This document shows positions 1 to 64,000 of a stretch of 64,000 nt of DNA, piece after piece. Where the stretch lies: NCBI RefSeq assembly GCF_015277855.1, contig NZ_CP063812.1:3906001-3970000 (forward strand), read 5' to 3'. How positions within the stretch are numbered: position 1 is the stretch's first letter; every line of letters begins with the position of its first letter. This DNA is from Microbacterium cremeum. GTDB lineage: Bacteria; Actinomycetota; Actinomycetes; Actinomycetales; Microbacteriaceae. The notes under the pieces are model-generated. The model had not been told where the DNA came from. It saw nothing but the letters and a program-made list of their open reading frames with translations, and did no database searches. The position numbers were made by a program, and so were the translations under genes.

Positions 1-3000
1 GTCGGAGAGATCCACCGTGCCGGTGTTCGTGACGACATACGTCCACTCGACTCCACCGCCGACCGGAACGTAGGGTCCGGTCGGTTCGTCGGCATCCTCA
101 CCGTTGGTCGACTTCTCGATGTCGATCGCGCCGAAGTGCCCGAAGTAGTGGGACGGGTCGTCGTCCGTCACCTCGTCCCCCGCCTCCGGTTCACCGTCGA
201 CGTCGGTGGTCTCGGGCCCGGTGCCGACCACGGTGCCGAGGTTCGCGTACTGTCCGCGGACCGCCGTGCCGGTCGCGACGCACTCGAACGTCCCGCCTGC
301 CGCGAGCGGGCCGGGGACGACGTTCGAGCCGGTTCCGTCGCAGTCGATGTCGCCCGCCGCGAGCATGTCGTCCGTCACGGTGACGTTCGTGAGAGGCGCA
401 TTGCCCGTGTTCGTCACGGCATACGTCCAGGTCACCACCGCACCGTCGTAGGTCTGCACTCCCGGCGCGGTGTCGGCGTCCTGCCCGTTCGTCGCCTTCT
501 CGATATCGACCGCCGGCTGCACGCCGAAGTAGTGCGACGGGTCGGCATCCGTGACCTCGGCACCTGCGACGGTGTCGCCGTCGACGTCGGTCGTCACGGG
601 CCCCGTGCCGATCACCGTGCCCGTGTTGGCGTACTGGCCGGCGGTCGCGGTGCCGGTGGCGACGCACGTGAAGGACGCCTCGGGCTCGAGCGGGCCCGCG
701 ATCACATTGCCGCCGGTGCCTTCGCAGTCGATGTCGGCCGCGGGCACCTGGTCGTCGGTCACAGTCACGTTCGTCAATGCGGCGTTGCCGGTGTTGGTGA
801 TCACATACGTCCATCGCACGGCCCCGCCGACCGTGACCAGCGGGCCGGTCGGGGTGTCGGCATCCTGCCCGTTCGTGGCCTTCTCGATGTCGATCGCGGG
901 CTGGACGCCGAAGTAGTGCGACGGATCCTCGTCGGTGACCTCCACCTGGGTGGGATCCAGCCCGGTCACCGTTCCGGTGTTCGCATACTGCCCCGCCGTC
1001 GCCGTGCCGGTGGCGACGCAGGTGAAGGATGCCTCCGGGGCGACCGGGCCCGGGACGAGGTTTCCGCCGGTCCCGTCGCAGTCGATGGTCGAGTCGTCCA
1101 CCACGTCGTCGGTCACCGTCACGTTCGTGAGGTCGACCCCGCCGGTGTTGGTCACCACGTACGTCCAGCGCACGTCGCCGCCCACCGTGACAGCCGGCCC
1201 CGACACGGTATCGGCATCCTGCCCGTTCGTCGCCTTCTCGATGTCGATGCCCGGCGCAGGCATGAGCGCGAGGTCGACGGTGAAGTTCGTGAAGACGTCG
1301 GGGATGATGTCACTGCCCAGACCCGCCACGTTGTCACCGAGCGGGCCGTTGCCGCTCTCGAGGAGCCCGTCGTCGTAGATGTACGCGAGTGTGACGGGCG
1401 TGCTCGTCAACCCGGTCACCGTCGGGTCGGGACTGGCGGTGTTGTTGTTGTCGGCGTTCTCGTTCACGTCCTGATCCGGCCGGGACGCCACGAGCCGCAC
1501 GAGATGCTCGGCAAGCGGCGCGCCGTCGGCGAACATCGACGGCGGGATGTGCGCGGTGTAGGTCCCCGCCGGAAGGGCGGCCGCCGACCAGCGGCCGTCG
1601 GCGTCGGTGACGCGTGTCGCGACGACGGATCCGGTGTCGTCCATGACCTGGACCGTGACGCCCGCGACCCCCTGCTCACCCGCGTCGAACCGGCCGTTGC
1701 CGTTCCGGTCGATCCAGACCAGATCGCCGAGCGTGAACCCGGGCATCAGCACGTACGGCTCGTTGGAGAGCAGCGGCTGGTCGGGGAAGGAGGGCGAGAA
1801 GATCATCGCCCGGTTCACGTAGACGTTGTCGAGGTCGTTGCTCGTCGAAACCGCTCCGACCACGGCTCGCACGCGCGACTGCACCGGAAGGGCAGAGCCC
1901 GAGACGAACCGGATCGCCGTGACCGCACCGAATCCGGCTCCGGCGGCGATCTCGCCCTCGGTCTGCCAGAGACCACCCGGTGCCGCCGGATCGGCGTTGG
2001 CCGGGCTGCGCGGGTCATGGGTGATCGTCGAGGGATCGGCGGTCGAGTAGAACCACGCTCCCGCGACGGCGCCGGTGCCGCCCCGGATGTACGTCGGCGC
2101 CGTGAGGGGCCCCGTCAGCTGCGCCAGCCCGGTGTACTCGGACGGGAACTGGGAACGTGCCGAGCCGGATGCCGGATCCCCGTCCCCGTTCCACGGGAGG
2201 ACGTCGATCACATCGGGCGCCAGGAACGAGATCGAGGTGGACGTGTTCCCCCAGTCCAGCGACCACGTGTAGTCCTCGCCCGACGCGACGAACGGCTTGT
2301 CGACGGCTTTGGTGATGCCCAGCTGACCGGAGCCTACGACCTGGATCGTGGCCTGGGCGGTCGGGGCGTTCTCGGCGTTGTCGGCGAGCGCCTGGACGCG
2401 ATTCACGTGGGTGTCGCCGGGCTGGGCCAGAGAGTCGATGGTCGTGCAGATGCGCAGCCGCCCGTGCGTTGCGTTCGCATTGGGGCCGAACACGACCTGC
2501 GTGGGCGCATTCACGAGCGGGATGTCGCCGGCCTGGAAGGTCACCCGCCGTGTCTGCGAGTCGTAGCTCACCGCCACGCCCGCCGGGAGCAGGCCTTGCG
2601 TGCACGGGAGATCGAAGTGAAGATCCGCCGGGAGCGTGTCGACGATGCGCAGATTCCGCATGGTCGATCCGATCGTGGCGCGGTCGATCGACACCGACAG
2701 GTCCCAGACCGGACTCGTGCCCGGCAGGTATTGGGTCGGCGTGACCGATTTCGCGACGCCCAGGAGCATGCCCGAGAAGGTGATCTCGCGCGCGACCGTG
2801 TTCCAGGAGGACCCGGTGCGCCCCGTCGGCCAGCCTCCGACGTTGGTCAGGCGGACGCCCGTCGGGATCTGCTCGCCTGCGTTCGGCCCGCCGTTGTAGG
2901 ACTCGCGCACCTGGAGGTGCATCTGCAGATGCGCCGAGAACGGGCCGACCTCGACGTGGGCCGGGTCGATCGGCCGCATCCGCACCATGTTGACGCTGTC

Positions 3001-5535
3001 CTGCCAGGCCGGCCCGAAGTCGGCGCCGGGATCGGACGACCAGGCGATCGTCCCGTCGTCACGACATTGGGTCGCGGCTGTTCGCACCGAGGACGAGTTG
3101 ATCGGATAGAGCCCGCCGGTGATCGGGCCGGCTTGGGTGTCGACCTCGTTCGGCCCGACTGCGTACTCGATGACGTACGCCCCGGGGTTCGGCCACTCCG
3201 GTCGTTCCAGCATCCACGCTTCGCCGGTGAGCCGGAACACCGAGACGTCGAAGACATCGCACAGCTGGAAGTTCGGAACGCGGACGCGGTCGTTGTTCGC
3301 CGTGGCCAGCACCTGCGATCCGACGATATGGCCGGCGAACGCGGGCGTGATCGGAGCCTGCCCCGCAACGCGGAAGTACCCTTTGTCGCCCGCCAATGTG
3401 CCACAGGCCGCGGGCGGAACGTTGATCGTGCGATTCACGAGGTTGTTGCCGGTGGCTACGGTGCCGTCCCAGCCCGGCTCGAATCCGGTGCCGAAGTTGT
3501 AGTTGGGCGCGCCGCCCGCGGTCCAGCCGTTGGAGTCGATCGCCTCGTTCCTGACGTGCAGTTGCGGGTTCGCCGCCGCGCACGGGTCGAGCTCCATCGC
3601 ATCCATCGGGATGAAGACCCGCGCCCAGAAGTCGCCGCGCCGGCTCTCAAGGCCCCACTCCGTGGGCACGAGGCTCATGTCCCATCCCTCGGCAGGCTGG
3701 AGACCTGTCTCGCACGTCGGTGTGGCCGTCGCGCCACCCGTGCCGACTGCTCGCTGCGTGCACTCGATCAGGTAGGAGCCGGGATGACTGACGAAGCGGT
3801 CTTTGAACGCCACCGGCCGGTCCAACCACGGAGCGATGTTGCCGGCGCCGGCGAGGTCGATCACCGTCAGGGCGAACAGCACGTCGTAGCCTTCGGTCGG
3901 GACGCCATCGATCTGTCGCTCGGCGAAGGTGATCGTGTTCGAGACATCCTTCACCAGGTCCCAGCGCGGCGCCGCGGCCGCGCCGGTGACGGTGGCCGTG
4001 TTGTTCGCGGGATCCTCGCCCGTGTTGGGTTGACCGCCGTTCATCGTCCAGTGGTCGGTGCCCGCGGCGACGTTGTCGAAGACGACATCCCCCGTCGCGA
4101 ACGGATCGCCGGGCTGCCACGACGGGTCGATCGCGCGGTTCATCTCATCGACGGGGAGGAACACCGTCATCACCATGTGACCTTCGGTGAGGTCCGGGTT
4201 GCTGGCGAAGTTCGGCGAGATGCTCAGCTGCCACCCGTCGGCGCCCTGCGTCTCGGTCACGGCGGGGCAGCCGAGCGTCCAGAACGAACGGCCGGCGCGG
4301 TCGCTCAGGTTCGTGTTGCGGCACTCGAGGATCCGGGCGTTCGGGAAGTCCGGCATCACGTCGGTGAACGTCACCGGCCACTGGAGCTGGCCGCCGCCGA
4401 GCCCGTCCGTCAGGTCGCGGATGTCGAACTGGTATCTGACGACGTAGCCCTCGAGTGTTCCGACGCCGGCGACCTCGATCGCTCGGTAGTCCGGGCCGGC
4501 CTGGTGGTACTGGTTCGTCGGATACAGGTTCTTCACGAGGTCCCAGTCGGCGCGGCCGGTCACCTCGACGATCGGCCCGGCGACGGGACTCGACACGCCG
4601 GCGTCACCTCCGCCGGCATAGGCGACCGCCTCGATCAGGGCGTGCGACGGAATCGGGGATGCCTCGGTCATCTCGTAGGAGAGCGGGATCCCTGCTGCGG
4701 TCGACGACAGCGTTCCCACATTGCAGCGCACGGTGATCGACCCGTCCGCGTTGATCGTGCGGGACGACGGCGGATTCGCGCCGGTCGCCGCCGTCAGGCA
4801 CTCGGACGGGATGCCGTTGACGCCCGGGCCCACCAGCGCGAGCCTCGCACCGTCGGGCGAGGAGACCCGGAACTCCACGACGACGTTCGGCACCGACGTG
4901 CCGGTGGGAAGCCCCGTCAACGACACGCCGTACTGCTGCATCACCGTGTCGCCGGTGCGGACGATGCAGTTGGCGCTGCTGCTGTCGAGGCCCGGACCGT
5001 CGGTCGCGTCGAAGGGAGGCGTGCCCGTCCGCGCGAACCCTTCGCAGGCGTCGGCCATCGGGAGGCGGGCGAGCTGGAGGGTGGCGATCGGCTGCATGCC
5101 GGCGTCCACTCCTGTCACCTGGCCCGCACCCGTGATGGGGAAGGCGGCGGTCACGCCCCGCTCGGGCTGACCCGGGAGGGGCTGACCTTCGCGGACGAAG
5201 TCGTTCTGTCCGGTGGCGGTCGCCGGGAAGACGAACGCACCGGGGGCATCCACGCGCACGATGTAGTCGCCGTCCGCCGCGTTCGCGAACGAGTACGCGC
5301 CACTGGCGTTCGTGGTCGTCGTGGCGGCGACCGCGCCGCCGGGTGCCGTGAGGAGCTGCACCGTGACCCCGGCCCGTGCCGGCTCGGTCGGCTGGCGTAC
5401 GCCGTCACGGTTCGTGTCGGCCCACACGATGCCGCTGACGATGCTGCCGGGGCCCGCGATCGCAGCGGACGGCGCCACCACCCCGGCGATCAACGCCGCC
5501 ACCACCAGCAGCGTGACCTGTGAACGTCTCTTCAC
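1..5535 (-). CDS. Giant repeat-rich surface adhesin-like protein, 3' end outside window
   Basis: The minus-strand frame is open from a GTG at 5535 to the left edge (1845 codons seen). A signal peptide starts the protein (KRR, then a Leu/Val/Ala-rich core ending SAAIA). Next comes an SdrD/CNA-B-like domain (GIVWADTNRDG, near residue 35), a roughly 1200-residue region without a recognised fold, a second SdrD-like domain (DRNGNGRFDAGEQG, near residue 1275), and DUF11-like repeats opening with a D-I-E-K-[AS]-T-N-G motif; three are complete and a fourth is cut by the edge. A GGAG 6 nt upstream supports this start; an alternative GTG at 5553 overlaps the upstream stop. The gene is a paralogue of its neighbour, probably cotranscribed. 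A wall-anchoring C-terminus is expected outside the window but not seen. Role in adhesion is inferred from family knowledge. Confidence 0.85.
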   Translation of the reverse strand, partial: MKRRSQVTLLVVAALIAGVVAPSAAIAGPGSIVSGIVWADTNRDGVRQPTEPARAGVTVQLLTAPGGAVAATTTTNASGAYSFANAADGDYIVRVDAPGAFVFPATATGQNDFVREGQPLPGQPERGVTAAFPITGAGQVTGVDAGMQPIATLQLARLPMADACEGFARTGTPPFDATDGPGLDSSSANCIVRTGDTVMQQYGVSLTGLPTGTSVPNVVVEFRVSSPDGARLALVGPGVNGIPSECLTAATGANPPSSRTINADGSITVRCNVGTLSSTAAGIPLSYEMTEASPIPSHALIEAVAYAGGGDAGVSSPVAGPIVEVTGRADWDLVKNLYPTNQYHQAGPDYRAIEVAGVGTLEGYVVRYQFDIRDLTDGLGGGQLQWPVTFTDVMPDFPNARILECRNTNLSDRAGRSFWTLGCPAVTETQGADGWQLSISPNFASNPDLTEGHMVMTVFLPVDEMNRAIDPSWQPGDPFATGDVVFDNVAAGTDHWTMNGGQPNTGEDPANNTATVTGAAAAPRWDLVKDVSNTITFAERQIDGVPTEGYDVLFALTVIDLAGAGNIAPWLDRPVAFKDRFVSHPGSYLIECTQRAVGTGGATATPTCETGLQPAEGWDMSLVPTEWGLESRRGDFWARVFIPMDAMELDPCAAANPQLHVRNEAIDSNGWTAGGAPNYNFGTGFEPGWDGTVATGNNLVNRTINVPPAACGTLAGDKGYFRVAGQAPITPAFAGHIVGSQVLATANNDRVRVPNFQLCDVFDVSVFRLTGEAWMLERPEWPNPGAYVIEYAVGPNEVDTQAGPITGGLYPINSSSVRTAATQCRDDGTIAWSSDPGADFGPAWQDSVNMVRMRPIDPAHVEVGPFSAHLQMHLQVRESYNGGPNAGEQIPTGVRLTNVGGWPTGRTGSSWNTVAREITFSGMLLGVAKSVTPTQYLPGTSPVWDLSVSIDRATIGSTMRNLRIVDTLPADLHFDLPCTQGLLPAGVAVSYDSQTRRVTFQAGDIPLVNAPTQVVFGPNANATHGRLRICTTIDSLAQPGDTHVNRVQALADNAENAPTAQATIQVVGSGQLGITKAVDKPFVASGEDYTWSLDWGNTSTSISFLAPDVIDVLPWNGDGDPASGSARSQFPSEYTGLAQLTGPLTAPTYIRGGTGAVAGAWFYSTADPSTITHDPRSPANADPAAPGGLWQTEGEIAAGAGFGAVTAIRFVSGSALPVQSRVRAVVGAVSTSNDLDNVYVNRAMIFSPSFPDQPLLSNEPYVLMPGFTLGDLVWIDRNGNGRFDAGEQGVAGVTVQVMDDTGSVVATRVTDADGRWSAAALPAGTYTAHIPPSMFADGAPLAEHLVRLVASRPDQDVNENADNNNTASPDPTVTGLTSTPVTLAYIYDDGLLESGNGPLGDNVAGLGSDIIPDVFTNFTVDLALMPAPGIDIEKATNGQDADTVSGPAVTVGGDVRWTYVVTNTGGVDLTNVTVTDDVVDDSTIDCDGTGGNLVPGPVAPEASFTCVATGTATAGQYANTGTVTGLDPTQVEVTDEDPSHYFGVQPAIDIEKATNGQDADTPTGPLVTVGGAVRWTYVITNTGNAALTNVTVTDDQVPAADIDCEGTGGNVIAGPLEPEASFTCVATGTATAGQYANTGTVIGTGPVTTDVDGDTVAGAEVTDADPSHYFGVQPAVDIEKATNGQDADTAPGVQTYDGAVVTWTYAVTNTGNAPLTNVTVTDDMLAAGDIDCDGTGSNVVPGPLAAGGTFECVATGTAVRGQYANLGTVVGTGPETTDVDGEPEAGDEVTDDDPSHYFGHFGAIDIEKSTNGEDADEPTGPYVPVGGGVEWTYVVTNTGTVDLSD

Positions 5536-5549
5536 GACGTTCTCCGTTC

Positions 5550-8500
5550 TCACGCCCTCCGGCGGCGGCCGGTGGCGACGAGCATCAGTCCGAGCAGGAT
5601 CACCAGTGCCCCGCCGACGATCGGCAGGACGGGCAGCGAGCCGCCGGTCGCGGGCAGAGCGGCCGGCGCCGGCGGTACCGGCGGGGGCGGCGTGGCCGAC
5701 GGAGCCGGCGCGATGTAGTGCGACAGGTCGTCGTCGGTCACGGTGGTGCCGAGGGCCGGGACCTCTGCGGAGACCCCGCCGACGTTGACGTACTGGCCCG
5801 CGACGGCGACCCCGAACGCGTTGCACGTGAACGACTCACCGGGTTCCAGTGGTCCGGCCACGACGTTCGACTCGGTGTCGCCGCACCAGATCTCGGACGC
5901 GGCGATCCTGTCGTCGGTCACGGTGAGGTTCGTGAGGGGGACGTTGCCCGTGTTCGTCACGACGTACGTCCACTCCACGACGGCGCCGACCGCGAGCGCC
6001 ACACCCGGCGCGGTGTCGGCATCCTGCCCGTTCGTACTCTTCTCGATGTCGACCGCCGGGTCGGCGCCGAAGTAGTGCGACAGGTCGCCGTCGGTCACCG
6101 GGTCGCCGGGGACGATGCCGCCGTCGACGCCTGTGGTGTCGGGGCCGGTCCCGGTCACGGTGCCGAGGTTGGCGTACTGCCCGGGCACCGCGGTGCCGGT
6201 CGCGAGGCAGACGTACCCGTCGCCGGGTGCGAGCGTGCCGGGGATCACATTGGTCCCCGTCTCGGCGCAATCGATCTCGGAGGCGGCGATCATGTCGTCG
6301 GTCACCGTGACGTTCGTCAGCGGCACGTCGCCCGTGTTGGTGACGACGTACCTCCACTCGACCGTGCCGCCGACGGGCACGAAGGGCCCGGTCGGCTCGT
6401 CGGCGTCCTCGCCGTTCGTGGACTTCTCGATGTCGACGGCGGGGGAGGCGCCGAAGTAGTGCGAGGCATCCTCGTCGTCGACCGTGACGCCCGTCACCGG
6501 GTTGCCGTTGACATCCGTCGTCTGCGGCCCGACGCCGGTGACCGAACCCAGGTTCGCGTACTGGCCGGCGGTCGCCGTGCCGGTCGCGACGCAGGTGACG
6601 GATGCCTCGGCCTCGAGCGGTCCCGGAATCACATTGCTGCCCGTCCCGGCGCAGTCGATGTCGGCCGCGGCGACCTGGTCGTCGGTGACCGTGACGTCGG
6701 TGAGCGGGACGTTGCCGGTGTTGGTCACCACGTACGTCCACCGCACGTCACCGCCGACGGCGACGAACGGGCCGGTCGGAGTGTCGGCATCCTGCCCGTT
6801 GGTGGCCTTCTCGATGTCGATGCCCGGCGCGATGCCGAAGTAGTGCGACGGATCGTCGTCGTTCACCTGCTGTCCGGCGACCGTGTTCCCGTCGACGTCC
6901 GTCGTGGCGGGCGCGGTGCCCGTCACCGTCCCGAGGTTCGCGTACTGACCCTCGACCGCCGTGGCCTCGGCGACGCACGTGAAGGACGCGCCCGGCGCGA
7001 GCGGACCGGGGATCACGTTCGAGCCGGTGTCGTCGCAGTCGATGTCGGCGGCGGCGATCCGGTCATCGGTCACCGTGACGTCGGTGAGCGCGGTGTCACC
7101 GGTGTTCGTCACCACGTACGTCCACCGCACGTCACCGCCGGCGGCCACGTTCGGGCCGGTCGGAGTGTCGGCATCCTGCCCGTTCGTCGCCTTCTCGAGC
7201 TCGACGGCGGGCTGGATCCCGAGGTAGTGCGACAGATCCTCGTCGCCCACCTCGTCGGCGGCGACCGGGTTCCCGTCGACGTCGGTCGTCTCGGGCCCGC
7301 TGGCGACGACGGTTCCGAGGTTCGCGTACTGGCCGGTGTCGGCGGTGCCGTTCGCCACGCAGGTGACGGATGCCCCGGCCGCGAGCGGGCCGGCGACGAC
7401 ATTGCTGCCCGACCCGGCGCAGTCGATGTCTTCGGCGGCGACCATGTCGTCGGTCATCGTGATGTTCGTGAGTGGGACGTTGCCGGTGTTGGTGACGACG
7501 TACGTCCACCGCACGGCACCGCCGACGGTGACCAGCGGGCCGGTCGGGGTGTCGGCATCCTGCCCGTTCGTCGCCTTCTCGATGTCGACCGAGGGCTCGG
7601 CGCCGAAGTAGTGAGAAGGATCCTCGTCCGTCACCGCCACCTGGGCGGGGTCGAAGCCGGTCACGGTGCCGGTGTTCGCATACTGCCCCGGCGTCGCCGT
7701 GCCGGTCGCGACGCAGGTGAAGGATGCCTCGGGGGCGAGCGGGCCCGGAACCACATTGCTGCCGGTGCCGTCGCAGTCGATGGCGGCGTCGTCGACCTGG
7801 TCGTCGGTCACCGTCACGTTCGTGAGATCGACGTCACCGGTGTTGGTGACGACGTACGTCCACCGCACCTCGCCGCCCACCGCGACGTTCGGGCCGGTCG
7901 GGGTGTCGGCATCCTGCCCGTTCGTCGACTTCTCGATGTCGACCGACGGCCCCGGGAGCAGAGCCAGGTCCACCGTGAACGTGCTGAAGGCGTCCGGGAA
8001 GAGAGGCGGGGCGAGCTGCGCCACATCGTCGCCCGACGGGCCGTCGGCACCGATGAGGCGATCGTCCTCGTAGCGGTAGGCCAGCGTCACGGGCGTGCTC
8101 GTGAGACCCGTCGCGCGGGGATCGGGCGTCGCAGTGTTGTTGTTGTCGCTGTTCTCGTTCGGAATGTCGGAGCTGCCCGATCCGACGGTGCGGACCACGT
8201 AGGTCTCGAGCGGTCCGCCGTCGCCGAACATCTCGGCAGGGATGTGCACCGTGTACACGCCTGCGGGGATCCTCGTCACCGACCAGCGACCCTGCGCATC
8301 GGTCGTCGTGGTCGCGACGACATCGCCGTCCTGGTTCCGCACCTCGATGTCGACGCCGGCGATGCCCTGCTCCTCCCCATCGAATCGGCCGTTGCCGTTG
8401 CGGTCGAGCCACACGAGGTCGCCGAGCGTGAACCCCGGCATCAGCACGTACGGCTCGTTCGACAGCAGAGGCTGGTTGGGGAAGGTGCCCGAGAAGATCA

Positions 8501-11500
8501 TCGCGCGGTTGACATAGACGTTGTTGAGGTCGTCGCTGGTCGACACCATCGGGATCAGAGCGCGCACGCGCGCCCCCGTGCCGAGCCACTCGGTGGCGAC
8601 GAACCGCACCGCCGTCACGTCGGCGAAGTCGGTGATCTCGGCGGCGGTCCGCCAGGTGCCGCCCGGCGCGGCGGGGTCCGCGTTCGAAGCATCACGCGGG
8701 TCGTGGTTCAACGTCGACGGATCCGCGACGGAGTAGTACCACGTGCCGGCGACCTCGCCCATGCCACCACGGACATACATGGGCTGCGCGAGCGGTCCGG
8801 TCAGCTCCGAGAGACCCTCGTAGGCCGATGCGTACTGACCGCGGGCCGAGCCCGCCGCCGGGTCGCCGTCGCCGTTCCACGGCAGCACGTCGATGAGGTC
8901 GGTCGGCTGGAACGAGATGACCGTCGAGGTGTTCGCCCAGTCCAGCGACCAGGTGTACGTCTCGCCGCTGGCCACGAACGCCTTGTCGACGTTCTTGACC
9001 AGGCCCAGCTGGCCCGACCCGGTCGCGGTGGTGGTCGCCGTCGCCGTCGGCGCGTTCTCGGCGCTGTTCGAGAACGCCTGCACCTGGTTGACGTAGGTGT
9101 CACCGGGCTGTGCGACCGTCTCGAGCGTCGCGCACAGCTGAAGGGCGGTGGCGCCGGTGCGGATCCAGTAGTTCGCCGCGGTCGTGGTGATGTCGCCGAG
9201 GACGAACGTGACCTCCCGGGTCGCTGCGTTGTAGCTGACGGTCACACCGGCCGGGAGCCTGCTCTGCGTGCAGGCCTCGTTGTAGATGAGGCCGATCGGC
9301 ACCGTGTCGACGAGGCGCAGGTTCTCGACGATCGCGCCGATGGGGGCGTTGTTGACGCCGACGCTGAGATTCCAGATCGCGTCCTGGCCCGGCAGGTACG
9401 TCGCCTGCCCGACGTTCTTCGCGACGATGAGGCGAAGACCCTGGAACCGGAGCTCCTGCTGCATCGTGGTCCAGCCATCACCGCGGGGGCCCGTGGACCA
9501 GCCGCCGATGTTCGACAGGCGGATGCCCGTCAGCAGCGGCTCGCCGTCGTTCGGACCGCCGTTGTACGACCCGCGGGCCCGCAGGAACATCTTCAGGTCG
9601 AGCCGGAACGCGGCGTGCTCGACGTGGTCGGGCTCCACGGCGCGGATCCGCACCATGTTGACCCGGTCGCGCCAGTCGGCGCCGAACTGAGCGGCGTCGG
9701 TGTGCCACGGACCGTCGTGCTCGCGGCATCCGTTGTTGTCTCCGAGCAGTGAGGTCCGGTCCACCGGGTACAGCCCGCCGACCGGCGCACCCGCCTGGGT
9801 GTCGACCGCGTTGGTGCCGACGCCGTACTCGATGACGTACTCGGAGGCGGTGGCGCGGCCCTGCGCCGTGAACCAGGCGGGGCCGTCGAGCTGGAAGACC
9901 GACACGTCGAAGGTGTCGCACACCATCGGGTTGTCGACGGGGAATCCGATGGCCTCCTCTGCTCCGGGAGCCTGGACGCCGCGTGCCGTCCCGGCGTTGC
10001 GGATGCCGTTCCAGTCGACCTCGAGGCCGGCCCACGACTGGACTCGCTGGCCCGATGCGACCGTCGTGTTGTCGGCCCACGCGTTGCCGGCCTCGTTGGT
10101 GAAGTACTTGTAGCCCGTGATCGGCAGGTTCGCCGCGAGCTGGCGCGAGACGTCGTCGTAGACGATGCCGCCGTCCTGGTTGGTCTCGGGCCAGCTGCCG
10201 GTGTTGTTCAGCAGCACGCCCTGCGGGATGTCCTCGCCCGCGTTGGGGCCGCCGTTGTACTGCCAGCGCGACTGCAGCGGCACGTACAGGCCGAGGGTGA
10301 ACGGACCGACCTCCACGTGCCCGGCGTTGATCGGGCTCACGCGGACCATGTTCACCTCGTCACGCCAGTCGGCGCCGAAGGTCGCCGCGGGATCCGTGGT
10401 CCACGGGCCCTCGTCGTCACGGCACTGCCGGGCGTCGGTGACGTTCGGGGAGTTGTCCAGCCCGTTGCCGGTGCCGGTCTGCGTGTCCACCGTGTTGGAG
10501 CCGACGCCGTACTCGATCACGTAGTTGTTGAGGTCGAAGCCCGGGTTCATCGTCGCCGTCCGCGCCTGGAGGTGCGGATTGGGGTCGGCGCCGGTGATGG
10601 GTGCCAGCGGGTTGCCCGAGACGCGCCACACCGACACGTCGAACACGTCGCACACCACCGGGTCTGTCACCGAGATCCGGGTCGTGCTCGCCGTCGTCCA
10701 CACGTGGGAGTTGACGACGTCGCCGATCGAGAACTGGTTCCAGTTCGTGAGGCCGCCCGCGATGCCCTCGTACTGCTTGTTGCCCGTGAGCGTGCCGCAG
10801 TCGCTGACCGTGCTGCGGACGTTGAACGTGCGCGTCGAGACGTTGTTGCCCGTGGCGGTCGTGCCGTCCCAGCCGGGCTCGAACCCGGTGTTGTTCATCG
10901 GCCAGTCGTCCGCCGTCCACCCCTCGGTGCTCCGCGCCTCGTTGCGGAACGAGAGCGTGTCGCTCACGTTGGCGCGACACGGGTCGGGCACCGTCGGCGT
11001 CGGCACGAAGAAGAACGCCTGCCACGTGTTGGTCTTGGTGTTGTTGCCGTTGGCGTTCGGGGTGAAGCTCATATCCCAGCCGTCGGCCGGCTGCACCCCG
11101 GTCTCACACGTCGGCGTGCCGGTGTTGAAGTTGCCGGAGTGCCACAGGCACTGTGTGAGCACGGCATCCGGCCAGTCCGGCATGAAGTCCTTGAATGCGA
11201 TGTTGTCGAGGTTGGTGCTGAGGAGGTTGCCGTTGGACTCGTCCACCCTGAACTGATACACGACCTGGAAGCCGGGAACCGGCGGAGTCAGGGGGTTGTT
11301 GTCGAGCGATCCATCGACGAACGTGACGTTGCCGGTGTTGGTCTTCGACAAGTCCCAGCGGGGCTCGGTGATGTTGAACTGGCTGGGCACGACGTTGTCG
11401 CCGGTCGCGATCGTGCCGTCCCACCCGGCCTCGAAGCCGGGGCCGACTCCGCCGGGCGGATTGTTCAGCTGGCCCCCGATCATGTGCCAGCCATCGGTGT

Positions 11501-12974
11501 CCTCCACGTTGTTCTGCCACGACACCGTTCCGGTGGGGGGAGTGTCACCGTGCTGCCACGCCGGGTCGACCGAACGGTACGCGTCCGCCGTGGGCACGAA
11601 CACGTGCACGAGGATGCGTGTGCTGTCGTAGGGCGAGTTCGCGGGCTTGCTGACGGTCATCGGCCAGCCGTCGGCGCCGGCCGCCTCATCGATCGGGCAG
11701 GTGATGGTCCAGCCGCTGCGGGCGCTGATGTTGTCGGTGCGGCGATCCTCGCACAGGTACAGGACGGCGTTCGGGAACTTCGTCAACCGGTCCGTGAAGC
11801 TGATCGGCCACTCCAGGTCGGACCCGCCGGTGCCGCCGATGTTGTCGATGTCGATCCAGTACTGCACTCGGAATCCCGGCGTGAGTACTCCGTTGATGGT
11901 GCGGCTCGAGGCGAACGGTCCGGCCTGCAGGGACTTCTTCGCCTCCCACTCCGCCGTCCCGGTGACCTCGATCACGGGACCCTGGACGGTGCCCGATGCG
12001 GCGGCGTCGTCCTGGCCCGTGTAGGCGTGGGCCGTGACCTCGGCGAAGCCCGGGATCGGCGTGTTGTCGGCGAACCGGTACGCCAGTTGCACGGTGCCGA
12101 CGTTCGACGACATCGGCCCGAGGTTGCATACGACGGTGATGGAGCCGTCGGCGTTGGTCGTCGCGGATGACACCGGGTTCGCACCGTTCGCCGCCGCCAG
12201 GCACCCCGCGGGCAGTCCGTTCGTACCGGGCCCGGCGAGCTGGAGGGTCGAGTCCGCGACATCGCCCGGATCGTTCGGGTTCGGCACGGGGTTGATCGTC
12301 ATCTCGATCACGACGTTCGGCACGGTCACGCCCGTCGGCAGCCCGGTGAGCGACACCGAGTAGTTCTGCAGCACCGTGTCGCCGACGCGCACGATGCAGT
12401 TGTCGGGTCCGGTGTCCAGACCCGGTCCGGAGGTCGCATCGAAGGGCGGGGTGCCCGTCGTCGCGTAGCCCTCGCACGAGTTCGGGATCTCGAGCCGGTC
12501 GATCTCGAGGGTCGCGATCGGCTGCAGGCCGGCGTGCAGACTCGTCGCCTGTGTCGCACCCGTGATGGTCACCGGCCCGGTGATTCCGCGTTCGGGGTTG
12601 CCGGCCGTCGGCACCTCGGCCCGCACGAACACGTTCTGCCCCTCGGCGACGTCGGGGAAGCGATGCGCGCCCGGCGCGACCACCCGCACGTGGTAGCTGC
12701 CGTCGGCGACGTTGGCGAAGCTGTAGCCTCCGTTCGCCGCGGACGTGGTCGTGGCGACGACCGGGCCGGTCGGCGACGACAGCAGCTCGACGGTGACGCC
12801 GGACTTCACGGCCTCATCCGCGGTTCGCATGCCGTCGCGATTGACGTCAGCCCAGACGACTCCGCTGATGGCGCTCCCCGGGCCTGCGACCGCCGCGGGG
12901 ACCGCGACCGGCGCCAGTACGCCCAGCAGCAGTGCGAGCACCGCGACCGCTGCCGTAGAGATACGTGTCTTCAC
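5550..12974 (-). CDS. Giant LPxTG surface protein with SdrD-like and DUF11-like repeats
   Basis: About 2474 residues. The signal peptide (VKTRIS, hydrophobic core, cleavage near AAVA) is followed by an SdrD-like domain (GVVWADVNRDG), a long unclassified N-terminal region, a second SdrD-like domain with DRNGNGRFDGEEQG near residue 1515, and six DUF11-like repeats of about 125 residues from residue 1675. The C-terminus is a complete sortase signal: LPATGG near residue 2440, a hydrophobic helix and RRRRA. The protein should be covalently wall-anchored; no sortase gene lies in the window. The start at 12974 was chosen by matching the paralogue downstream; an in-frame GTG at 12983 is possible. The D-x-N-x-N-G motifs suggest calcium-binding rigid stalk domains. 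Adhesin or stalk function is inferred; the ligand is unknown. Confidence 0.9.
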   Translation of the reverse strand: MKTRISTAAVAVLALLLGVLAPVAVPAAVAGPGSAISGVVWADVNRDGMRTADEAVKSGVTVELLSSPTGPVVATTTSAANGGYSFANVADGSYHVRVVAPGAHRFPDVAEGQNVFVRAEVPTAGNPERGITGPVTITGATQATSLHAGLQPIATLEIDRLEIPNSCEGYATTGTPPFDATSGPGLDTGPDNCIVRVGDTVLQNYSVSLTGLPTGVTVPNVVIEMTINPVPNPNDPGDVADSTLQLAGPGTNGLPAGCLAAANGANPVSSATTNADGSITVVCNLGPMSSNVGTVQLAYRFADNTPIPGFAEVTAHAYTGQDDAAASGTVQGPVIEVTGTAEWEAKKSLQAGPFASSRTINGVLTPGFRVQYWIDIDNIGGTGGSDLEWPISFTDRLTKFPNAVLYLCEDRRTDNISARSGWTITCPIDEAAGADGWPMTVSKPANSPYDSTRILVHVFVPTADAYRSVDPAWQHGDTPPTGTVSWQNNVEDTDGWHMIGGQLNNPPGGVGPGFEAGWDGTIATGDNVVPSQFNITEPRWDLSKTNTGNVTFVDGSLDNNPLTPPVPGFQVVYQFRVDESNGNLLSTNLDNIAFKDFMPDWPDAVLTQCLWHSGNFNTGTPTCETGVQPADGWDMSFTPNANGNNTKTNTWQAFFFVPTPTVPDPCRANVSDTLSFRNEARSTEGWTADDWPMNNTGFEPGWDGTTATGNNVSTRTFNVRSTVSDCGTLTGNKQYEGIAGGLTNWNQFSIGDVVNSHVWTTASTTRISVTDPVVCDVFDVSVWRVSGNPLAPITGADPNPHLQARTATMNPGFDLNNYVIEYGVGSNTVDTQTGTGNGLDNSPNVTDARQCRDDEGPWTTDPAATFGADWRDEVNMVRVSPINAGHVEVGPFTLGLYVPLQSRWQYNGGPNAGEDIPQGVLLNNTGSWPETNQDGGIVYDDVSRQLAANLPITGYKYFTNEAGNAWADNTTVASGQRVQSWAGLEVDWNGIRNAGTARGVQAPGAEEAIGFPVDNPMVCDTFDVSVFQLDGPAWFTAQGRATASEYVIEYGVGTNAVDTQAGAPVGGLYPVDRTSLLGDNNGCREHDGPWHTDAAQFGADWRDRVNMVRIRAVEPDHVEHAAFRLDLKMFLRARGSYNGGPNDGEPLLTGIRLSNIGGWSTGPRGDGWTTMQQELRFQGLRLIVAKNVGQATYLPGQDAIWNLSVGVNNAPIGAIVENLRLVDTVPIGLIYNEACTQSRLPAGVTVSYNAATREVTFVLGDITTTAANYWIRTGATALQLCATLETVAQPGDTYVNQVQAFSNSAENAPTATATTTATGSGQLGLVKNVDKAFVASGETYTWSLDWANTSTVISFQPTDLIDVLPWNGDGDPAAGSARGQYASAYEGLSELTGPLAQPMYVRGGMGEVAGTWYYSVADPSTLNHDPRDASNADPAAPGGTWRTAAEITDFADVTAVRFVATEWLGTGARVRALIPMVSTSDDLNNVYVNRAMIFSGTFPNQPLLSNEPYVLMPGFTLGDLVWLDRNGNGRFDGEEQGIAGVDIEVRNQDGDVVATTTTDAQGRWSVTRIPAGVYTVHIPAEMFGDGGPLETYVVRTVGSGSSDIPNENSDNNNTATPDPRATGLTSTPVTLAYRYEDDRLIGADGPSGDDVAQLAPPLFPDAFSTFTVDLALLPGPSVDIEKSTNGQDADTPTGPNVAVGGEVRWTYVVTNTGDVDLTNVTVTDDQVDDAAIDCDGTGSNVVPGPLAPEASFTCVATGTATPGQYANTGTVTGFDPAQVAVTDEDPSHYFGAEPSVDIEKATNGQDADTPTGPLVTVGGAVRWTYVVTNTGNVPLTNITMTDDMVAAEDIDCAGSGSNVVAGPLAAGASVTCVANGTADTGQYANLGTVVASGPETTDVDGNPVAADEVGDEDLSHYLGIQPAVELEKATNGQDADTPTGPNVAAGGDVRWTYVVTNTGDTALTDVTVTDDRIAAADIDCDDTGSNVIPGPLAPGASFTCVAEATAVEGQYANLGTVTGTAPATTDVDGNTVAGQQVNDDDPSHYFGIAPGIDIEKATNGQDADTPTGPFVAVGGDVRWTYVVTNTGNVPLTDVTVTDDQVAAADIDCAGTGSNVIPGPLEAEASVTCVATGTATAGQYANLGSVTGVGPQTTDVNGNPVTGVTVDDEDASHYFGASPAVDIEKSTNGEDADEPTGPFVPVGGTVEWRYVVTNTGDVPLTNVTVTDDMIAASEIDCAETGTNVIPGTLAPGDGYVCLATGTAVPGQYANLGTVTGTGPDTTGVDGGIVPGDPVTDGDLSHYFGADPAVDIEKSTNGQDADTAPGVALAVGAVVEWTYVVTNTGNVPLTNLTVTDDRIAASEIWCGDTESNVVAGPLEPGESFTCNAFGVAVAGQYVNVGGVSAEVPALGTTVTDDDLSHYIAPAPSATPPPPVPPAPAALPATGGSLPVLPIVGGALVILLGLMLVATGRRRRA
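5700..7960 (-). repeat. Six tandem DUF11-like repeat units (about 385 bp each)
   Basis: The region codes for six consecutive repeats, each opening with a D-I-E-K-[SA]-T-N-G-Q-D-A-D-type motif and closing with a D-x-S-H-Y-[FIL] motif. The same unit recurs at 1-1260 in the neighbouring paralogue, four copies visible. Nucleotide similarity between units is high, so copy number may vary between strains and short-read assemblies may collapse here. Confidence 0.85.
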
Positions 12975-13156
12975 AGCATCCACCCCCGTCCGCGCCCGAA
13001 CCGTGGAGCGGTTCGCTGCGGCCTTTCGGGGGACCCCCTGAGTCTTTCCCGACGGGCCGACGCTTCGGCGCTTGAATCCACCGTGGCCACTCCCCCCAGG
13101 AGGGGTCATCACCTAGATGGAATGAAATGCCTGGTCGGGGCGGTGCGAGCTCGCCC
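12975..13156 (-). promoter_or_regulatory. Leader region upstream of the giant surface protein operon
   Basis: The 180 bases between the cation transporter stop and the adhesin start hold no gene. They contain several short GC-rich inverted repeats (for example GGGGGACCCCC at 13028-13038 and CCCC/GGGG arms near 13093-13106), so the mRNA leader may fold. I could not match it to a known riboswitch class, and no confident -35/-10 pair is visible. Confidence 0.3.
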
Positions 13157-13828
13157 TCAGTGCTCGCCCTCGTCGTCCTCGTCGTCCTCGTCGCCCTCGT
13201 CGTCGAGGAGCATTCCGACCGAGGTGGCGCACGCGTCGCCGCGCCAAGCCTCGACGCCCTCCCGCACCGCGAATCCCGCGATGACGAGCCCGGCGATCGC
13301 GTCGACCCACCACCATCCGAATGCGCTGTTGAGGACGAGTCCCACGAGCACGGCGACAGAGAGGTAGGCGCAGAGAAGAGTCTGCTTCGAGTCGGCGACC
13401 GCCGTCGCCGATCCGAGTTCTCGCCCGGCACGCCGTTCGGCGAGGGAGAGGAACGGCATGACGACGACGCTGAGCGCCGTGATGCCGATCCCGAGAGGCG
13501 AGTGCTCGACGTCGACGCGCGCGATCAGCGCGATCAGTGAACTCGCCGTGACGTATGCCGCGAGCGCGAAGAAGGCGGCGGCGATGACCCGCAGCGTGCC
13601 CTTCTCCCAGCGTTCCGGTCGACGACGCGTGAACTGCCAGGCGACGGCGGCCGCCGAGAGCACCTCGATGGTCGAGTCCAGTCCGAAGGCGATGAGGGCG
13701 ACGGAGGATGCCGCGGTCCCGGCCGCGATCGCCACGATGGCTTCGACGAGGTTGTAGCCGATCGTCGCCGCGACGATCCAGCGGATCCGCCGCTGGAGGA
13801 CGCTGCGGCGCTCGGCGCTGAGTGCCAT
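13157..13828 (-). CDS. CDF-like cation transporter
   Basis: 223 residues with about six hydrophobic segments. The second segment holds an FGLDSTIEV motif and the fifth an ADSKQTLLCAYLS motif, positions where cation diffusion facilitators carry metal-binding acidic residues. The family normally exports divalent cations from the cytoplasm. The usual cytoplasmic domain is reduced to a short, very acidic tail (DDEGDEDDEDDEGEH). The ATG at 13828 was preferred to an upstream in-frame start because it begins just after the stop of the CmtR-like regulator (20-bp gap). Cotranscription with that regulator suggests a role in exporting the metal it senses, possibly cadmium, lead or zinc; substrate is inferred. 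Confidence 0.75.
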   Translation of the reverse strand: MALSAERRSVLQRRIRWIVAATIGYNLVEAIVAIAAGTAASSVALIAFGLDSTIEVLSAAAVAWQFTRRRPERWEKGTLRVIAAAFFALAAYVTASSLIALIARVDVEHSPLGIGITALSVVVMPFLSLAERRAGRELGSATAVADSKQTLLCAYLSVAVLVGLVLNSAFGWWWVDAIAGLVIAGFAVREGVEAWRGDACATSVGMLLDDEGDEDDEDDEGEH

Positions 13829-13848
13829 CGGGGTGGCGGGCCCGCCGG

Positions 13849-14184
13849 TCACGCGTGGCACTCGCAGTCGACGTCGAGGCACGGCGCACCCTCGTCCACG
13901 GCGACGACGGCCTCGAGCAGCTGTCGCATGCCGACTGCGAGGTGCGGATCGGCGGTCTCGTACTGCGTGCGCCGCCCTTCGGGCGTGGCGACGATGAGCC
14001 CGCAGCCGCGAAGACAGGCGAGGTGGTTTGAGACGTTCGTGCGCGTGAGGCCGAGTTCGCGGGCGAGCTCGGCCGGGTAGCCGGGCCCCTCGAGCAGCGT
14101 CAGCAGGATGCGGGAGCGCGTCGGGTCGGCCATCGCACGGCCGAGTCGGTTCATCACGTCGAGGCGCGAAGCAATGGTCAGCAC
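13849..14184 (-). CDS. cmtR: CmtR-like ArsR-family metal-sensing repressor
   Basis: 111 residues with the ArsR winged-helix core (DPTRSRILLTLL, then LTRTNVSNHLACLRGCGL as recognition helix). Cysteines fall at 57, 61 and 102, the positions of the Cd(II)/Pb(II) ligands of mycobacterial CmtR, and more thiols and a histidine follow (C107, C109, H110). In this family, metal binding releases the repressor from the operator. It heads a two-gene operon with the cation transporter, consistent with autoregulated efflux. The extra C-terminal CxC-His may add a ligand or alter selectivity. The short region upstream (14185-14252) should hold the operator, but I saw no convincing palindrome. Confidence 0.88.
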   Translation of the reverse strand: MLTIASRLDVMNRLGRAMADPTRSRILLTLLEGPGYPAELARELGLTRTNVSNHLACLRGCGLIVATPEGRRTQYETADPHLAVGMRQLLEAVVAVDEGAPCLDVDCECHA

Positions 14185-14252
14185 TCGCTGACTATACAGT
14201 CTTGGCTGACCCGTCTGCCAGCCGGCGCGTACGGTGTGCAGTGCGGGCGTCG

Positions 14253-14927
14253 CTATGCGGAGGTTCGCAAGGGCTCGAGAGCGGCGAGGACGAGATCGAG
14301 GCCGAAGATGAACTCATCCGCCGGGTCGTAGCCGGCGGCGAGGAGCGCTGCGGCGGACTCGTTGAGGTAGGGGAATTCGTCAGCAGGAAGCTGGGGCAGG
14401 TAGACGCCCTCGGTCAGGTCCGCGAGTTCGTCGGCGGTGTCGAACGGCAGGCTGGCTTCTTGCAGGACGAAACCGTAGACATAGCTGTCGAGCAGCCAGT
14501 TGGCGTGCGTCGCCATCACGACCGAGAAGCCGGCCTTTCGCAGGCACGCGGTGACAGCTTCGCGGTGGCGGAGGTTCGCAGGCCCCGGCGACGTGCGCGA
14601 CTCCATCAGGCCGATGGCCCACGGGTGGGCCACGAGAACCTGCCGGGCGGATACCGCCCGGCGTCGCATCGCCGACTGCCAGTCGGTCGCTTCGGAAGGC
14701 AGCTCGATCTCTTCGAACACCCGGTCGATCATGGCGTCGAGCAGCTCGTCCTTGTTCGCCACGTAGTGGTAAAGCGACATGGCGCCCGCATCGAGCACGC
14801 CGGCCAGCCGGCGCATGCTCAGCCCGTCGACTCCCTCGCTGTCGGCGAGCCGGAGCGCCTCGACCACCACCCGCTGCTTGCTCAGCCCGGCGTCTGACGC
14901 GCCCCGGCGTTGTTCCCTCGCAGACAC
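14253..14927 (-). CDS. TetR-family transcriptional repressor
   Basis: 224 residues. The N-terminal helix-turn-helix contains LSMRRLAGVLDAGAMSLYHYV followed by KDELLDAMIDRVF, a classic TetR pattern, and the C-terminal half resembles the TetR_C ligand-binding fold. The GTG at 14927 was chosen because a strong GAGGAGG lies just upstream; the longer open frame reads through the intergenic operator. It is divergent from a small membrane protein, and the shared 105-bp region contains three GTAC-N3-GTAC elements. It therefore probably represses both itself and that gene; the inducing ligand is unknown. Confidence 0.85.
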   Translation of the reverse strand: MSAREQRRGASDAGLSKQRVVVEALRLADSEGVDGLSMRRLAGVLDAGAMSLYHYVANKDELLDAMIDRVFEEIELPSEATDWQSAMRRRAVSARQVLVAHPWAIGLMESRTSPGPANLRHREAVTACLRKAGFSVVMATHANWLLDSYVYGFVLQEASLPFDTADELADLTEGVYLPQLPADEFPYLNESAAALLAAGYDPADEFIFGLDLVLAALEPLRTSA

Positions 14928-14952
14928 AGGCCTCCTCGCTCGCTCGAACGGC

Positions 14953-15005
14953 TTGACAATCGTACAGCGTACGGCCATAGTACAGCGTACGACGTACGGT
15001 GTACG
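14953..15005 (+). promoter_or_regulatory. Promoter with three GTAC-N3-GTAC operator elements
   Basis: A plus-strand promoter reads TTGACA (14953-14958), a 17-nt spacer, then CATAGT (14976-14981). Elements of the form GTAC-N3-GTAC occur at 14962-14972, 14980-14990 and 14994-15004. One fills the spacer, one overlaps the -10 end and one lies over the start region, so a bound TetR protein would block transcription of the DUF6326-like gene. The divergent TetR gene is the obvious candidate regulator. Confidence 0.75.
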
Positions 15006-15031
15006 AAGAACTCGAGAAGGAAGAAGAACCG

Positions 15032-15523
15032 ATGACCCTCCGAACGAAGACCTCGCACCCGCTCGAGAACCCGCCGGTCTCCGTGCAGGCCAAGCTCGCC
15101 GCCGCATGGACGAGCTTCATGTTCCTCTACGTCTACGTCGACGTCGTCAACTTCTACAAGCCCGGCGTCGTCGACGACATCCTGAAGGGCCGCGTGTGGG
15201 AGTTCGACGTCAGCTCGACGTTGCTGACGATCTTCCTCGTCTCCGTGACGATCCCCGCCGTGATGGTGATGCTGTCCATGACGCTGCCCGCCCGGGTGAA
15301 CCGCGTCACGAACCTCGTCGTCGCCTCACTCCTCATCCCCTACTCGGTGTTCAACGCGGCAGGGGAGACCTGGGAGTGGGCGTTCTTCTACGGCCTCTCC
15401 ATCGGAGTCGAGCTGCTGCTCCTGGCCTTCATCCTGCGCACCGCGTGGACCTGGCCTCGAACCGCCGCCGTCCCCGCCATGGTGCCTGCGACGACTGACC
15501 TGCGCCACGACCTTCGACAGTAG
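15032..15523 (+). CDS. DUF6326-like small integral membrane protein
   Basis: 163 residues with four predicted membrane helices (for example SFMFLYVYVDVVNFY, LLTIFLVSVTIPAVMVML and FFYGLSIGVELLLLAFIL). The ATG at 15032 follows AGAAGGAAGAAG; an earlier in-frame ATG lies within the operator region and was rejected. It resembles a family of four-helix proteins of unknown function often found beside TetR regulators in actinobacteria. Its control by the divergent TetR repressor suggests a stress or drug-response role, which is inference only. Confidence 0.75.
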   Translation: MTLRTKTSHPLENPPVSVQAKLAAAWTSFMFLYVYVDVVNFYKPGVVDDILKGRVWEFDVSSTLLTIFLVSVTIPAVMVMLSMTLPARVNRVTNLVVASLLIPYSVFNAAGETWEWAFFYGLSIGVELLLLAFILRTAWTWPRTAAVPAMVPATTDLRHDLRQ

Positions 15524-15572
15524 GTCGCGGAGCAGGCCTCAGCGCGGGAGTGCTCGCGGCGAGATGCGGAGC

Positions 15573-16811
15573 CTATGCCGTCCAGGACGATCGGCCGAAG
15601 CGCTCCCAGCGCTCGACGACGCGCGGGGACGCGGCATCCGTTCCTGGTTCGTACACCGCGCGGCCCTCGATGAACACGCGCTCGACGTGCGAATCGACCG
15701 CGAGCGGGTCTCCCGACCACACCACGATGTCGCCGTCTCGGCCGACGTCGAGGGCGCCGACGCGCTCGTCGAGTCGCAGGATCTCGGCCGGGTTCGTCGT
15801 CAGCGCCTGCAGCGCCGTCGCCGACGGCAGACCTTCGCGCACCGCGAGGATGGCCTGCAGCCGGATGTGGTCGATGGGCACGACGGGGTGGTCGGTCGTG
15901 ATCGCGACCTTCACGCCTGCCTCGGCGATCAGCGCGAGGTTTCCGATCGCCCGGTCGCGCAGCTCGACCTTCGACCGCGAGGTCAGCATCGGGCCGAAGA
16001 TCACCGGGATCTGCTTCTCCGCCAGCACGTCTGCGATCTTGTGCGCCTCGGTCCCGTGGTTCACGACCAGCGTGTAGCCGAACTCCTCGGCGATGCGGAT
16101 CGCCGTCGCGATGTCGTCGTGCCGGTGGCAGTGCTGATCCCACACCAGCTCGCCGGCCAGCACCGCGGCCAGGGTCTCTTTTCCGAGGTCGCGCTCGAAC
16201 GGCTCGCCCTTCTCGGTGGCCGCGTCCCGCTTCTCGGCATAGGTGCGGGCCGCGACGAACGCTTCGCGGAGGACGGATGCCACGCCCAGGCGTGTCGACG
16301 GAGTCTGCTTCTTGTCGCCGTACACGCGCTTCGGATTCTCGCCGAGCGCGGACTTGACCGACACGTCGGCGGCGAGGATCTGCTCGTCGACGGTGCGTCC
16401 GCCCCACGTCTTGATCGCGACGGTACGTCCGCCGATGGGGTTGCCCGATCCGGGCTTGACGACGGCCGTGGTCACTCCGCCGCGCAGGGCGTCGCGGAAC
16501 CCGACCTCCTCGATGTCGATCCCGTCGAGGGCGCGGAAGCGCGCGCCGTTCGGGTCGGTCATCTCGTTGGTGTCTTCACCCGACCAGCCCTCGCCGTCTT
16601 CGTGCACGCCGAGGTGCCCGTGCGACTCGACGAATCCGGGAACCACCCAGCGACCTGAGGCGTCGACGATGTGCGCTCCGTCGGGCACCGGGGTCTCGGG
16701 CCCGCCGATCGCGGTGATGACGCCGTCCGTGACGACCACGGTGCCGCCGGGGATCGGGTCGGAGCTGACGGGAACGAGGTGACCGCCGGTCACGGCGAGG
16801 ATGCGAGCCAT
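15573..16811 (-). CDS. Amidohydrolase, imidazolonepropionase-like
   Basis: 412 residues with the layout of metal-dependent hydrolases: an N-terminal beta-sandwich strand, the metal motif HGHLG near residue 64 after WVVPGFVES, further metal-site histidines in QHCHRHDD and VVNHGTEAHK, and a catalytic Asp in ITTDHP. The C-terminal GDIVVWSGDPL is typical of imidazolonepropionase/prolidase-like amidohydrolases. It would hydrolyse a cyclic amide, imide or dipeptide-like substrate in the cytoplasm; the substrate is unknown. A GGAGG-type site precedes the ATG. It begins 10 bp after the ECF ATPase gene and could be read through from that operon. Confidence 0.85.
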   Translation of the reverse strand: MARILAVTGGHLVPVSSDPIPGGTVVVTDGVITAIGGPETPVPDGAHIVDASGRWVVPGFVESHGHLGVHEDGEGWSGEDTNEMTDPNGARFRALDGIDIEEVGFRDALRGGVTTAVVKPGSGNPIGGRTVAIKTWGGRTVDEQILAADVSVKSALGENPKRVYGDKKQTPSTRLGVASVLREAFVAARTYAEKRDAATEKGEPFERDLGKETLAAVLAGELVWDQHCHRHDDIATAIRIAEEFGYTLVVNHGTEAHKIADVLAEKQIPVIFGPMLTSRSKVELRDRAIGNLALIAEAGVKVAITTDHPVVPIDHIRLQAILAVREGLPSATALQALTTNPAEILRLDERVGALDVGRDGDIVVWSGDPLAVDSHVERVFIEGRAVYEPGTDAASPRVVERWERFGRSSWTA

Positions 16812-16820
16812 TCCTCCAAC

Positions 16821-18338
16821 CTACGATGCGCGACCCGGGGGAGTCGTCGAGCCGAGCGGGCGGCACCGCGCCTCCTGCGCCGATCGATCTTCCGTGGACG
16901 GCCCCCACCGGGCATGCGGTGGGGAGAGAATGAGCTGTCGATCCGCCGCCAGCGCGAGCAGGTCGTCGTCGTGGCTGATGAGAATCACCACGGCACCGTC
17001 AGCGGCGACCTGCCGGATCTGCTCAGAGATGGAGGCGAGGTGACGGCGGTCGACGCCCGAACTGGGCTCGTCGAAGATCACGATCCTCCGCCCCGCGACG
17101 CGCGCGGCCGCCAACACCAGGCGTTGCTGCTGACCGCCCGACAGCGAGAGCGGGTGACGGTCGGCCAGATGGTCGAGATCCAGGGCCTTCAGCATGTCGC
17201 GCACGCCGGTAGCGGACCCAGCATCCGCACGTGCCAACTCGATCTCGGCACGCACGCTATCGGTGAACAGCTGTCGCTGCGCGTCCTGCATGACGACCGC
17301 CGTGGCCCGCTGACGCGCGCCACGGTTGAGGACTCTCCCGTCGAGGCGCACGGTGCCGCTGCTGCGCTGCAGCCCGGACACGACGCGGCCGAGCGTCGAC
17401 TTCCCGGCTCCGTTCACGCCGGTGATGGCGTTGACGGATCCGGCGTTGAACATGAGGCGGTCGATCTCGAGCACGAGCCGGCCGCCGAGCCGGCAGCGGA
17501 TTCCGTCGAGCTCGAGCGTCCCGGGTGAGATGCTGCCCGCCGGCGCAGGTGAGGCGATGCTCGCCCCGGCGGCCGGCAGCAACGGGAGCTCCGGCGTCGC
17601 GACCTCACCGCGTAGGCCCTCGGCCTTGAGGGTCTCGTCGGACACACCCCGAAACTGCTCCGCCGTCCACTCCCGGTCGATGCGCCCGTCACGCATGACG
17701 ATGACACGGTCCACCAAATGCTCCAGGTACCGCAGGCGATGCTCGGCGACGACGATCGTCACCCCGTCGGCTTTGAGCGCCCCGAGGGTGTCGGCGAGTC
17801 GGTGCACGGCGTCGGCCGAGAGATTGGAGCTGGGCTCATCGAGCAGGAGCACCTTGGGCTCATGCGCCGTCGCCGCGGCGATGGCGACCTGCTGCTGCTG
17901 ACCGCCTGAAAGCTGCTGCAGGCGCTGCCCCAGCGGCACCGCGCCGGCAAGGCGCTGCATCAGCGCGTCGACCCGCTCGCGCATTCGGGCGACGGGAAAG
18001 CCGAGGTTCTCCATCGCGAAGGCGAGCTCCTCGCGCGCGCTGTCGGTGAAGAACTGGCGGCGCGGATGCTGAAGCACGGTGCCCGAGAGCGCTCCGATCT
18101 CGTCCAGCTCGGCGCCGGTGGTCGCAATCCCGCCGACGAACGCCGTGCCGGTGAGCACCCCTGCGTCGTGAAAGTGAGGAATGAGCCCGTTCATGACACG
18201 GAGCGCGGTCGACTTTCCGGACCCGCTCGCGCCGCACAGAACGACGAACTCGCCGGGCCGAACGTGCAGATCGAGATCGCTGAGGCTCGGTGTCTCGGCG
18301 TGCGGATACGACCACGTGAGTTGTTCGAGTCGGATCAT
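16821..18338 (-). CDS. ECF transporter fused A1-A2 ATPase
   Basis: 505 residues containing two ABC ATPase domains in tandem. The first has Walker A GASGSGKST, signature LSGGQQQQ and Walker B VLLLDEPSS; the second has GVNGAGKST, LSGGQQQR and IVIFDEPSS. This is the fused EcfA form common in actinobacteria. The ATG at 18338 overlaps the EcfT stop by 4 bp (ATGA), which fixes the start. It powers group II energy-coupling-factor uptake together with the EcfT and S-component genes directly upstream. Both domains keep all catalytic motifs. Confidence 0.93.
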   Translation of the reverse strand: MIRLEQLTWSYPHAETPSLSDLDLHVRPGEFVVLCGASGSGKSTALRVMNGLIPHFHDAGVLTGTAFVGGIATTGAELDEIGALSGTVLQHPRRQFFTDSAREELAFAMENLGFPVARMRERVDALMQRLAGAVPLGQRLQQLSGGQQQQVAIAAATAHEPKVLLLDEPSSNLSADAVHRLADTLGALKADGVTIVVAEHRLRYLEHLVDRVIVMRDGRIDREWTAEQFRGVSDETLKAEGLRGEVATPELPLLPAAGASIASPAPAGSISPGTLELDGIRCRLGGRLVLEIDRLMFNAGSVNAITGVNGAGKSTLGRVVSGLQRSSGTVRLDGRVLNRGARQRATAVVMQDAQRQLFTDSVRAEIELARADAGSATGVRDMLKALDLDHLADRHPLSLSGGQQQRLVLAAARVAGRRIVIFDEPSSGVDRRHLASISEQIRQVAADGAVVILISHDDDLLALAADRQLILSPPHARWGPSTEDRSAQEARCRPLGSTTPPGRAS

Positions 18339-19039
18339 GCGAGTGGCGAGGGCAGGGTCAGGCTCGCGGTCGCGAGCACGGCGGCGGTGAGCGTCAGGGT
18401 GAGATCGGCGATGCCGAATCGGGGTGGGTCGAGCGTCGTGGGCGTGCGGCGGGCGCCGAGTCCGCGCAGGATCGCCGAAGCCGACAGATCGTCGCTGGCG
18501 CGCAGGCTCGCGGCGATCATCGGGACGGTGAAGCGTTCGAGGCTCAGGATCGGATGCCGCACGAGTCCTCCAGCGCCCACGAGTCCCCGAAGGCGCATGG
18601 CATCCAGCACGGCGGCCGCCTCGCCGGCGACCACGGGGAAGAAGCGCATCATGACGGCGAGCGTCACCGCGATGGCACGGGGCATCCGCCATGCCCGCAG
18701 GGCTGCACTGAGCTTCGTGGGCGACGTCGTCGCAATGAGGTGCATCCCGACGCCGATCGCTGCGACGAACCTGATCAGGTATGTGCACGCCAGCGAGAGG
18801 ACCGCGGTGAACGGGTTCACCCACAGCAGCGGCAGGATCCAGCCGAGCAGCCACATGACGGCCGCCGTCGCGATGAGTCCTCCCACTCGTCCCCACGCCC
18901 CCTCCCAAGCAGCGAGGCCGGCCGCCAGGGCGAGGGCGGCCGGGACGAACAGCAGCCCGCCGGGGCTCATCACGAGCGCGCTCACCACGATGACGAGCAC
19001 GATCTTGGTGCGAGGGTCCAAGCCGGGTCGGCCGGTCAC
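18335..19039 (-). CDS. ecfT: ECF transporter transmembrane coupling protein EcfT
   Basis: 234 residues, CbiQ/EcfT family, with about five hydrophobic helices and the coupling-helix signature in ASAILRGLGARR (an A-R-G-like motif that contacts the ATPase). EcfT joins the ATPase dimer to the substrate-specific S component. It lies between the S-component gene (19 bp upstream) and the ATPase gene (4-bp overlap), so a full importer is encoded. Confidence 0.9.
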   Translation of the reverse strand: MTGRPGLDPRTKIVLVIVVSALVMSPGGLLFVPAALALAAGLAAWEGAWGRVGGLIATAAVMWLLGWILPLLWVNPFTAVLSLACTYLIRFVAAIGVGMHLIATTSPTKLSAALRAWRMPRAIAVTLAVMMRFFPVVAGEAAAVLDAMRLRGLVGAGGLVRHPILSLERFTVPMIAASLRASDDLSASAILRGLGARRTPTTLDPPRFGIADLTLTLTAAVLATASLTLPSPLA

Positions 19040-19058
19040 AGCGATCGAGACCGGAACG

Positions 19059-19718
19059 TCACGCGAGACCGGCTTTGCGGAAGTGCTTGCGCAACAGCGC
19101 CGTGCCCAGGACTGCGCCCAGGAATCCGCAGACCAGCGTCGCCACCCAGAGCCCCAGGATTGCCGGGACGGTCACGACCTCATTGAATGCGGCGACGTAC
19201 TCCGCGCCCATCTGCTCCATGCCTTGTGTGCGCAGGTATGCCTCGCGATCGAGGAACAGGGGGATCCAGGGCCCGATGAACCAGCCGGAGAATGCCGTGT
19301 ACGCCCAAATCGCGGCCCACTTCGAACGGTACTGGCCGGCCCAAAGGATGAGCTCCCCGACCAACGATAGGGCGATCGTCACCAGAGTGCTCTGCCAGGG
19401 GTGACCCATCATGAGGTACAGCAGGCCCACGACGACGCCGAACAGCGTGACCATCCCCGCGTGTCGCACGCGAGTGAGGAACAGCATGTACGGGATGCCG
19501 GCCGCGATCGCACTCAGCGGAAGGGTGAGCAGCATCATGAGAGGGCCGATGATCCCGAGCATGGCGATCGCGAAGACGATCACGAAGTAGATGACGGCGA
19601 AGATCGCCACGTTGAGCAGATCCCGCGCGCTGAATGCGACGCTCGATCGCGGACGTGGTGCAGAGGCCTGCATCACCGGGGTTTCGGTGGCGTGCGTCGA
19701 AGCGTCTTGCTCGGTCAT
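19059..19718 (-). CDS. MptD/Trep_Strep-family ECF S component
   Basis: 219 residues with five to six membrane helices (LLNVAIFAVIYFVIVFAIAM, LMMLLTLPLSAIAAGIPYML and a C-terminal LWVATLVCGFLGAVLG). The pattern matches the MptD/Trep_Strep family of putative substrate-binding S components. The ATG at 19718 follows an AGAAGGA ribosome site, better than an upstream alternative at 19802. It directly follows two siderophore-type ABC half-transporters and precedes EcfT and EcfA. I recall this family being linked to such transporters in streptococcal siderophore loci, so a metal-chelate or precursor substrate is inferred, not proven. Confidence 0.8.
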   Translation of the reverse strand: MTEQDASTHATETPVMQASAPRPRSSVAFSARDLLNVAIFAVIYFVIVFAIAMLGIIGPLMMLLTLPLSAIAAGIPYMLFLTRVRHAGMVTLFGVVVGLLYLMMGHPWQSTLVTIALSLVGELILWAGQYRSKWAAIWAYTAFSGWFIGPWIPLFLDREAYLRTQGMEQMGAEYVAAFNEVVTVPAILGLWVATLVCGFLGAVLGTALLRKHFRKAGLA

Positions 19719-19752
19719 GCGGTCCTTCTTTCGGGTGGAGGTTGGAGGGCTG

Positions 19753-21495
19753 TCAGAGCCGTGAGTCGTTCGGGGCGAGCTGCCAGCCCGCTGCGTCGAC
19801 ACGCTCGCGCCAGTAGCGGGCGTAGGCGCCGTCGACGGCGAGGAGTTCGTCGTGAGTGCCGCATTCGCGGATCCCGCCCTCGCCGTCGAGCATGATGATC
19901 TGGTCGGCCGTCATGATCGTCTGCAGCCGGTGTGCGACGACGATCATGGTGCGGCCGACGCGTGCGTGGTCCATGGCCTCGCCGATGGCGATCTCGTTGC
20001 CGATGTCCAGGGCCGAAGTCGCTTCGTCGAGGACGAGGATGGGGGCGTCCTTCAGCAGTGCGCGCGCGATCGACACGCGTTGCCGCTCGCCTCCGGACAG
20101 GTTGGAGCCGCCCTCTCCCACGCGCGCATCCCAGCCGCCGGGTAGGCGATCGGCGATCTCATCGACACGTGCGCGCGTGGCGGCGGCGATGACGGCGTCG
20201 CGGGGCAGTTCCGGATTGCCGATCCAGATGTTGTTCAGGATGCTGTCGTCGAAGAGGTAGACCTCCTGGAAGACGGGGGCGACCGCCCCCTCGACGACAG
20301 CCGTGCCGAGCGCCGGGAGCGGGACACCGCCGATCGCGACCATGCCGTCCTCGGGATCGTAGAACCGCGCGACGAGCTTTGTGATGGTCGTCTTGCCCGA
20401 GCCCGACGGGCCGACTATCGCCGTCATCCTGCCGGGAGGTGCGGCGAAGCTGAGGCCGCGGAGGACAGAACGGCCCCCGTATCCGAAGGAGACGCCTCGG
20501 AACTCCACACTCCAGTCGTCCGGCGTCGCGGGATGGGACGGCTCGGGGAGCCCCTCCACCGCAGCCAGCACGTCGAGCTGGTCGAGCGTGGTGCGGGCGA
20601 CCGCGAGTCCGCCGCCAAGGTCCCCGGCCTGAACGATGGGCTCGTTGAAACGGACGCCGAGGACGAGAAGTGCGATCAGCGTCGCGGGATCGACTGATCC
20701 GCCGATGGCCAGGAACGCCCCGAGGATCAGGACCACCGTGAGCGAGAGCTGCACGAGACCCGAGAACGTCGCGATCCCCGCTCCGCCGGTGATCAGCATC
20801 CCTCGGTACACGCGATGCTGACGGTGGAGGGCATCGTCGACCAGACTTTCGGCGATGGAGTCGTCGCCGGCGGTGCGCAGGGCCGGCTGGATCCTCGCGA
20901 ACTCGATGACGCGGCTCGAGGCCTCCGCGACGGCTTCGGCGTGCAGCGCGTCGCCTCGCCCGATCCTGTTGCGCAGCCCGCGGTAGCCCCACATGAGGAT
21001 GGGCACCATCGCGGTCATCGCCAGGGCAAGGCGCCAATCGAAGAAGTACATCCCTACGAGCACCGTCGCGGGCGTGACGAAGCCGGCGAGCACGGGGCGC
21101 AGGATCGCGTAGGGCGCCGTCGAGACGAACATGGCGCCCTGCGTGGCGATTCCGGTGGCCAGGCCTGACCGCTCCACGCCGAACCAGGCGACGGGGAGCT
21201 CCACCAGATTGTCGCCCAGACGGTCCAGGAGCGATTCCAGCACAGCGGTACTCGCCCGCATCCCGATCTGGCTCGCGAACCACGCGACGGCCACGTAGAG
21301 CACCGCGACAACAGCCTCCACGGCGAGCCAGTTCGCGGCCACGCCGGCCTGGCCATCGAAGAGCGCGCGCAGCAGTGGGACGAGCAGCAGGAAGGCGACT
21401 CCCTGCAGCACGGCGGACGCGACGATGAAGGCCAGTTCGACGATGACGAGTCGCCGGGCTCGGGTCGAGCAGTAGTGCAGCAGCCTGCGGATCAT
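19753..21495 (-). CDS. ABC half-transporter (IrtB/YbtQ-like), second subunit
   Basis: 580 residues: an N-terminal six-helix membrane domain, then a nucleotide-binding domain with Walker A GPSGSGKT, signature LSGGERQR and Walker B ILVLDEATS. The exporter-type fold is shared by the siderophore importers IrtAB and YbtPQ. The ATG at 21495 overlaps the stop of the first half-transporter (ATGA), as expected for a heterodimer. The gene continues with a 34-bp gap into the ECF genes. Import rather than drug export is inferred from the ECF partner genes and the Fur-like palindrome upstream of the operon. Confidence 0.85.
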   Translation of the reverse strand: MIRRLLHYCSTRARRLVIVELAFIVASAVLQGVAFLLLVPLLRALFDGQAGVAANWLAVEAVVAVLYVAVAWFASQIGMRASTAVLESLLDRLGDNLVELPVAWFGVERSGLATGIATQGAMFVSTAPYAILRPVLAGFVTPATVLVGMYFFDWRLALAMTAMVPILMWGYRGLRNRIGRGDALHAEAVAEASSRVIEFARIQPALRTAGDDSIAESLVDDALHRQHRVYRGMLITGGAGIATFSGLVQLSLTVVLILGAFLAIGGSVDPATLIALLVLGVRFNEPIVQAGDLGGGLAVARTTLDQLDVLAAVEGLPEPSHPATPDDWSVEFRGVSFGYGGRSVLRGLSFAAPPGRMTAIVGPSGSGKTTITKLVARFYDPEDGMVAIGGVPLPALGTAVVEGAVAPVFQEVYLFDDSILNNIWIGNPELPRDAVIAAATRARVDEIADRLPGGWDARVGEGGSNLSGGERQRVSIARALLKDAPILVLDEATSALDIGNEIAIGEAMDHARVGRTMIVVAHRLQTIMTADQIIMLDGEGGIRECGTHDELLAVDGAYARYWRERVDAAGWQLAPNDSRL

Positions 21496-23252
21496 CGTTC
21501 GACTCCTTGCGAGAGGGACCGGGCGTGATTGTCGACGTAGTTCGACCACATTTGGTCGTACCGGCCACCCGCGCCCACCAGCTCGGAGTGCAGGCCGCGC
21601 TCGACGATGCGTCCGCCTTCGAGGACGAGGATCTGATCGGCGTTGGTGATGGTGTGCAACCGGTGGGCGACCACAAGGACGGTTCGGTCTACCGCGAGGA
21701 CGCTCAGGGCCTGCTGGATCGAGGCTTCGGAGTCGGGATCCGCGAACGCGGTCGCCTCGTCGAGCACTAGGATCGGCGCATCGGCGAGCAGTGCGCGAGC
21801 GATTGTGACGCGCTGCGCCTCGCCGCCCGAGAGATTCGCATCCTCGCCGACGACGGCATCGTAGCCACGGTCGAAGCGGAGGATCCGGTCGTGGATCTGC
21901 GCCGCACGGGCGGCGTCCTCGACCTCTTGGCCGGTCGCGCTCGGCCGGCTCAGCCGGATGTTGTCGCGCAGGCTCGCGCGCAGCACCTGCACGTCCTGGA
22001 AGACGAACCCGACATCCCGGTACAGGTCCCGCGAGGCGATCTGCCGCACGTCCACCCCGCCGACGGTCAACGTGCCCGACTCCACGTCATAGAACCGCGG
22101 AACGAGCTTCGCCAGTGTCGACTTGCCGGATCCGGATGCCCCCACGAGCGCGGTGACGGTGCCCGGAGCGCACGCCGCGACGATGTCGTGCAGCACCCGA
22201 TGCGATTCGTCATAGCTGAATGACACGGCGTCCAACTCGATGTCATGCCCCTGCGGCGTGCCCGGCGAGGTCGGCTGCGGGATGGTGGGGATGGCGAAGA
22301 ACGCGGCCAGCGACTGCTGAGCCTTCGAGGCGTTCCGCAGGAACTGCCCTGATGCTCCAAGTTTCATGAACGGGCTGGACAGCCCGAGGCCGAGGATCAG
22401 TCCGGGCAGCACCTCGATCGGTGTGGCCGCACCGATCTCGACGAGCCAGGTGCCCGCCGCCAGCAGCCACACCAACCCGACAACCGGTGAGCTCACCAGC
22501 TCGACGATGGTGAAGAGCAGCGCCGTTTCTCGTGTCCACTCGCCGACGAACTCGGCGTAGGACTTGGTCGCCTCGCGGTAGCGGCGGTGGCTGCGTCCGA
22601 CCTGCCCGAACCGCTTCACGACAGCGATGCCGTGCACGAATTCGACAGTGGCGCCGGCCAGCGCATGGGTGGCCTCGTCATATTGCCGGTACTTCTGGCT
22701 CGACCCGCGCATCATGAGCGGGAACAGCATCATTGTCAGCACGAGCGGGACCAGCGCGGCGACGGCCATCTGCCACTGCACGGCGAAGAGGTAGACCAGG
22801 CTGACCACGGGCACGGCCACCGCGGTGACGACGTCGTGGATCGCGTGGGCGATCAGCTGATGGAGCGACCTCACGTCGTTCTCGACGAGCTTGCGCGCGG
22901 TACCCGAAGCTCGGCGGTCGAACCAGCCGAGGGGAAGACGCTGAAGATGACGGACGATGCGCCGGCGCAGCGACAGTTGCAGCTCGGCGTCGGCGATGTG
23001 GCTCACGAAACTCGAGAGGAACGCCGACCCGAAACTCACCACGAGAGCCGCGACGGCGATCGCGACGATCGCCCACACCCGCGCGGAGTCGACAGCGGCG
23101 CCGGACAGTGCGGGCAGGAGCGTTCGGGCAAGCTCGACGATCGCGATGAACGGCACCACGCTGCTCACCGCGCCGAGCAGGCTCAGGCCTACGATCGCGG
23201 CGAGGCTGCCGCGTATGGGCGCGAAGAAGCTCTCGGTGGACGTGTCGGGCAT
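21492..23252 (-). CDS. ABC half-transporter (IrtA/YbtP-like), first subunit
   Basis: 586 residues with an N-terminal membrane domain and a C-terminal ATPase (Walker A GASGSGKST, Q-loop VFQDVQVL, signature LSGGEAQR, Walker B ILVLDEATA). It is the first gene of a five-gene operon. The ATG at 23252 was chosen because an in-frame extension upstream would run through the divergent regulatory region and the TetR gene. There is no siderophore-interacting (FAD-binding) domain like that of mycobacterial IrtA, so it is closer in layout to YbtP. A Fur-like palindrome lies 32 bp upstream. Confidence 0.85.
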   Translation of the reverse strand: MPDTSTESFFAPIRGSLAAIVGLSLLGAVSSVVPFIAIVELARTLLPALSGAAVDSARVWAIVAIAVAALVVSFGSAFLSSFVSHIADAELQLSLRRRIVRHLQRLPLGWFDRRASGTARKLVENDVRSLHQLIAHAIHDVVTAVAVPVVSLVYLFAVQWQMAVAALVPLVLTMMLFPLMMRGSSQKYRQYDEATHALAGATVEFVHGIAVVKRFGQVGRSHRRYREATKSYAEFVGEWTRETALLFTIVELVSSPVVGLVWLLAAGTWLVEIGAATPIEVLPGLILGLGLSSPFMKLGASGQFLRNASKAQQSLAAFFAIPTIPQPTSPGTPQGHDIELDAVSFSYDESHRVLHDIVAACAPGTVTALVGASGSGKSTLAKLVPRFYDVESGTLTVGGVDVRQIASRDLYRDVGFVFQDVQVLRASLRDNIRLSRPSATGQEVEDAARAAQIHDRILRFDRGYDAVVGEDANLSGGEAQRVTIARALLADAPILVLDEATAFADPDSEASIQQALSVLAVDRTVLVVAHRLHTITNADQILVLEGGRIVERGLHSELVGAGGRYDQMWSNYVDNHARSLSQGVER

Positions 23253-23284
23253 GGCGTGGAACCTTCGCGGCAAACGATGGGAGA

Positions 23285-23320
23285 TGAGAACGATTCTCAA
23301 CAGTACATCGAACGGTGTTC
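23285..23320. promoter_or_regulatory. Fur/Zur-like palindrome and second inverted repeat in divergent promoter
   Basis: TGAGAACGATTCTCA (23285-23299) is a perfect 6-3-6 inverted repeat and fits the 7-1-7 pattern of Fur-superfamily boxes with one mismatch. A second element, GAACGGTGTTC (23310-23320), is a 4-3-4 repeat just upstream of the TetR gene. Both sit between the ABC/ECF operon and the TetR gene. The first suggests iron or zinc control; the second may be the TetR operator. Confidence 0.55.
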
Positions 23321-23330
23321 TAATGGCTAT

Positions 23331-24026
23331 ATGTCTGACTCCGCGGCCGTCTCGTTTCACGTCGGACTCACGCCATCCGTGGTCATCGACGCAGCGGTCG
23401 GCCTGACGAGAGCCACGCATCTGTGGGGATGGTCGATCCGAGACCTCGCACGACGGCTCGATGTCAGTCCCTCGGTCATCTACCACCACGTCGGCGGGAA
23501 GGACCTCCTCGCCCGTCACGTCGTCGAGCGCGTGCTCACCGGCACCCCGGTTCCTTCGAGGCGGCTCGCGTGGCAGGAGTGGTTCCGTGGCCTGCTCGCC
23601 GACCTGTATCCCAGAGTCGTTTCGCATCCCGGTTCGGCCAAGTGGCTGCTGCTACACGGACCGACCTTCCCGTCGGTTCTGCCGATCATCGACACGGGGA
23701 TCGGGGTACTTCAGGACGCCGGGTTCGGTGATCGGGCGGCGTTCTCGTACGCGGCGCTTCTGAACAACGCGATGCTGACGGTCTCGATCGGCGACGAGCG
23801 CCTCATCCACGAAGACGACGGCCCGCGCGATCATGGGGCGCTGATGGCCGAGTTCGACCGGGCGGGTCAGCACAGCCCGGGCGTCGCCGTGCTGGCGACC
23901 CAGTTCGTCGCGTCTTTCGTCGCCGGCGGCGAGCCGGCGGACCGCGAACGGCGGCGATACTACGACTTCATCGTCGACACCACGATCGCCGGACTCGAGC
24001 GACTCCCGGAGCGCACCGAGCAATGA
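23331..24026 (+). CDS. TetR-family regulator divergent from the ABC/ECF operon
   Basis: 231 residues with an N-terminal helix-turn-helix (WSIRDLARRLDVSPSVIYHHV, then KDLLARHVVERVL) and a C-terminal helical domain typical of TetR proteins. The ATG at 23331 was chosen because longer in-frame starts run back through the transporter gene on the other strand. Position and shared promoter suggest it controls the ABC/ECF operon. The ligand is unknown; if the operon takes up a siderophore, that compound is one possibility. Confidence 0.85.
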   Translation: MSDSAAVSFHVGLTPSVVIDAAVGLTRATHLWGWSIRDLARRLDVSPSVIYHHVGGKDLLARHVVERVLTGTPVPSRRLAWQEWFRGLLADLYPRVVSHPGSAKWLLLHGPTFPSVLPIIDTGIGVLQDAGFGDRAAFSYAALLNNAMLTVSIGDERLIHEDDGPRDHGALMAEFDRAGQHSPGVAVLATQFVASFVAGGEPADRERRRYYDFIVDTTIAGLERLPERTEQ

Positions 24027-24181
24027 CGTGTGCACCCGTCATCGACCATGGCGGATCCGGCGCGCAGCGCATCTGTTTCCCGGCCGCACGGCCGTGGGAG
24101 CGTGCCTCGCTCGTGGTCGACAACTCGCTCGTCGACCGGCCCGCGATCATCGACCCATCTCGAGCCGCTGCTGCTCGATAG
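24023..24181 (+). pseudogene. Remnant of a uridine-kinase-like C-terminus
   Basis: A 52-codon frame starting with an ATGA overlap of the TetR stop contains RICFPAARPWERASLVVDN, which resembles the conserved tail of uridine-kinase-like P-loop proteins (aromatic-x-E-x-x-P-x-x-x-A-x-x-V-V-D-N). No Walker A or preceding domain is present. I read it as a decayed gene end; a short functional gene is unlikely. Recognition is from the motif only. Confidence 0.4.
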
Positions 24182-24226
24182 TCAGTCCTCGGCCGCGGGC
24201 GCGAGTCCACACGAAGTGGCGGATTC

Positions 24227-24691
24227 CTAGACTGACGGCGCTGCAGTGCCGGATTTGAGAAGCGACTCGATCTCATCTGCCAAGTCATCGACGGGCCTAC
24301 GACCGTCGAGCTCAAGATCGGCGCCGGAGCGGAGCAACGGCTGGACCTCGATCACGTAGCGGCGGATCTCTTCTTGATCGTGTGCCGATCTTCCGTATGG
24401 ATTGTTCGTGCGAGCGCGAACACGCTCAAGCAGGAGACCGACCGGGGCGCTGAGCAGTACAACGTACTCAAACCGGTTGTAGAAACGTCCCTGGTTCTCC
24501 GCGGTGCCCGACACGACCACTGGAAACCCGTCAGCGAGAAGCGCGTCCATTCGAGGCTCGTCCCAGGTTCCGTCGGCAAGCTCCCATCCGTCGTAGTCCG
24601 TGTCGATGGTGCGGTGCCCTCGTCGAGCGAGCCGACCCAGCAAGGTCGACTTTCCCGCCCCGGACATGCCAGTGATCAGCACGCGCACCAT
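24227..24691 (-). CDS. Small P-loop kinase-like ATPase
   Basis: 154 residues. The N-terminus VRVLITGMSGAGKSTLLGRL carries a perfect Walker A (GMSGAGKST), followed by TIDTDYDGW in place of the substrate-binding segment of small-molecule kinases, and a lid-like stretch with several arginines (LLERVRARTNNPYGR). The ATG at 24691 starts directly before this domain; a longer in-frame start adds unrelated residues. It resembles shikimate/adenylate-kinase-type AAA_33 proteins. The substrate is unknown. Confidence 0.75.
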   Translation of the reverse strand: MVRVLITGMSGAGKSTLLGRLARRGHRTIDTDYDGWELADGTWDEPRMDALLADGFPVVVSGTAENQGRFYNRFEYVVLLSAPVGLLLERVRARTNNPYGRSAHDQEEIRRYVIEVQPLLRSGADLELDGRRPVDDLADEIESLLKSGTAAPSV

Positions 24692-24788
24692 ACCTGCGAG
24701 GGTACGGCGTCCGGGATGACGGCTGCCCGCGTGTGCCGAAGAACCCACTGCGGGTGTCAACTGCCACCCGTCGGTGCGGAACCCACTA

Positions 24789-25318
24789 CTACTGTAGGTT
24801 CACGGTCGAGATGGCGAAGGATGCGGGGATTCCACGGTAGTTGGCAGCGGTCTCAGGATCGAGATTCCACGCAAGATGACAGATTCCTACGACGCTCCAT
24901 GCGGCGACCGAACGCCCCGCGCTCTCCTCGCCAGCGTCGAATAGTTCAATCCGCAGTACGAACGAAGGCGGGTAGACGCGATCATTTATCACTTGCTGGT
25001 AGCGGGTGGGTCGACCTTGTCGCGTAGGAACGCCCCGCATCTTTGAGATTGTCTCCGCGCCGACCGTCTTTCTCGTCTGGGCGCCGACAACGATCAGTCC
25101 GCCGCTTCCGCGGTGCAGAACCGCGCGACGGCCTGAGCGAGGGAGACGGACCCACGTGTTGTCGTTAGGTCACAGTCCTGGCTCTTCGCTTCCAACCAGG
25201 ACCCTTCCGGTTGCCCTTCAAGGCGCCCGGCGCCTCCCCGGACTAGATCGGCCGTGGATTCGCGGGTCACAGCACCGTCTGAGATTGCATCGCCAAAGCA
25301 GTTGCGGGCCGTCTGCAA
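24789..25318 (-). pseudogene. Frameshifted AlbA_2/Schlafen-like gene remnant
   Basis: Two adjacent minus-strand frames join into one plausible protein. The upstream frame (25318-25094) reads SWLEAKSQDCDLTTTRG and ends at AQAVARFCTAEA; a one-base shift near 25095-25105 continues as GGLIVVGAQTRKTVG and then runs in the frame of the 24789-25040 segment (YQQVINDRVYPPSFVLRIEL). The E-x-K plus A-x-x-N/T-x-x-G-G-x-x-x-x-G pattern matches the AlbA_2 (Schlafen-like) domain, often found on regulators and defence proteins. The frame break and the abrupt end suggest decay. The bases between this remnant and 25395 show nothing else. Confidence 0.5.
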
Positions 25319-25394
25319 TGTTCACGATCTCTTGGATCGTCTTTCCGGCGAGACCGCACGGTCAGCGTGATGTCGAAGGCGAGGTCGGGCGCCA

Positions 25395-26405
25395 CTAGGT
25401 TCGCGCGGCGGGCCCGGTCGACTCGCGAACGACGAGCTCAGGCTGGAAAATGTACTGGTTGCGCGATGCCGGAATGCCGTTGATCTCGCCAACGAATGCG
25501 TCGGCGATCGAGATGCTCATCGCCGCAACCGGCTGCCGGACCGTGGTCAGCGGCGGCCAGGAGTGTCGCGCTATCGCCGAATCATCGAACCCGACTACGG
25601 AGACGTCGCGTGGGACATTGAGTCCCCGCCGGCGGGCTTCGGCGAGAACGCCGACAGCGATCATGTCGCTCGCGCAGACGATTCCCGTGCACCCATCCGC
25701 AATCAAGGCACGGGCAGCGCTGGTTCCGCCGTCGTCGCTGTACAGCGCGGCCTCGATCCGCACCGGGACCTCGGCGCCGAGGGCGTTGCAGATCGCGTCG
25801 CGGAATCCTTGAGCCTTGCGTTGGGCTGGGACGAACGACTCTGGCCCGTTGGCGAGGCCGATGCTGCGGTGCCCCATCGCCACAAGGTGGCGGACTGCGA
25901 GCTCCATGGCGCTGGCGTCATCAACCGAGAAGAAGGGGGCGTCGACGTCAGAGCGGTAGCCGTTGACGAACGCCAGTGGCAGTCCGAGGCCGCGCAGCTC
26001 CTGGTACCGCGTCGTTGCGAGGTTCATGTCGGCATGGCGCCCCGAAATGAAGACGATTCCTGTGGCGCCGGACTCCACGAAGATATCGATGTACTCGTCC
26101 TCGTCTAGGCCTCCCTCGCTCTGCACACCGACGAGGGGTGTGAAGCCGCGACGCGAGAAGTTCGGCCCCAGCGCCTGCGCGAATGCTGGGAATACGGGGT
26201 TGGTCAGTTCTGGCAGCACCAAGCCGACCGGCCGGCCGGCGCGACGTCGCAATCGGGGCGGCCTCTCGTAGCCGAGCACGTCCAGCGCGGTGAGAACCGC
26301 TTGACGCTTGGACTGTGCGACCCCGGGTCGCTCATTGAGCACGCGACTGACCGTCGCCTCGCTCACCCCCGCATGTGCGGCGATGTCCGCGAGCGTCGCC
26401 CCCAT
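25395..26405 (-). CDS. LacI-family repressor of the MalEFG-like locus
   Basis: 336 residues. The N-terminal helix-turn-helix (TLADIAAHAGVSEATVSRVLNERPGV) and hinge are canonical, and the rest forms a periplasmic-binding-protein-like effector domain (VGLVLPELTNPVFPAFAQAL, VVGFDDSAIARHSWPPLTTV). It is the last gene of the malEFG-lacI cluster, 32 bp after the permease gene. LacI-type operators are central C-G palindromes, and such a site lies upstream of the solute-binding protein gene (30366-30379). It probably represses uptake of a malto-oligosaccharide until the sugar is present. Confidence 0.9.
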   Translation of the reverse strand: MGATLADIAAHAGVSEATVSRVLNERPGVAQSKRQAVLTALDVLGYERPPRLRRRAGRPVGLVLPELTNPVFPAFAQALGPNFSRRGFTPLVGVQSEGGLDEDEYIDIFVESGATGIVFISGRHADMNLATTRYQELRGLGLPLAFVNGYRSDVDAPFFSVDDASAMELAVRHLVAMGHRSIGLANGPESFVPAQRKAQGFRDAICNALGAEVPVRIEAALYSDDGGTSAARALIADGCTGIVCASDMIAVGVLAEARRRGLNVPRDVSVVGFDDSAIARHSWPPLTTVRQPVAAMSISIADAFVGEINGIPASRNQYIFQPELVVRESTGPAART

Positions 26406-26437
26406 GCCCAAGAGGGTAGCACCGGCTGTGCCCACGG

Positions 26438-27378
26438 CTATTTCACGGCCCCCGCGGTGAGTCCTCCGACGATGTACTTCTGAAGCGCGAAGAAGAGCAG
26501 CACGACCGGGAGTGCCGCGATCACTGCGCCCGCCGCGAAGACCGGCCAGTTCGCGGAGGTCTCCTGAGCGATGAACTGGTAAAGACCGACCGCGAGAGTC
26601 TTCTTCGAAGGATCCGTGAGCAATACGCTCGCGATCACGAACTCGTTCACCGTCGCGATGAACGCCAAGAGCGCGACGACAGCGAGCACCGGGGCCGAAA
26701 GACGCAGAATGATCGTGAAGAAGATCCGCGCATGGCCGGCCCCGTCGAGTTTGGCCGCCTCGTCGATCGACGCGGGAACGGTGTTGAAGAAGCCATACAT
26801 GAGATAGGTGTTGACCCCGAGCGCACCTCCGAGATAGACGACGATCAGTCCAGCGTGGGTGTTCAGCCCCAAGGCGGGAAAGATGTCGCCGATTCCCTTC
26901 ATCAGCAGGAAGATCGCAATGACCGCGAGCAGCTGTGGAAACATCTGCACCAGCAGGATGGTGATCAGCCCGAACCGGCGGCCAGAGAACCGCATCCTCG
27001 AGAAGGAGTAGGCGGCCAGCCCCCCGAGCAACACTGTGCCCGCCGCGGTCATGAGCCCGATGATCAGGGTGTTGACGAACCAAGCGCCGAACGGCTGCGC
27101 GGGATCGTCGAACAGATCGAGGTAATTCTCGAGACTGAGCTGGCTGAACAGTCCTGCCGATCCCGCAAGGCTCCCATTCGGATTCAGCGACGCCGACAAG
27201 ATGTAGAGGATCGGGAAGATCGCGATCAACGACGTCGCTACGGCGACGGCGTACTTCCCGAAAAGACCGAGGGACGTCCGGCGGCGCTGCGACGGCTGCA
27301 TCTTCGTTCGTGCGGCGGGGTGATTGCGCGGGTTCACCGCGGGCACATTGGACGTTGCCATTTGGGCGTCGGTGTGCA

Positions 27379-27379
<1 letters not shown>
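26438..27379 (-). CDS. MalG-like carbohydrate ABC permease
   Basis: 313 residues with six membrane helices and the EAA loop DEAAKLDGAGHARIFF that contacts the ATPase. It pairs with the MalF-like permease: its ATG shares one base with that gene's stop (TGATG), implying coupled translation. No MalK-like ATPase is encoded nearby, so a shared MsmK/MsiK-type ATPase elsewhere in the genome is expected. Confidence 0.92.
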
Positions 27380-28995
<1,616 letters not shown>

Positions 28996-29067
28996 GTGGT
29001 CTCCAGGGGGATGAGTCGAAACGAGAGGGTGCCGAGGGCAGCCGTTCGGCTGCCCCCGGCGCTGGGT

Positions 29068-30330
29068 CTAGCCGTCGATCGCAGCCTGGATCCGGCCCGA
29101 CATGGCCTGCCACGCGTCTGTCGGGTCACCGGCGGTGCCGTTGACGAGCGCCGACTGAGTGGAGCCCCAGTTGTCCCATACCGCGCCCATCTCGGGGATG
29201 GCCGGCATCGGCACACCCGTGAGACCCACCTCGCCGAACGCGCCGACGTCGGGGTTGTCGGCTGCGGCGATCTCGAACGCGGAGATCCGGGCGGGCGGGC
29301 GTCCCCCCGCCTCGTACAGGGTCAGCTGTGCTTCTTCGCTGCCGAGGTAGTTCACGACGAACTCGTTCGCAGCCAGTGCGTTGTCGCTCTCCGAGCTGAC
29401 GAAGAAGCCTTGCACGCCGACGAACGGGGTCGGCGCCTCTGGGCCTGCCTGCGGGATGGCTTCGATGGCGTAGTCGATACCCGCCTCCTGGAACGCGGGC
29501 AGGTTCCAGGGTCCGGAGAGCATGTACGGCGACTTCCCCGCTGCGAACTCGTCGCGTGCGATGTCACCGGTGATGCTGGTGTTGATCACACCATCGGCTC
29601 CCCACTCGACAAGCTTGGCGGCGAACTCATTGCCGCCCTCGGAACCGATGAGCAGCTGGTCGGGGTCGTAGCTGCCGTCCTCGCTGATGCCGAAGAGGGG
29701 GGCCCCGTAGGAGGTCTGGATCGGGTAGAGGTGATAGGGGTCGGAGTCCACGGGATCGGAGGGGACGAGCACCGGATACTGCGCCGCACCGCTTGCGACG
29801 ACCTCCTGGCCGGCGGCGATCAGCTCGTCCCAGTTCGCCGGGGTCGAGTCGGCCAGCGCCGTATTGCGCACGAGCGCGATGTTCTCGAGAGATACCGGAA
29901 GGCCGTACGTGACGCCCTCATAGCTCATCGCGCGGACGCCGACATCGGAGAAGTCGTTCACGGTGTCGCCGAGCTCCAGCGGCGCGACGACGCCGTTCTG
30001 AACGAGCTGGCCAAGCCAGTCGTGGCCGCCGACCATGACGTCGGGCCCCTCGCCGGTCGGAACCTGCTGGATGAAGTCGTTGCGCATCACATCGCCGTAC
30101 TCTTTCTCGACGAGCTCGACCGCGATGCCCCTGTCTTCTTCGAACTTTGCCGCGATCTCCTGCATCTCCTCGATGCGGTTCGCGTCGACCCAGACGGTGA
30201 GTGACGAGGACGCGTCCGTCTGCGCATCACCGTCATTGCCGTCGTCTGCGGCCGAGCAGCCCGCGAGCGTGGTAGCGAGGATGACGCCGCCTGCTGTGAT
30301 CGCGGCCGCCGTTCTCCGATTCACCTTCAT
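29068..30330 (-). CDS. malE: Maltodextrin-type solute-binding lipoprotein
   Basis: 420 residues. A lipoprotein signal peptide (MKVNRR, hydrophobic stretch, lipobox LAGC near residue 25) is followed by an acidic Ser/Thr-rich linker and a family-1 extracellular solute-binding domain (LTVWVDANRIEEMQEIAAKFE, WDELIAAGQEVV, SPYMLSGPWNLPAF). It should be tethered outside the membrane and feed the MalF/MalG permease encoded downstream. A LacI-type operator lies 36 bp upstream. Confidence 0.92.
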   Translation of the reverse strand: MKVNRRTAAAITAGGVILATTLAGCSAADDGNDGDAQTDASSSLTVWVDANRIEEMQEIAAKFEEDRGIAVELVEKEYGDVMRNDFIQQVPTGEGPDVMVGGHDWLGQLVQNGVVAPLELGDTVNDFSDVGVRAMSYEGVTYGLPVSLENIALVRNTALADSTPANWDELIAAGQEVVASGAAQYPVLVPSDPVDSDPYHLYPIQTSYGAPLFGISEDGSYDPDQLLIGSEGGNEFAAKLVEWGADGVINTSITGDIARDEFAAGKSPYMLSGPWNLPAFQEAGIDYAIEAIPQAGPEAPTPFVGVQGFFVSSESDNALAANEFVVNYLGSEEAQLTLYEAGGRPPARISAFEIAAADNPDVGAFGEVGLTGVPMPAIPEMGAVWDNWGSTQSALVNGTAGDPTDAWQAMSGRIQAAIDG

Positions 30331-30365
30331 TGGTGGTGCCTTTCTGCGTGATTGTCAGGCCGGGA

Positions 30366-30379
30366 TGCAAGCGCTTGCA
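30366..30379. promoter_or_regulatory. LacI-family operator upstream of malE
   Basis: TGCAAGCGCTTGCA is a perfect 14-bp palindrome with the central CG typical of LacI-family (MalR-type) operators. It sits in the 85-bp gap between the AAC(3)-like stop and the malE start. Either LacI-family regulator in the window could bind it; the one at the end of the transporter cluster is the better candidate. Confidence 0.75.
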
Positions 30380-30415
30380 CTCTCACGAACGCGCGAGCAC
30401 CATTCCCGGGTGCGA

Positions 30416-31279
30416 TCATGCTGGCAGACCGTTACTCAAACTGCAACTGCTTTCATGTCCGTTGAAAGTGATCTTCATCTTCTGAGTAGCGAAGTCCACC
30501 AGTTCCACCATCGACATGGCGCGGCAGATCGCAGCGCCGATGTTCGTGGTGCGGACGTGTCCGCCCGAGTCGAAGTCCCGGCCGATCGACGCGAATGCCG
30601 CGTCGTCAACGACCGGCTCCTCCCATGTCACCCACTGTCGCGCGCCCGAGACAGCGAGCGGCGCTCCATTGCGTACGAGCGCCCGCTCCCCGCCCTCCGC
30701 GGCACGGTGTTCGGCGAGGTGAAGGCTCGTGCACTTGTCGAATCCGACTCCGAGCAACACGACCACGGCGTCGAGCGCGTAGAGCCGAGCCAGCGGCGAC
30801 GACTCACCGAATGGAGAGTTCAGTTCATGGACGTGGGTGATCTCCCGCGCCTCCAAACCTGCTGCGGCAAACGAGCGATGCGGATGCGGACTGCGGTGGG
30901 CGTCGGGCTGGAGGCGAAACAGTTCCGCAACGGCACCCATCGAGCGGGTCGGCGTGAGCACCTCGTCGAACGCCGGCAGGCCCTGCCGCACCTGCGCTCG
31001 CGCGGCAGGGCCGAGCGCGGGATCGTCTAGGAAGTCCGGATCGCATAGTTGCCAGCTCTGTGAAGGCATGACAACGGTGCCGAATGGGCCGACCGCCTCA
31101 CGCAGCGCCGCGATCACGGTCTGCTCGCCTCCGGCGACCACACCGAAGCTCGACAATGACGCATGCACGAGAACGACCTGGCCGGGTTCGACGCCCAGGG
31201 TCGCCAGGCCGGTGCGCAGCTCGGCCCCCGTGACGATTGTTGAACTGAATGCACTGTCAGCTCCTGCAAGACTTTTCAT
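30416..31279 (-). CDS. AAC(3)-family N-acetyltransferase-like protein
   Basis: 287 residues matching the aminoglycoside 3-N-acetyltransferase fold: VLVHASLSSFG and GTVVMPSQSW near the N-terminus, the acetyl-CoA region SPHPHRSFAAAG, and LLGVGFDKCTSLHLAEHR with the family catalytic-region His. AAC(3) enzymes acetylate 2-deoxystreptamine aminoglycosides; related proteins (YokD/FrbF type) use other amines, so resistance cannot be assumed. It lies between malE and a divergent LacI-like gene. No promoter or strong ribosome site is clear; starts other than the ATG at 31279 were not in frame. Confidence 0.8.
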   Translation of the reverse strand: MKSLAGADSAFSSTIVTGAELRTGLATLGVEPGQVVLVHASLSSFGVVAGGEQTVIAALREAVGPFGTVVMPSQSWQLCDPDFLDDPALGPAARAQVRQGLPAFDEVLTPTRSMGAVAELFRLQPDAHRSPHPHRSFAAAGLEAREITHVHELNSPFGESSPLARLYALDAVVVLLGVGFDKCTSLHLAEHRAAEGGERALVRNGAPLAVSGARQWVTWEEPVVDDAAFASIGRDFDSGGHVRTTNIGAAICRAMSMVELVDFATQKMKITFNGHESSCSLSNGLPA

Positions 31280-31309
31280 GTCAGCAAGTTTGGCGTACGA
31301 TCGCGGCCC

Positions 31310-32209
31310 ATGACAATGTCTCGCCGACCGACGGTGGTCGATGTCGCCCGACTCGCAAACGTTTCCACGGCAACGGTGTCACGGGCGCTGTCAAGACCGG
31401 AGTTGGTCGCCGACCGCACGCTGATGCGGGTCGGGAGGGCGATCACCCATCTGGGATACGAGCCGGTGGAAGCAGCCCAACTCCTCAGCCGCAGTGGACG
31501 GGGTCGACTCGGAGTTCTTGTGACGGCGGGCGCCGACGTCGAGGCCGTCGAGCTGGCTTCATCGTGCGTGCGGGCAATCTGGGTGCGCGAGCGAAGCTCC
31601 TCCCTGCACTTCGTCCCCGCGAGCGGGCGGCCCCGCGACCAGTACCTTCGTCGCCTTAGTCAGGCGCACTCGCTTGACGGTGTGATCGATCTGGACGCAC
31701 AGCTGTCCCGCGCCGAGGTGGGCGCGGCGGGCCAGACGGAACAGACGCTTCTTCGGGCAGCAAGGCATCCTCTCCTCGGCGCAGAGGTGGGGCGCCGCGT
31801 CGGCGCTTTGCTGCCGCTGCGGTCAGCTGATCTTGTCGTCGCGGTCGGTGGGGCACGTGATCGTTCTCTGGCGCGATTTTCCGGACTCGCCGAAACCGTC
31901 TCACGCGGGATCGCCTGCTGGCATGACGGATCGTTCGCAGGCGCGGTGGGTGCTTTCACCGAGCAGCTCGATCGCCGGGCACGTCAGCGCCGCGACGCGC
32001 GCGTCGCCTATGTCGCGCTGGACGCCGTCACGGCGGCGGCCGGATCGTTCTCATTGGAGCGCCACGATTCGATCGCGCCACTGATCTGCGCCGTATCGCA
32101 TCCGCTCGCGGACGCTCGCAAAGTGATCATACTGCCGAGCCGCACAGGGGCGATCGCGACGGTGCTAGTCGAGACGCTCCTAACGCAAATCGACCGCGCC
32201 CGTTTCTAG
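31310..32209 (+). CDS. LacI-type regulator with an atypical effector domain
   Basis: 299 residues. Residues 7-55 are a standard LacI helix-turn-helix (TVVDVARLANVSTATVSRAL). The remaining 240 residues lack the usual periplasmic-binding motifs: I see no conserved N-x-F-x-x-x-hydrophobic segment and no F-D-D/N stretch near the C-terminus. Either the effector domain has diverged strongly or it is a different module. It is divergent from the AAC(3)-like gene and convergent with the GH13 gene. Confidence 0.75.
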   Translation: MTMSRRPTVVDVARLANVSTATVSRALSRPELVADRTLMRVGRAITHLGYEPVEAAQLLSRSGRGRLGVLVTAGADVEAVELASSCVRAIWVRERSSSLHFVPASGRPRDQYLRRLSQAHSLDGVIDLDAQLSRAEVGAAGQTEQTLLRAARHPLLGAEVGRRVGALLPLRSADLVVAVGGARDRSLARFSGLAETVSRGIACWHDGSFAGAVGAFTEQLDRRARQRRDARVAYVALDAVTAAAGSFSLERHDSIAPLICAVSHPLADARKVIILPSRTGAIATVLVETLLTQIDRARF

Positions 32210-32238
32210 TGCACGCTATGGTTCCCGACGCCGCACTC

Positions 32239-34176
32239 TCAGAGCCCCGCCCGGGCCAGGTCGATGACGCGCCCCGCGTCAGCTTGAGGACTCCGGGCGA
32301 CGGTTGCCGTGTCCTCAACGACGCGCCACACGGCGAAGGCGAGCCCCGTTGACGTGATGCGGACCTCGTCTGCGAACTGCTCTGCGGCTGCTTCGCCGAA
32401 AGTGACGGCCGCCTCGCCCACAGCGCCGAAAGCGCCACAGGGGAGCTGAACGGTGGCAGCGCCGCTGGATGCGAAAACCAGTACCACCTCTTCGCTGGCC
32501 TCCCGGACGAAGATCATGCATTCGTCGTCTGCGTGCAACCACCGCAGCCCGCCGCGCTGCAGCGCTCTGGACCCTAGACGGAGCCGCGCGAGGCCGCCGT
32601 ACGCTTCGGCTAGCCGCGGCGTGTCACCCCACGGCAGCGGGGTGCGGGAGTCCTCGCCATGCGTGCCGCGCAATCCGAACTCGTCGCCGGCGAAGATCAC
32701 CGGCGTGCCCGGCAGTGTCATTGACAGGCCGGCCGCGACGATCTGCGCGGCATCATCAGCCTGCTGAGCGAATCGTGGCGTGTCGTGCGTGTCGATCGCG
32801 TTCATGGCAAGTTCCCGCACCGCCCAGGGGTAGGGCGCCGTGAAATTGCGATAGCTCTTCACGACATCGGCTGCGGAGTAGCGCGGCTCGACGCGGAACG
32901 GGATCCCGAAGTGGTGGGCGGGATCGCCGCTCGGCTGGCGGAGCCAATGCCATACGGGGCGGGTGAACGCCGAGTAGCTCATCGGCGCCTGCCATCCCTC
33001 GCCGTCGAAGTCGCCTGCGGCATCGTTGGTTGACTCGGCGTAGAGGACTCGTCCCGGAGCGGTCGTGTCCATCGTCTGTCGGACGGTGCGCTGAACATCC
33101 CGATTCAGGTCGACGTCCCTGAGGCGTCCGGTCATGTTGGCCACGTCGATACGCCATCCGTCCAAGTTGAACGGCGGCTGGAGCCACTTGGCGACCACGC
33201 TCTCCGGACCTTCGATGAATCGCCGGCGCAATGTGTCGGACCCCCAGTCCAGCTTGGGGAGCGAGGGAACTCCGTACCAGGCGACGTACTCGGTCTGCTG
33301 GGCGTTCGTCCAGTAGTAGAAGTCTGATTCCTCAGCCGACGGGTTTCCCAGCGCGGCCGTGAACCACTCGTGGGCGGCGCCGGTGTGATTGGTTGTCAGA
33401 TCACCAATCACACGCATACCGCGAGCGTGAACGGCTTCCACTAGCCGGATGAGGGCCGGGTCACCGCCGAGGAGCGGGTCGACGATGTCGAACGTCGACG
33501 CGTCGTATCGGTGGTTCGATCGGGCGGGGAAGAACGGTGTGAGGTAGATCAGGGTGACACCGAGGCGCTCGAGGTGGTCGAGGTGTTCCACGATGCCGTC
33601 CAGATCACCGCCGAACCATTGCCGAGACGTGTGGGGACCGGTAGAGATCACCGGCGCGGTCCATTCTGCGGCTTGGGCCCAGTCAGGCAATGAGCGATCG
33701 TCGGCCGCCGCGGAACGCGCGAAGCGGTCGGGGAAGATCTGATACATCACCTGCGATGCCGCCCACTCAGGAGCGGGGTCAAACGTCGTGACGCGGAAGT
33801 CCCGGCTATCCGTCGGCTCGATGCGATCTACGCCGTCTGCCGACAGCCACCAGGCATCCCCGTCGATTGTGTTGAGCAGGAACCGGTACCGGGTGACCTG
33901 GTTGGGGATTTCAAATTCGGCTGTCCACCATTCGCACCCGCCGCCTGTGCCAGTCACCGGTGCGGTAGCCGCCATCGAATGGAAGCACGGCTCTCCGTCG
34001 GAGACGACCCTGACGGCAGCTGACCCGATGCGGCCAAACTCCACGGGAACCCGCAGGCGCACCGTGTAGAGCCCACCGAGAATCGGCGTCCGGATTGGCG
34101 CATACAGTTCGGAGCCGTCGTGGTGCGGGAGCGCGTGAAGGGATGTCATTGGCAGGCTTTCTGGCTTTTCGGTCAT
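32239..34176 (-). CDS. GH13 alpha-glucosidase/neopullulanase-type enzyme
   Basis: 645 residues. An N-terminal carbohydrate-binding-like domain (residues 25-125) precedes a GH13 catalytic barrel with all four conserved regions: DLTTNH (259-264), GWRIDVAN with nucleophile D344, LYAES with acid/base E381, and AIDTHDT with the third Asp. There is no signal peptide, so it is probably cytoplasmic and cleaves imported maltodextrin, cyclodextrin or pullulan-derived oligosaccharides. The neopullulanase-like layout and the nearby MalEFG-type transporter support this. The ATG at 34149 is an alternative start. Confidence 0.88.
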   Translation of the reverse strand: MTEKPESLPMTSLHALPHHDGSELYAPIRTPILGGLYTVRLRVPVEFGRIGSAAVRVVSDGEPCFHSMAATAPVTGTGGGCEWWTAEFEIPNQVTRYRFLLNTIDGDAWWLSADGVDRIEPTDSRDFRVTTFDPAPEWAASQVMYQIFPDRFARSAAADDRSLPDWAQAAEWTAPVISTGPHTSRQWFGGDLDGIVEHLDHLERLGVTLIYLTPFFPARSNHRYDASTFDIVDPLLGGDPALIRLVEAVHARGMRVIGDLTTNHTGAAHEWFTAALGNPSAEESDFYYWTNAQQTEYVAWYGVPSLPKLDWGSDTLRRRFIEGPESVVAKWLQPPFNLDGWRIDVANMTGRLRDVDLNRDVQRTVRQTMDTTAPGRVLYAESTNDAAGDFDGEGWQAPMSYSAFTRPVWHWLRQPSGDPAHHFGIPFRVEPRYSAADVVKSYRNFTAPYPWAVRELAMNAIDTHDTPRFAQQADDAAQIVAAGLSMTLPGTPVIFAGDEFGLRGTHGEDSRTPLPWGDTPRLAEAYGGLARLRLGSRALQRGGLRWLHADDECMIFVREASEEVVLVFASSGAATVQLPCGAFGAVGEAAVTFGEAAAEQFADEVRITSTGLAFAVWRVVEDTATVARSPQADAGRVIDLARAGL

Positions 34177-34468
34177 CGATCAGACGGTGATCCCGAGAGA
34201 TTAGCAAACTCGTGCAGTCATTGAAATCAGTTGCAAGCTCGTAGCAGACTGCCGTGTGGCTATACGAGAAGCCGAACCGCGGCGAGGCCGGACATACAGT
34301 CGAACCGGCTGTTGTCAGAGTGCGTCGGATGCGTCAGACTCACGTTCGTGAAACGTCTTGCAGATGCTGGTACGGTGGTGGCCCGCGTGATCGCCGGTGG
34401 TGACTTCATTCGTGAAGCGTCAAAACCTATGCGGAGAGCATGCTGCCCAGTCAGCGAATGGAGCGCGC
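34177..34468. other. Divergent intergenic region, no gene
   Basis: This 292-bp gap separates the divergent GH13 and nucleotidyltransferase-like genes. It includes partial LacI half-sites such as TTGCAAGC near 34232 but no complete palindrome. I see no RNA gene. It marks the shift from the sugar locus to the accessory island. Confidence 0.5.
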
Positions 34469-35257
34469 ATGACCGCGTCTGAGCGCTTCGATGCAATGAG
34501 CGCGGCTCTAGCGACCTCCGTGGGGGAGCGTGAGGGTCTCATCGGCCTCGTGCTGCTCGGTTCCGCATCGGATGAGGCGCGTGGTCGCCGTGACGAGTGG
34601 TCGGACCACGACTTCTTCACACTCATTGAAACGGGGCGAGGCGCCGAGATTCGACCCGATCTGTCGTGGCTTCCCGACTACGACCGCCTGGTGCTCACGG
34701 CGAGGGAAGGCGACATCGGCTTCGTCGCCCTGTACGACGATGCGCACATCTTCGAGTTCGCCCTGGCGGACGCTGAGGAAGTCGACGGCGCCCGCGCCGG
34801 GGACGCCGCGGTCGTCGTCGATGACAAGTCGGGAACGACAGCCAGGTTGCTGGCACGGGCGCGGGCACGCGCCAGCGAGGAGGACCGGTTCGACCCGGCG
34901 AACGACGTGCGCCTTGTGCTCGTGAAGCTGCTGATCGGCGTCGGCAGGGTGCGGCGTGGCGAGGCGCTCAACGGCAACGCATTCATCAGGCAGTGGGCGG
35001 TGCAGCTTCTGGTGCGCGCCATTAGGGGGCGGTTCGCCGCAGCATCCACCGCTCTCCGCGACACGAACGATCCGATGCGGCGTTTCGAGCTCGACTTCCC
35101 GATCTGGGGCGCGCGCATCGCCGCAGCGCTCGACCTGCCGATCGAGGAGTCTGCACTGAACCTGTACCAACTCGCGCGTCAGATCCTTGAGCCCGGCTGG
35201 AGCGAGTTCCCTTCACGAGCGGCCGACGTCGTCGCTCTGCGCCTCGGTTGGACCTGA
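34469..35257 (+). CDS. Nucleotidyltransferase-fold protein
   Basis: 262 residues. LVLLGSASDEARGRRDEWSD, followed by HDFFT, provides the G-S-x(n)-S-D-x-D signature of polymerase-beta-like nucleotidyltransferases, with a longer-than-usual insert between the two parts. The C-terminal half is helical. The ATG at 34469 was chosen because GGAG precedes it at good spacing. The fold is shared by aminoglycoside adenylyltransferases and by MNT-type antitoxins. No HEPN partner is adjacent, so a MNT-HEPN toxin-antitoxin pair is not supported; substrate is unknown. Confidence 0.7.
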   Translation: MTASERFDAMSAALATSVGEREGLIGLVLLGSASDEARGRRDEWSDHDFFTLIETGRGAEIRPDLSWLPDYDRLVLTAREGDIGFVALYDDAHIFEFALADAEEVDGARAGDAAVVVDDKSGTTARLLARARARASEEDRFDPANDVRLVLVKLLIGVGRVRRGEALNGNAFIRQWAVQLLVRAIRGRFAAASTALRDTNDPMRRFELDFPIWGARIAAALDLPIEESALNLYQLARQILEPGWSEFPSRAADVVALRLGWT

Positions 35258-35570
35258 ATCCGCCGTGTCCACGCGCCGCCACAATCGTCAATACGATGTG
35301 CGCGTGGCGAACCTGCGCTGTCAAAAAGGCCCAGAGACTGAGCGCAAGCGTGATTGTCCCAACCATCGCTACGCATGGGCGCTGGGCACCGCTCGCCAAC
35401 GGCGCCGACAGTTAATCTCGCTCGAGCAGACGCCCTAACCCAAAGCTGCGCGAGATCTCCTCCTGCAGCGCATCCCGATCGGTGTAGGTTCTGAATCAAC
35501 GTAGCGACAGGGAGTTCCGCAGGATCCGGCGAGGTTCTATGGATGCCTGCCGCCTCTTCGCTCGGTCCGC
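35258..35570. other. Gap with a possible minus-strand gene tail
   Basis: No complete gene lies in these 313 bases. On the minus strand, about 35418-35490 reads YTDRDALQEEISRSFGLGR and LLERD before a stop, which looks like the end of a real protein whose upstream part is missing. I could not identify it. The region lies immediately downstream of the HEPN gene stop. Confidence 0.3.
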
Positions 35571-36692
35571 TCAGCTGACCGCGCTAGTCCCAGATTTCAG
35601 CAGTCGGAGTTCCAGGACGCGCTGCCACTTCACCACGTTGGTCGCGTCGTCCGGCCGGAGGGTGCGCATGTGGGCGAGGCGGTTGCGTATCGGCATGATC
35701 TGAGCGCCGAAGCGACGCCAGAATGCGGCGTTGAGACCGAGGTCCCCGATCTCCGTCCTGTCCTTCAGTTGCAGCAACTCCCCGAGAGAGAGCCACTCCA
35801 GTGGATCGCGAAGGTGCTTGATGGAGGTGGCGGCAAGGTATGCCTCTTCTGTCGCACGTTCCAACACCTTTTCGGTGAGGTCAGCGTTCAGGCATTGCTG
35901 CCGCCAACTCCCGCCCCACGCGGTCACTGCCCGCTTGCGGATCTCGCGGCGAATGATCCGCTCGATCTTCCACAGCCCGGCGCTGACGTCGGTTAGCTGG
36001 TGCTGGGGATCCAGGTCATCCGAGAGGACGTCATCGAGTGCTGACTTCAGGGGGACGAGATGCTTGGAGAAGTTCCAGCTTCGGGTTGCGCCGTTCGGGG
36101 CAGTGATTCCGGCTCCGTCGAGAGCCTCGAGCTCTCGCGCGGAGAGCGTGCTCAAGGCGGTTTCTCCGGTGAGCATGCTTTCGTAAAGGGCTCTGTCCAG
36201 GGACGCGCAAAGCTCCGGCCCTAGCTCGCTCAATGCCTGCCGCAGCAGAGGTGTGGGGTCCGTGCCATCCTCCACGCACGCTGGAAACCCTTCCGGTCCG
36301 TTCGATTTGACGACTGGCGCGTGCGCGAAGCTCGCGTCATCGAGGAGCGAGCTCCCCACGACTGCGGGGTATGCGATCCGAGGTGCCCTCGAGAGCAGCA
36401 CGACCCGGGTGCCCGCGTCGACGTCTGCGAAGACGCGCTCCCGCAGCGCACCCATAGCGACGTCAGGGCTGGTGACCGCGAGGTCCTCCATGTTGTCGAG
36501 GAGGAGGGTGCCTTCAACGCGCTCCCTGTCGGGCTTCATGTACGTGCGGACAGTCTGGACGGCCAGGTGGGACGAGGTCAGGGCGCGGCGGGCGGGTTCG
36601 TTGCTGGAGCCGAGTTGCAGGAACACCACCCGCAGTTGCTCAGCCTTCTGGTGGATGAGCTCCACCCACGCGGAGTAGTCGACGGCGCTCAC
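35571..36692 (-). CDS. HEPN-domain protein, probable RNase of the four-gene operon
   Basis: 373 residues. The C-terminal third is helical and ends in the HEPN ribonuclease signature RNRLAH (R-x4-H, near residues 337-342), preceded by [15 protein letters not shown] and [11 protein letters not shown]; overall it resembles the Swt1-type HEPN domain. The N-terminal half (about 1-200) contains alternating hydrophobic strands ([22 protein letters not shown]) with no family I recognise. Its ATG overlaps the stop of the IF2_N-NTPase gene by 4 bp, implying coupled synthesis and a functional pair. It is the last gene of the operon. HEPN RNases are typical effectors of defence and toxin systems; that role is inferred. 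Confidence 0.75.
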
Positions 36693-38497
36693 ACCAGCTC
36701 CAGGATGACGCTCGCCTGATACTCGCCATCGCGCTCGTATATCAAGCCAAGATCTTTGAGCCGGCGCACGGCAACGTGTTCGCTGGGGGCGAGTTCCTTG
36801 AAGTCCCCCGGGTCGTCCATCAGCAGCTCGAGCATCACTGCCTCGGTCGCGTAGTAGCGCTTGACGTGCTGGATCATCTCTTCGATGTTCCCCTGGACGC
36901 GGCTCTTCCAGTCGTCCAGTTCGGTCAGCACAGCCGAGCGGATCATGGTGCGTTGGAACACATCGGTAGGGAGGTGTCGCACGACGGCAGAGCTGAGGTT
37001 CCGGTAGAGATACGCGTGGCCTCCGGATGCCTCGTGGAGAGCTTCCAGGGCGCCAGGCTCGATCTGTATCCCCATTTTTCCGCCCACGGTGCTCGCAAGC
37101 TCATCAGCTTCCTCACGTTCCAACGGCTTCACATAGACGGCTTTGGCCCACGAGAACAGGGGATTCGGACGTCCATAGAGCCGGCCGGCCTCGACGATGG
37201 CGCTGGTGAGGCCGGACAGTACGAACGTGAAGTTCTCGGACTCTTGAACGATGCTGCGAAGTGCGGACAGCAGCTGTGCGACGCGTGGCATGTCGCCTTC
37301 AGCGATGTCGATCCGGTCTGCCGGGGTCAGGTACTCGATCTCGTCCAGGAGCAGGAGAATCCGATAGCCGTCCTTCCACAGGTGTTTGAGGATCACCTGC
37401 AGGGCGTTCTTCAACTCAAGGATGGACGGCCGATCGGACAGCTGAGATAGCTCCTGGGTGCGCAGCTTGTGCGTCTTGAGTTCGGCGATGAGCCGGCGGC
37501 GCAGATCGCTGACGATGTCGTCGGTGGGATCCTCTGGCGGCGAGGGGAAGGCTTCAAGATCCATCAGCACGGTCACAATGTGGTCGTCGTGAAGTTCTTC
37601 CTTCAGTTGCATGAGGATGCTCGTCTTGCCTGACTTCCGCAGCCCGAACACGCCCGTCACCTGCTGGTTGAAGACGTCGTCCCGCAGAGACTGCAGCAGG
37701 GTGCGGCGGCCGAAAAAGCTCGCTCCAAACACTGGGGTCGTCATGTAGAACAGGTCCCGCGCATAGATATGGTTGCGCAGCAAAGTGATCAGGGACAGCT
37801 CATCCTCGTCGTCGATCAGGAAGGGGATGGCGAGCTTCGACGGTCGAGACCAGTCGTTGAGCTTGATGCCCAGTCGCTGATCCGGGGACCACATGAAGAA
37901 GATGTCTGGCGTGACCGGCTGGTCCTTCTTCGCCAGCTCGCGAGCGGCCGCCTCGAACGTGCGGACTTGCAGGTCTTCGTGGGGACTGTAGAACAGCATC
38001 ACCTCACGCGTGAAACCGAACCCAGCTTCGATTGCGCCGCTGAATCGCACGTGCACGATCACGCAGTCTTTGAAGCCGTCCTGTTTGCATGGTCCGGCGT
38101 ACACGACCTGTGACCCGAGACTGCGCAATGCGTCTAGATGATCGCCGAAGGCGGGGAACCGCTGCCTGGTCTTCTGGATGTTTTTGAGCAGATCGGGGTG
38201 ACGCGGCACGGGAACTGCGCCTGCGCGCCACCCGTGCTGACGGGACGACGGCGCGGTGGGGTCGAAGGTGGGGCTGTCCACGTACGGGTCGACGTGATCA
38301 CGGCGCACGGGTGAGGGGCGGGGCGCGGGCCGAGGTGTGCGCACTCCGAAAGTCGCTCTCACTTTCGCGGCGACCGGCGCTTCGATGGTGGACGATGGGC
38401 TCTTGACGTACTCGCCGAGCAGCTTCAAACGCGCAAGCACCGTTGCGGCGTCGACACCGAGCTCGCTCGCGAGTTCGTGAACTCGAATCTTGGCCAT
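36689..38497 (-). CDS. IF2_N-domain fused to P-loop NTPase
   Basis: 602 residues. Residues 1-51 are a close match to the IF2 N-terminal domain ([19 protein letters not shown], ending SSTIEAPVA). A Pro-rich linker (52-98) and an unclassified region (100-250) follow. The NTPase begins with FFGRR (261-265), Walker [10 protein letters not shown] (285-293), Walker [10 protein letters not shown] (380-388) and a sensor-like VLSG (426-429), typical of STAND/AAA_16-type ATPases; the C-terminus (545-602) looks like a winged helix. The ATG at 38497 opens the IF2_N domain directly; a longer frame starts at 38530. It overlaps the HEPN gene by 4 bp. In true IF2 the domain is RNA/ribosome-associated, so ribosome sensing is a tempting but unproven idea. 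Confidence 0.85.
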
Positions 38498-38549
38498 GAA
38501 TCTCCTCTGGGAACCCTCTTGTGCCAACATCCTTGCGCGCCGCTGCCCG

Positions 38550-39095
38550 TCAGGTCGCGCACCATGTCAACCAGATTGCCCGGGTCTGCACGTGGGCCAG
38601 TTTCTCTCGATGACCGCCGAGCTCGCGGACGTAGTCGTAAGCGTCGTCTGCCGTCAGCAGGCCGATGCGTGCGGCGAGTCGAAGCAGATCCCAGGTCGTG
38701 TAGGTGCGGATGCCGTGCTCCTGGGCGCGTTGGGCGGCAGACCGGTCGTCGGTGACGAAGAAGGCGCTCAGGCCGCGGTTGGTGATGATCGAGATCGTCT
38801 CCGCTTCGCCGAGATGGCGAGTGGGCGCGTCGCCGGGAGCGGCCAGGGAGGTGCGGATCGTGGTGGTGTCGACGATTTCCTGACCAGTCTGCAATCGGAG
38901 CGGCTCACCGAAGATGGTGTGCGCCTGGGTCATCGTCTCAAGGCCCGGTTCGTTGGCGCTGCGGTCGCATTCGCCGGCGACGGTTCCGCACCATCTGCCG
39001 TTGTCACGGACCAGGGTGGTCAAGAGATCCATCCGTTGGATTCGCGCGAAGCGCACGAGGACGGTGTTATCGGGGAGCAGGAGATGTGTGGTCAC
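38550..39095 (-). CDS. PIN-domain nuclease
   Basis: 181 residues. Acidic residues fall in the PIN order: D9 (LLLPDNTVL), E42 (AGE), E97/E99 (HLGEAET) and D116/D117 (FVTDDRS), with the hydrophobic strands between them. PIN proteins usually cleave RNA (tRNA, rRNA or mRNA). The GTG start overlaps the ImmA-gene stop by 4 bp (GTGA). XRE-ImmA/PIN gene pairs look like toxin-antitoxin or defence modules. The NTPase gene begins 52 bp downstream. A long upstream extension in the same frame overlaps the ImmA gene and was rejected. Confidence 0.8.
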
Positions 39096-40189
39096 GTGGT
39101 CACGAACCCGAGTGCCCGCGCAAGCTCGTCGATATCCGCGTCGGGGGTGTCGGGTTCGTCGATCTCGATCTCGTCCTCGTCCACGTCCAGCATCCACGCC
39201 AGGGTCGCCTTGGGCAGGCGGCCCTGGGAGATGAGTTCGACGTGGGCCGCCTGCAGCTCCAGCGGGAAACGCCGGGAGGCGGCCGCGTCCATGCGTGCGG
39301 TGATCTGATCGGTGCCGTCGTGGTTCCAGCTGGGGAACCGGCGCAGGATCTTCTGTGTCGTCCAGCCCAGCATTTGGTCGACGGCGGGTGATGTCGGACA
39401 GCGCAGCAGGGCGAGCCGGCGTCGAAGCGCGTCGGACGACACTCCCCATTCCCACAGTTTCGCGGCGATCAGATCCCCGGATGCCGAGGTCCAGTCGATG
39501 TGTTGGATGACGCTGCGAGGCAGCAGAAGTTCCGCTGCGAACGCGTTGGCTGACGTCTCTTGCGTATCGTTCTCGCCCCGGGTGGTCGGCTCCGGGGTGT
39601 TGGCGTGGCCGAGTGCGACGTGGCCGAGCTCATGGGCGAGGGACCAGTTCTGATGGAACCAGTTACCGGTTTCGTTGAGGATGATGACCACCCGGTCGGT
39701 GATCGTGGCGGAGCAGGCGTTGCGCAGACCGCCCAGTCGGATGACGTCGATTCGGTAGACCTCGGATAGCCGCTCCGCGAAGGTGCGGACGAACGCGTCA
39801 CCTAATGCAGCCCGGACGGCATCCGCATCCGCTGGAACATTTATCGACTTGCTGGACAACTCGGCCTGCCGGTAGGCGAGGGACACTCTCTCGACGGTCG
39901 ACCGTAGGTCGTTCCAGTCAGCGTGACGGTCCCCCGTGTCGTGGTCAAACTCGTGACGAGCGACCACAAGGGCCTCCGCCGGGTCACGCTCACCGGTGGC
40001 CAGCCAGTACATGGAGGTGTTCAGCACCTCGGACAGGGCCGCGAGCTCGGCAGCGGAGAACCCGCGGCTGCCGTTCACGGCGCGCGAGAACGCGTCGGGA
40101 GTCATCCCGATCTCCTCCGCAATGCTCGCGTGGGTGCGCCCGGGGAGGACCTCGCGAACGCGCGCACGGACGCGCTCCCCAACCTCCAT
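39092..40189 (-). CDS. XRE helix-turn-helix plus ImmA/IrrE metallopeptidase
   Basis: 365 residues. An XRE DNA-binding domain (about 1-65; HASIAEEIGMTPDAFSRAVNG) precedes an ImmA/IrrE peptidase with zinc motif HELGH (186-190) and a downstream E-x-x-A-x-x-F-A-x-x-L-L-x-P segment (E211-P224). ImmA/IrrE proteins cleave partner repressors in stress or mobile-element control. The ATG at 40189 was chosen because a near-ideal promoter ends just upstream (-35 TTGGGA, -10 TAGCAT), making the transcript leaderless. It is the first gene of the four-gene operon and probably autoregulates through the palindrome over that -35. Confidence 0.88.
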   Translation of the reverse strand: MEVGERVRARVREVLPGRTHASIAEEIGMTPDAFSRAVNGSRGFSAAELAALSEVLNTSMYWLATGERDPAEALVVARHEFDHDTGDRHADWNDLRSTVERVSLAYRQAELSSKSINVPADADAVRAALGDAFVRTFAERLSEVYRIDVIRLGGLRNACSATITDRVVIILNETGNWFHQNWSLAHELGHVALGHANTPEPTTRGENDTQETSANAFAAELLLPRSVIQHIDWTSASGDLIAAKLWEWGVSSDALRRRLALLRCPTSPAVDQMLGWTTQKILRRFPSWNHDGTDQITARMDAAASRRFPLELQAAHVELISQGRLPKATLAWMLDVDEDEIEIDEPDTPDADIDELARALGFVTT

Positions 40190-40196
40190 AGCGACT

Positions 40197-40225
40197 ATGC
40201 TAGCAGGAATTGGGATATTCCCAAT
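40197..40225 (-). promoter_or_regulatory. Operon promoter overlapped by ATTGGGA-N3-TCCCAAT palindrome
   Basis: On the minus strand, TTGGGA (40219-40224), a 16-nt spacer and TAGCAT (40197-40202) place transcription start near 40190, at the ATG of the XRE-ImmA gene. A perfect 7-3-7 palindrome (40209-40225) covers the -35. This is what autorepression by the encoded XRE protein would look like. The divergent gene at 40260 shares the region. Confidence 0.7.
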
Positions 40226-40259
40226 CAGCTGGGTGGGGTGAGTAGCAGGGGAGCGCGCG

Positions 40260-40598
40260 TTGGAGAGCTTTGATGAGGGCCTGCGGTGCCAGGACGTGCA
40301 CTCCGGATTGCGGAACATCGACCCGAACTCGGCGATCCTGACCCCGCTGACCGGAACGCTGAAAATCGGCATGGCGGCGAGCCTGGCCGCCCTGGTCCGC
40401 GGGCAGGACGTGGTGCCCGACGCGGAGTCGCTGCGTGCTGTCGCCGCCGAGCAGCTCGATGTCAGCCCTTATGCGTTCAACGAGGTCGTCTACTCGCTGG
40501 AGCGTGCCGGGTTCGTCACGAACTCGGAGTGGGCCGTGCAGCACCCCCAATACGATCGCTCGCAGTACGGTGGCGGCTGGACTCTCGCGGACCGCTAG
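40260..40598 (+). CDS. Divergent orphan protein, probably truncated
   Basis: 112 codons from a TTG with GGGGAG 6 nt upstream. Up to about residue 87 the sequence looks like a genuine helical or winged-helix protein (LKIGMAASLAALVRGQDVV, then VSPYAFNEVVYSLERAGFV). From about 40521 the bases instead form the end of a methyltransferase remnant on the other strand, so the C-terminal 25 residues are probably accidental. It was presumably a longer gene, divergent from the four-gene operon, cut by a recombination junction. I do not recognise the family. Confidence 0.45.
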   Translation: MESFDEGLRCQDVHSGLRNIDPNSAILTPLTGTLKIGMAASLAALVRGQDVVPDAESLRAVAAEQLDVSPYAFNEVVYSLERAGFVTNSEWAVQHPQYDRSQYGGGWTLADR

Positions 40599-40985
40599 AG
40601 CCTCTCGCAGAGTACAAATGTCAGCGAGAGTCGACGCAGCGTAACCCCACTCCCAAAACTCCCCTTCAGGTACGGAGTCGGGATGACTCCCCAAGCACGC
40701 ATCGAGCTCAGCGAGCACCTCATCGACCGTCGCCTCGGCAACCTTCGAAGCCGCAATAGCCGCCGCCACAGGACTCGCGTCGATCCCCACCGAGGAGAGC
40801 CCCAATGTCCGAGCCGCGAAGAGGGTCGTTCCACGCCCACAGAATGGATCGAGTACCCGATCGGTCGGAGCAGCCTCGCGAAGAACATCGAGCGGGAACG
40901 ACAGCGGGAACATCGTGAAGTACGGGCAGGCCGTATTCAGTCGCTGTTGCACAAGCGACAGCTCGCGCACCGCCGCTTGCTCCAC
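40521..40985 (-). pseudogene. Truncated DNA methyltransferase
   Basis: About 155 residues survive. They include RLNTACPYFTMFPLSFPLDV, motif I DPFCGRGTT followed by SSVGIDASPVAAAIAASK, and VLRAIVLGVLHGPLRV at the cut end. After about 40521 the frame continues only as the antisense of the divergent orphan gene. The catalytic D-P-P-Y-type motif, expected after this point in the gene order of this class, is absent, so the enzyme should be dead. The true start is uncertain (GTG at 40985 or 40970). Confidence 0.7.
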
Positions 40986-41094
40986 GCCCTCATAATACGG
41001 AGAACCCGCAGCGCTGACCGCACATCTGCGGGCAGCGCGCCCACGGCGTCTGCTCCGAAGTTGCCGCGCGGAGTGGGTGCGTAGCCCCGCGATC

Positions 41095-41166
41095 GTTCCA
41101 CGCGACGTGTCGGATCCGACAAGTAGCCGACATCTCGATCTGGAATCCGACACTTTCACGTGGAAC
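41095..41166. mobile_element. IS-like inverted-repeat end remnant beside dnaB
   Basis: Two imperfect inverted repeats of about 24 bp face each other here: GTTCCACGCGACGTGTCGGA and three more bases (41095-41117), and its counterpart ending TTTCACGTGGAAC (41142-41166). TGTCGGATCCGACA (41108-41121) is a perfect palindrome, and the TGTCGG core occurs again between the arms. Clustered TGTCGGAT repeats are typical of IS21/IS481-type ends. No transposase frame is present. The element starts 7 bp after the dnaB stop and probably marks the island boundary. Confidence 0.5.
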
Positions 41167-41172
41167 CTACAA

Positions 41173-42546
41173 CTACCCGAAGTCCCCGGGGGCCATGTCG
41201 GTGAAGCGGGAGAAGTGGCCCTGGAAGGCGACCGTGATGGTGTCGGTGGGGCCGTTGCGGTGCTTGGCGACGATGAGGTCGGCCTCGCCGGCGCGCGGGG
41301 AGTCCTTCTCGTACGCGGCCTCGCGATGCAGCAGCACGACCATGTCGGCGTCCTGCTCGATCGAGCCCGATTCGCGGAGGTCGGAGAGCGCGGGTTTCTT
41401 GTCGGCGCGCTGCTCGGGACCACGGTTCAGCTGCGACAGCGCGATGACCGGGCACTGCAGCTCCTTCGCGAGGAGCTTGAGCGCCCGGGAGAACTCCGAG
41501 ACCTCCTGCTGGCGCGACTCGACGCGCTTGCCCGATGTCATGAGCTGCAGGTAGTCGATGACGACCATCTTCAGGCCAGCGCGCTGCTTGAGCCGGCGGC
41601 ACTTCGCCCTGATCTCGACGAGCGTCATGTTGGGGCTGTCGTCTATATAAAGAGGAGCGTCGTTGATGCGACCGCGGGTCGCGGCGATCGTCGTCCAGTC
41701 ACGCGAGTCGAGCGTGCCCTTTCGCATCGACTGCAGCGGCACCGCCCCCTCGGCACTCATCAGACGCATGGCGATCTCGCTGCGCCCCATCTCGAGCGAG
41801 AAGAAGATCGTCGGCATGTCGTGCTTGATCGCCGCGGCGCGTGCGAAGTCGAGAGCCAGGGTGCTCTTACCCATCGCAGGCCGCGCGGCGATGATGATCA
41901 TCTGCCCGGGGTGCAGGCCGTTGGTCAGCTGGTCGAGTCCCGCGAAGCCGGTCGGGATGCCGGTCATCTGGCCGTCGCGACCCCGCGCCGCCTCGATCTC
42001 TTCGACCGCGGCATCCACCGCGATCGTGAGCGGCACGTAGTCCTCGGCCGCCTCCGCACCCGTCACCGAGTAGATCTCGGCCTGCGCGTTGTTGACGAGG
42101 TCGAGCGCCTCGCCCTGGCCGGAGTAGCCCATCTGCACGATGCGGGTGCCGGCCTCGACGAGGCGCCGCAGCAGCGCACGCTCCGACACGATCGAGGCGT
42201 AGTAGCCGGCGTTCGCGGCGGTCGGCACGATCGACGTGAGCGTGTGGAGATAGTCCGCGCCGCCGGCGCGCTGCAGTTCGCCGGTCTTGATGAGCTCGTC
42301 GGTGACCGCGACGACGTCAGTGGGCTCACCGTGCGAGTAGAGCGTGAGGATGGCCTCGAAGATCAGCTCGTGCTTGGGGATGTAGAAGTCGGTGCCGCGC
42401 AGCGTCTCGATGACGTCGGCGACGGCGTCCTTCGACAGCAGCATGCCGCCGAGGGCGCTCTGTTCGGCGAGCAGGTCGTGCGGGGGAGTGCGCTCGTACT
42501 CACGGGGACCCCCCATGCGCTCCTCGGAGATGTCGGCGATCGACAT
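41173..42546 (-). CDS. dnaB: Replicative DNA helicase DnaB
   Basis: 457 residues. The N-terminal DnaB domain (LLAEQSALGGMLL) and C-terminal RecA-like ATPase with Walker A ARPAMGKST, Walker B VVIDYLQLM and an arginine-rich finger (ESGSIEQDADMVVLLHR) are intact. It unwinds DNA at the replication fork as a hexamer. The ATG at 42546 begins MSIADISEE after a GGAGGA. The last codons run up to the IS-like end at 41166, but the coding region is complete. Upstream lies a cluster of DnaA-box-like sites. Confidence 0.96.
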   Translation of the reverse strand: MSIADISEERMGGPREYERTPPHDLLAEQSALGGMLLSKDAVADVIETLRGTDFYIPKHELIFEAILTLYSHGEPTDVVAVTDELIKTGELQRAGGADYLHTLTSIVPTAANAGYYASIVSERALLRRLVEAGTRIVQMGYSGQGEALDLVNNAQAEIYSVTGAEAAEDYVPLTIAVDAAVEEIEAARGRDGQMTGIPTGFAGLDQLTNGLHPGQMIIIAARPAMGKSTLALDFARAAAIKHDMPTIFFSLEMGRSEIAMRLMSAEGAVPLQSMRKGTLDSRDWTTIAATRGRINDAPLYIDDSPNMTLVEIRAKCRRLKQRAGLKMVVIDYLQLMTSGKRVESRQQEVSEFSRALKLLAKELQCPVIALSQLNRGPEQRADKKPALSDLRESGSIEQDADMVVLLHREAAYEKDSPRAGEADLIVAKHRNGPTDTITVAFQGHFSRFTDMAPGDFG

Positions 42547-43159
42547 AGGCTGCGCGTCCTCCAGATCGTTCGTTCCATCGTCCGAGTTCGGGGCGACGTG
42601 CGCCGCTCGGCGCGCCGCGGCGTGCGAGCACGCGCGACCGACAGGATGCCTCGGCATTCTGCTCGTCGACACGCTCCTGCGCGTGAATCCGATAGTCGCC
42701 GCACTGCTGCAGCGCGCCCCCCGAATGGGCCGAGACCCAAGGTAAGGACGGCCTCCGACACTCGCAACACGGCCTGTGGATAACTGTGTGGAAAGACTGC
42801 GAGAAACGCCGACGCACCTGTGAACAACCACTGTGGACAACTGCCGGGTTTTCTCGTGCATGCACCTTGAAAAGGGCTTCTGATCTGGCACTGCGCGTTC
42901 CACAGCCTGTGGAGGAGGATGTGATTGAAGTCCCTCTTTAAGGTTTTGCTCCCGGCCGGCACCTGTGCACAATTCCGGGGACAGACGCGGCTCCGCGCGC
43001 ACATGAGCATGCTCCGTGCGCGCGAACACCGACAACACGCGGATCTCGACCGTCGAGTACCTAGACACACCCCGCCGAGGAGGGTAACGTCTGAGGTCCA
43101 GGCACCCTCACGCACGTCCGTTCCGGAGCGTGCGGCGTTGTTCGTCGTGGGAGGTGAAC
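42547..43159. other. 613-bp non-coding region between dnaB and a divergent secreted protein
   Basis: No credible gene lies here; frames are shadows. The region holds a DnaA-box-like cluster (42775-42972) and a 9-bp perfect stem (CGCGCGCAC at 42994-43002 and GTGCGCGCG at 43016-43024). Promoters for dnaB (minus) and the secreted protein gene (plus) must be inside. Confidence 0.6.
42775..42972. promoter_or_regulatory. DnaA-box-like cluster upstream of dnaB
   Basis: TGTGGATAA (42775-42783) is a perfect DnaA box on the minus strand (TTATCCACA). Near matches follow in the same direction: TGTGAACAA (42819-42827), TGTGGACAA (42832-42840) and TGTGCACAA (42964-42972). The clustering suggests DnaA binding, either as transcriptional control of dnaB or as a DnaA-titration site. 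Confidence 0.5.
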
Positions 43160-44170
43160 GTGGAGATCGCAACCTCGCAACTGCCGAAGGCGGTGCGACT
43201 GGCCCTCATCGGGGCCGCGACCGCGTTCGCCTGGATCGTCCTCTCGCTCGCGCTGGGCCTCGGTGCCTCGCACGCGAACGCCGACGATTCCGACCGCAAC
43301 GGGCTGCTCGGGGGTGCGCTCGGCGCCGTGACGTCGCTCGTCGACGACACGGCCTCCACGGTCACCAGCACCGTCTCGACGGTCACGACAGGCGTCAAGA
43401 ACACCGTCAACACGGTCGTCAGCGTGGCGCCGGCTCCCGTGCAGCAGCCGGTGAGCCAGGTCGTGCAGACGGTCGGCACGGTCGTGAACACCGTCACCCA
43501 GCCCGTGACGGAAGTCGTCTCGGGCGGCGTCGTCTCGGGCATCACCGAGCCGGTCGTCGGTATCGTCGCCGAGGTTCCGGTGGTCGGCGGGATCGTCTCG
43601 GGCATCGGGCTCGACGACGCCGTGACCGACCTCGGCAAGACCGTCGATGACACGCTCGGCGGCGTCGTCGGAGCGGTCGACGAGACGGGCTCGAACATCG
43701 GCCAGCCGCCGGTCGACGGCTCCACGCCGGGTGGACTCCCGCCCGTTCCCGGGCTTCCCGGGCTCCCTGCTCTCCCCGGCCTCGTGGACGGGCCGCAGGC
43801 GCCCGACGCAGTCGCGCCTGGCGCGGCAGCCGTCATCGACCTGACGGACGCCTGGACCACCGTGATCTCGCCGGCAGCTGCCTTGCGCGCCGCGTGGGAC
43901 GCGGCATCCGCCGCCGTCTGGCACGCCGACAACGGCTCGATCTTCTCCGCCACCGCCCCCGCGGGTCACGGCGGAGTCCCTGGTTCTGCGGGAGGGCTCT
44001 GCCCGCTCGCGTCTTCTTCCGCGGGATCCGGTGGTGCGGGTCCCGGCGCCTGGGCAGTGGCTGCCCTCCTTCCGCTCGTCGCACACCGTGCCTGGGTGCG
44101 CCGTGCCGGAGCCGAGGACGACCGCGTGCCGCCGGCGCCTGCCGGATCCACCGACGTCTCCCCTGACTGA
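43160..44170 (+). CDS. Secreted or membrane-tethered Val/Thr/Gly-rich protein
   Basis: 336 residues. An N-terminal membrane segment or signal (LALIGAATAFAWIVLSLALG, cleavage near SHANA) is followed by low-complexity repeats rich in Val, Thr and Ser (VTSTVSTVTTGVKNTV), a Gly/Pro stretch (PGLPGLPALPGL) and a C-terminal hydrophobic segment near residue 305. GTG at 43160 was chosen because GGGAGGTGA precedes it at proper spacing; an earlier GTG overlaps that site. I do not recognise a family. It sits 114 bp before a chaplin-like gene, and both may belong to the same surface layer. Confidence 0.7.
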   Translation: MEIATSQLPKAVRLALIGAATAFAWIVLSLALGLGASHANADDSDRNGLLGGALGAVTSLVDDTASTVTSTVSTVTTGVKNTVNTVVSVAPAPVQQPVSQVVQTVGTVVNTVTQPVTEVVSGGVVSGITEPVVGIVAEVPVVGGIVSGIGLDDAVTDLGKTVDDTLGGVVGAVDETGSNIGQPPVDGSTPGGLPPVPGLPGLPALPGLVDGPQAPDAVAPGAAAVIDLTDAWTTVISPAAALRAAWDAASAAVWHADNGSIFSATAPAGHGGVPGSAGGLCPLASSSAGSGGAGPGAWAVAALLPLVAHRAWVRRAGAEDDRVPPAPAGSTDVSPD

Positions 44171-44284
44171 TCGGCTCGTCGCCGCGTTCTTCATCGCGGC
44201 CTACGACGAGTAGCGCGTCGTCACGCGCTAGCAGTGCGCCCTCACGCGCTGCGAAAACCGATCAATCAGCTAAGGGGAACAACC

Positions 44285-45793
44285 ATGCGTACTTTCTACA
44301 AGCGCGCCCTGTTGGGCACGCTCCTAGCCGGCGGCATCACGCTGCTCGGCGCGACGGTCGCCCACGCGGCCGAGACGACCGGTGAGGATGGGCTGCTGTC
44401 AGGCACCCAGGCCATCATCGACGTCAACCTCCCGATCAACATCAGCGGAACCTCGCTCTCGGTGATCGGCGACTCCTCGAGCCAGCAGGCGGCCGCACCC
44501 GCCGCCGCTCCGGCGCCGGCTCCGGCCGCCGCCACCACGAGCGGCGAGAACGGCGCCGCGTCTGGCACCCAGGCCCTCGTGTCGGTGAACGTGCCGATCA
44601 CGGTGGCGGGCAACTCCGTCTCGGTCGTCGGCGACAGTTCGTCGACGGATGCCTCGACCCCCGCGGCTGCGCCATCCAGCGCTCCCGCGAGCTCGGCCGA
44701 GACGTCCGGCCAGGACGGGCTGCTGTCGGGCACCCAGGGGCTGGTATCGGTCGCCGCACCGGTGACGGTGGTCGGCAACTCGATCTCGGTCGTCGGCGAC
44801 AGCTCGAGCGAGGGAGCCACCGCGGCTCCTGCAACCTCGGGCGGCGCCACGGCGGCTGACGCCTCGACGGACGGCGGGGACTCGATCCTCGGCGGCACCC
44901 AGGTCGTCGCGCCGGTCACCGCGCCCATCTCGGTGGTCGGCAACGCCATCTCGGTGGTCGGAGACAGCAGCACCGAGGGCGCAGGCACGGCGTCCACGGG
45001 CGGCACCACCGGCGGTTCTGCTCCGGCGACGTCCGGCTCGACCGACGGCACCGACTCGGTCCTCGGCGGCACCCAGGTGATCGCCCCGATCGCGGCACCC
45101 ATCACGGCCGTCGGCAACGCCGTCTCGGTCATCGGCGACAGCAGCAGCGCGGACGCAGGCACGGCGCCCGGCACCGGCACGCCGGGCGGCTCGACGGATG
45201 CGACCACGGGCGGCGAGGACTCGATCCTCGGCGGCACTCAGGTGATCGCCCCGATCGCGGCACCCATCACCGCGGTCGGCAACGCCGTCTCGGTCATCGG
45301 CGACAGCAGCTCGACCGGAGCGGTCGCGAGCCCGGGCACCACGACGGGACCCGGCACGTCGCCGACGACCGGCGGCCTCGGATCGATCCTCGGCGGAACG
45401 CAGATCCTCGCGCCGATCTCGCTTCCGATCACCATCGGCGGCAACGCCATCTCGGTGATCGGCGACAGCTCGACCGAGGGACCGACCGACCCGACCGACC
45501 CGACCGACCCGACGGACCCCACGGACCCGACGGATCCCACGGACCCGACGGACCCGACGGATCCCACGGACCCGACGGACCCCACCGACCCGACCGACCC
45601 GACGGACCCCACCAACCCCGGTGACGGCACCACGGGCGGCGGCTCGAACGCCGTCACGGGCTCGGCGGCCGGATCGGCCGGCACCGAACTCGCCGCGACC
45701 GGAGGAACGGGTGCACTGCCCGCGCTGCTGATGGGGCTCCTGCTCCTGGTGGCCGGTGTGGTCGCACGCGGGTTGCGGCGGCGCTCCGCGTAG
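44285..45793 (+). CDS. Chaplin-like repeat protein with LAxTG anchor
   Basis: 502 residues: a signal peptide (MRTFYKRALLG, cleavage near AHA), then seven hydrophobic repeats of the pattern G-T-Q-x(10)-P-[IV]-x(3)-G-N-x-[IV]-S-V-[IV]-G-D-S-S, a (Asp-Pro-Thr)n linker, and the C-terminal anchor LAATG, a hydrophobic helix and RRRSA. The P-x-x-V-x-G-N-x-x-S-V-x-G core resembles chaplins, which coat aerial hyphae in Streptomyces; long chaplins there carry LAxTG for class E sortase. The chaplin Cys pair is absent. A hydrophobic surface coat is inferred. The gene may be cotranscribed with the secreted protein upstream. Confidence 0.8.
   Translation: MRTFYKRALLGTLLAGGITLLGATVAHAAETTGEDGLLSGTQAIIDVNLPINISGTSLSVIGDSSSQQAAAPAAAPAPAPAAATTSGENGAASGTQALVSVNVPITVAGNSVSVVGDSSSTDASTPAAAPSSAPASSAETSGQDGLLSGTQGLVSVAAPVTVVGNSISVVGDSSSEGATAAPATSGGATAADASTDGGDSILGGTQVVAPVTAPISVVGNAISVVGDSSTEGAGTASTGGTTGGSAPATSGSTDGTDSVLGGTQVIAPIAAPITAVGNAVSVIGDSSSADAGTAPGTGTPGGSTDATTGGEDSILGGTQVIAPIAAPITAVGNAVSVIGDSSSTGAVASPGTTTGPGTSPTTGGLGSILGGTQILAPISLPITIGGNAISVIGDSSTEGPTDPTDPTDPTDPTDPTDPTDPTDPTDPTDPTDPTDPTDPTDPTNPGDGTTGGGSNAVTGSAAGSAGTELAATGGTGALPALLMGLLLLVAGVVARGLRRRSA
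45481..45620 (+). repeat. Asp-Pro-Thr coding repeat (9-bp unit)
   Basis: A run of about 13-14 units of GACCCGACC-type 9-mers codes for an extended (DPT)n linker between the last chaplin-like repeat and the wall anchor. Such repeats vary in number by slippage and are prone to assembly error. Confidence 0.85.
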
Positions 45794-45908
45794 GTAGGAG
45801 TCCGGGGGACTGTCATGTTCCCCAGACGGGGCCCTCGCCTCGACCTGCGCGAGCGGGCGGGGGGGTCGTTTCCTCCCGAGGGCGATCCTCCCGCCATCTG
45901 ACCGTCTC

Positions 45909-46001
45909 CGACCGCCGTGGTCCGGCATTGCCTGGATCGGACCGCGGTGGTCGGAGGCCTCGAATCGGCGGATGCCGCGACCCGGGGGGCTCGCGGCATC
46001 C
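45909..46001. terminator. Two GC-rich hairpins downstream of the chaplin-like gene
   Basis: CCGACCGCCGTGGTCCG and CGGACCGCGGTGGTCGG (about 45908-45955) form a 17-bp stem with two imperfect pairs. CGGATGCCGCGA and TCGCGGCATCCG (about 45969-46001) form a second, perfect stem. They are followed by no clear T-run, so termination is possible but unproven. Confidence 0.4.
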
Positions 46002-46033
46002 GTCGGTACAACAGGAATTCGGCAAGACAAAAG

Positions 46034-46069
46034 AAGGATGCCGCGGACCCTCGGGTCCGCGGCATCCTT
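46034..46069. terminator. Strong bidirectional terminator after rplI
   Basis: AAGGATGCCGCGGACCC (46034-46050) and its exact complement GGGTCCGCGGCATCCTT (46053-46069) form a perfect 17-bp stem with a 2-base turn. A-rich and T-rich flanks fit rho-independent termination in both directions, ending the rpsF-rplI operon from the right and possibly the chaplin-like gene from the left. Confidence 0.8.
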
Positions 46070-46083
46070 TCTGTGCGCCGGAA

Positions 46084-46536
46084 CTACTTGGCGGCGACCA
46101 CCTGCAGGGTGATCACGGCGGTGAGGTCGTCGCGAAGACGGACCGTCGCCTCGTGCTCGCCCACCGACTTGATCGGCGAGGTGATGTGGATCTTGCGCTT
46201 GTCGAGCTCGCCGAGGCCCGCGGCCTTGACGGCGTCGGCCACGTCGGTGGTCTTCACCGAACCGAAGAGGCGACCCTCTGCGCCTGCCTTGACGGCGAGG
46301 CGGACCTTGTTGGACTCGAGGGCGTCCTTGAGGGCCACGGCCTCTTCGTGGTCGTGGATCGCGCGCGACTCGCGGGCGGCACGGATCGACGCCACCTGCT
46401 TCTCGCCACCGCGGGTCCACGCGACCGCGAAGCCCTGAGGGATGAGGTAGTTGCGGGCGTACCCGTTCTTGACCTCGACAACGTCACCGGCGCCACCGAG
46501 CCCGGCGACCTCGTTCGTGAGAATGAGCTTTGCCAT
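46084..46536 (-). CDS. rplI: 50S ribosomal protein L9
   Basis: 150 residues with the L9 N-terminal signature [19 protein letters not shown] and the C-terminal RNA-binding half ([14 protein letters not shown]). Last gene of the rpsF-ssb-rpsR-rplI cluster, 11 bp after rpsR, ending 15 bp before a strong terminator. Confidence 0.97.
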
Positions 46537-46547
46537 GTCGGTACTCC

Positions 46548-46802
46548 TTAGCGGCCAGCGCCGGCGTAGGGCAGGAGCGCCATCTCGCGCGCGTTCTTGA
46601 TCGCCCGGGCGATCAGACGCTGCTCCTGCACCGAGACACCGGTGATACGACGGGCGCGGATCTTGCCGCGCTCCGAGATGAACTTGCGAAGAGTGGCGAC
46701 GTCCTTGTAGTCGATGACGCCGACACGGATCGCCTTCGCGGGGGCAGCGTTCTTCGCGCCCTTCCGCGGCTTCCGGCGGTCGCCGGTTGCCTTTCCAGCC
46801 AT
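46548..46802 (-). CDS. rpsR: 30S ribosomal protein S18, cysteine-free form
   Basis: 84 residues with the S18 core ([19 protein letters not shown], then [20 protein letters not shown]). The zinc-binding Cys motif found in some S18 proteins is absent, so this is the zinc-independent type. It partners S6 in the small subunit and lies between ssb and rplI. Confidence 0.97.
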
Positions 46803-46852
46803 GGGTCTTCCTTACTGAGAATGTGTGATTTCGACGGATGCCGGAGCCCGAT

Positions 46853-46886
46853 GCGTTTCGTCTCGCTTCGCTCGCTCAACGACCGG
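46853..46886 (+). repeat. REP-like element copy
   Basis: A copy of the approximately 35-bp repeat beginning GCGTTTCGTCTCGCTTCGCT lies between ssb and rpsR. The same element occurs several more times in the window (49290, 49345, 50641, 50685 and the 55398-55711 array). Confidence 0.8.
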
Positions 46887-46900
46887 AGGCATCCAGAGGG

Positions 46901-47434
46901 TCAGAACGGGGTGTCGTCGCCGTAGGCGCCGGGAGCCGCCCAGGCATCGCCACCGGCCGCGCCGCCGGCGTTCGCCGAACCGGGCGTCGACCAGGGTTCG
47001 TCGGCGACCTGCGCCGGACGCGACTGACCGCCGCCGCCGCCGAAGCTGCTGGCACCGCCGCCGCTGCCGCCGGCCGCGCGCGTGACCTGTGCGGTCGCGT
47101 AGCGCAGCGACGGGCCGATCTCGTCGACCTCCAGCTCGATCGCGGTGCGGTTGTTGCCCTCGCGGTCCTGGTAGCTGCGCTGCTTGAGGCGACCGGTCGC
47201 GACGACCCGCATGCCCTTCGTCAGCGAGCCGGCGACGTGCTCGGCGAACTCGCGCCAGACGCTCGCGCGGAGGAACAGCGCTTCGCCGTCCTTCCACTCG
47301 TTGGCCTGACGGTCGAAGTTGCGCGGCGTCGACGCGATCGTGAAGTTCGCGACGGGGAGGCCGTTCTGCGTGTAACGCAGCTCGGGATCAGCCGTGAGGT
47401 TTCCCACGACGGTGATGATCGTCTCGCCGGCCAT
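46901..47434 (-). CDS. ssb: Single-stranded DNA-binding protein
   Basis: 177 residues: N-terminal OB fold ([21 protein letters not shown]), Gly-rich linker and the acidic tip DDTPF that binds replication partners. It lies 5 bp after rpsF in the conserved rpsF-ssb-rpsR-rplI order. Confidence 0.97.
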
Positions 47435-47439
47435 GAGCC

Positions 47440-47832
47440 TTAAGCCTTGGTCTCGACAGGCTCGACCCGGCGGGCGCCCTTGGCCGTCTTGCGGGCGGCA
47501 CGCTCGTCGGCGCGCTGCTTCTCGGACGCGACCATGGCGATGGCCTCCTCGGCACGCAGCACCTTGGTGCGCATGACCTGCTCGCTGAGGTTCAGCTGGC
47601 GGTCGAGCTCCTGCGTGATCTCGGCGGTGGCGGTGAAGTTGACGACGGCGTAGATGCCCTCGGTCTTCTTCTGGATCTCGTACGCCAGGCGGCGACGACC
47701 CCAGATGTCGATGTTCTCGATGGTGCCTCCGCCGGTCGTGATGACCTTGAGGAACTTGTCGAGAGTGGCGCCGACCTGGCGCTCGTCGATCTCAGGGCTC
47801 AGAATGACCATGAGTTCGTACTGGTGCGTCAC
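47440..47832 (-). CDS. rpsF: 30S ribosomal protein S6
   Basis: 130 residues with the S6 fold ([20 protein letters not shown], then [20 protein letters not shown]) and a basic C-terminal tail. GTG at 47832 follows AAGGAGG at ideal spacing. First gene of the S6-SSB-S18-L9 operon. Confidence 0.97.
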
Positions 47833-47858
47833 TAACCCACCTCCTTCGGACTAGAACG

Positions 47859-47995
47859 GCTGCCGGGCATTTCCCGGCAGCAGGAGGGTGTGTTGCACGT
47901 CATCCGACTTCTCGCGAGCCCTGATCCCATCGGTGAGATCCGAGCTGCGTGCGGACAACCCTCCTATGGTACCGGATGCCGCAACCCCCGCCCAA
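47859..47995 (-). promoter_or_regulatory. rpsF promoter and leader hairpin
   Basis: On the minus strand a -35 TTGGGC (47990-47995), 18-nt spacer and -10 TACCAT (47966-47971) form a plausible promoter. The leader contains a hairpin with GCTGCCGGG/CCCGGCAGC arms (47859-47881) and CCG just downstream. S6-S18 autoregulatory leaders usually have a stem with a conserved CCG, so this may be one; the match is by pattern only. Confidence 0.45.
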
Positions 47996-48004
47996 TCGCC
48001 CCGG

Positions 48005-49204
48005 TCAGCGGAAGGCGCCGAGCCCGGTGAGATGCTGACCGAGCACGAGCGTGTGCACCTCGTCGGTGCCCTCATACGTGCGGACGGACTCGAGATTGGC
48101 GGCGTGGCGGATCGGGGCGTTCTCGAGCAGCACCCCGTCGCCGCCGAGGATCGTGCGGGCCTCGCGCGCGATCCCGATCGCCTCGCGGACGTTGCTGAGC
48201 TTGCCGAGCGAGATCTGCGCGGGGGTGAGGGTTCCGGCATCCTTCGCCCTTCCGAGGTGGAGGGCGAGCAGCGCGCCCTTCTGCAGCTCGACCACCATGT
48301 CGACCAGCTTGCGCTGCGTGAGCTGGAACCCGGCGATCGGGCGGCCGAACTGCTCACGCCGCAGGGCATGGCGCAGTGCCGCCTCGTAGCTGTCGCGCGC
48401 GGCGCCGAGCGCGCCCCAGACGATCCCGAACCGGGCTTCGTTCAGCGCGGCGAAGGGTGCGCGCAGTCCTCGGGCCTCGGGAAGGAGAGCGGATGCCGGC
48501 ACCCGCACGTCGTCGAGGCGCAGCTGCGTCTGCACCGACGCGCGCATCGACCCCTTCGGCTCGAGCACCGTGATCTCGAGCCCCGGCGCGTCGGTCGGCA
48601 CGAGGAATCCGCGCACTCCGTCGTCGGTCTGCGCCCACACCACCGCCAGCTGTGCGACCGACGCCAGGCCGATCCAGCGCTTCGCGCCCGTGAGCACCCA
48701 GTCGTCGCCGTCGCGCCGGGCATGCGTGGTCATGCTCGCAGGGTCCGAGCCCGCGCCCGGCTCGGTGAGGGCGAAGCATGCGATCGCGTCGCCCGCGGCC
48801 AGGCGAGGCAGCCACTCCTGCTTCTGCTCGTCGCTGCCCCAGCGGTGGATCGAGCCCATCGCGAGCGAGCCCTGCACCGAGACGAACGTGCGGATGCCCG
48901 AGTCTCCGGCCTCCAGTTCGAGGGCCGCCAGACCGTACTCGACGGCGCTGCGACCGGGGCATCCGTACCCCTCGAGGGTCATCCCGAGCACGCCGAGGCG
49001 TCCGAGGGCGGGGGCGAGCTCGACGGGGAAGCGGGCCCGGTCGAACCACTCGGCGATATGCGGGCGGATCTCGGCGTCGACGAAGGCGCGGACGCGGTCG
49101 CGGACGGCTCGTTCGGCATCCGTCAGCAGGCCGTCGATGCCGACGACGTCGGCCGCTTCGCGCAGCGCGTCGAGATCGTCGGGGTCCCTCGCAGCATCGG
49201 TCAT
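48005..49204 (-). CDS. Acyl-CoA dehydrogenase (glutaryl-CoA dehydrogenase-like)
   Basis: 399 residues. The N-terminal helical domain, the FAD signature CFALTEPGAGSDPA and the C-terminal YEGTDEVHTL containing the candidate catalytic Glu are present. VEYGLAALELEAGDSGIRTF resembles glutaryl-CoA dehydrogenases, so oxidation of a dicarboxyl- or branched-chain acyl-CoA in lysine or fatty-acid catabolism is plausible. The ATG at 49204 follows GGAGG; a longer frame (49255) lacks family sequence. It ends close to the rpsF promoter. Confidence 0.88.
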   Translation of the reverse strand: MTDAARDPDDLDALREAADVVGIDGLLTDAERAVRDRVRAFVDAEIRPHIAEWFDRARFPVELAPALGRLGVLGMTLEGYGCPGRSAVEYGLAALELEAGDSGIRTFVSVQGSLAMGSIHRWGSDEQKQEWLPRLAAGDAIACFALTEPGAGSDPASMTTHARRDGDDWVLTGAKRWIGLASVAQLAVVWAQTDDGVRGFLVPTDAPGLEITVLEPKGSMRASVQTQLRLDDVRVPASALLPEARGLRAPFAALNEARFGIVWGALGAARDSYEAALRHALRREQFGRPIAGFQLTQRKLVDMVVELQKGALLALHLGRAKDAGTLTPAQISLGKLSNVREAIGIAREARTILGGDGVLLENAPIRHAANLESVRTYEGTDEVHTLVLGQHLTGLGAFR

Positions 49205-49289
49205 GGCGCCTCCTCGCGTCGGAATGCTCTGGCGCGCGTGCTCTCGCGCGGGCACCCGTCTTCGATTGTGCCCTGCGGGGCGGCCCGCG

Positions 49290-49386
49290 GCGTTTCGTCT
49301 CGCTCCGCTCGCTCAACGACCGGGGTGTCCGTCGTCGGGGGTGTCGGTCGTTGAGCGAGCGAGGAACGAGCGAGACGAAACGCGCC
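49290..49386. repeat. Inverted pair of REP-like elements
   Basis: One copy runs forward at 49290-49323 and another runs in reverse at 49345-49386, separated by about 21 bases. The transcript could fold into a long hairpin. It lies between the divergent acyl-CoA dehydrogenase and membrane protein genes. Confidence 0.8.
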
Positions 49387-49410
49387 GAACCTGCGGGGTA
49401 GCCTGGCCGC

Positions 49411-50625
49411 GTGAGCGCACCCCACCCCACGACGGCATACCCGTTCGACGCGCGGCCGCTCGCGGAGCCGCTGGCGCCGGGCGCCGCGCGCGGGTTCGTC
49501 GACGAGCTGCGCCGCGCCGGCCGGCTTCCCGCGGGCCTGAGCGGGCCCGGCGTGTTCACCGTCGCCTTCGCCGTCGTCTTCGCGGTCGCCGCGGGATCGA
49601 TGCTGCTCGTGATGGCCACCACCGTGATCGGTGCGTTCGTGTCGATCTCGGAGGGCTCCGGTCTCGTGGGCGCCCTCCTGATGCTCGTGCCGTTCATCGT
49701 CGTCGGCGCGCTCGTCTCCCTCGCGATCGTCGCCTTCTTCCGCGGCCGCCGCGCCCGCGAGGAGCGCCTCTACCGGCTCGACCGCTTCGCGCGCGCGAAC
49801 GCGATGTCGTACCTGCCGCAGTTCGACAGCCCCGGGCTTCCGGGCATGATCTTCTCGCTCGGCAGCTCTCGCCAGGCCACCGACCTCGTACGCGGCGAGC
49901 GCCCGCGCTTCGTCGAGTTCGCGAACTACCGCTACGTGACCGGCTCGGGCAAGAACCGCACGACGCACACGTGGGGATACGTCGCGGTCAAGCTCGACGT
50001 GCCGCTGCCGCACATCGTGCTCGACGCCACCGGCAACAACGGCCTGTTCGGGTCGAACCTGCCGCAGGCGTTCCACAAGGATCAGCGCCTCAGCCTCGAG
50101 GGCGACTTCGACCGCTTCTTCTCGCTGTACTGCCCAGCCGGGTACGAGCGCGATGCGCTGTACCTGTTCACGCCCGACATCATGGCGCGCTTCATCGACA
50201 ACGCCGCGGCGCTCGACGTCGAGATCGTCGACGACTGGCTGTTCCTCTACGCCAAGCGCGACTTCTCCACGCTCGACCCGGCGACGTGGGCCTGGCTGTT
50301 CTCGGTGGTCGGTGCCCTGCTCGACAAGTTCGCGCAGTGGGCGCGCTGGCGCGACGAGAGGCTGCGAGCCGGCGACTCGATACCGGATGCCTCGGCCCCA
50401 CCCCTCGAATCCGCTCGCGCCGGCGCGGGCGCGAGCGCCGCAGGCGCGGCATCCGTCCCCTTCGCACCCCCGCTCGGCGCGCTGCGCCCGCCGCCCGGCG
50501 TCGCACCGCAGGGACGCCGCCTGCAGAGGCGCGTGCCGTGGGTGCCGATCGTGGTCGGCGGCGTTATGGTGCTGTGGTGGATCCTGTCGAACTCCGGCCT
50601 GCTGGCCGTGTGGTTCGCCGACTGA
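49411..50625 (+). CDS. DUF3137-like membrane protein
   Basis: 404 residues. Two N-terminal membrane helices (VFTVAFAVVFAVAAGSMLLV and LLMLVPFIVVGALVSLAIVA) precede a soluble domain (roughly 135-310) with strand-rich sequence such as FVEFANYRYVTGSGKN, and one C-terminal helix (VPIVVGGVMVLWWILSN) ends the protein. The layout resembles DUF3137-type proteins; function is unknown. The GTG start at 49411 begins MSAPHPTT; the upstream GC-rich repeat pair lies immediately before it. Confidence 0.7.
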   Translation: MSAPHPTTAYPFDARPLAEPLAPGAARGFVDELRRAGRLPAGLSGPGVFTVAFAVVFAVAAGSMLLVMATTVIGAFVSISEGSGLVGALLMLVPFIVVGALVSLAIVAFFRGRRAREERLYRLDRFARANAMSYLPQFDSPGLPGMIFSLGSSRQATDLVRGERPRFVEFANYRYVTGSGKNRTTHTWGYVAVKLDVPLPHIVLDATGNNGLFGSNLPQAFHKDQRLSLEGDFDRFFSLYCPAGYERDALYLFTPDIMARFIDNAAALDVEIVDDWLFLYAKRDFSTLDPATWAWLFSVVGALLDKFAQWARWRDERLRAGDSIPDASAPPLESARAGAGASAAGAASVPFAPPLGALRPPPGVAPQGRRLQRRVPWVPIVVGGVMVLWWILSNSGLLAVWFAD

Positions 50626-50935
50626 TCCGACACGGCCGGGGCGTTTCGTCTCGCTCGCTCGCTCAGCGACCGAGAGCGGGCGGGGCGTTTCGTCTCGCTC
50701 CGCTCGCTCAACGACCGAGAGTGGGCAGGAGGGAGGGGCGTAGGCTTTCGGACGTGCGATTTCTGTGTGCCACGACGCCCGGTGGGCGTGAGGAGGTCCT
50801 CGGCGCGCCCCGCGCCGAGCGGAGGTAGCCGCGGGCGTCGCCTCTGATGCGACGCGCTGCACCTCCGCGGACCGCCGGTTCGCGGCATCCGATCACCGTC
50901 GCCGCCGTGGCGACGCCTCTGTGGAACAAGGGATC
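50626..50935. other. Gap holding two REP-like copies
   Basis: No credible gene. Two REP-like copies lie at 50641-50671 and 50685-50717. A 9-bp perfect stem (CTCGGCGCG at 50799-50807 and CGCGCCGAG at 50811-50819) follows. A 24-codon frame at about 50755-50828 has no supporting features. Confidence 0.6.
50641..50717 (+). repeat. Two adjacent REP-like element copies
   Basis: Copies at 50641-50671 and 50685-50717 share the core GTTTCGTCTCGCT and end near AACGACCG or AGCGACCG. They lie in the same orientation, unlike the pair at 49290-49386. Confidence 0.8.
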
Positions 50936-51424
50936 ATGCACGCATTCACCGAGAAGGACATCCGCGCGTCCTTCGTCAACGCCTCTCTGCGCGAACGCAA
51001 CGCCCTCGTCGTACCCGAGCTCGCCTCCGTCGAGTGGGCCCGGCTCGACTATTTCGGCTGGCGAGACCCGAAGCAGCCGCTCGCCGGCTTCCTCGTCGCC
51101 CCGGTCGACGACGAGCCGGTCGGCATCCTGCTGCGCCAGACCGAGCAGCGCACCCGCACGCGGGCGCAGTGCTCGTGGTGCGAAGACGTCACGCTGCCCA
51201 ACGAGGTGGTGCTGTTCGGCGCCAAGCGCGCCGGCAGGGCCGGCCGCAACGGCGACACCGTCGGCACCCTCCTCTGCGAGCGGTTCGAGTGCTCCGCGAA
51301 CGTGCGCCGCCCGATGCCGCCGGCCTACCTCGGGTTCGACGTCGAGGCCGCACGGCAGCGCCGCATCGAGGCGCTGCGCGCCCACGTCGACCGCTTCGCG
51401 CGAGACCTCCGCGACAGCCGCTGA
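50936..51424 (+). CDS. FBP-domain (treble-clef zinc finger) protein
   Basis: 162 residues. Central CSWCEDVTLPNEVVLFGAKR and later CERFECSAN supply the paired Cys ligands of the C-terminal FBP treble-clef domain, seen in actinobacterial proteins related to translation factor binding. The ATG at 50936 follows AAGGGATC. Function is unproven; a nucleic-acid-binding role is suggested by the fold. Confidence 0.7.
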   Translation: MHAFTEKDIRASFVNASLRERNALVVPELASVEWARLDYFGWRDPKQPLAGFLVAPVDDEPVGILLRQTEQRTRTRAQCSWCEDVTLPNEVVLFGAKRAGRAGRNGDTVGTLLCERFECSANVRRPMPPAYLGFDVEAARQRRIEALRAHVDRFARDLRDSR

Positions 51425-51437
51425 CCACGGCGACCGT

Positions 51438-52301
51438 TCAACCGGCGGACCGCGGGGCGAGAGCCGAGAGCAGTGCGAGCTTGTCGTGGCTCTCGGAGCC
51501 GGGCACGGCCGTGTAGACGAGGAGCGACTGCGACTGCTCGGGGTCGAGGAGCGTCTGGCAGGTGAGCTCGAGCGCACCGAGCTCGGGGTGGACGTACCGC
51601 TTGACCTCTCTCGGCCGGAGCCCCACCTCGTGCCGGTCCCAGACCGTGCGGAACTCGTCGCTGCGTGCCAGCAGCAGGTCGGCGAGCTGCGCCGCGCGCG
51701 AACCCGGTCCGCGCCGCCCCATGACCTCGCGAAGCCCCGATGCCCACAGCCGCGAGAGGAACTCGTGATCTTCCTCGGCGTACAGCGCGCGCGTTCGCGG
51801 ATCCGTGAACCAGCGGAAGCCGATGCTGCGCTCCGGCCCCGTGAGCGAGGCGGTGTCGCCGGTGAGCGCGACCCCGAGCGGCGTCTGCCGCAGCGTCTCG
51901 CCGAGTTCGGTCACGATCTCGGCGGGCGTGTCGTGCAGTCGATCGAAGATCCGCAGCGTGCCCGGCCCGATGTGCTCCCCGGCGGCGGCGGGTGCCGGCG
52001 GCGAATGGCCGGCGAGGCGGAACAGGTGGTCGCGCTCGGCGCCGGTGAGGTGGAGCCCCTGCGCGATCGACGCGATCATCTGCTCCGACGGGAGCGGACC
52101 CGTCGCCCGTTCCAGCCGGGCGTAGTAGTCGGTCGACATGTGGCAGAGCGCGGCGACCTCCTCGCGGCGCAGACCCTCCGTGCGGCGGCGGGCGCCGCGG
52201 CGCAGGCCGACGTCTTCGGGCTGGAGGGTGCCGCGGCGCGTGCGCAGGAACTCCGCGAGCCCCGTCCGGTCGATCGCCACGTCGGCACCTCCTGTCGCCA
52301 T
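51438..52301 (-). CDS. MmyB-like helix-turn-helix regulator
   Basis: 287 residues. The N-terminal XRE domain ([21 protein letters not shown]) and C-terminal MmyB-like ligand-binding domain ([20 protein letters not shown], then [18 protein letters not shown]) are clear. It is divergent from an SDR oxidoreductase gene, and an inverted repeat CGTATCCA-N15-TGGATACG lies between the two starts. Family members of this layout often control the adjacent SDR gene; the fatty-acid-like ligand is inferred. Confidence 0.88.
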
Positions 52302-52324
52302 CGATCATCACACCGCCTCGGCGC

Positions 52325-52355
52325 CGTATCCACGCTCTCTCGAGTCCTGGATACG
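52325..52355. promoter_or_regulatory. CGTATCCA-N15-TGGATACG operator candidate
   Basis: Perfect 8-bp arms at 52325-52332 and 52348-52355 flank a 15-bp spacer in the divergent region between the MmyB-like regulator and the SDR gene, a spacing typical for a dimeric regulator. Confidence 0.5.
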
Positions 52356-52401
52356 CATCCGAAGACGCCGAAGAGTGGAATGCGAACGAAGGAGCCGTCA
52401 C

Positions 52402-53346
52402 ATGACCCGCACGAAGATCGACATCGCCATCCCCTCACTCACCGGGCGCCGGGCCGTCGTCACGGGAGCGAGCGACGGCATCGGCCTGCGCATCGCCACG
52501 CGACTGGCGAGGGCCGGCGCCGAGGTGGTGCTGCCCGTCCGCAATCCGGCCAAGGGCGAGTCCGCGAGCGCCTCGATCCGCGCCGCCGCGCCCGGCGCGC
52601 ACATCGCGCTCCAGGAGCTCGACCTGTCATCCCTCGCCTCGATCACCGCGTTCGGCGAGGCGATGCGCCGCGACGGTCGTCCGGTTCACCTGCTCATCAA
52701 CAACGCGGGCGTCATGTCGCCGCCGTCTCGGCAGACCACCGCCGACGGGTTCGAGCTGCAGCTGGGCACGAACCACCTCGGGCACTTCGCCCTCGTCGCG
52801 CATCTGCTGCCGCTGCTGCAGGCGGGGGCCGCGCGGGTGACCTCCCAGGTGAGCATCGCCGCCGCACGCGGAGGAATCGACTGGGACGACCTGCAGTCCG
52901 AGCGCTCGTACGACGACATGCGGGCGTACCGGCAGTCGAAGATCGCCCTCGGGCTGTTCGCGCTCGAGCTCGACCGCCGCAGCGCCGCAGCCGGATGGGG
53001 CATCACGAGCAATCTCTCGCATCCAGGCGTCGCGCCGACGAGCCTGCTGTCGGCGCGCCCCGAGCTCGGCCGCACCGCCGACACGTCGGCCGTCCGCGCG
53101 ATCCGGTGGGCGTCGGCACGCGGGCTCCTGGTCGGCACGCCCGAGACGGCCTCCCTTCCCGCACTTCTCGCTGCGACGTCGACGGATGCCGGGGGCCGCC
53201 GCCTCTACGGACCCCGCGGCCTCGGTCACCTGGGCGGCGCCCCCGCCGAGCAGCCGCTGTACCGGACGCTGCGCAGCGAGGAGGACGCCGCGCGGATGTG
53301 GTCGCTCTCGGAGGAGCTCACGGCGGTGGCGTACGCCGGCACGTGA
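52402..53346 (+). CDS. Short-chain dehydrogenase/reductase
   Basis: 314 residues. The Rossmann motif [11 protein letters not shown] near residue 22, NNAG near 105 and the Y-x-x-x-K motif YRQSK identify an SDR enzyme; the catalytic Ser is probably in TSQVSIAAA. The long C-terminal extension is typical of the retinol-dehydrogenase-like subgroup. The ATG at 52402 follows GAAGGAGCC. Substrate is unknown, and control by the divergent MmyB-like protein is likely. Confidence 0.85.
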
Positions 53347-53349
53347 GAC

Positions 53350-53748
53350 TCACCCGTGCGGTGCCAGTCCGAAGTGCTCGAGCTCGGCATCCGTCAGCAT
53401 GCGAGAACGGATGAGGAACCGGTTGCCCGTCGGGCCCTCGACACTGAAGCCGGCACCGCGGCCGGGCACCACGTCGATCGTCAGATGCGTGTACTTCCAG
53501 TACTCGAACTGCGCTTCCGAGATGAAGACCTCCATCTCGTCGTCGAGTCCCACCTCCAGCGCGCCGAGCCGCACGTCGGAGGGTCCGGTCACGAACATGC
53601 CGACCGGATAGCACATGGGCGCGCTGCCGTCGCAGCAGCCGCCCGACTGGTGGAACATCAGGGGTCCATGCTGCGCCGTCAGCTGCCGCAGCAGGGCGGC
53701 CGCGGCATCCGTCACGGCCACCCTGCTGTAGATCGTCGCCTGTGTCAT
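53350..53748 (-). CDS. DUF779 protein, aldehyde-dehydrogenase accessory
   Basis: 132 residues with the conserved HQSGGCCDGSAPMCYP motif of DUF779, rich in Cys and likely to bind a metal or redox centre. Such genes usually follow aldA-type aldehyde dehydrogenases, as here (4-bp gap). The start at 53748 was chosen because an earlier ATG belongs to unrelated frame. Function is unknown. Confidence 0.88.
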   Translation of the reverse strand: MTQATIYSRVAVTDAAAALLRQLTAQHGPLMFHQSGGCCDGSAPMCYPVGMFVTGPSDVRLGALEVGLDDEMEVFISEAQFEYWKYTHLTIDVVPGRGAGFSVEGPTGNRFLIRSRMLTDAELEHFGLAPHG

Positions 53749-53752
53749 CGGC

Positions 53753-55303
<1,551 letters not shown>

Positions 55304-55718
55304 GCTGGTCTCCTTCGACGCGTTCGCGACGGTCGTCGTCGCGGTGCCTCGAAGGTAGGACGGGGCACGTTGCAGAACGTTGCAACGGGGGTCGGGAGCG
55401 TTTCGTCTCGGTCGCTGCGCTCCCTCGCTCAACGACCGGGGGCCGCTCCCGCCGCCGGCCGGTCGTTGAGCGAGCGAAGCGAGACGAAACGCGCCGCTCT
55501 TCCCGGTCGTTGAGCGAGCGAAGCGAGACGAAACGCGCCGCTGGCCGGTCGTTGAGCGAGCGAAGCGAGACGAAACGCGCCGCTCTTCCCGGTCGTCGAG
55601 CGAGCGGAGCGAGACGAAACGCGCCTCCTCCCGGTCGTTGAGCGAGCGGAGCGAGACGAAACGCGCCGCTCTTCCCGGTCGTTGAGCGAGCGAAGCGAGA
55701 CGAAACGCGCGCGGACGG
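55304..55718. other. Promoter gap filled by a REP-like array
   Basis: No gene. About 95 bases next to aldA could carry its promoter; the remaining 315 bases (55398-55711) are a seven-copy repeat array. Confidence 0.7.
55398..55711. repeat. Seven-copy REP-like repeat array
   Basis: One forward copy (55398-55440) is followed by six reverse copies starting near 55461, 55505, 55547, 55591, 55633 and 55677. Each reverse copy is about 35 bp, opens GGTCGTTGAGCGAGCGAAGC (one copy varies at position 6) and ends near ACGAAACGCGCC; spacers are 7-10 bp. Single copies also occur at 46853, 49290, 49345, 50641 and 50685. The GAGCG...GCGAGAC arms could pair weakly. Confidence 0.85.
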
Positions 55719-57068
55719 TCAGCCGTCGGACTCGAGCCGTTCGATGCGCGCGACGAGGCCCGCGCGCCGGGGCGAGCGGGCGGGCAGCATCGACAGGCAG
55801 AGCCGCAGCAGGTCGGAGTCGCCGGCTGCGGCATCCGTCTCGGCGAACGCAAGGAGCACGTCGACGGATGCCTCGGCCATGAGCGCCTCGCGAAGCGCCG
55901 TGCGCACTGTGTCGCGGAACTCCTCGACACCCGGCGCCACCGAGTCGGGGAGCACGTCGCCGCGGTACGCGGCGAGCGCCACGCGGTGGGCGCCCCGGTC
56001 GAGGAGCGAGAGCACCTGGTGCGCGTCGGTCTCGACATCGCCGCCGATCCGGTACGGACGCGACTCGGGGACGAGCGACGGGGCGGACCGCTCGAGCACC
56101 TTGCGCAGCCGCACCATCTCGGCCCGCAGGGTGACGGACGGCGTCGCCTCGCCCTCGCCGTACACCAGCTCGCCCAACCGTTCTGCCGAGAGTCCGTGGC
56201 GGTGCGTCGCGAGCATGAGGAGGATCTCGGCGTGCCGGCCGCTCAGCTCGGCGGTGTGCTCGCCGCCGTCCGCGGCGACCTCGAGCAGCGCCCGGTCGCG
56301 CCCGAGCACGCGCAACGTCACGCGGGTGGGCTCGGGCCGCCGCGGCGCCCGGCGCGGCGGACGCGCCGGTTCCCGCTCCTCGCGCTGGGCCCGCGCCCGG
56401 AGGCGGGCGACCAGGAGCTCGCCCTCGATCGCCCGGGCCGTGGCATCCACCAGCAGCTGCGCCTGCGGCGTCACGGCCTCGGCGCCCCCGGTGACGTCGA
56501 TCAGCCCGACGATGCGGCGGGTCTCGGGGTCGTGCACCGGCGCCGCGGTGCACGACCACGGCTGCACGAGACGGTTGAAGTGCTCGGCGCCGTGGATCTG
56601 CACGGACCGGTCGAGGGTGATCGCGGTGCCCGGCGCGGAAGTGCCGACGGCATCCTCCGACCAGTTCGCGCCCGCCACGAAGCCCATGTCGCCGGTGAGG
56701 GCGCGCACCCGGCGATCGCCCTCGACCCACAGCAGGCGGCCGGCCGCGTCGCCGACGGCGACCACGACGCCGGAGTCGGATGCCTCGCCCGGCAGCAGCA
56801 GACCGCGCACCATGTCGATGACCTCGGCGAGGGGATGAGCGCTGCGATACGCCTCGAGCTCCTCGGCCGAGAGGTCCAGCGGCGGCAGCCCTTCGGCGCC
56901 GGCCAGACTGCCGAGGGACCGGCGCCACGACTCGCGGACGAGGGGCCGCACGTCGCGCAGGCGCTCGTCCGCGTCGTTGCCCGCGACGAGCTCCTCGTGG
57001 GCGCGCTCGATCAGCAGGCGCGAGGTCTCGGCGGACACTTCGCGTCGCTGCGACCACGGTGAGGACAC
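55719..57068 (-). CDS. GAF-domain transcriptional regulator of the aldehyde module
   Basis: 449 residues. An N-terminal GAF-like sensory domain (about 90-230; [18 protein letters not shown] and [11 protein letters not shown]) precedes a C-terminal domain with [20 protein letters not shown], resembling winged-helix or SARP-type DNA-binding domains rather than a sigma-54 activator. It lies directly upstream of the aldehyde dehydrogenase, on the same strand, so it probably activates it in response to alcohols or aldehydes. Confidence 0.8.
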
Positions 57069-57137
57069 GGCGGCTCCGATCGACGTCGGGGAGCGTGGGT
57101 CCAGTGTAGGCGGGTCGGGACGGCCCCGGGCGATCAG

Positions 57138-57207
57138 CCCTGCGAGCTCAACCCTGCGAGCTCAACCCTGCGAGCTCAGCCCTGTGTGCTCAGCCCTGCG
57201 CGATCGC
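57138..57207. repeat. Five copies of a 14-bp repeat over a stop codon
   Basis: Units of CCCTGCGAGCTCAA type start at 57138, 57152, 57166, 57180 and 57194. The last units cover the stop codon (57190) of the adjacent minus-strand gene. Slipped-strand duplication of the gene end is likely. Confidence 0.7.
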
Positions 57208-57696
57208 GACGGCGTCGTCCCAGACGGCGCCGATCGCCACGAGATCGCGGTCGAGCACGTCGACGATGCGCACCGCGCCGTCCTCGGGCACCTGCACGCG
57301 CAGGAGGAACGCCACCGGCGCGTCCGTCGCGGGCGCGACCACCGACAGGGACGCCCACCCGCCGTCCTCGAGCGTCTGCGTGCGCTGCACGTCCACGTGC
57401 GCGAAGTCCGCTCCGGCGGCGGCCCGGATCGTGTCGGCGGCGCGGTGCTCGACGCTCAGATCGGCGACGAGTCCGGTCGGATTGGAGCCGAAGGCGTGCC
57501 ACAGGCGCGCCGCCGTCCTCGGCGTCACGGGCAGCCGCGTGAGGGCGGCCGCCGCACTGGCCACGACGGTCGCGACGTCGGCCCCGGGTCCCGCGTGCGC
57601 ACCCGATGCGGCGAGCAGCTCCACGGCCATGTCGCGCGCGATCTCGGGCGCGACGGCGAAGGGGATGGGCAGCCAGCCCACGGGAAGGTCGCTCAT
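57190..57696 (-). CDS. Hypothetical protein 1 of the WXG-type operon
   Basis: 168 residues with alternating strands (DGGWASLSVVAPATDAPVAF, then LRVQVPEDGAVRIVDVLDRD) and no signal or membrane segment. Not recognised. Its ATG overlaps the stop of the gene before it by 4 bp. Last gene of the operon; its stop codon lies in a 14-bp repeat. Confidence 0.65.
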   Translation of the reverse strand: MSDLPVGWLPIPFAVAPEIARDMAVELLAASGAHAGPGADVATVVASAAAALTRLPVTPRTAARLWHAFGSNPTGLVADLSVEHRAADTIRAAAGADFAHVDVQRTQTLEDGGWASLSVVAPATDAPVAFLLRVQVPEDGAVRIVDVLDRDLVAIGAVWDDAVAIAQG

Positions 57697-58301
57697 GCGT
57701 ACCGCCAGCGCAGCGTCGACACGATGGAGTCGGCGAGAGCGGTGAACGCCTCGAGCGCCTGCCCGGACTCCTCGACTCCCACGTGCACGATCGAGCACAT
57801 GAGGAGCAGGCCCCGCTTCGGCGATGCGCCGGGGAAGGGGGCCACGTACGACAGCTCCCGGGCCTTCACCCCCGGCATCTCGTCGGGCCCGTTGCGCTCG
57901 GCGACCCACCGGTACAGCACGCCGAGGTCGGCGAGCTCCACTCTCTCCACGTGCCGTTCCGCGCCCGCGCGAGCCCGCAGGTCGGTCTCGAAGTCCCCGT
58001 TCGCCACCCATGGCGACGCCGCGATGCTCATCGGCGTGCCGCCCTTCTTCGGCGGCTCGACGGGCATGAAGATCTCCATGACGTTCGCCCGCTCCATGCG
58101 CGCCCACTGGCGACTGACCATCGCCCGTGTCTCGGCGTAGAGGTCGGGGCGCCCCACTTCGCGGAACCGCTCCGAGACGAGGTGGATCAGCTCCGCGCGT
58201 CCTTCGGGCGTCGCCGGGAAGCGCCCCCAGTCCGGCGGGGTCAGCAGCGTGTACCCGACGGGAACCGGCGGACCGGCCAGTGCTTCGCGCAATGAGCTCA
58301 C
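57693..58301 (-). CDS. Hypothetical protein 2 of the WXG-type operon
   Basis: 202 residues, no signal or membrane helices. VPVGYTLLTPPDWGRFPATP and YVAPFPGASPKRGLLLMCS show a strand-rich fold somewhat like EspG-type or sterol-carrier-type helper proteins; I cannot assign a family. GTG start and stop both overlap neighbours by 4 bp, so it is translated in concert with them. Confidence 0.65.
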   Translation of the reverse strand: MSSLREALAGPPVPVGYTLLTPPDWGRFPATPEGRAELIHLVSERFREVGRPDLYAETRAMVSRQWARMERANVMEIFMPVEPPKKGGTPMSIAASPWVANGDFETDLRARAGAERHVERVELADLGVLYRWVAERNGPDEMPGVKARELSYVAPFPGASPKRGLLLMCSIVHVGVEESGQALEAFTALADSIVSTLRWRYA

Positions 58302-58882
58302 GCGGTCGATCCGTCCCGTGCGCGCCGGCGCGCCTCGCGTTCGCGCCGGCGCGCCCGGCCGGCACGCACGGCTGTCACGATCCCGAGCACGAGCACGACG
58401 AGTGCCAGCGGCGAGGCCAGCCAGTGCCAGCCGATGGGGTACCCGTCGGGGCCCGGGGTCCAGATGATGCCCGTGGGGTCGGCGTCGAACGCGGCGATCG
58501 CCCACGGGAAGAGCCCGAACATCATCAGCGAGACCAGGCTGACGTACGCCGCGTCGTCTCCGGCGGCGTTGCCGCGCACGAGGAGATAGGCGGCTGCGGC
58601 CGCCATGCCGATGAGGCCGGTCGCGATCGTCAGCCACGCCGGCACGCTCATCGCCGGGAACGGCACCAGCGCGTCGGTCACCGCGGAGGCCTCGTCGGTC
58701 GGGTACAGCTGGCCGGCGTTGAGGATGAGACGCGCGCCCGCCGGGACGATCCATTGCGCCGCGGCGAGGATCGCGGCGATGACGAAGACCAGACGCAGGA
58801 TGCCCGCGGTGCGGGGCATCCGCCGGCGGTTGAGCCGCAGCGGGGAGATGTCGGTGAAGCCGACGCCGCGCCGGCCGCTCAC
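58298..58882 (-). CDS. Membrane protein of the WXG-type operon
   Basis: 194 residues with about four membrane helices (LVFVIAAILAAAQWIVP, WLTIATGLIGMAAAAAYLLV, MMFGLFPWAIAAF and LALVVLVLGIVTAVRA). The GTG at 58882 overlaps the preceding stop by 4 bp. Function unknown; it may anchor or export the large protein encoded just upstream. Confidence 0.7.
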   Translation of the reverse strand: MSGRRGVGFTDISPLRLNRRRMPRTAGILRLVFVIAAILAAAQWIVPAGARLILNAGQLYPTDEASAVTDALVPFPAMSVPAWLTIATGLIGMAAAAAYLLVRGNAAGDDAAYVSLVSLMMFGLFPWAIAAFDADPTGIIWTPGPDGYPIGWHWLASPLALVVLVLGIVTAVRAGRARRREREARRRARDGSTA

Positions 58883-60051
58883 GGGCGACCCGTCGGGGTG
58901 TAGAACGGCGTGCTCGTGAACACGCCGCCGCCGAATCCGCCCAGCCAGCTGCCCAGGCTCGCCCAGCCCTTCGCGCCGATGCTCGGAACCGCGTCGAGCA
59001 CGGCATCGCCCCACGCGGCCGCGACCGTGCCGCTGCGCGCCGGCGTGCTCGCCCATTGCGTGAGGCTGCCGCCCCACTTGTTCAGGATCGCCCAGTTCTG
59101 CCCGCGCATGAGCGTCGAGAACGGGTTGACCGTGATGCCGGCGGGCAGGCGCGGCATCGAGAACCCGCGCGCGCCGCGGGTGAAGACCGGCAGGTCCTGC
59201 GCGATGGCGGAGGCCCGGAGGATGTCGTCGCCCGTCGCCCCGGCGGTCTTGATGCCCTTGGCCAGCAGACCGCCGGCACCGGCCGTGACCAGGCCGAAGG
59301 TGCTCCAGAGCACGTCCGAGAGGCTGGCCTTGCCGTTGGCGTACAGGTAGATCGTGCCGGCCAGGTGCACCGCCGACAGCGCGATCGTCGCGGCGAGCAG
59401 GATGGTCGACCACGGGCTCGCCACCACGAACAGGGCGACGACGGCCAGCACGATGATCGCGTAACCGATGTACTTGAGCGCGTCGCTGATCCAGTCCCAC
59501 TTGCCGTCGTCGTTGCCGGCGGCGTCCATCGCCTCGGCGACGCCGTCCGCCGCCTTCTCGAACGCCTCCTCCCAGGCGCCGAAGGCCGTGTCGAACGGCT
59601 GCCACGCCTCTCTCAGCGCGTCCTCGGCGGAGTCGAGGACTTCCGCCGCGCTCGGGCCGTCCTGCTCGTCTTCGACCGGCACGAGCGGCGCCATCGCGTC
59701 GTCGAGCGCCGTCCGGTAGGTCGTCATGGCCGCCCGGATCGCCGGCGCGTGCGCGTTGTACGCGCTCCGGGCCTCCTCGAGCGCCGTGGCGTAGGGGGCG
59801 AGCGCCTTGCCGGTCTGCTCGTACCGCACGGCCGCCTTGCGCAGATCGCCCTCGAGCTCCTCCGCGTCCTTCTTCAGGCGGTCGGTGCCCAGACTGATCT
59901 GCGAGTCGCCGATGTCGCGCAGCGTGTCGGCGGTGGTCGCCATGGCGGCGCCGAGGGACTTGTAGTCGGCGGCCGTCGTGGCGATCACGTCGGGTTCGCC
60001 GGCGAACTGATGCAGCTCGTGGCCGTTCGGCGAGCGATACAGCAGCGACAT
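58879..60051 (-). CDS. Large WXG100/LXG-like protein with membrane segments
   Basis: 390 residues. The first 190 residues are helical and Ala-rich with coiled-coil-like heptads (LKKDAEELEGDLRKAAVRYE), the kind of domain found in WXG100/LXG secretion substrates. Membrane segments follow near 210-270 (YIGYAIIVLAVVALFVVASP), then a Gly-rich C-terminus. The ATG shares one base with the stop of the WXG-like gene (TGATG). It could be a type VII-type secreted or membrane-associated effector; there is no recognisable toxin domain. Confidence 0.7.
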   Translation of the reverse strand: MSLLYRSPNGHELHQFAGEPDVIATTAADYKSLGAAMATTADTLRDIGDSQISLGTDRLKKDAEELEGDLRKAAVRYEQTGKALAPYATALEEARSAYNAHAPAIRAAMTTYRTALDDAMAPLVPVEDEQDGPSAAEVLDSAEDALREAWQPFDTAFGAWEEAFEKAADGVAEAMDAAGNDDGKWDWISDALKYIGYAIIVLAVVALFVVASPWSTILLAATIALSAVHLAGTIYLYANGKASLSDVLWSTFGLVTAGAGGLLAKGIKTAGATGDDILRASAIAQDLPVFTRGARGFSMPRLPAGITVNPFSTLMRGQNWAILNKWGGSLTQWASTPARSGTVAAAWGDAVLDAVPSIGAKGWASLGSWLGGFGGGVFTSTPFYTPTGRP

Positions 60052-60362
60052 CACTGCACCTCGCAGGAGGTCATCTGCTCGCACTGGGCGGTGGCGTCGG
60101 CCTCCCACTGGTCCCAGCCGTCGAGGATGGACCGAAGCCCCTCGCGGACGCCGTCGACCTTCTCGATCAGCTCTTTGCGGTTGCCCGACCAGTTCGCCTC
60201 GAACCAGCCCACGCGATCGCGCAGCTTGTCTTTGCCGTGCGGGGTGCCGATGGCCGACTCCAGCGTGTCGTTGATCTCCGCCGCATCCTCGAACGCGGTC
60301 GCAGCCGTCCGCAGGGTCGCGAGAGCATCGCGCAGGCGATCCCGGTCGAGCAGCACGTCCAT
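60051..60362 (-). CDS. WXG100-family-like small protein
   Basis: 103 residues, helical, with a W-S-G turn (ANWSGN) between two helices at the centre, the hallmark of ESAT-6/WXG100 proteins, and no signal peptide. It heads the five-gene operon. WXG100 proteins are exported in pairs by type VII secretion machinery; no EccC ATPase is encoded in the window, so the export route is unknown. Confidence 0.7.
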   Translation of the reverse strand: MDVLLDRDRLRDALATLRTAATAFEDAAEINDTLESAIGTPHGKDKLRDRVGWFEANWSGNRKELIEKVDGVREGLRSILDGWDQWEADATAQCEQMTSCEVQ

Positions 60363-60456
60363 CTGTCCCCCTCAGTCTGTAGGCCTCGTTCAGGGTAGAG
60401 CCGACCGCGAATCGACGCCATGGGGAATCCTCCCCTACGGCCCCCGCCCGGGTGGT

Positions 60457-61884
60457 TCAGGCCCGCGCCGCCCACCACTCCCGCAGGCGGCGTTCGGCCT
60501 CGGCCTCGCCGACGATGCCCTCGTCGAGACGCAGGTCGAGGAGGAAGCGGTACGCCTCGCCGACCTCGCGACCCGGCGCGATGCCCAGCACCTCCTGGAT
60601 GCGGTTGCCGTCGAGCTCGGGGCGCATGGCCTGCAGCTCCTCCTGCGCGGCGAGCTCGGCGATGCGCCGCTCGATGTCGTCGTAGGCGCTCGCCAGACGG
60701 CGGGCCTTGCGCACGTTGCGAGTGGTGACGTCGGCCCGCGTGAGGATGTGCAGGCGTTCGAGCTCTGCTCCGGCATCCCGCACGTAGCGGCGCACCGCGG
60801 AGTCGGTCCACGCGCCCTCGGAATAGCCGAAGAACCGCAGATGCAGCTCGATCAGCCGCGTCACCGAGCCGATCGTGTCGGAGTCGAACCGCAGGGCCTG
60901 CAGCCGCTTGCGGGCCAGGCGTGCGCCCTTGATGTCGTGGTGGTAGAACGTGACGCCGCCGCCGGGCTCGAGCCGCCGCGTCGCCGGCTTGCCGATGTCG
61001 TGCAGCAGCGCCGCGAGCCGCAGCGGGACGTCGGGGGCGGCATCCGGATTCCGCGTCTTCTCGAGCTCGATCGCCTGGCGCAGCACCGTCAGCGAGTGCT
61101 CGTAGACGTCCTTGTGGTGGTGGTGCTCGTCGACCTCGAGCTGCAGCGCGGGGATCTCGGGGAGGAACTCGGCCATGAGACCCGTCTCGACGAGCAGACG
61201 GATGCCGCGCACCGGGTCGTCGGTGGCGAGGAGCCGCACGATCTCGCTCTGGATGCGCTCGGGGCTGACGATCGCGAGGGTGTGGCGCAGCTCCGCCATC
61301 GCATCCACCGTCGCGGGGTCGACCTCGAACGCGAGCTGCGACGAGAACCGTGCGGCGCGCAGCATGCGCAGAGGGTCGTCGCCGAAGCTCACATGCGGGT
61401 CTGTCGGCGTACGCAGGACGCCGCGTACGAGGTCTTCGACACCCCCCGTCGGATCGACCAGCGTGCGGGCGGGAACCCGCAGCGCCATCGCGTTGACGGT
61501 GAAGTCGCGGCGCACGAGGTCACCGTCGATGGTGTCGCCGAACTCGACGGTCGGCTTGCGGGTGACGCCGTCATAGCTGTCGGCGCGGTACGTGGTGATC
61601 TCGACCTGCTCGCCTCGGACACGCGCGCCGATGGTGCCGAACGCGCGACCGATGTCCCACTGCGCGGTGCTGATGGGCGTGACGATGCGCAGGATGTCAT
61701 CGGGTCGCGCGTCGGTCGTGAAGTCGAGGTCGTGCGTCTCGCGGCCGATCAGCGCGTCGCGCACCGGACCGCCGACGATCGCGAGGTCGAACCCGGCGTC
61801 GGCGAAGGCGCGGGCGAGCGTGTCGACGACGGGGGACTCGGCGAGCGCGCCGAGGCGCGCGATGCCCTCGGCCATGTTGAGCAT
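60457..61884 (-). CDS. cca: CCA tRNA nucleotidyltransferase / poly(A) polymerase-type
   Basis: 475 residues. The nucleotidyltransferase motif GGPVRDALIG with DLDFTTDA (metal Asp pair), the RRDFTVNAM segment and an HD-domain LLHDIGKP are present. It adds or repairs the 3' CCA of tRNA; the HD-containing form is standard for actinobacteria. Together with the secreted protein at the right edge it fits the conserved cca-murJ neighbourhood. Confidence 0.95.
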   Translation of the reverse strand: MLNMAEGIARLGALAESPVVDTLARAFADAGFDLAIVGGPVRDALIGRETHDLDFTTDARPDDILRIVTPISTAQWDIGRAFGTIGARVRGEQVEITTYRADSYDGVTRKPTVEFGDTIDGDLVRRDFTVNAMALRVPARTLVDPTGGVEDLVRGVLRTPTDPHVSFGDDPLRMLRAARFSSQLAFEVDPATVDAMAELRHTLAIVSPERIQSEIVRLLATDDPVRGIRLLVETGLMAEFLPEIPALQLEVDEHHHHKDVYEHSLTVLRQAIELEKTRNPDAAPDVPLRLAALLHDIGKPATRRLEPGGGVTFYHHDIKGARLARKRLQALRFDSDTIGSVTRLIELHLRFFGYSEGAWTDSAVRRYVRDAGAELERLHILTRADVTTRNVRKARRLASAYDDIERRIAELAAQEELQAMRPELDGNRIQEVLGIAPGREVGEAYRFLLDLRLDEGIVGEAEAERRLREWWAARA

Positions 61885-61995
61885 GGCCTCCAGCCTACCG
61901 AGCGGCCGGCGGCCGATCAGTCGTCGTCGGCGATGGTGAGCGTGACCTGACGCCGGCCGAGGCGCCGCACGGTGCGCTGCTCGAGGAGCGCTGCG

Positions 61996-63511
61996 TCACG
62001 CGAAGCGGAGGAACCCCGTGAACAGCAGCTCCCGCACGCGCGGCAGCAGGTCGGCGCGAAGCGCGTCCGCGTCCACGCCCATCAGGTCGGCGATCGCATC
62101 GATCAGCACGCCGACGGGGAGGTCGCCGTCACACGCGCCGACCAGCGCCGCCAGCCCGGGATCGATCGAGAGCGACCTGCCGAATCCGCCTCCCTGCCGC
62201 AGCTCGATCACGGCCGGATGCTCTTCGCCGGGCAGGTGATGACGGGCCTCGGTCACATCGGGCGCGACGACGAGGACGGATGCCGCGAGCCCGCCGTCGT
62301 CGAGCCGGGCGAGCCGGTCGTGCGCATCCAGCGACGCGGCCAGATGCGCCCCGACACCGTCGCCGGGGAGCGCGGCGTGCAAGCGCTCGTACCGCGCGAG
62401 TGTCGGCGGACCCGCCGCGGGGCGGCGCAGCAGCAGGTACCCGAAGCCGACCTCGGTCACGCCGCGCGCGCCGAAGTCGTCGAGCCACGCGTCGACCAGC
62501 CGGGCGAACCCGGGCGTGCCGGCGAGCGTGCCGCCGTCGCGCACCCACAGCTCGGCGTACGACAGCGGGTCGAGCGCCTCCCGCTCGACGACCCACGCGT
62601 CCAGCGGCACCGGCGACGCCTCGACCCACGCCCTCGCCCGGTCGAGACCGGCCACTCCATCGCGGGTCTCCCAGTTGCCGAGCAGCTGCGCGACCCCGCC
62701 GGGGGCGAGGTGCGCGCCGACGCCAGAGACGAACGCGGCGACCAGGTCGTCGCCGACCATGCCGCCGTCGCGGTACTCGTAGGCGGGCACGCCCGCCACG
62801 CGCGGCGTGATGACGAAGGGAGGGTTCGAGACGATGCGGTCGAACGTCTCGCCGGCGACCGGCTCGAACAGGCTGCCGTGTCTGGTCTCGATGCCGTCGA
62901 CGCCGTTGAGCAGTGCGTTCAGGCGCGTGAAGGCGAGCGCCCGCGGCGAGATGTCGGTCGCGACCACGTGACCGACGTGCGCGCGGGCACGGAGGGCCTG
63001 GATGCCGCAGCCGGCGCCGACGTCGAGCCCGCGCTCCGCGGGCGCGGGCAGCTGCAGGCCCGCGAGCGTGAGCGAGGCGCCGCCGACCCCGAGCACGTGC
63101 TCCTCGGGGAGCGGTCCGCCCAGCGCCGCCTCGTCGAGATCGCTCGCGATCCACCACTGCCCCGAGCCGGTCGCGTCCGCATACGACTGCGGCCGCACCA
63201 CCGCGGCCGGGCGCACCTCGCCGTCGGCGAGCGACGCGAGACCGAGCGCGACGAGGCCGTGCGCGCCGGTGCGGACGAGCGTCCGGTCGACGGATGCCGT
63301 GGCCTCCGGCATCCCGAGCACCAGCAGTCTGCCCAGCGAGGGCGTCGTCGCGCCCCCCGAGCGCGCGGTACGCCGGCGATCGCAGCCCGCGCGCGATGGC
63401 GTCGTCGGCTGCGGCACCCCACGCATCCCGGAGGGCTTCGGCGGTGAAACCGGCGTCGCGGAGGTCGGCGGCCAGCGCGCGGCACACGGCGGGTTCGGGT
63501 TCGGGGAGCAC
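61996..63511 (-). pseudogene. SAM-dependent methyltransferase with apparent frameshift
   Basis: The 3' two thirds (61996 to about 63350) encode a complete class I methyltransferase: LGRLLVLGMPEATASV, motif I RGLDVGAGCGIQAL, and NPPF in IVSNPPFVITP, the N-P-P-F signature of RNA/protein-glutamine-type methylases. The natural N-terminus (VCRALAADLRDAGFTAEAL, then DAIARGLRSPAYRAL) lies in another frame from a GTG at 63511; the frames meet at a C6 run (63353-63358). Five Cs would restore one frame. Either a sequencing error, a phase-variable run, or a true mutation. Start is approximate. Confidence 0.8.
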
Positions 63512-63656
63512 GCTCCCATTCAACCGCCCCGCGGCGCACCGCGGCGGCCGAGTCGGTGCGCGCACCGCGCGGTGTCGAGGAGGCTCGAAGGCGCGGACCG
63601 TAGAATCGCAGTCGATCGTGCGGTCAGGACATCGCACAGGAGCGAAACCCGACAGG

Positions 63657-64000
63657 ATGACCGTGACCACACCGGGAAGCCCACCCCGGCGCCGTTCGCC
63701 TCGCCGCGTCCCACGCCTCGCCGTGGCCACGGCGGCGCTCACGGTCCTCGGCGCGCTGCTGCTGCCCTCCGCAGCGACCGCCGCCCCGACGCCGTCGCCG
63801 ACCCCGACGCCCACGTCGTCGGTGCCCGCCGGCACGAGCGTCTTCACGCTGTCCCCAGTGTCGAACGGCTCCGTGCGACCCGGAGACGCGCTGACCGTGT
63901 CGGTCAGCCTCCAGAACGGGACGGATGCCGAGATTCCGGCGAGCACCGTCACCCTGTCGCTCGGCGCGGCGCCGCTCGCCGACCGCACGGCCCTCGCCGC
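63657..64000 (+). CDS. Secreted protein (DUF6049-like), 5' part only
   Basis: 115 codons seen, open to the right edge. A signal peptide (basic RRRSPRRVPRLAVATAALTV, hydrophobic core, ATAAPTPS) leads into a Pro/Thr linker and a strand-rich domain. The ATG at 63657 follows AGG with an AGGAG further upstream. TAGAAT (63601-63606) is a possible -10. The position next to cca suggests the DUF6049-type protein located upstream of murJ in many Microbacteriaceae, by context only. Confidence 0.7.
   Translation, partial: MTVTTPGSPPRRRSPRRVPRLAVATAALTVLGALLLPSAATAAPTPSPTPTPTSSVPAGTSVFTLSPVSNGSVRPGDALTVSVSLQNGTDAEIPASTVTLSLGAAPLADRTALA

What the first reader, a model, noticed from the sequence alone, without database searches (positions are those of the whole stretch)
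35571..40189. Four-gene ImmA-PIN-IF2_N/NTPase-HEPN operon, candidate new defence system
Seen: four genes on one strand, linked by GTGA and ATGA overlaps and a 52-bp gap, encode an XRE-ImmA peptidase, a PIN nuclease, an IF2_N-P-loop NTPase and a HEPN protein with RNRLAH. Known: PIN and HEPN are RNA-cleaving toxin domains, STAND-like NTPases act as switches, and ImmA proteins cleave repressors. Inference: a sensor NTPase that may survey translation and release one or both RNases, with the peptidase as gate. The locus lies in an island beside dnaB. I know of no named system with this set.
Basis: partly seen in the sequence, partly recalled or inferred. Interest (0 to 1): 0.87.

Follow-up and report, generated by a model that had tools for sequence, protein, structure and literature searches.

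The report
ATPase–RNase defence pair beside toxin–antitoxin genes
The four neighbouring genes are two separate units: a known kind of toxin-antitoxin-like pair, and an apparently undescribed two-gene ATPase plus RNA-cutting protein, probably an anti-phage switch, found patchily in actinobacteria.

Summary
The four genes are real and correctly placed, but they are not one system. XRE-ImmA + PIN is a known toxin-antitoxin-like arrangement (Makarova 2009). Of 19 other Microbacteriaceae genomes with this PIN, 17 have XRE-ImmA upstream and 0 show the NTPase or HEPN gene nearby. It has its own operator-like palindrome, exact in 5 of those 17.

The IF2_N-NTPase and HEPN genes form a separate pair in Actinomycetota. 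HEPN directly follows the NTPase in 18 of 20 close loci (the other two end at a contig edge); ImmA/PIN are found in 0 of 20.

The partner is an AAA+-fold domain without a P-loop, followed by a HEPN-like domain. R-x4-H is kept in 120 of 121 distinct ordinary partners and lost in all 8 that carry a C-terminal PD-(D/E)XK-like domain shared with a Lamassu-type LmuA. That is an effector swap and the best evidence that the pair is a nuclease-releasing switch.

Trigger, target and anti-phage activity are inferred. My literature searches found no description of the pair.

The parts
39092..40189 (-). XRE-ImmA/IrrE (M78) protein, 365 aa; repressor/protease of module 1
   Evidence: PF06114 2.9e-13, HTH_3 5e-5; HELGH in the translation
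38550..39095 (-). PIN-like RNase toxin of module 1, 181 aa, GTG start overlapping the ImmA stop
   Evidence: Invariant D9, E42, E97, D116, D117 in 17 aligned sequences; PF11848 in most listed relatives; XRE-ImmA upstream in 17 of 19 other genomes with a match
40210..40224 (.). Operator-like palindrome TTGGGA-N3-TCCCAA, about 20 bp upstream of the ImmA start
   Evidence: Only copy in the 3.98-Mb genome; 0 expected in the window; among 158 loci only at ImmA-PIN loci, six genomes including this one
36689..38497 (-). IF2_N + middle domain + ORC/STAND-type ATPase + winged helix; switch of module 2
38342..38497 (-). IF2_N domain of the NTPase (residues 12-63 in the 613-aa numbering)
   Evidence: PF04760 1.6e-13; solved IF-2 N-termini 5.8e-7; present in 17 of 20 loci
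35571..36692 (-). HEPN partner, 373 aa: AAA+-fold domain without P-loop (about residues 4-138), then HEPN-like effector
35670..35687 (-). HEPN-like R-x4-H motif RNRLAH
   Evidence: Kept in 120 of 121 distinct untailed relatives, 0 of 8 tailed ones
41173..43068 (-). dnaB, chromosomal flank of the variable region
   Evidence: PF03796 1.7e-105; congener homology stops at its 3' end

Best explanation
Two independent mobile modules lie side by side in a variable region next to dnaB. Module 1 (38550-40224) is a toxin-antitoxin-like pair: XRE-ImmA probably binds the palindrome in front of its own gene and controls the PIN RNase. Module 2 (35571-38497) is a two-protein switch. An ORC/STAND-type ATPase with an N-terminal IF2_N domain holds a partner made of an ATPase-like domain without a P-loop, joined to a HEPN-like RNase. 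On a signal, most likely phage infection, ATP binding or hydrolysis rearranges the complex and frees or dimerises the HEPN domain. HEPN then cuts RNA and stops growth. Shown: the separateness of the modules, the pairing, the domains, purifying selection and the effector swap. Inferred: physical contact of the two proteins, the activation step, RNA as target, phage as trigger, and that the palindrome is bound by XRE-ImmA.
For: Pairing: HEPN overlaps or follows the NTPase in 18 of 20 close loci (2 at contig ends); ImmA/PIN in 0 of 20. Genus: NTPase matches (E<=1e-25) in 14 of 366 Microbacterium genomes; 11, the window's included, are at least 49% identical, of which 10 have HEPN adjacent and 1 is at a contig end; the 3 at 28-32% have no HEPN hit. 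Among 140 clustered neighbours no family occurs at more than 3 of 20 loci. Selection against M. hominis: dN/dS 0.036 (NTPase), 0.10 (HEPN). Effector swap: R-x4-H in 120 of 121 untailed, 0 of 8 tailed partners; the tail is 50% identical over 195 aa to a LmuA whose upstream gene looks SMC-like; PADLOC LmuA hits 4 members of A2, which holds 4 tailed proteins; in the genus it hits 6 of 361 genomes: 3 exactly at tailed partners of this NTPase, 2 LmuA-like genes, 1 weak unrelated place. Fold: the ATPase resembles BrxC and Avs3 among others, the partner's N-domain AAA+ proteins. Neighbours include PADLOC families such as MADS, PD-T4-6 and Avs1b (no control).
Against: No activity data exist for either module. 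The window's HEPN protein has no Pfam hit; HEPN_Swt1 matches 2 of 26 relatives, best 19.8 bits against a cut-off of 27.5. The HEPN fold was not tested by structure: the VIA list covers residues 2-163 only. In M. hominis a PIN remnant precedes the NTPase (57 of 80 nt), so PIN before the pair predates that split; co-transcription in this strain is not excluded. The swap is one event on the tree, so it counts once. IF2_N is absent from 3 of 20 loci. IMG/VR held only 2 distant NTPase matches. The NTPase model is middling (pLDDT 75.6, pTM 0.46) and its matches have rmsd mostly 5-7 A.
Confidence: 0.66

Rival explanations
1. One integrated four-gene system in which ImmA protease gates PIN and HEPN under an NTPase sensor.
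For: Same strand, GTGA overlaps and a 52-bp gap; PIN remnant upstream of the NTPase in M. hominis shows the order is not brand new.
Against: 0 of 20 NTPase-HEPN loci have ImmA/PIN; 0 of 19 other genomes with this PIN show NTPase/HEPN nearby; separate palindrome; ImmA-PIN lost in the nearest relative while the pair stayed intact.
Confidence: 0.04
2. The NTPase-HEPN pair is a selfish addiction or stress-response module rather than anti-phage defence: the ATPase acts as antitoxin or stress switch of the HEPN RNase.
For: Two overlapping genes, patchy distribution (11 of 366 Microbacterium), HEPN is a common toxin fold (PMC3710099, passages).
Against: The 600-aa Walker-intact ATPase is much larger than usual antitoxins (recalled); the alternative effector is shared with Lamassu-type LmuA; defence-type neighbours (no control).
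Confidence: 0.2
3. The HEPN-like domain is not a nuclease; the partner is an RNA-binding adaptor and the ATPase remodels nucleic acid or ribosomes.
For: No curated HEPN match for the window protein; HEPN domains judged inactive are known (PMC3710099, passages).
Against: R-x4-H in 120 of 121 untailed partners, and lost in all 8 that carry a nuclease-like tail.
Confidence: 0.1

Closest known systems
XRE-COG2856 (ImmA/IrrE) + PIN toxin-antitoxin-like operons (Makarova et al. 2009, PMC2701414, passages read)
   Same: Fused XRE and zinc-peptidase gene in an operon with a PIN gene
   Different: Nothing basic; this adds a palindrome shared by six genomes and a PF11848-type PIN in Microbacteriaceae
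Lamassu (LmuA effector + LmuB SMC-like; PMC10586767, passages read)
   Same: The variant partner proteins (8 found) carry the same C-terminal domain as a Microbacterium LmuA-like protein (50% identity over 195 aa)
   Different: No SMC protein found; the switch is an ORC/STAND ATPase; the window's own partner lacks the domain and uses HEPN
BREX BrxC/BrxB (PMC12839542, passages read)
   Different: No PglZ or PglX found; HEPN effector fused to the inactive domain
HEPN-DUF499 ATPase (Ava_2192; type-1 BR / Hma systems; PMC3710099 and PMC12839542, passages read)
   Same: HEPN (Swt1/Abi2 class) coupled to an AAA ATPase
   Different: There HEPN is fused to DUF499 with methyltransferase and helicase; here separate genes and no DUF499 hit
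Avs / STAND sensors (recalled)
   Different: No long C-terminal sensor; effector in a second protein; N-terminal IF2_N

Membership tests
XRE-COG2856 + PIN toxin-antitoxin-like module | XRE HTH fused to an M78 zinc peptidase with HExxH | tested here: met
   PF01381 and PF06114 above cut-off; HELGH
XRE-COG2856 + PIN toxin-antitoxin-like module | PIN-type gene next to it, conserved across genomes | tested here: met
   XRE-ImmA directly upstream of PIN in 17 of 19 other genomes (5 of 5 Microbacterium, 12 of 14 further Microbacteriaceae)
XRE-COG2856 + PIN toxin-antitoxin-like module | Own operator / autoregulation | tested here: inconclusive
   Palindrome in 6 of 10 ImmA-PIN loci examined, exact in 5 of the 17 other ImmA-PIN genomes; binding not tested
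XRE-COG2856 + PIN toxin-antitoxin-like module | PIN toxic and neutralised by its neighbour | not testable with these tools
   Needs expression
HEPN superfamily (Swt1-like) | R-x4-6-H motif | tested here: met
   RNRLAH; 120 of 121 distinct untailed relatives
HEPN superfamily (Swt1-like) | Match to PF18731 above the curated cut-off | tested here: not met
   Window protein no hit; 2 of 26 members of A2 at E<=0.1, best 19.8 of 27.5 bits. Called HEPN-like here, not filed in PF18731
Lamassu | SMC-like LmuB beside the effector | tested here: not met
   Among 20 window ORFs scanned with Pfam the only SMC_N hits are two ABC transporters below cut-off at 19.8-23.6 kb; a crude motif scan of L009, L013, L015 gave no convincing SMC
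Lamassu | LmuA effector | tested here: not met
   Own genome 0 matches at E<=1e-10 to the one LmuA model that hits the tails; window protein no LmuA hit at E<=1
BREX | PglZ and PglX with BrxC/BrxB | tested here: not met
   No such Pfam hits in the 20 window ORFs scanned at E<=0.01
HEPN-DUF499 (BR type 1 / Hma) | DUF499 ATPase | tested here: not met
   No DUF499 hit for the NTPase at E<=1
Avs (STAND sensor nucleases) | STAND ATPase followed by a long C-terminal sensor (recalled) | tested here: not met
   Protein ends at residue 613 just after the winged-helix region; NCBIfam Avs5 13.5 bits against cut-off 1000
PADLOC candidate PDC-M34 | PDC-M34B plus its partner gene | tested here: inconclusive
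   PDC-M34B E 0.002 for the window protein, and 9 of 26 members of A2 at E<=0.001; no PDC-M34A hit for the NTPase; what the partner of PDC-M34B is was not seen

The most novel reading that the evidence does not exclude
A new two-protein defence family of Actinomycetota in which an active ORC/STAND ATPase with an IF2_N domain docks on the ribosome or initiation complex, senses phage takeover of translation, and through a pseudo-ATPase adaptor releases an interchangeable effector: a HEPN RNase in most members, a Lamassu-type PD-(D/E)XK nuclease in others.
Probability: 0.22. Interest if true: 0.82.

Novelty: new variant of a known kind. Interest (0 to 1): 0.57.

Why it matters
The pair would add a compact, actinobacterial NTPase-nuclease system to the defence catalogue. 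It also offers a natural experiment: the same kind of ATPase switch is paired with either an RNase-like domain or a Lamassu-type nuclease, and the RNase site is gone wherever the nuclease tail is present. That makes it directly testable whether STAND-like switches are effector-agnostic, and whether an IF2_N domain lets a defence ATPase watch translation. For annotation, it shows that the four-gene 'operon' should be split.

Tried and rejected
1. Four-gene system: rejected on co-occurrence.

2. IF2_N as an obligatory sensor: weakened. 3 of 20 loci (L014, L016, L021; one clade) lack it but keep the pair.

3. Homology of the partner with the about 400-450-aa AAA partners of distant NTPases (L031 type): looked similar by eye ('GSPL' region), but the profile comparison was not significant, so not used.

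4. Solved relatives of the HEPN partner or of the tail: none at a useful E-value. PIN against PDB only chance-level. Identity of the tail as PD-(D/E)XK rests on the GR[AV]D...EVK motif (pattern recalled) and the LmuA match; Pfam has no hit for the tailed proteins. The review I read places the LmuA effector domain at the N-terminus and calls the C-terminal domains variable, possibly docking parts, so that the tail is the enzyme is not settled.

5. Phage-borne origin: only 2 distant NTPase matches and 1 PIN match in IMG/VR.

6. Foldseek search of the NTPase model was never accepted; only VIA-align was used. The middle domain (about residues 110-256) has no assigned fold; the VIA list hardly tests it. 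In 9zll the chain that matches the partner (F, 96 residues) could be BrxB or the PglZ N-terminus; the call does not say, so I do not name it.

7. Literature: searches showed no paper that I could recognise from its listing as describing an IF2_N NTPase with a HEPN partner. Passages were read in PMC3710099, PMC2701414, PMC7159879 (only reference-list matches), PMC12839542 and PMC10586767; all other papers, PMC10440598 included, were seen only in listings.

Dropped or partial rows: one search listed 120 of 488 hits and one search listed 120 of 247. 81 of 145 neighbours were scanned with PADLOC (25 of 62 families shown, no control); 140 of 145 were clustered. For the 14 further Microbacteriaceae PIN loci only about 1.5 kb on each side was seen; G127's PIN lies 332 bases from a contig end, but that genome has no NTPase match at E<=1e-25.
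Full report
WHAT IS THERE. The window is G000:C1:3906001-3970000 of a single-contig 3.98-Mb genome. Its congeners are Microbacterium: several G-handle contigs have the same lengths as named Microbacterium contigs (inference). Four genes lie on the minus strand: XRE-ImmA 39092-40189, PIN 38550-39095, IF2_N-NTPase 36689-38497 (ATG after GAGGAGATTC; the longest ORF starts at 38530), HEPN partner 35571-36692. Both overlaps are GTGA and the PIN-NTPase gap is 52 bp. GC is 0.62-0.66 from about 33 to 42 kb, against about 0.69 at the start and 0.71-0.75 at the end of the window. In congeners, alignments over 150 bp end at the dnaB 3' end in the 9 fetched stretches that run on past it. In G130, genes matching window 13.2-15.5 kb sit about 3 kb from dnaB, so much of 15.5-41.2 kb looks variable; that stretch of G130 also holds matches to window 51.8-53.3 kb, so the comparison is not a clean empty site. 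G280 has a second, partial copy of the dnaB 3' end 11 kb away, which suggests an integration site.

TWO MODULES, NOT ONE. NTPase relatives in genome contigs: 20 close loci (L003-L022, 48-95% identity except L018 at 44%). HEPN directly follows in 18; in L006 and L020 the contig ends. ImmA or PIN were found in 0 of 20. In the whole genus the NTPase (E<=1e-25) is in 14 of 366 genomes: 11 at 49% identity or more (window included), 10 of them with HEPN and 1 at a contig end; 3 at 28-32% without HEPN. PIN (E<=1e-10) is in 6 of 366, and only the window's genome has both. The 5 other Microbacterium PIN loci all have XRE-ImmA upstream. In 398 Microbacteriaceae genomes PIN is in 15 including the window's own: of the other 14, 12 have XRE-ImmA, one is broken, one has none detectable, and none has NTPase or HEPN within about 1.5 kb.

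HISTORY. The nearest NTPase-HEPN pair, M. hominis L003, aligns over window 35575-38629: the pair plus 130 bp upstream, which includes a decayed 3' end of PIN in the same frame (57 of 80 nt; best ungapped match at 9,500 other positions of L003: 38). So PIN once stood before the pair in that ancestor too, and the pair outlived ImmA-PIN there. NTPase and HEPN differ by dN/dS 0.036 and 0.10. They are maintained genes.

MODULE 1. XRE-ImmA + PIN is the arrangement that Makarova et al. [quoted passage not shown] Added here is a palindrome, TTGGGA-N3-TCCCAA, at 40210-40224. It is unique in the genome, absent from shuffles, and among 158 fetched loci occurs only at ImmA-PIN loci of six genomes, this one included; 6 of 10 loci examined have it, and 12 of the 17 other ImmA-PIN genomes lack an exact copy. 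I read it as the XRE operator (inference).

EFFECTOR SWAP. Among 129 partners with distinct cores (database hits and genome loci together), 121 have no long tail and 120 of these keep R-x4-H; 8 have a tail of about 207 residues (L100 cut by the locus end) and all 8 have lost it (K-x4-R, or E-x4-F). Seven tails show GR[AV]D...EVK, the PD-(D/E)XK pattern (pattern recalled); for the eighth, L100, one search finds the LmuA match in that genome at that place. The tail of P0209 is 50% identical over 195 aa to a LmuA-like protein in Microbacterium G276, whose upstream gene looks SMC-like with two CxxC pairs (read by eye). The N-terminal parts do not match. In 361 genomes of the genus the LmuA model hits six: three tailed partners (G192, G234, G300), two LmuA-like genes (G276, G090) and a weak place in G184 away from its NTPase. 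On a tree of 28 NTPases the tailed group lies on one side of one branch (100/99), so this is one event. P0102 and P0106 were taken as partners of P0209 and P0203 because the contig lengths agree. The simplest reading is that R-x4-H is the working site of ordinary partners and became dispensable once another nuclease was attached. Against it: the review I read sees LmuA C-terminal domains as possible docking parts.

CONTEXT. No neighbour family is found at more than 3 of 20 loci (140 neighbours clustered). Neighbours include PADLOC families MADS, PDC-S39/S48/S68, PD-T4-6, Avs1b and type IV RecD (81 scanned; no control genomes were scanned). Range: Actinomycetota of nine families among the rows of the tree, patchy within the genus searched, as expected for mobile defence genes.

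MECHANISM. BREX offers the structural analogy: an ORC-type ATPase (BrxC) and an AAA/STAND-fold protein without Walker motifs (BrxB; PMC12839542, passages). Here the ATPase-like partner carries the effector. ATP-driven change in the complex would expose or dimerise the HEPN domain, which cuts RNA. The trigger is unknown; IF2_N makes translation or the ribosome the first place to look (inference, about one in five).

NOVELTY. I found no named system with an IF2_N NTPase and this partner in Pfam, NCBIfam or PADLOC or in the library searches named under Tried and rejected. NTPase-HEPN couplings as such are known (DUF499-HEPN, STAND-HEPN; PMC3710099, PMC12839542, passages), so I call it a new variant of a known kind.

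Noticed in passing
window 40200-41170 (-): 5' part of a DNA methyltransferase-like gene (DPFCGRGTT; weak NCBIfam hits, CcrM 7.5e-5) apparently running into unrelated sequence between ImmA and dnaB: probably a remnant of an earlier insertion.
   Followed up: partly
L139 (G280) 4373-4904 and 15854-17220: A second 535-bp copy of the dnaB 3' end lies 11 kb from dnaB, suggesting that the dnaB 3' end can be an integration site in Microbacterium.
   Followed up: partly
L031, L033, L036, L048, L052, L062, L077, L081: Distant NTPase relatives are followed by a ~400-450-aa partner family, most with a P-loop, and with an invariant C-terminal DRY...LHDR motif: possibly a parallel two-ATPase family with another effector.
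   Followed up: partly
L024 9020-12825: Fimbriimonadales pair: cold-shock + TPR + STAND-like protein followed by an AAA protein ending in a HEPN-like RNSLAH.
   Followed up: partly
L160 (G276), L161 (G090): LmuA-like genes preceded by an SMC-like gene: two Lamassu-type loci in Microbacterium.
   Followed up: partly
window 30416-31279 (-) and 32239-34176 (-): AAC(3)-like N-acetyltransferase (PF02522 6e-75) and an alpha-amylase family protein in the same variable stretch.
   Followed up: no
window 34397-35257 (+): 286-aa gene pointing towards the HEPN gene, no Pfam or NCBIfam match.
   Followed up: no
L153/L158 (G590): PIN relative broken into two overlapping frames without a detectable ImmA neighbour.
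   Followed up: no
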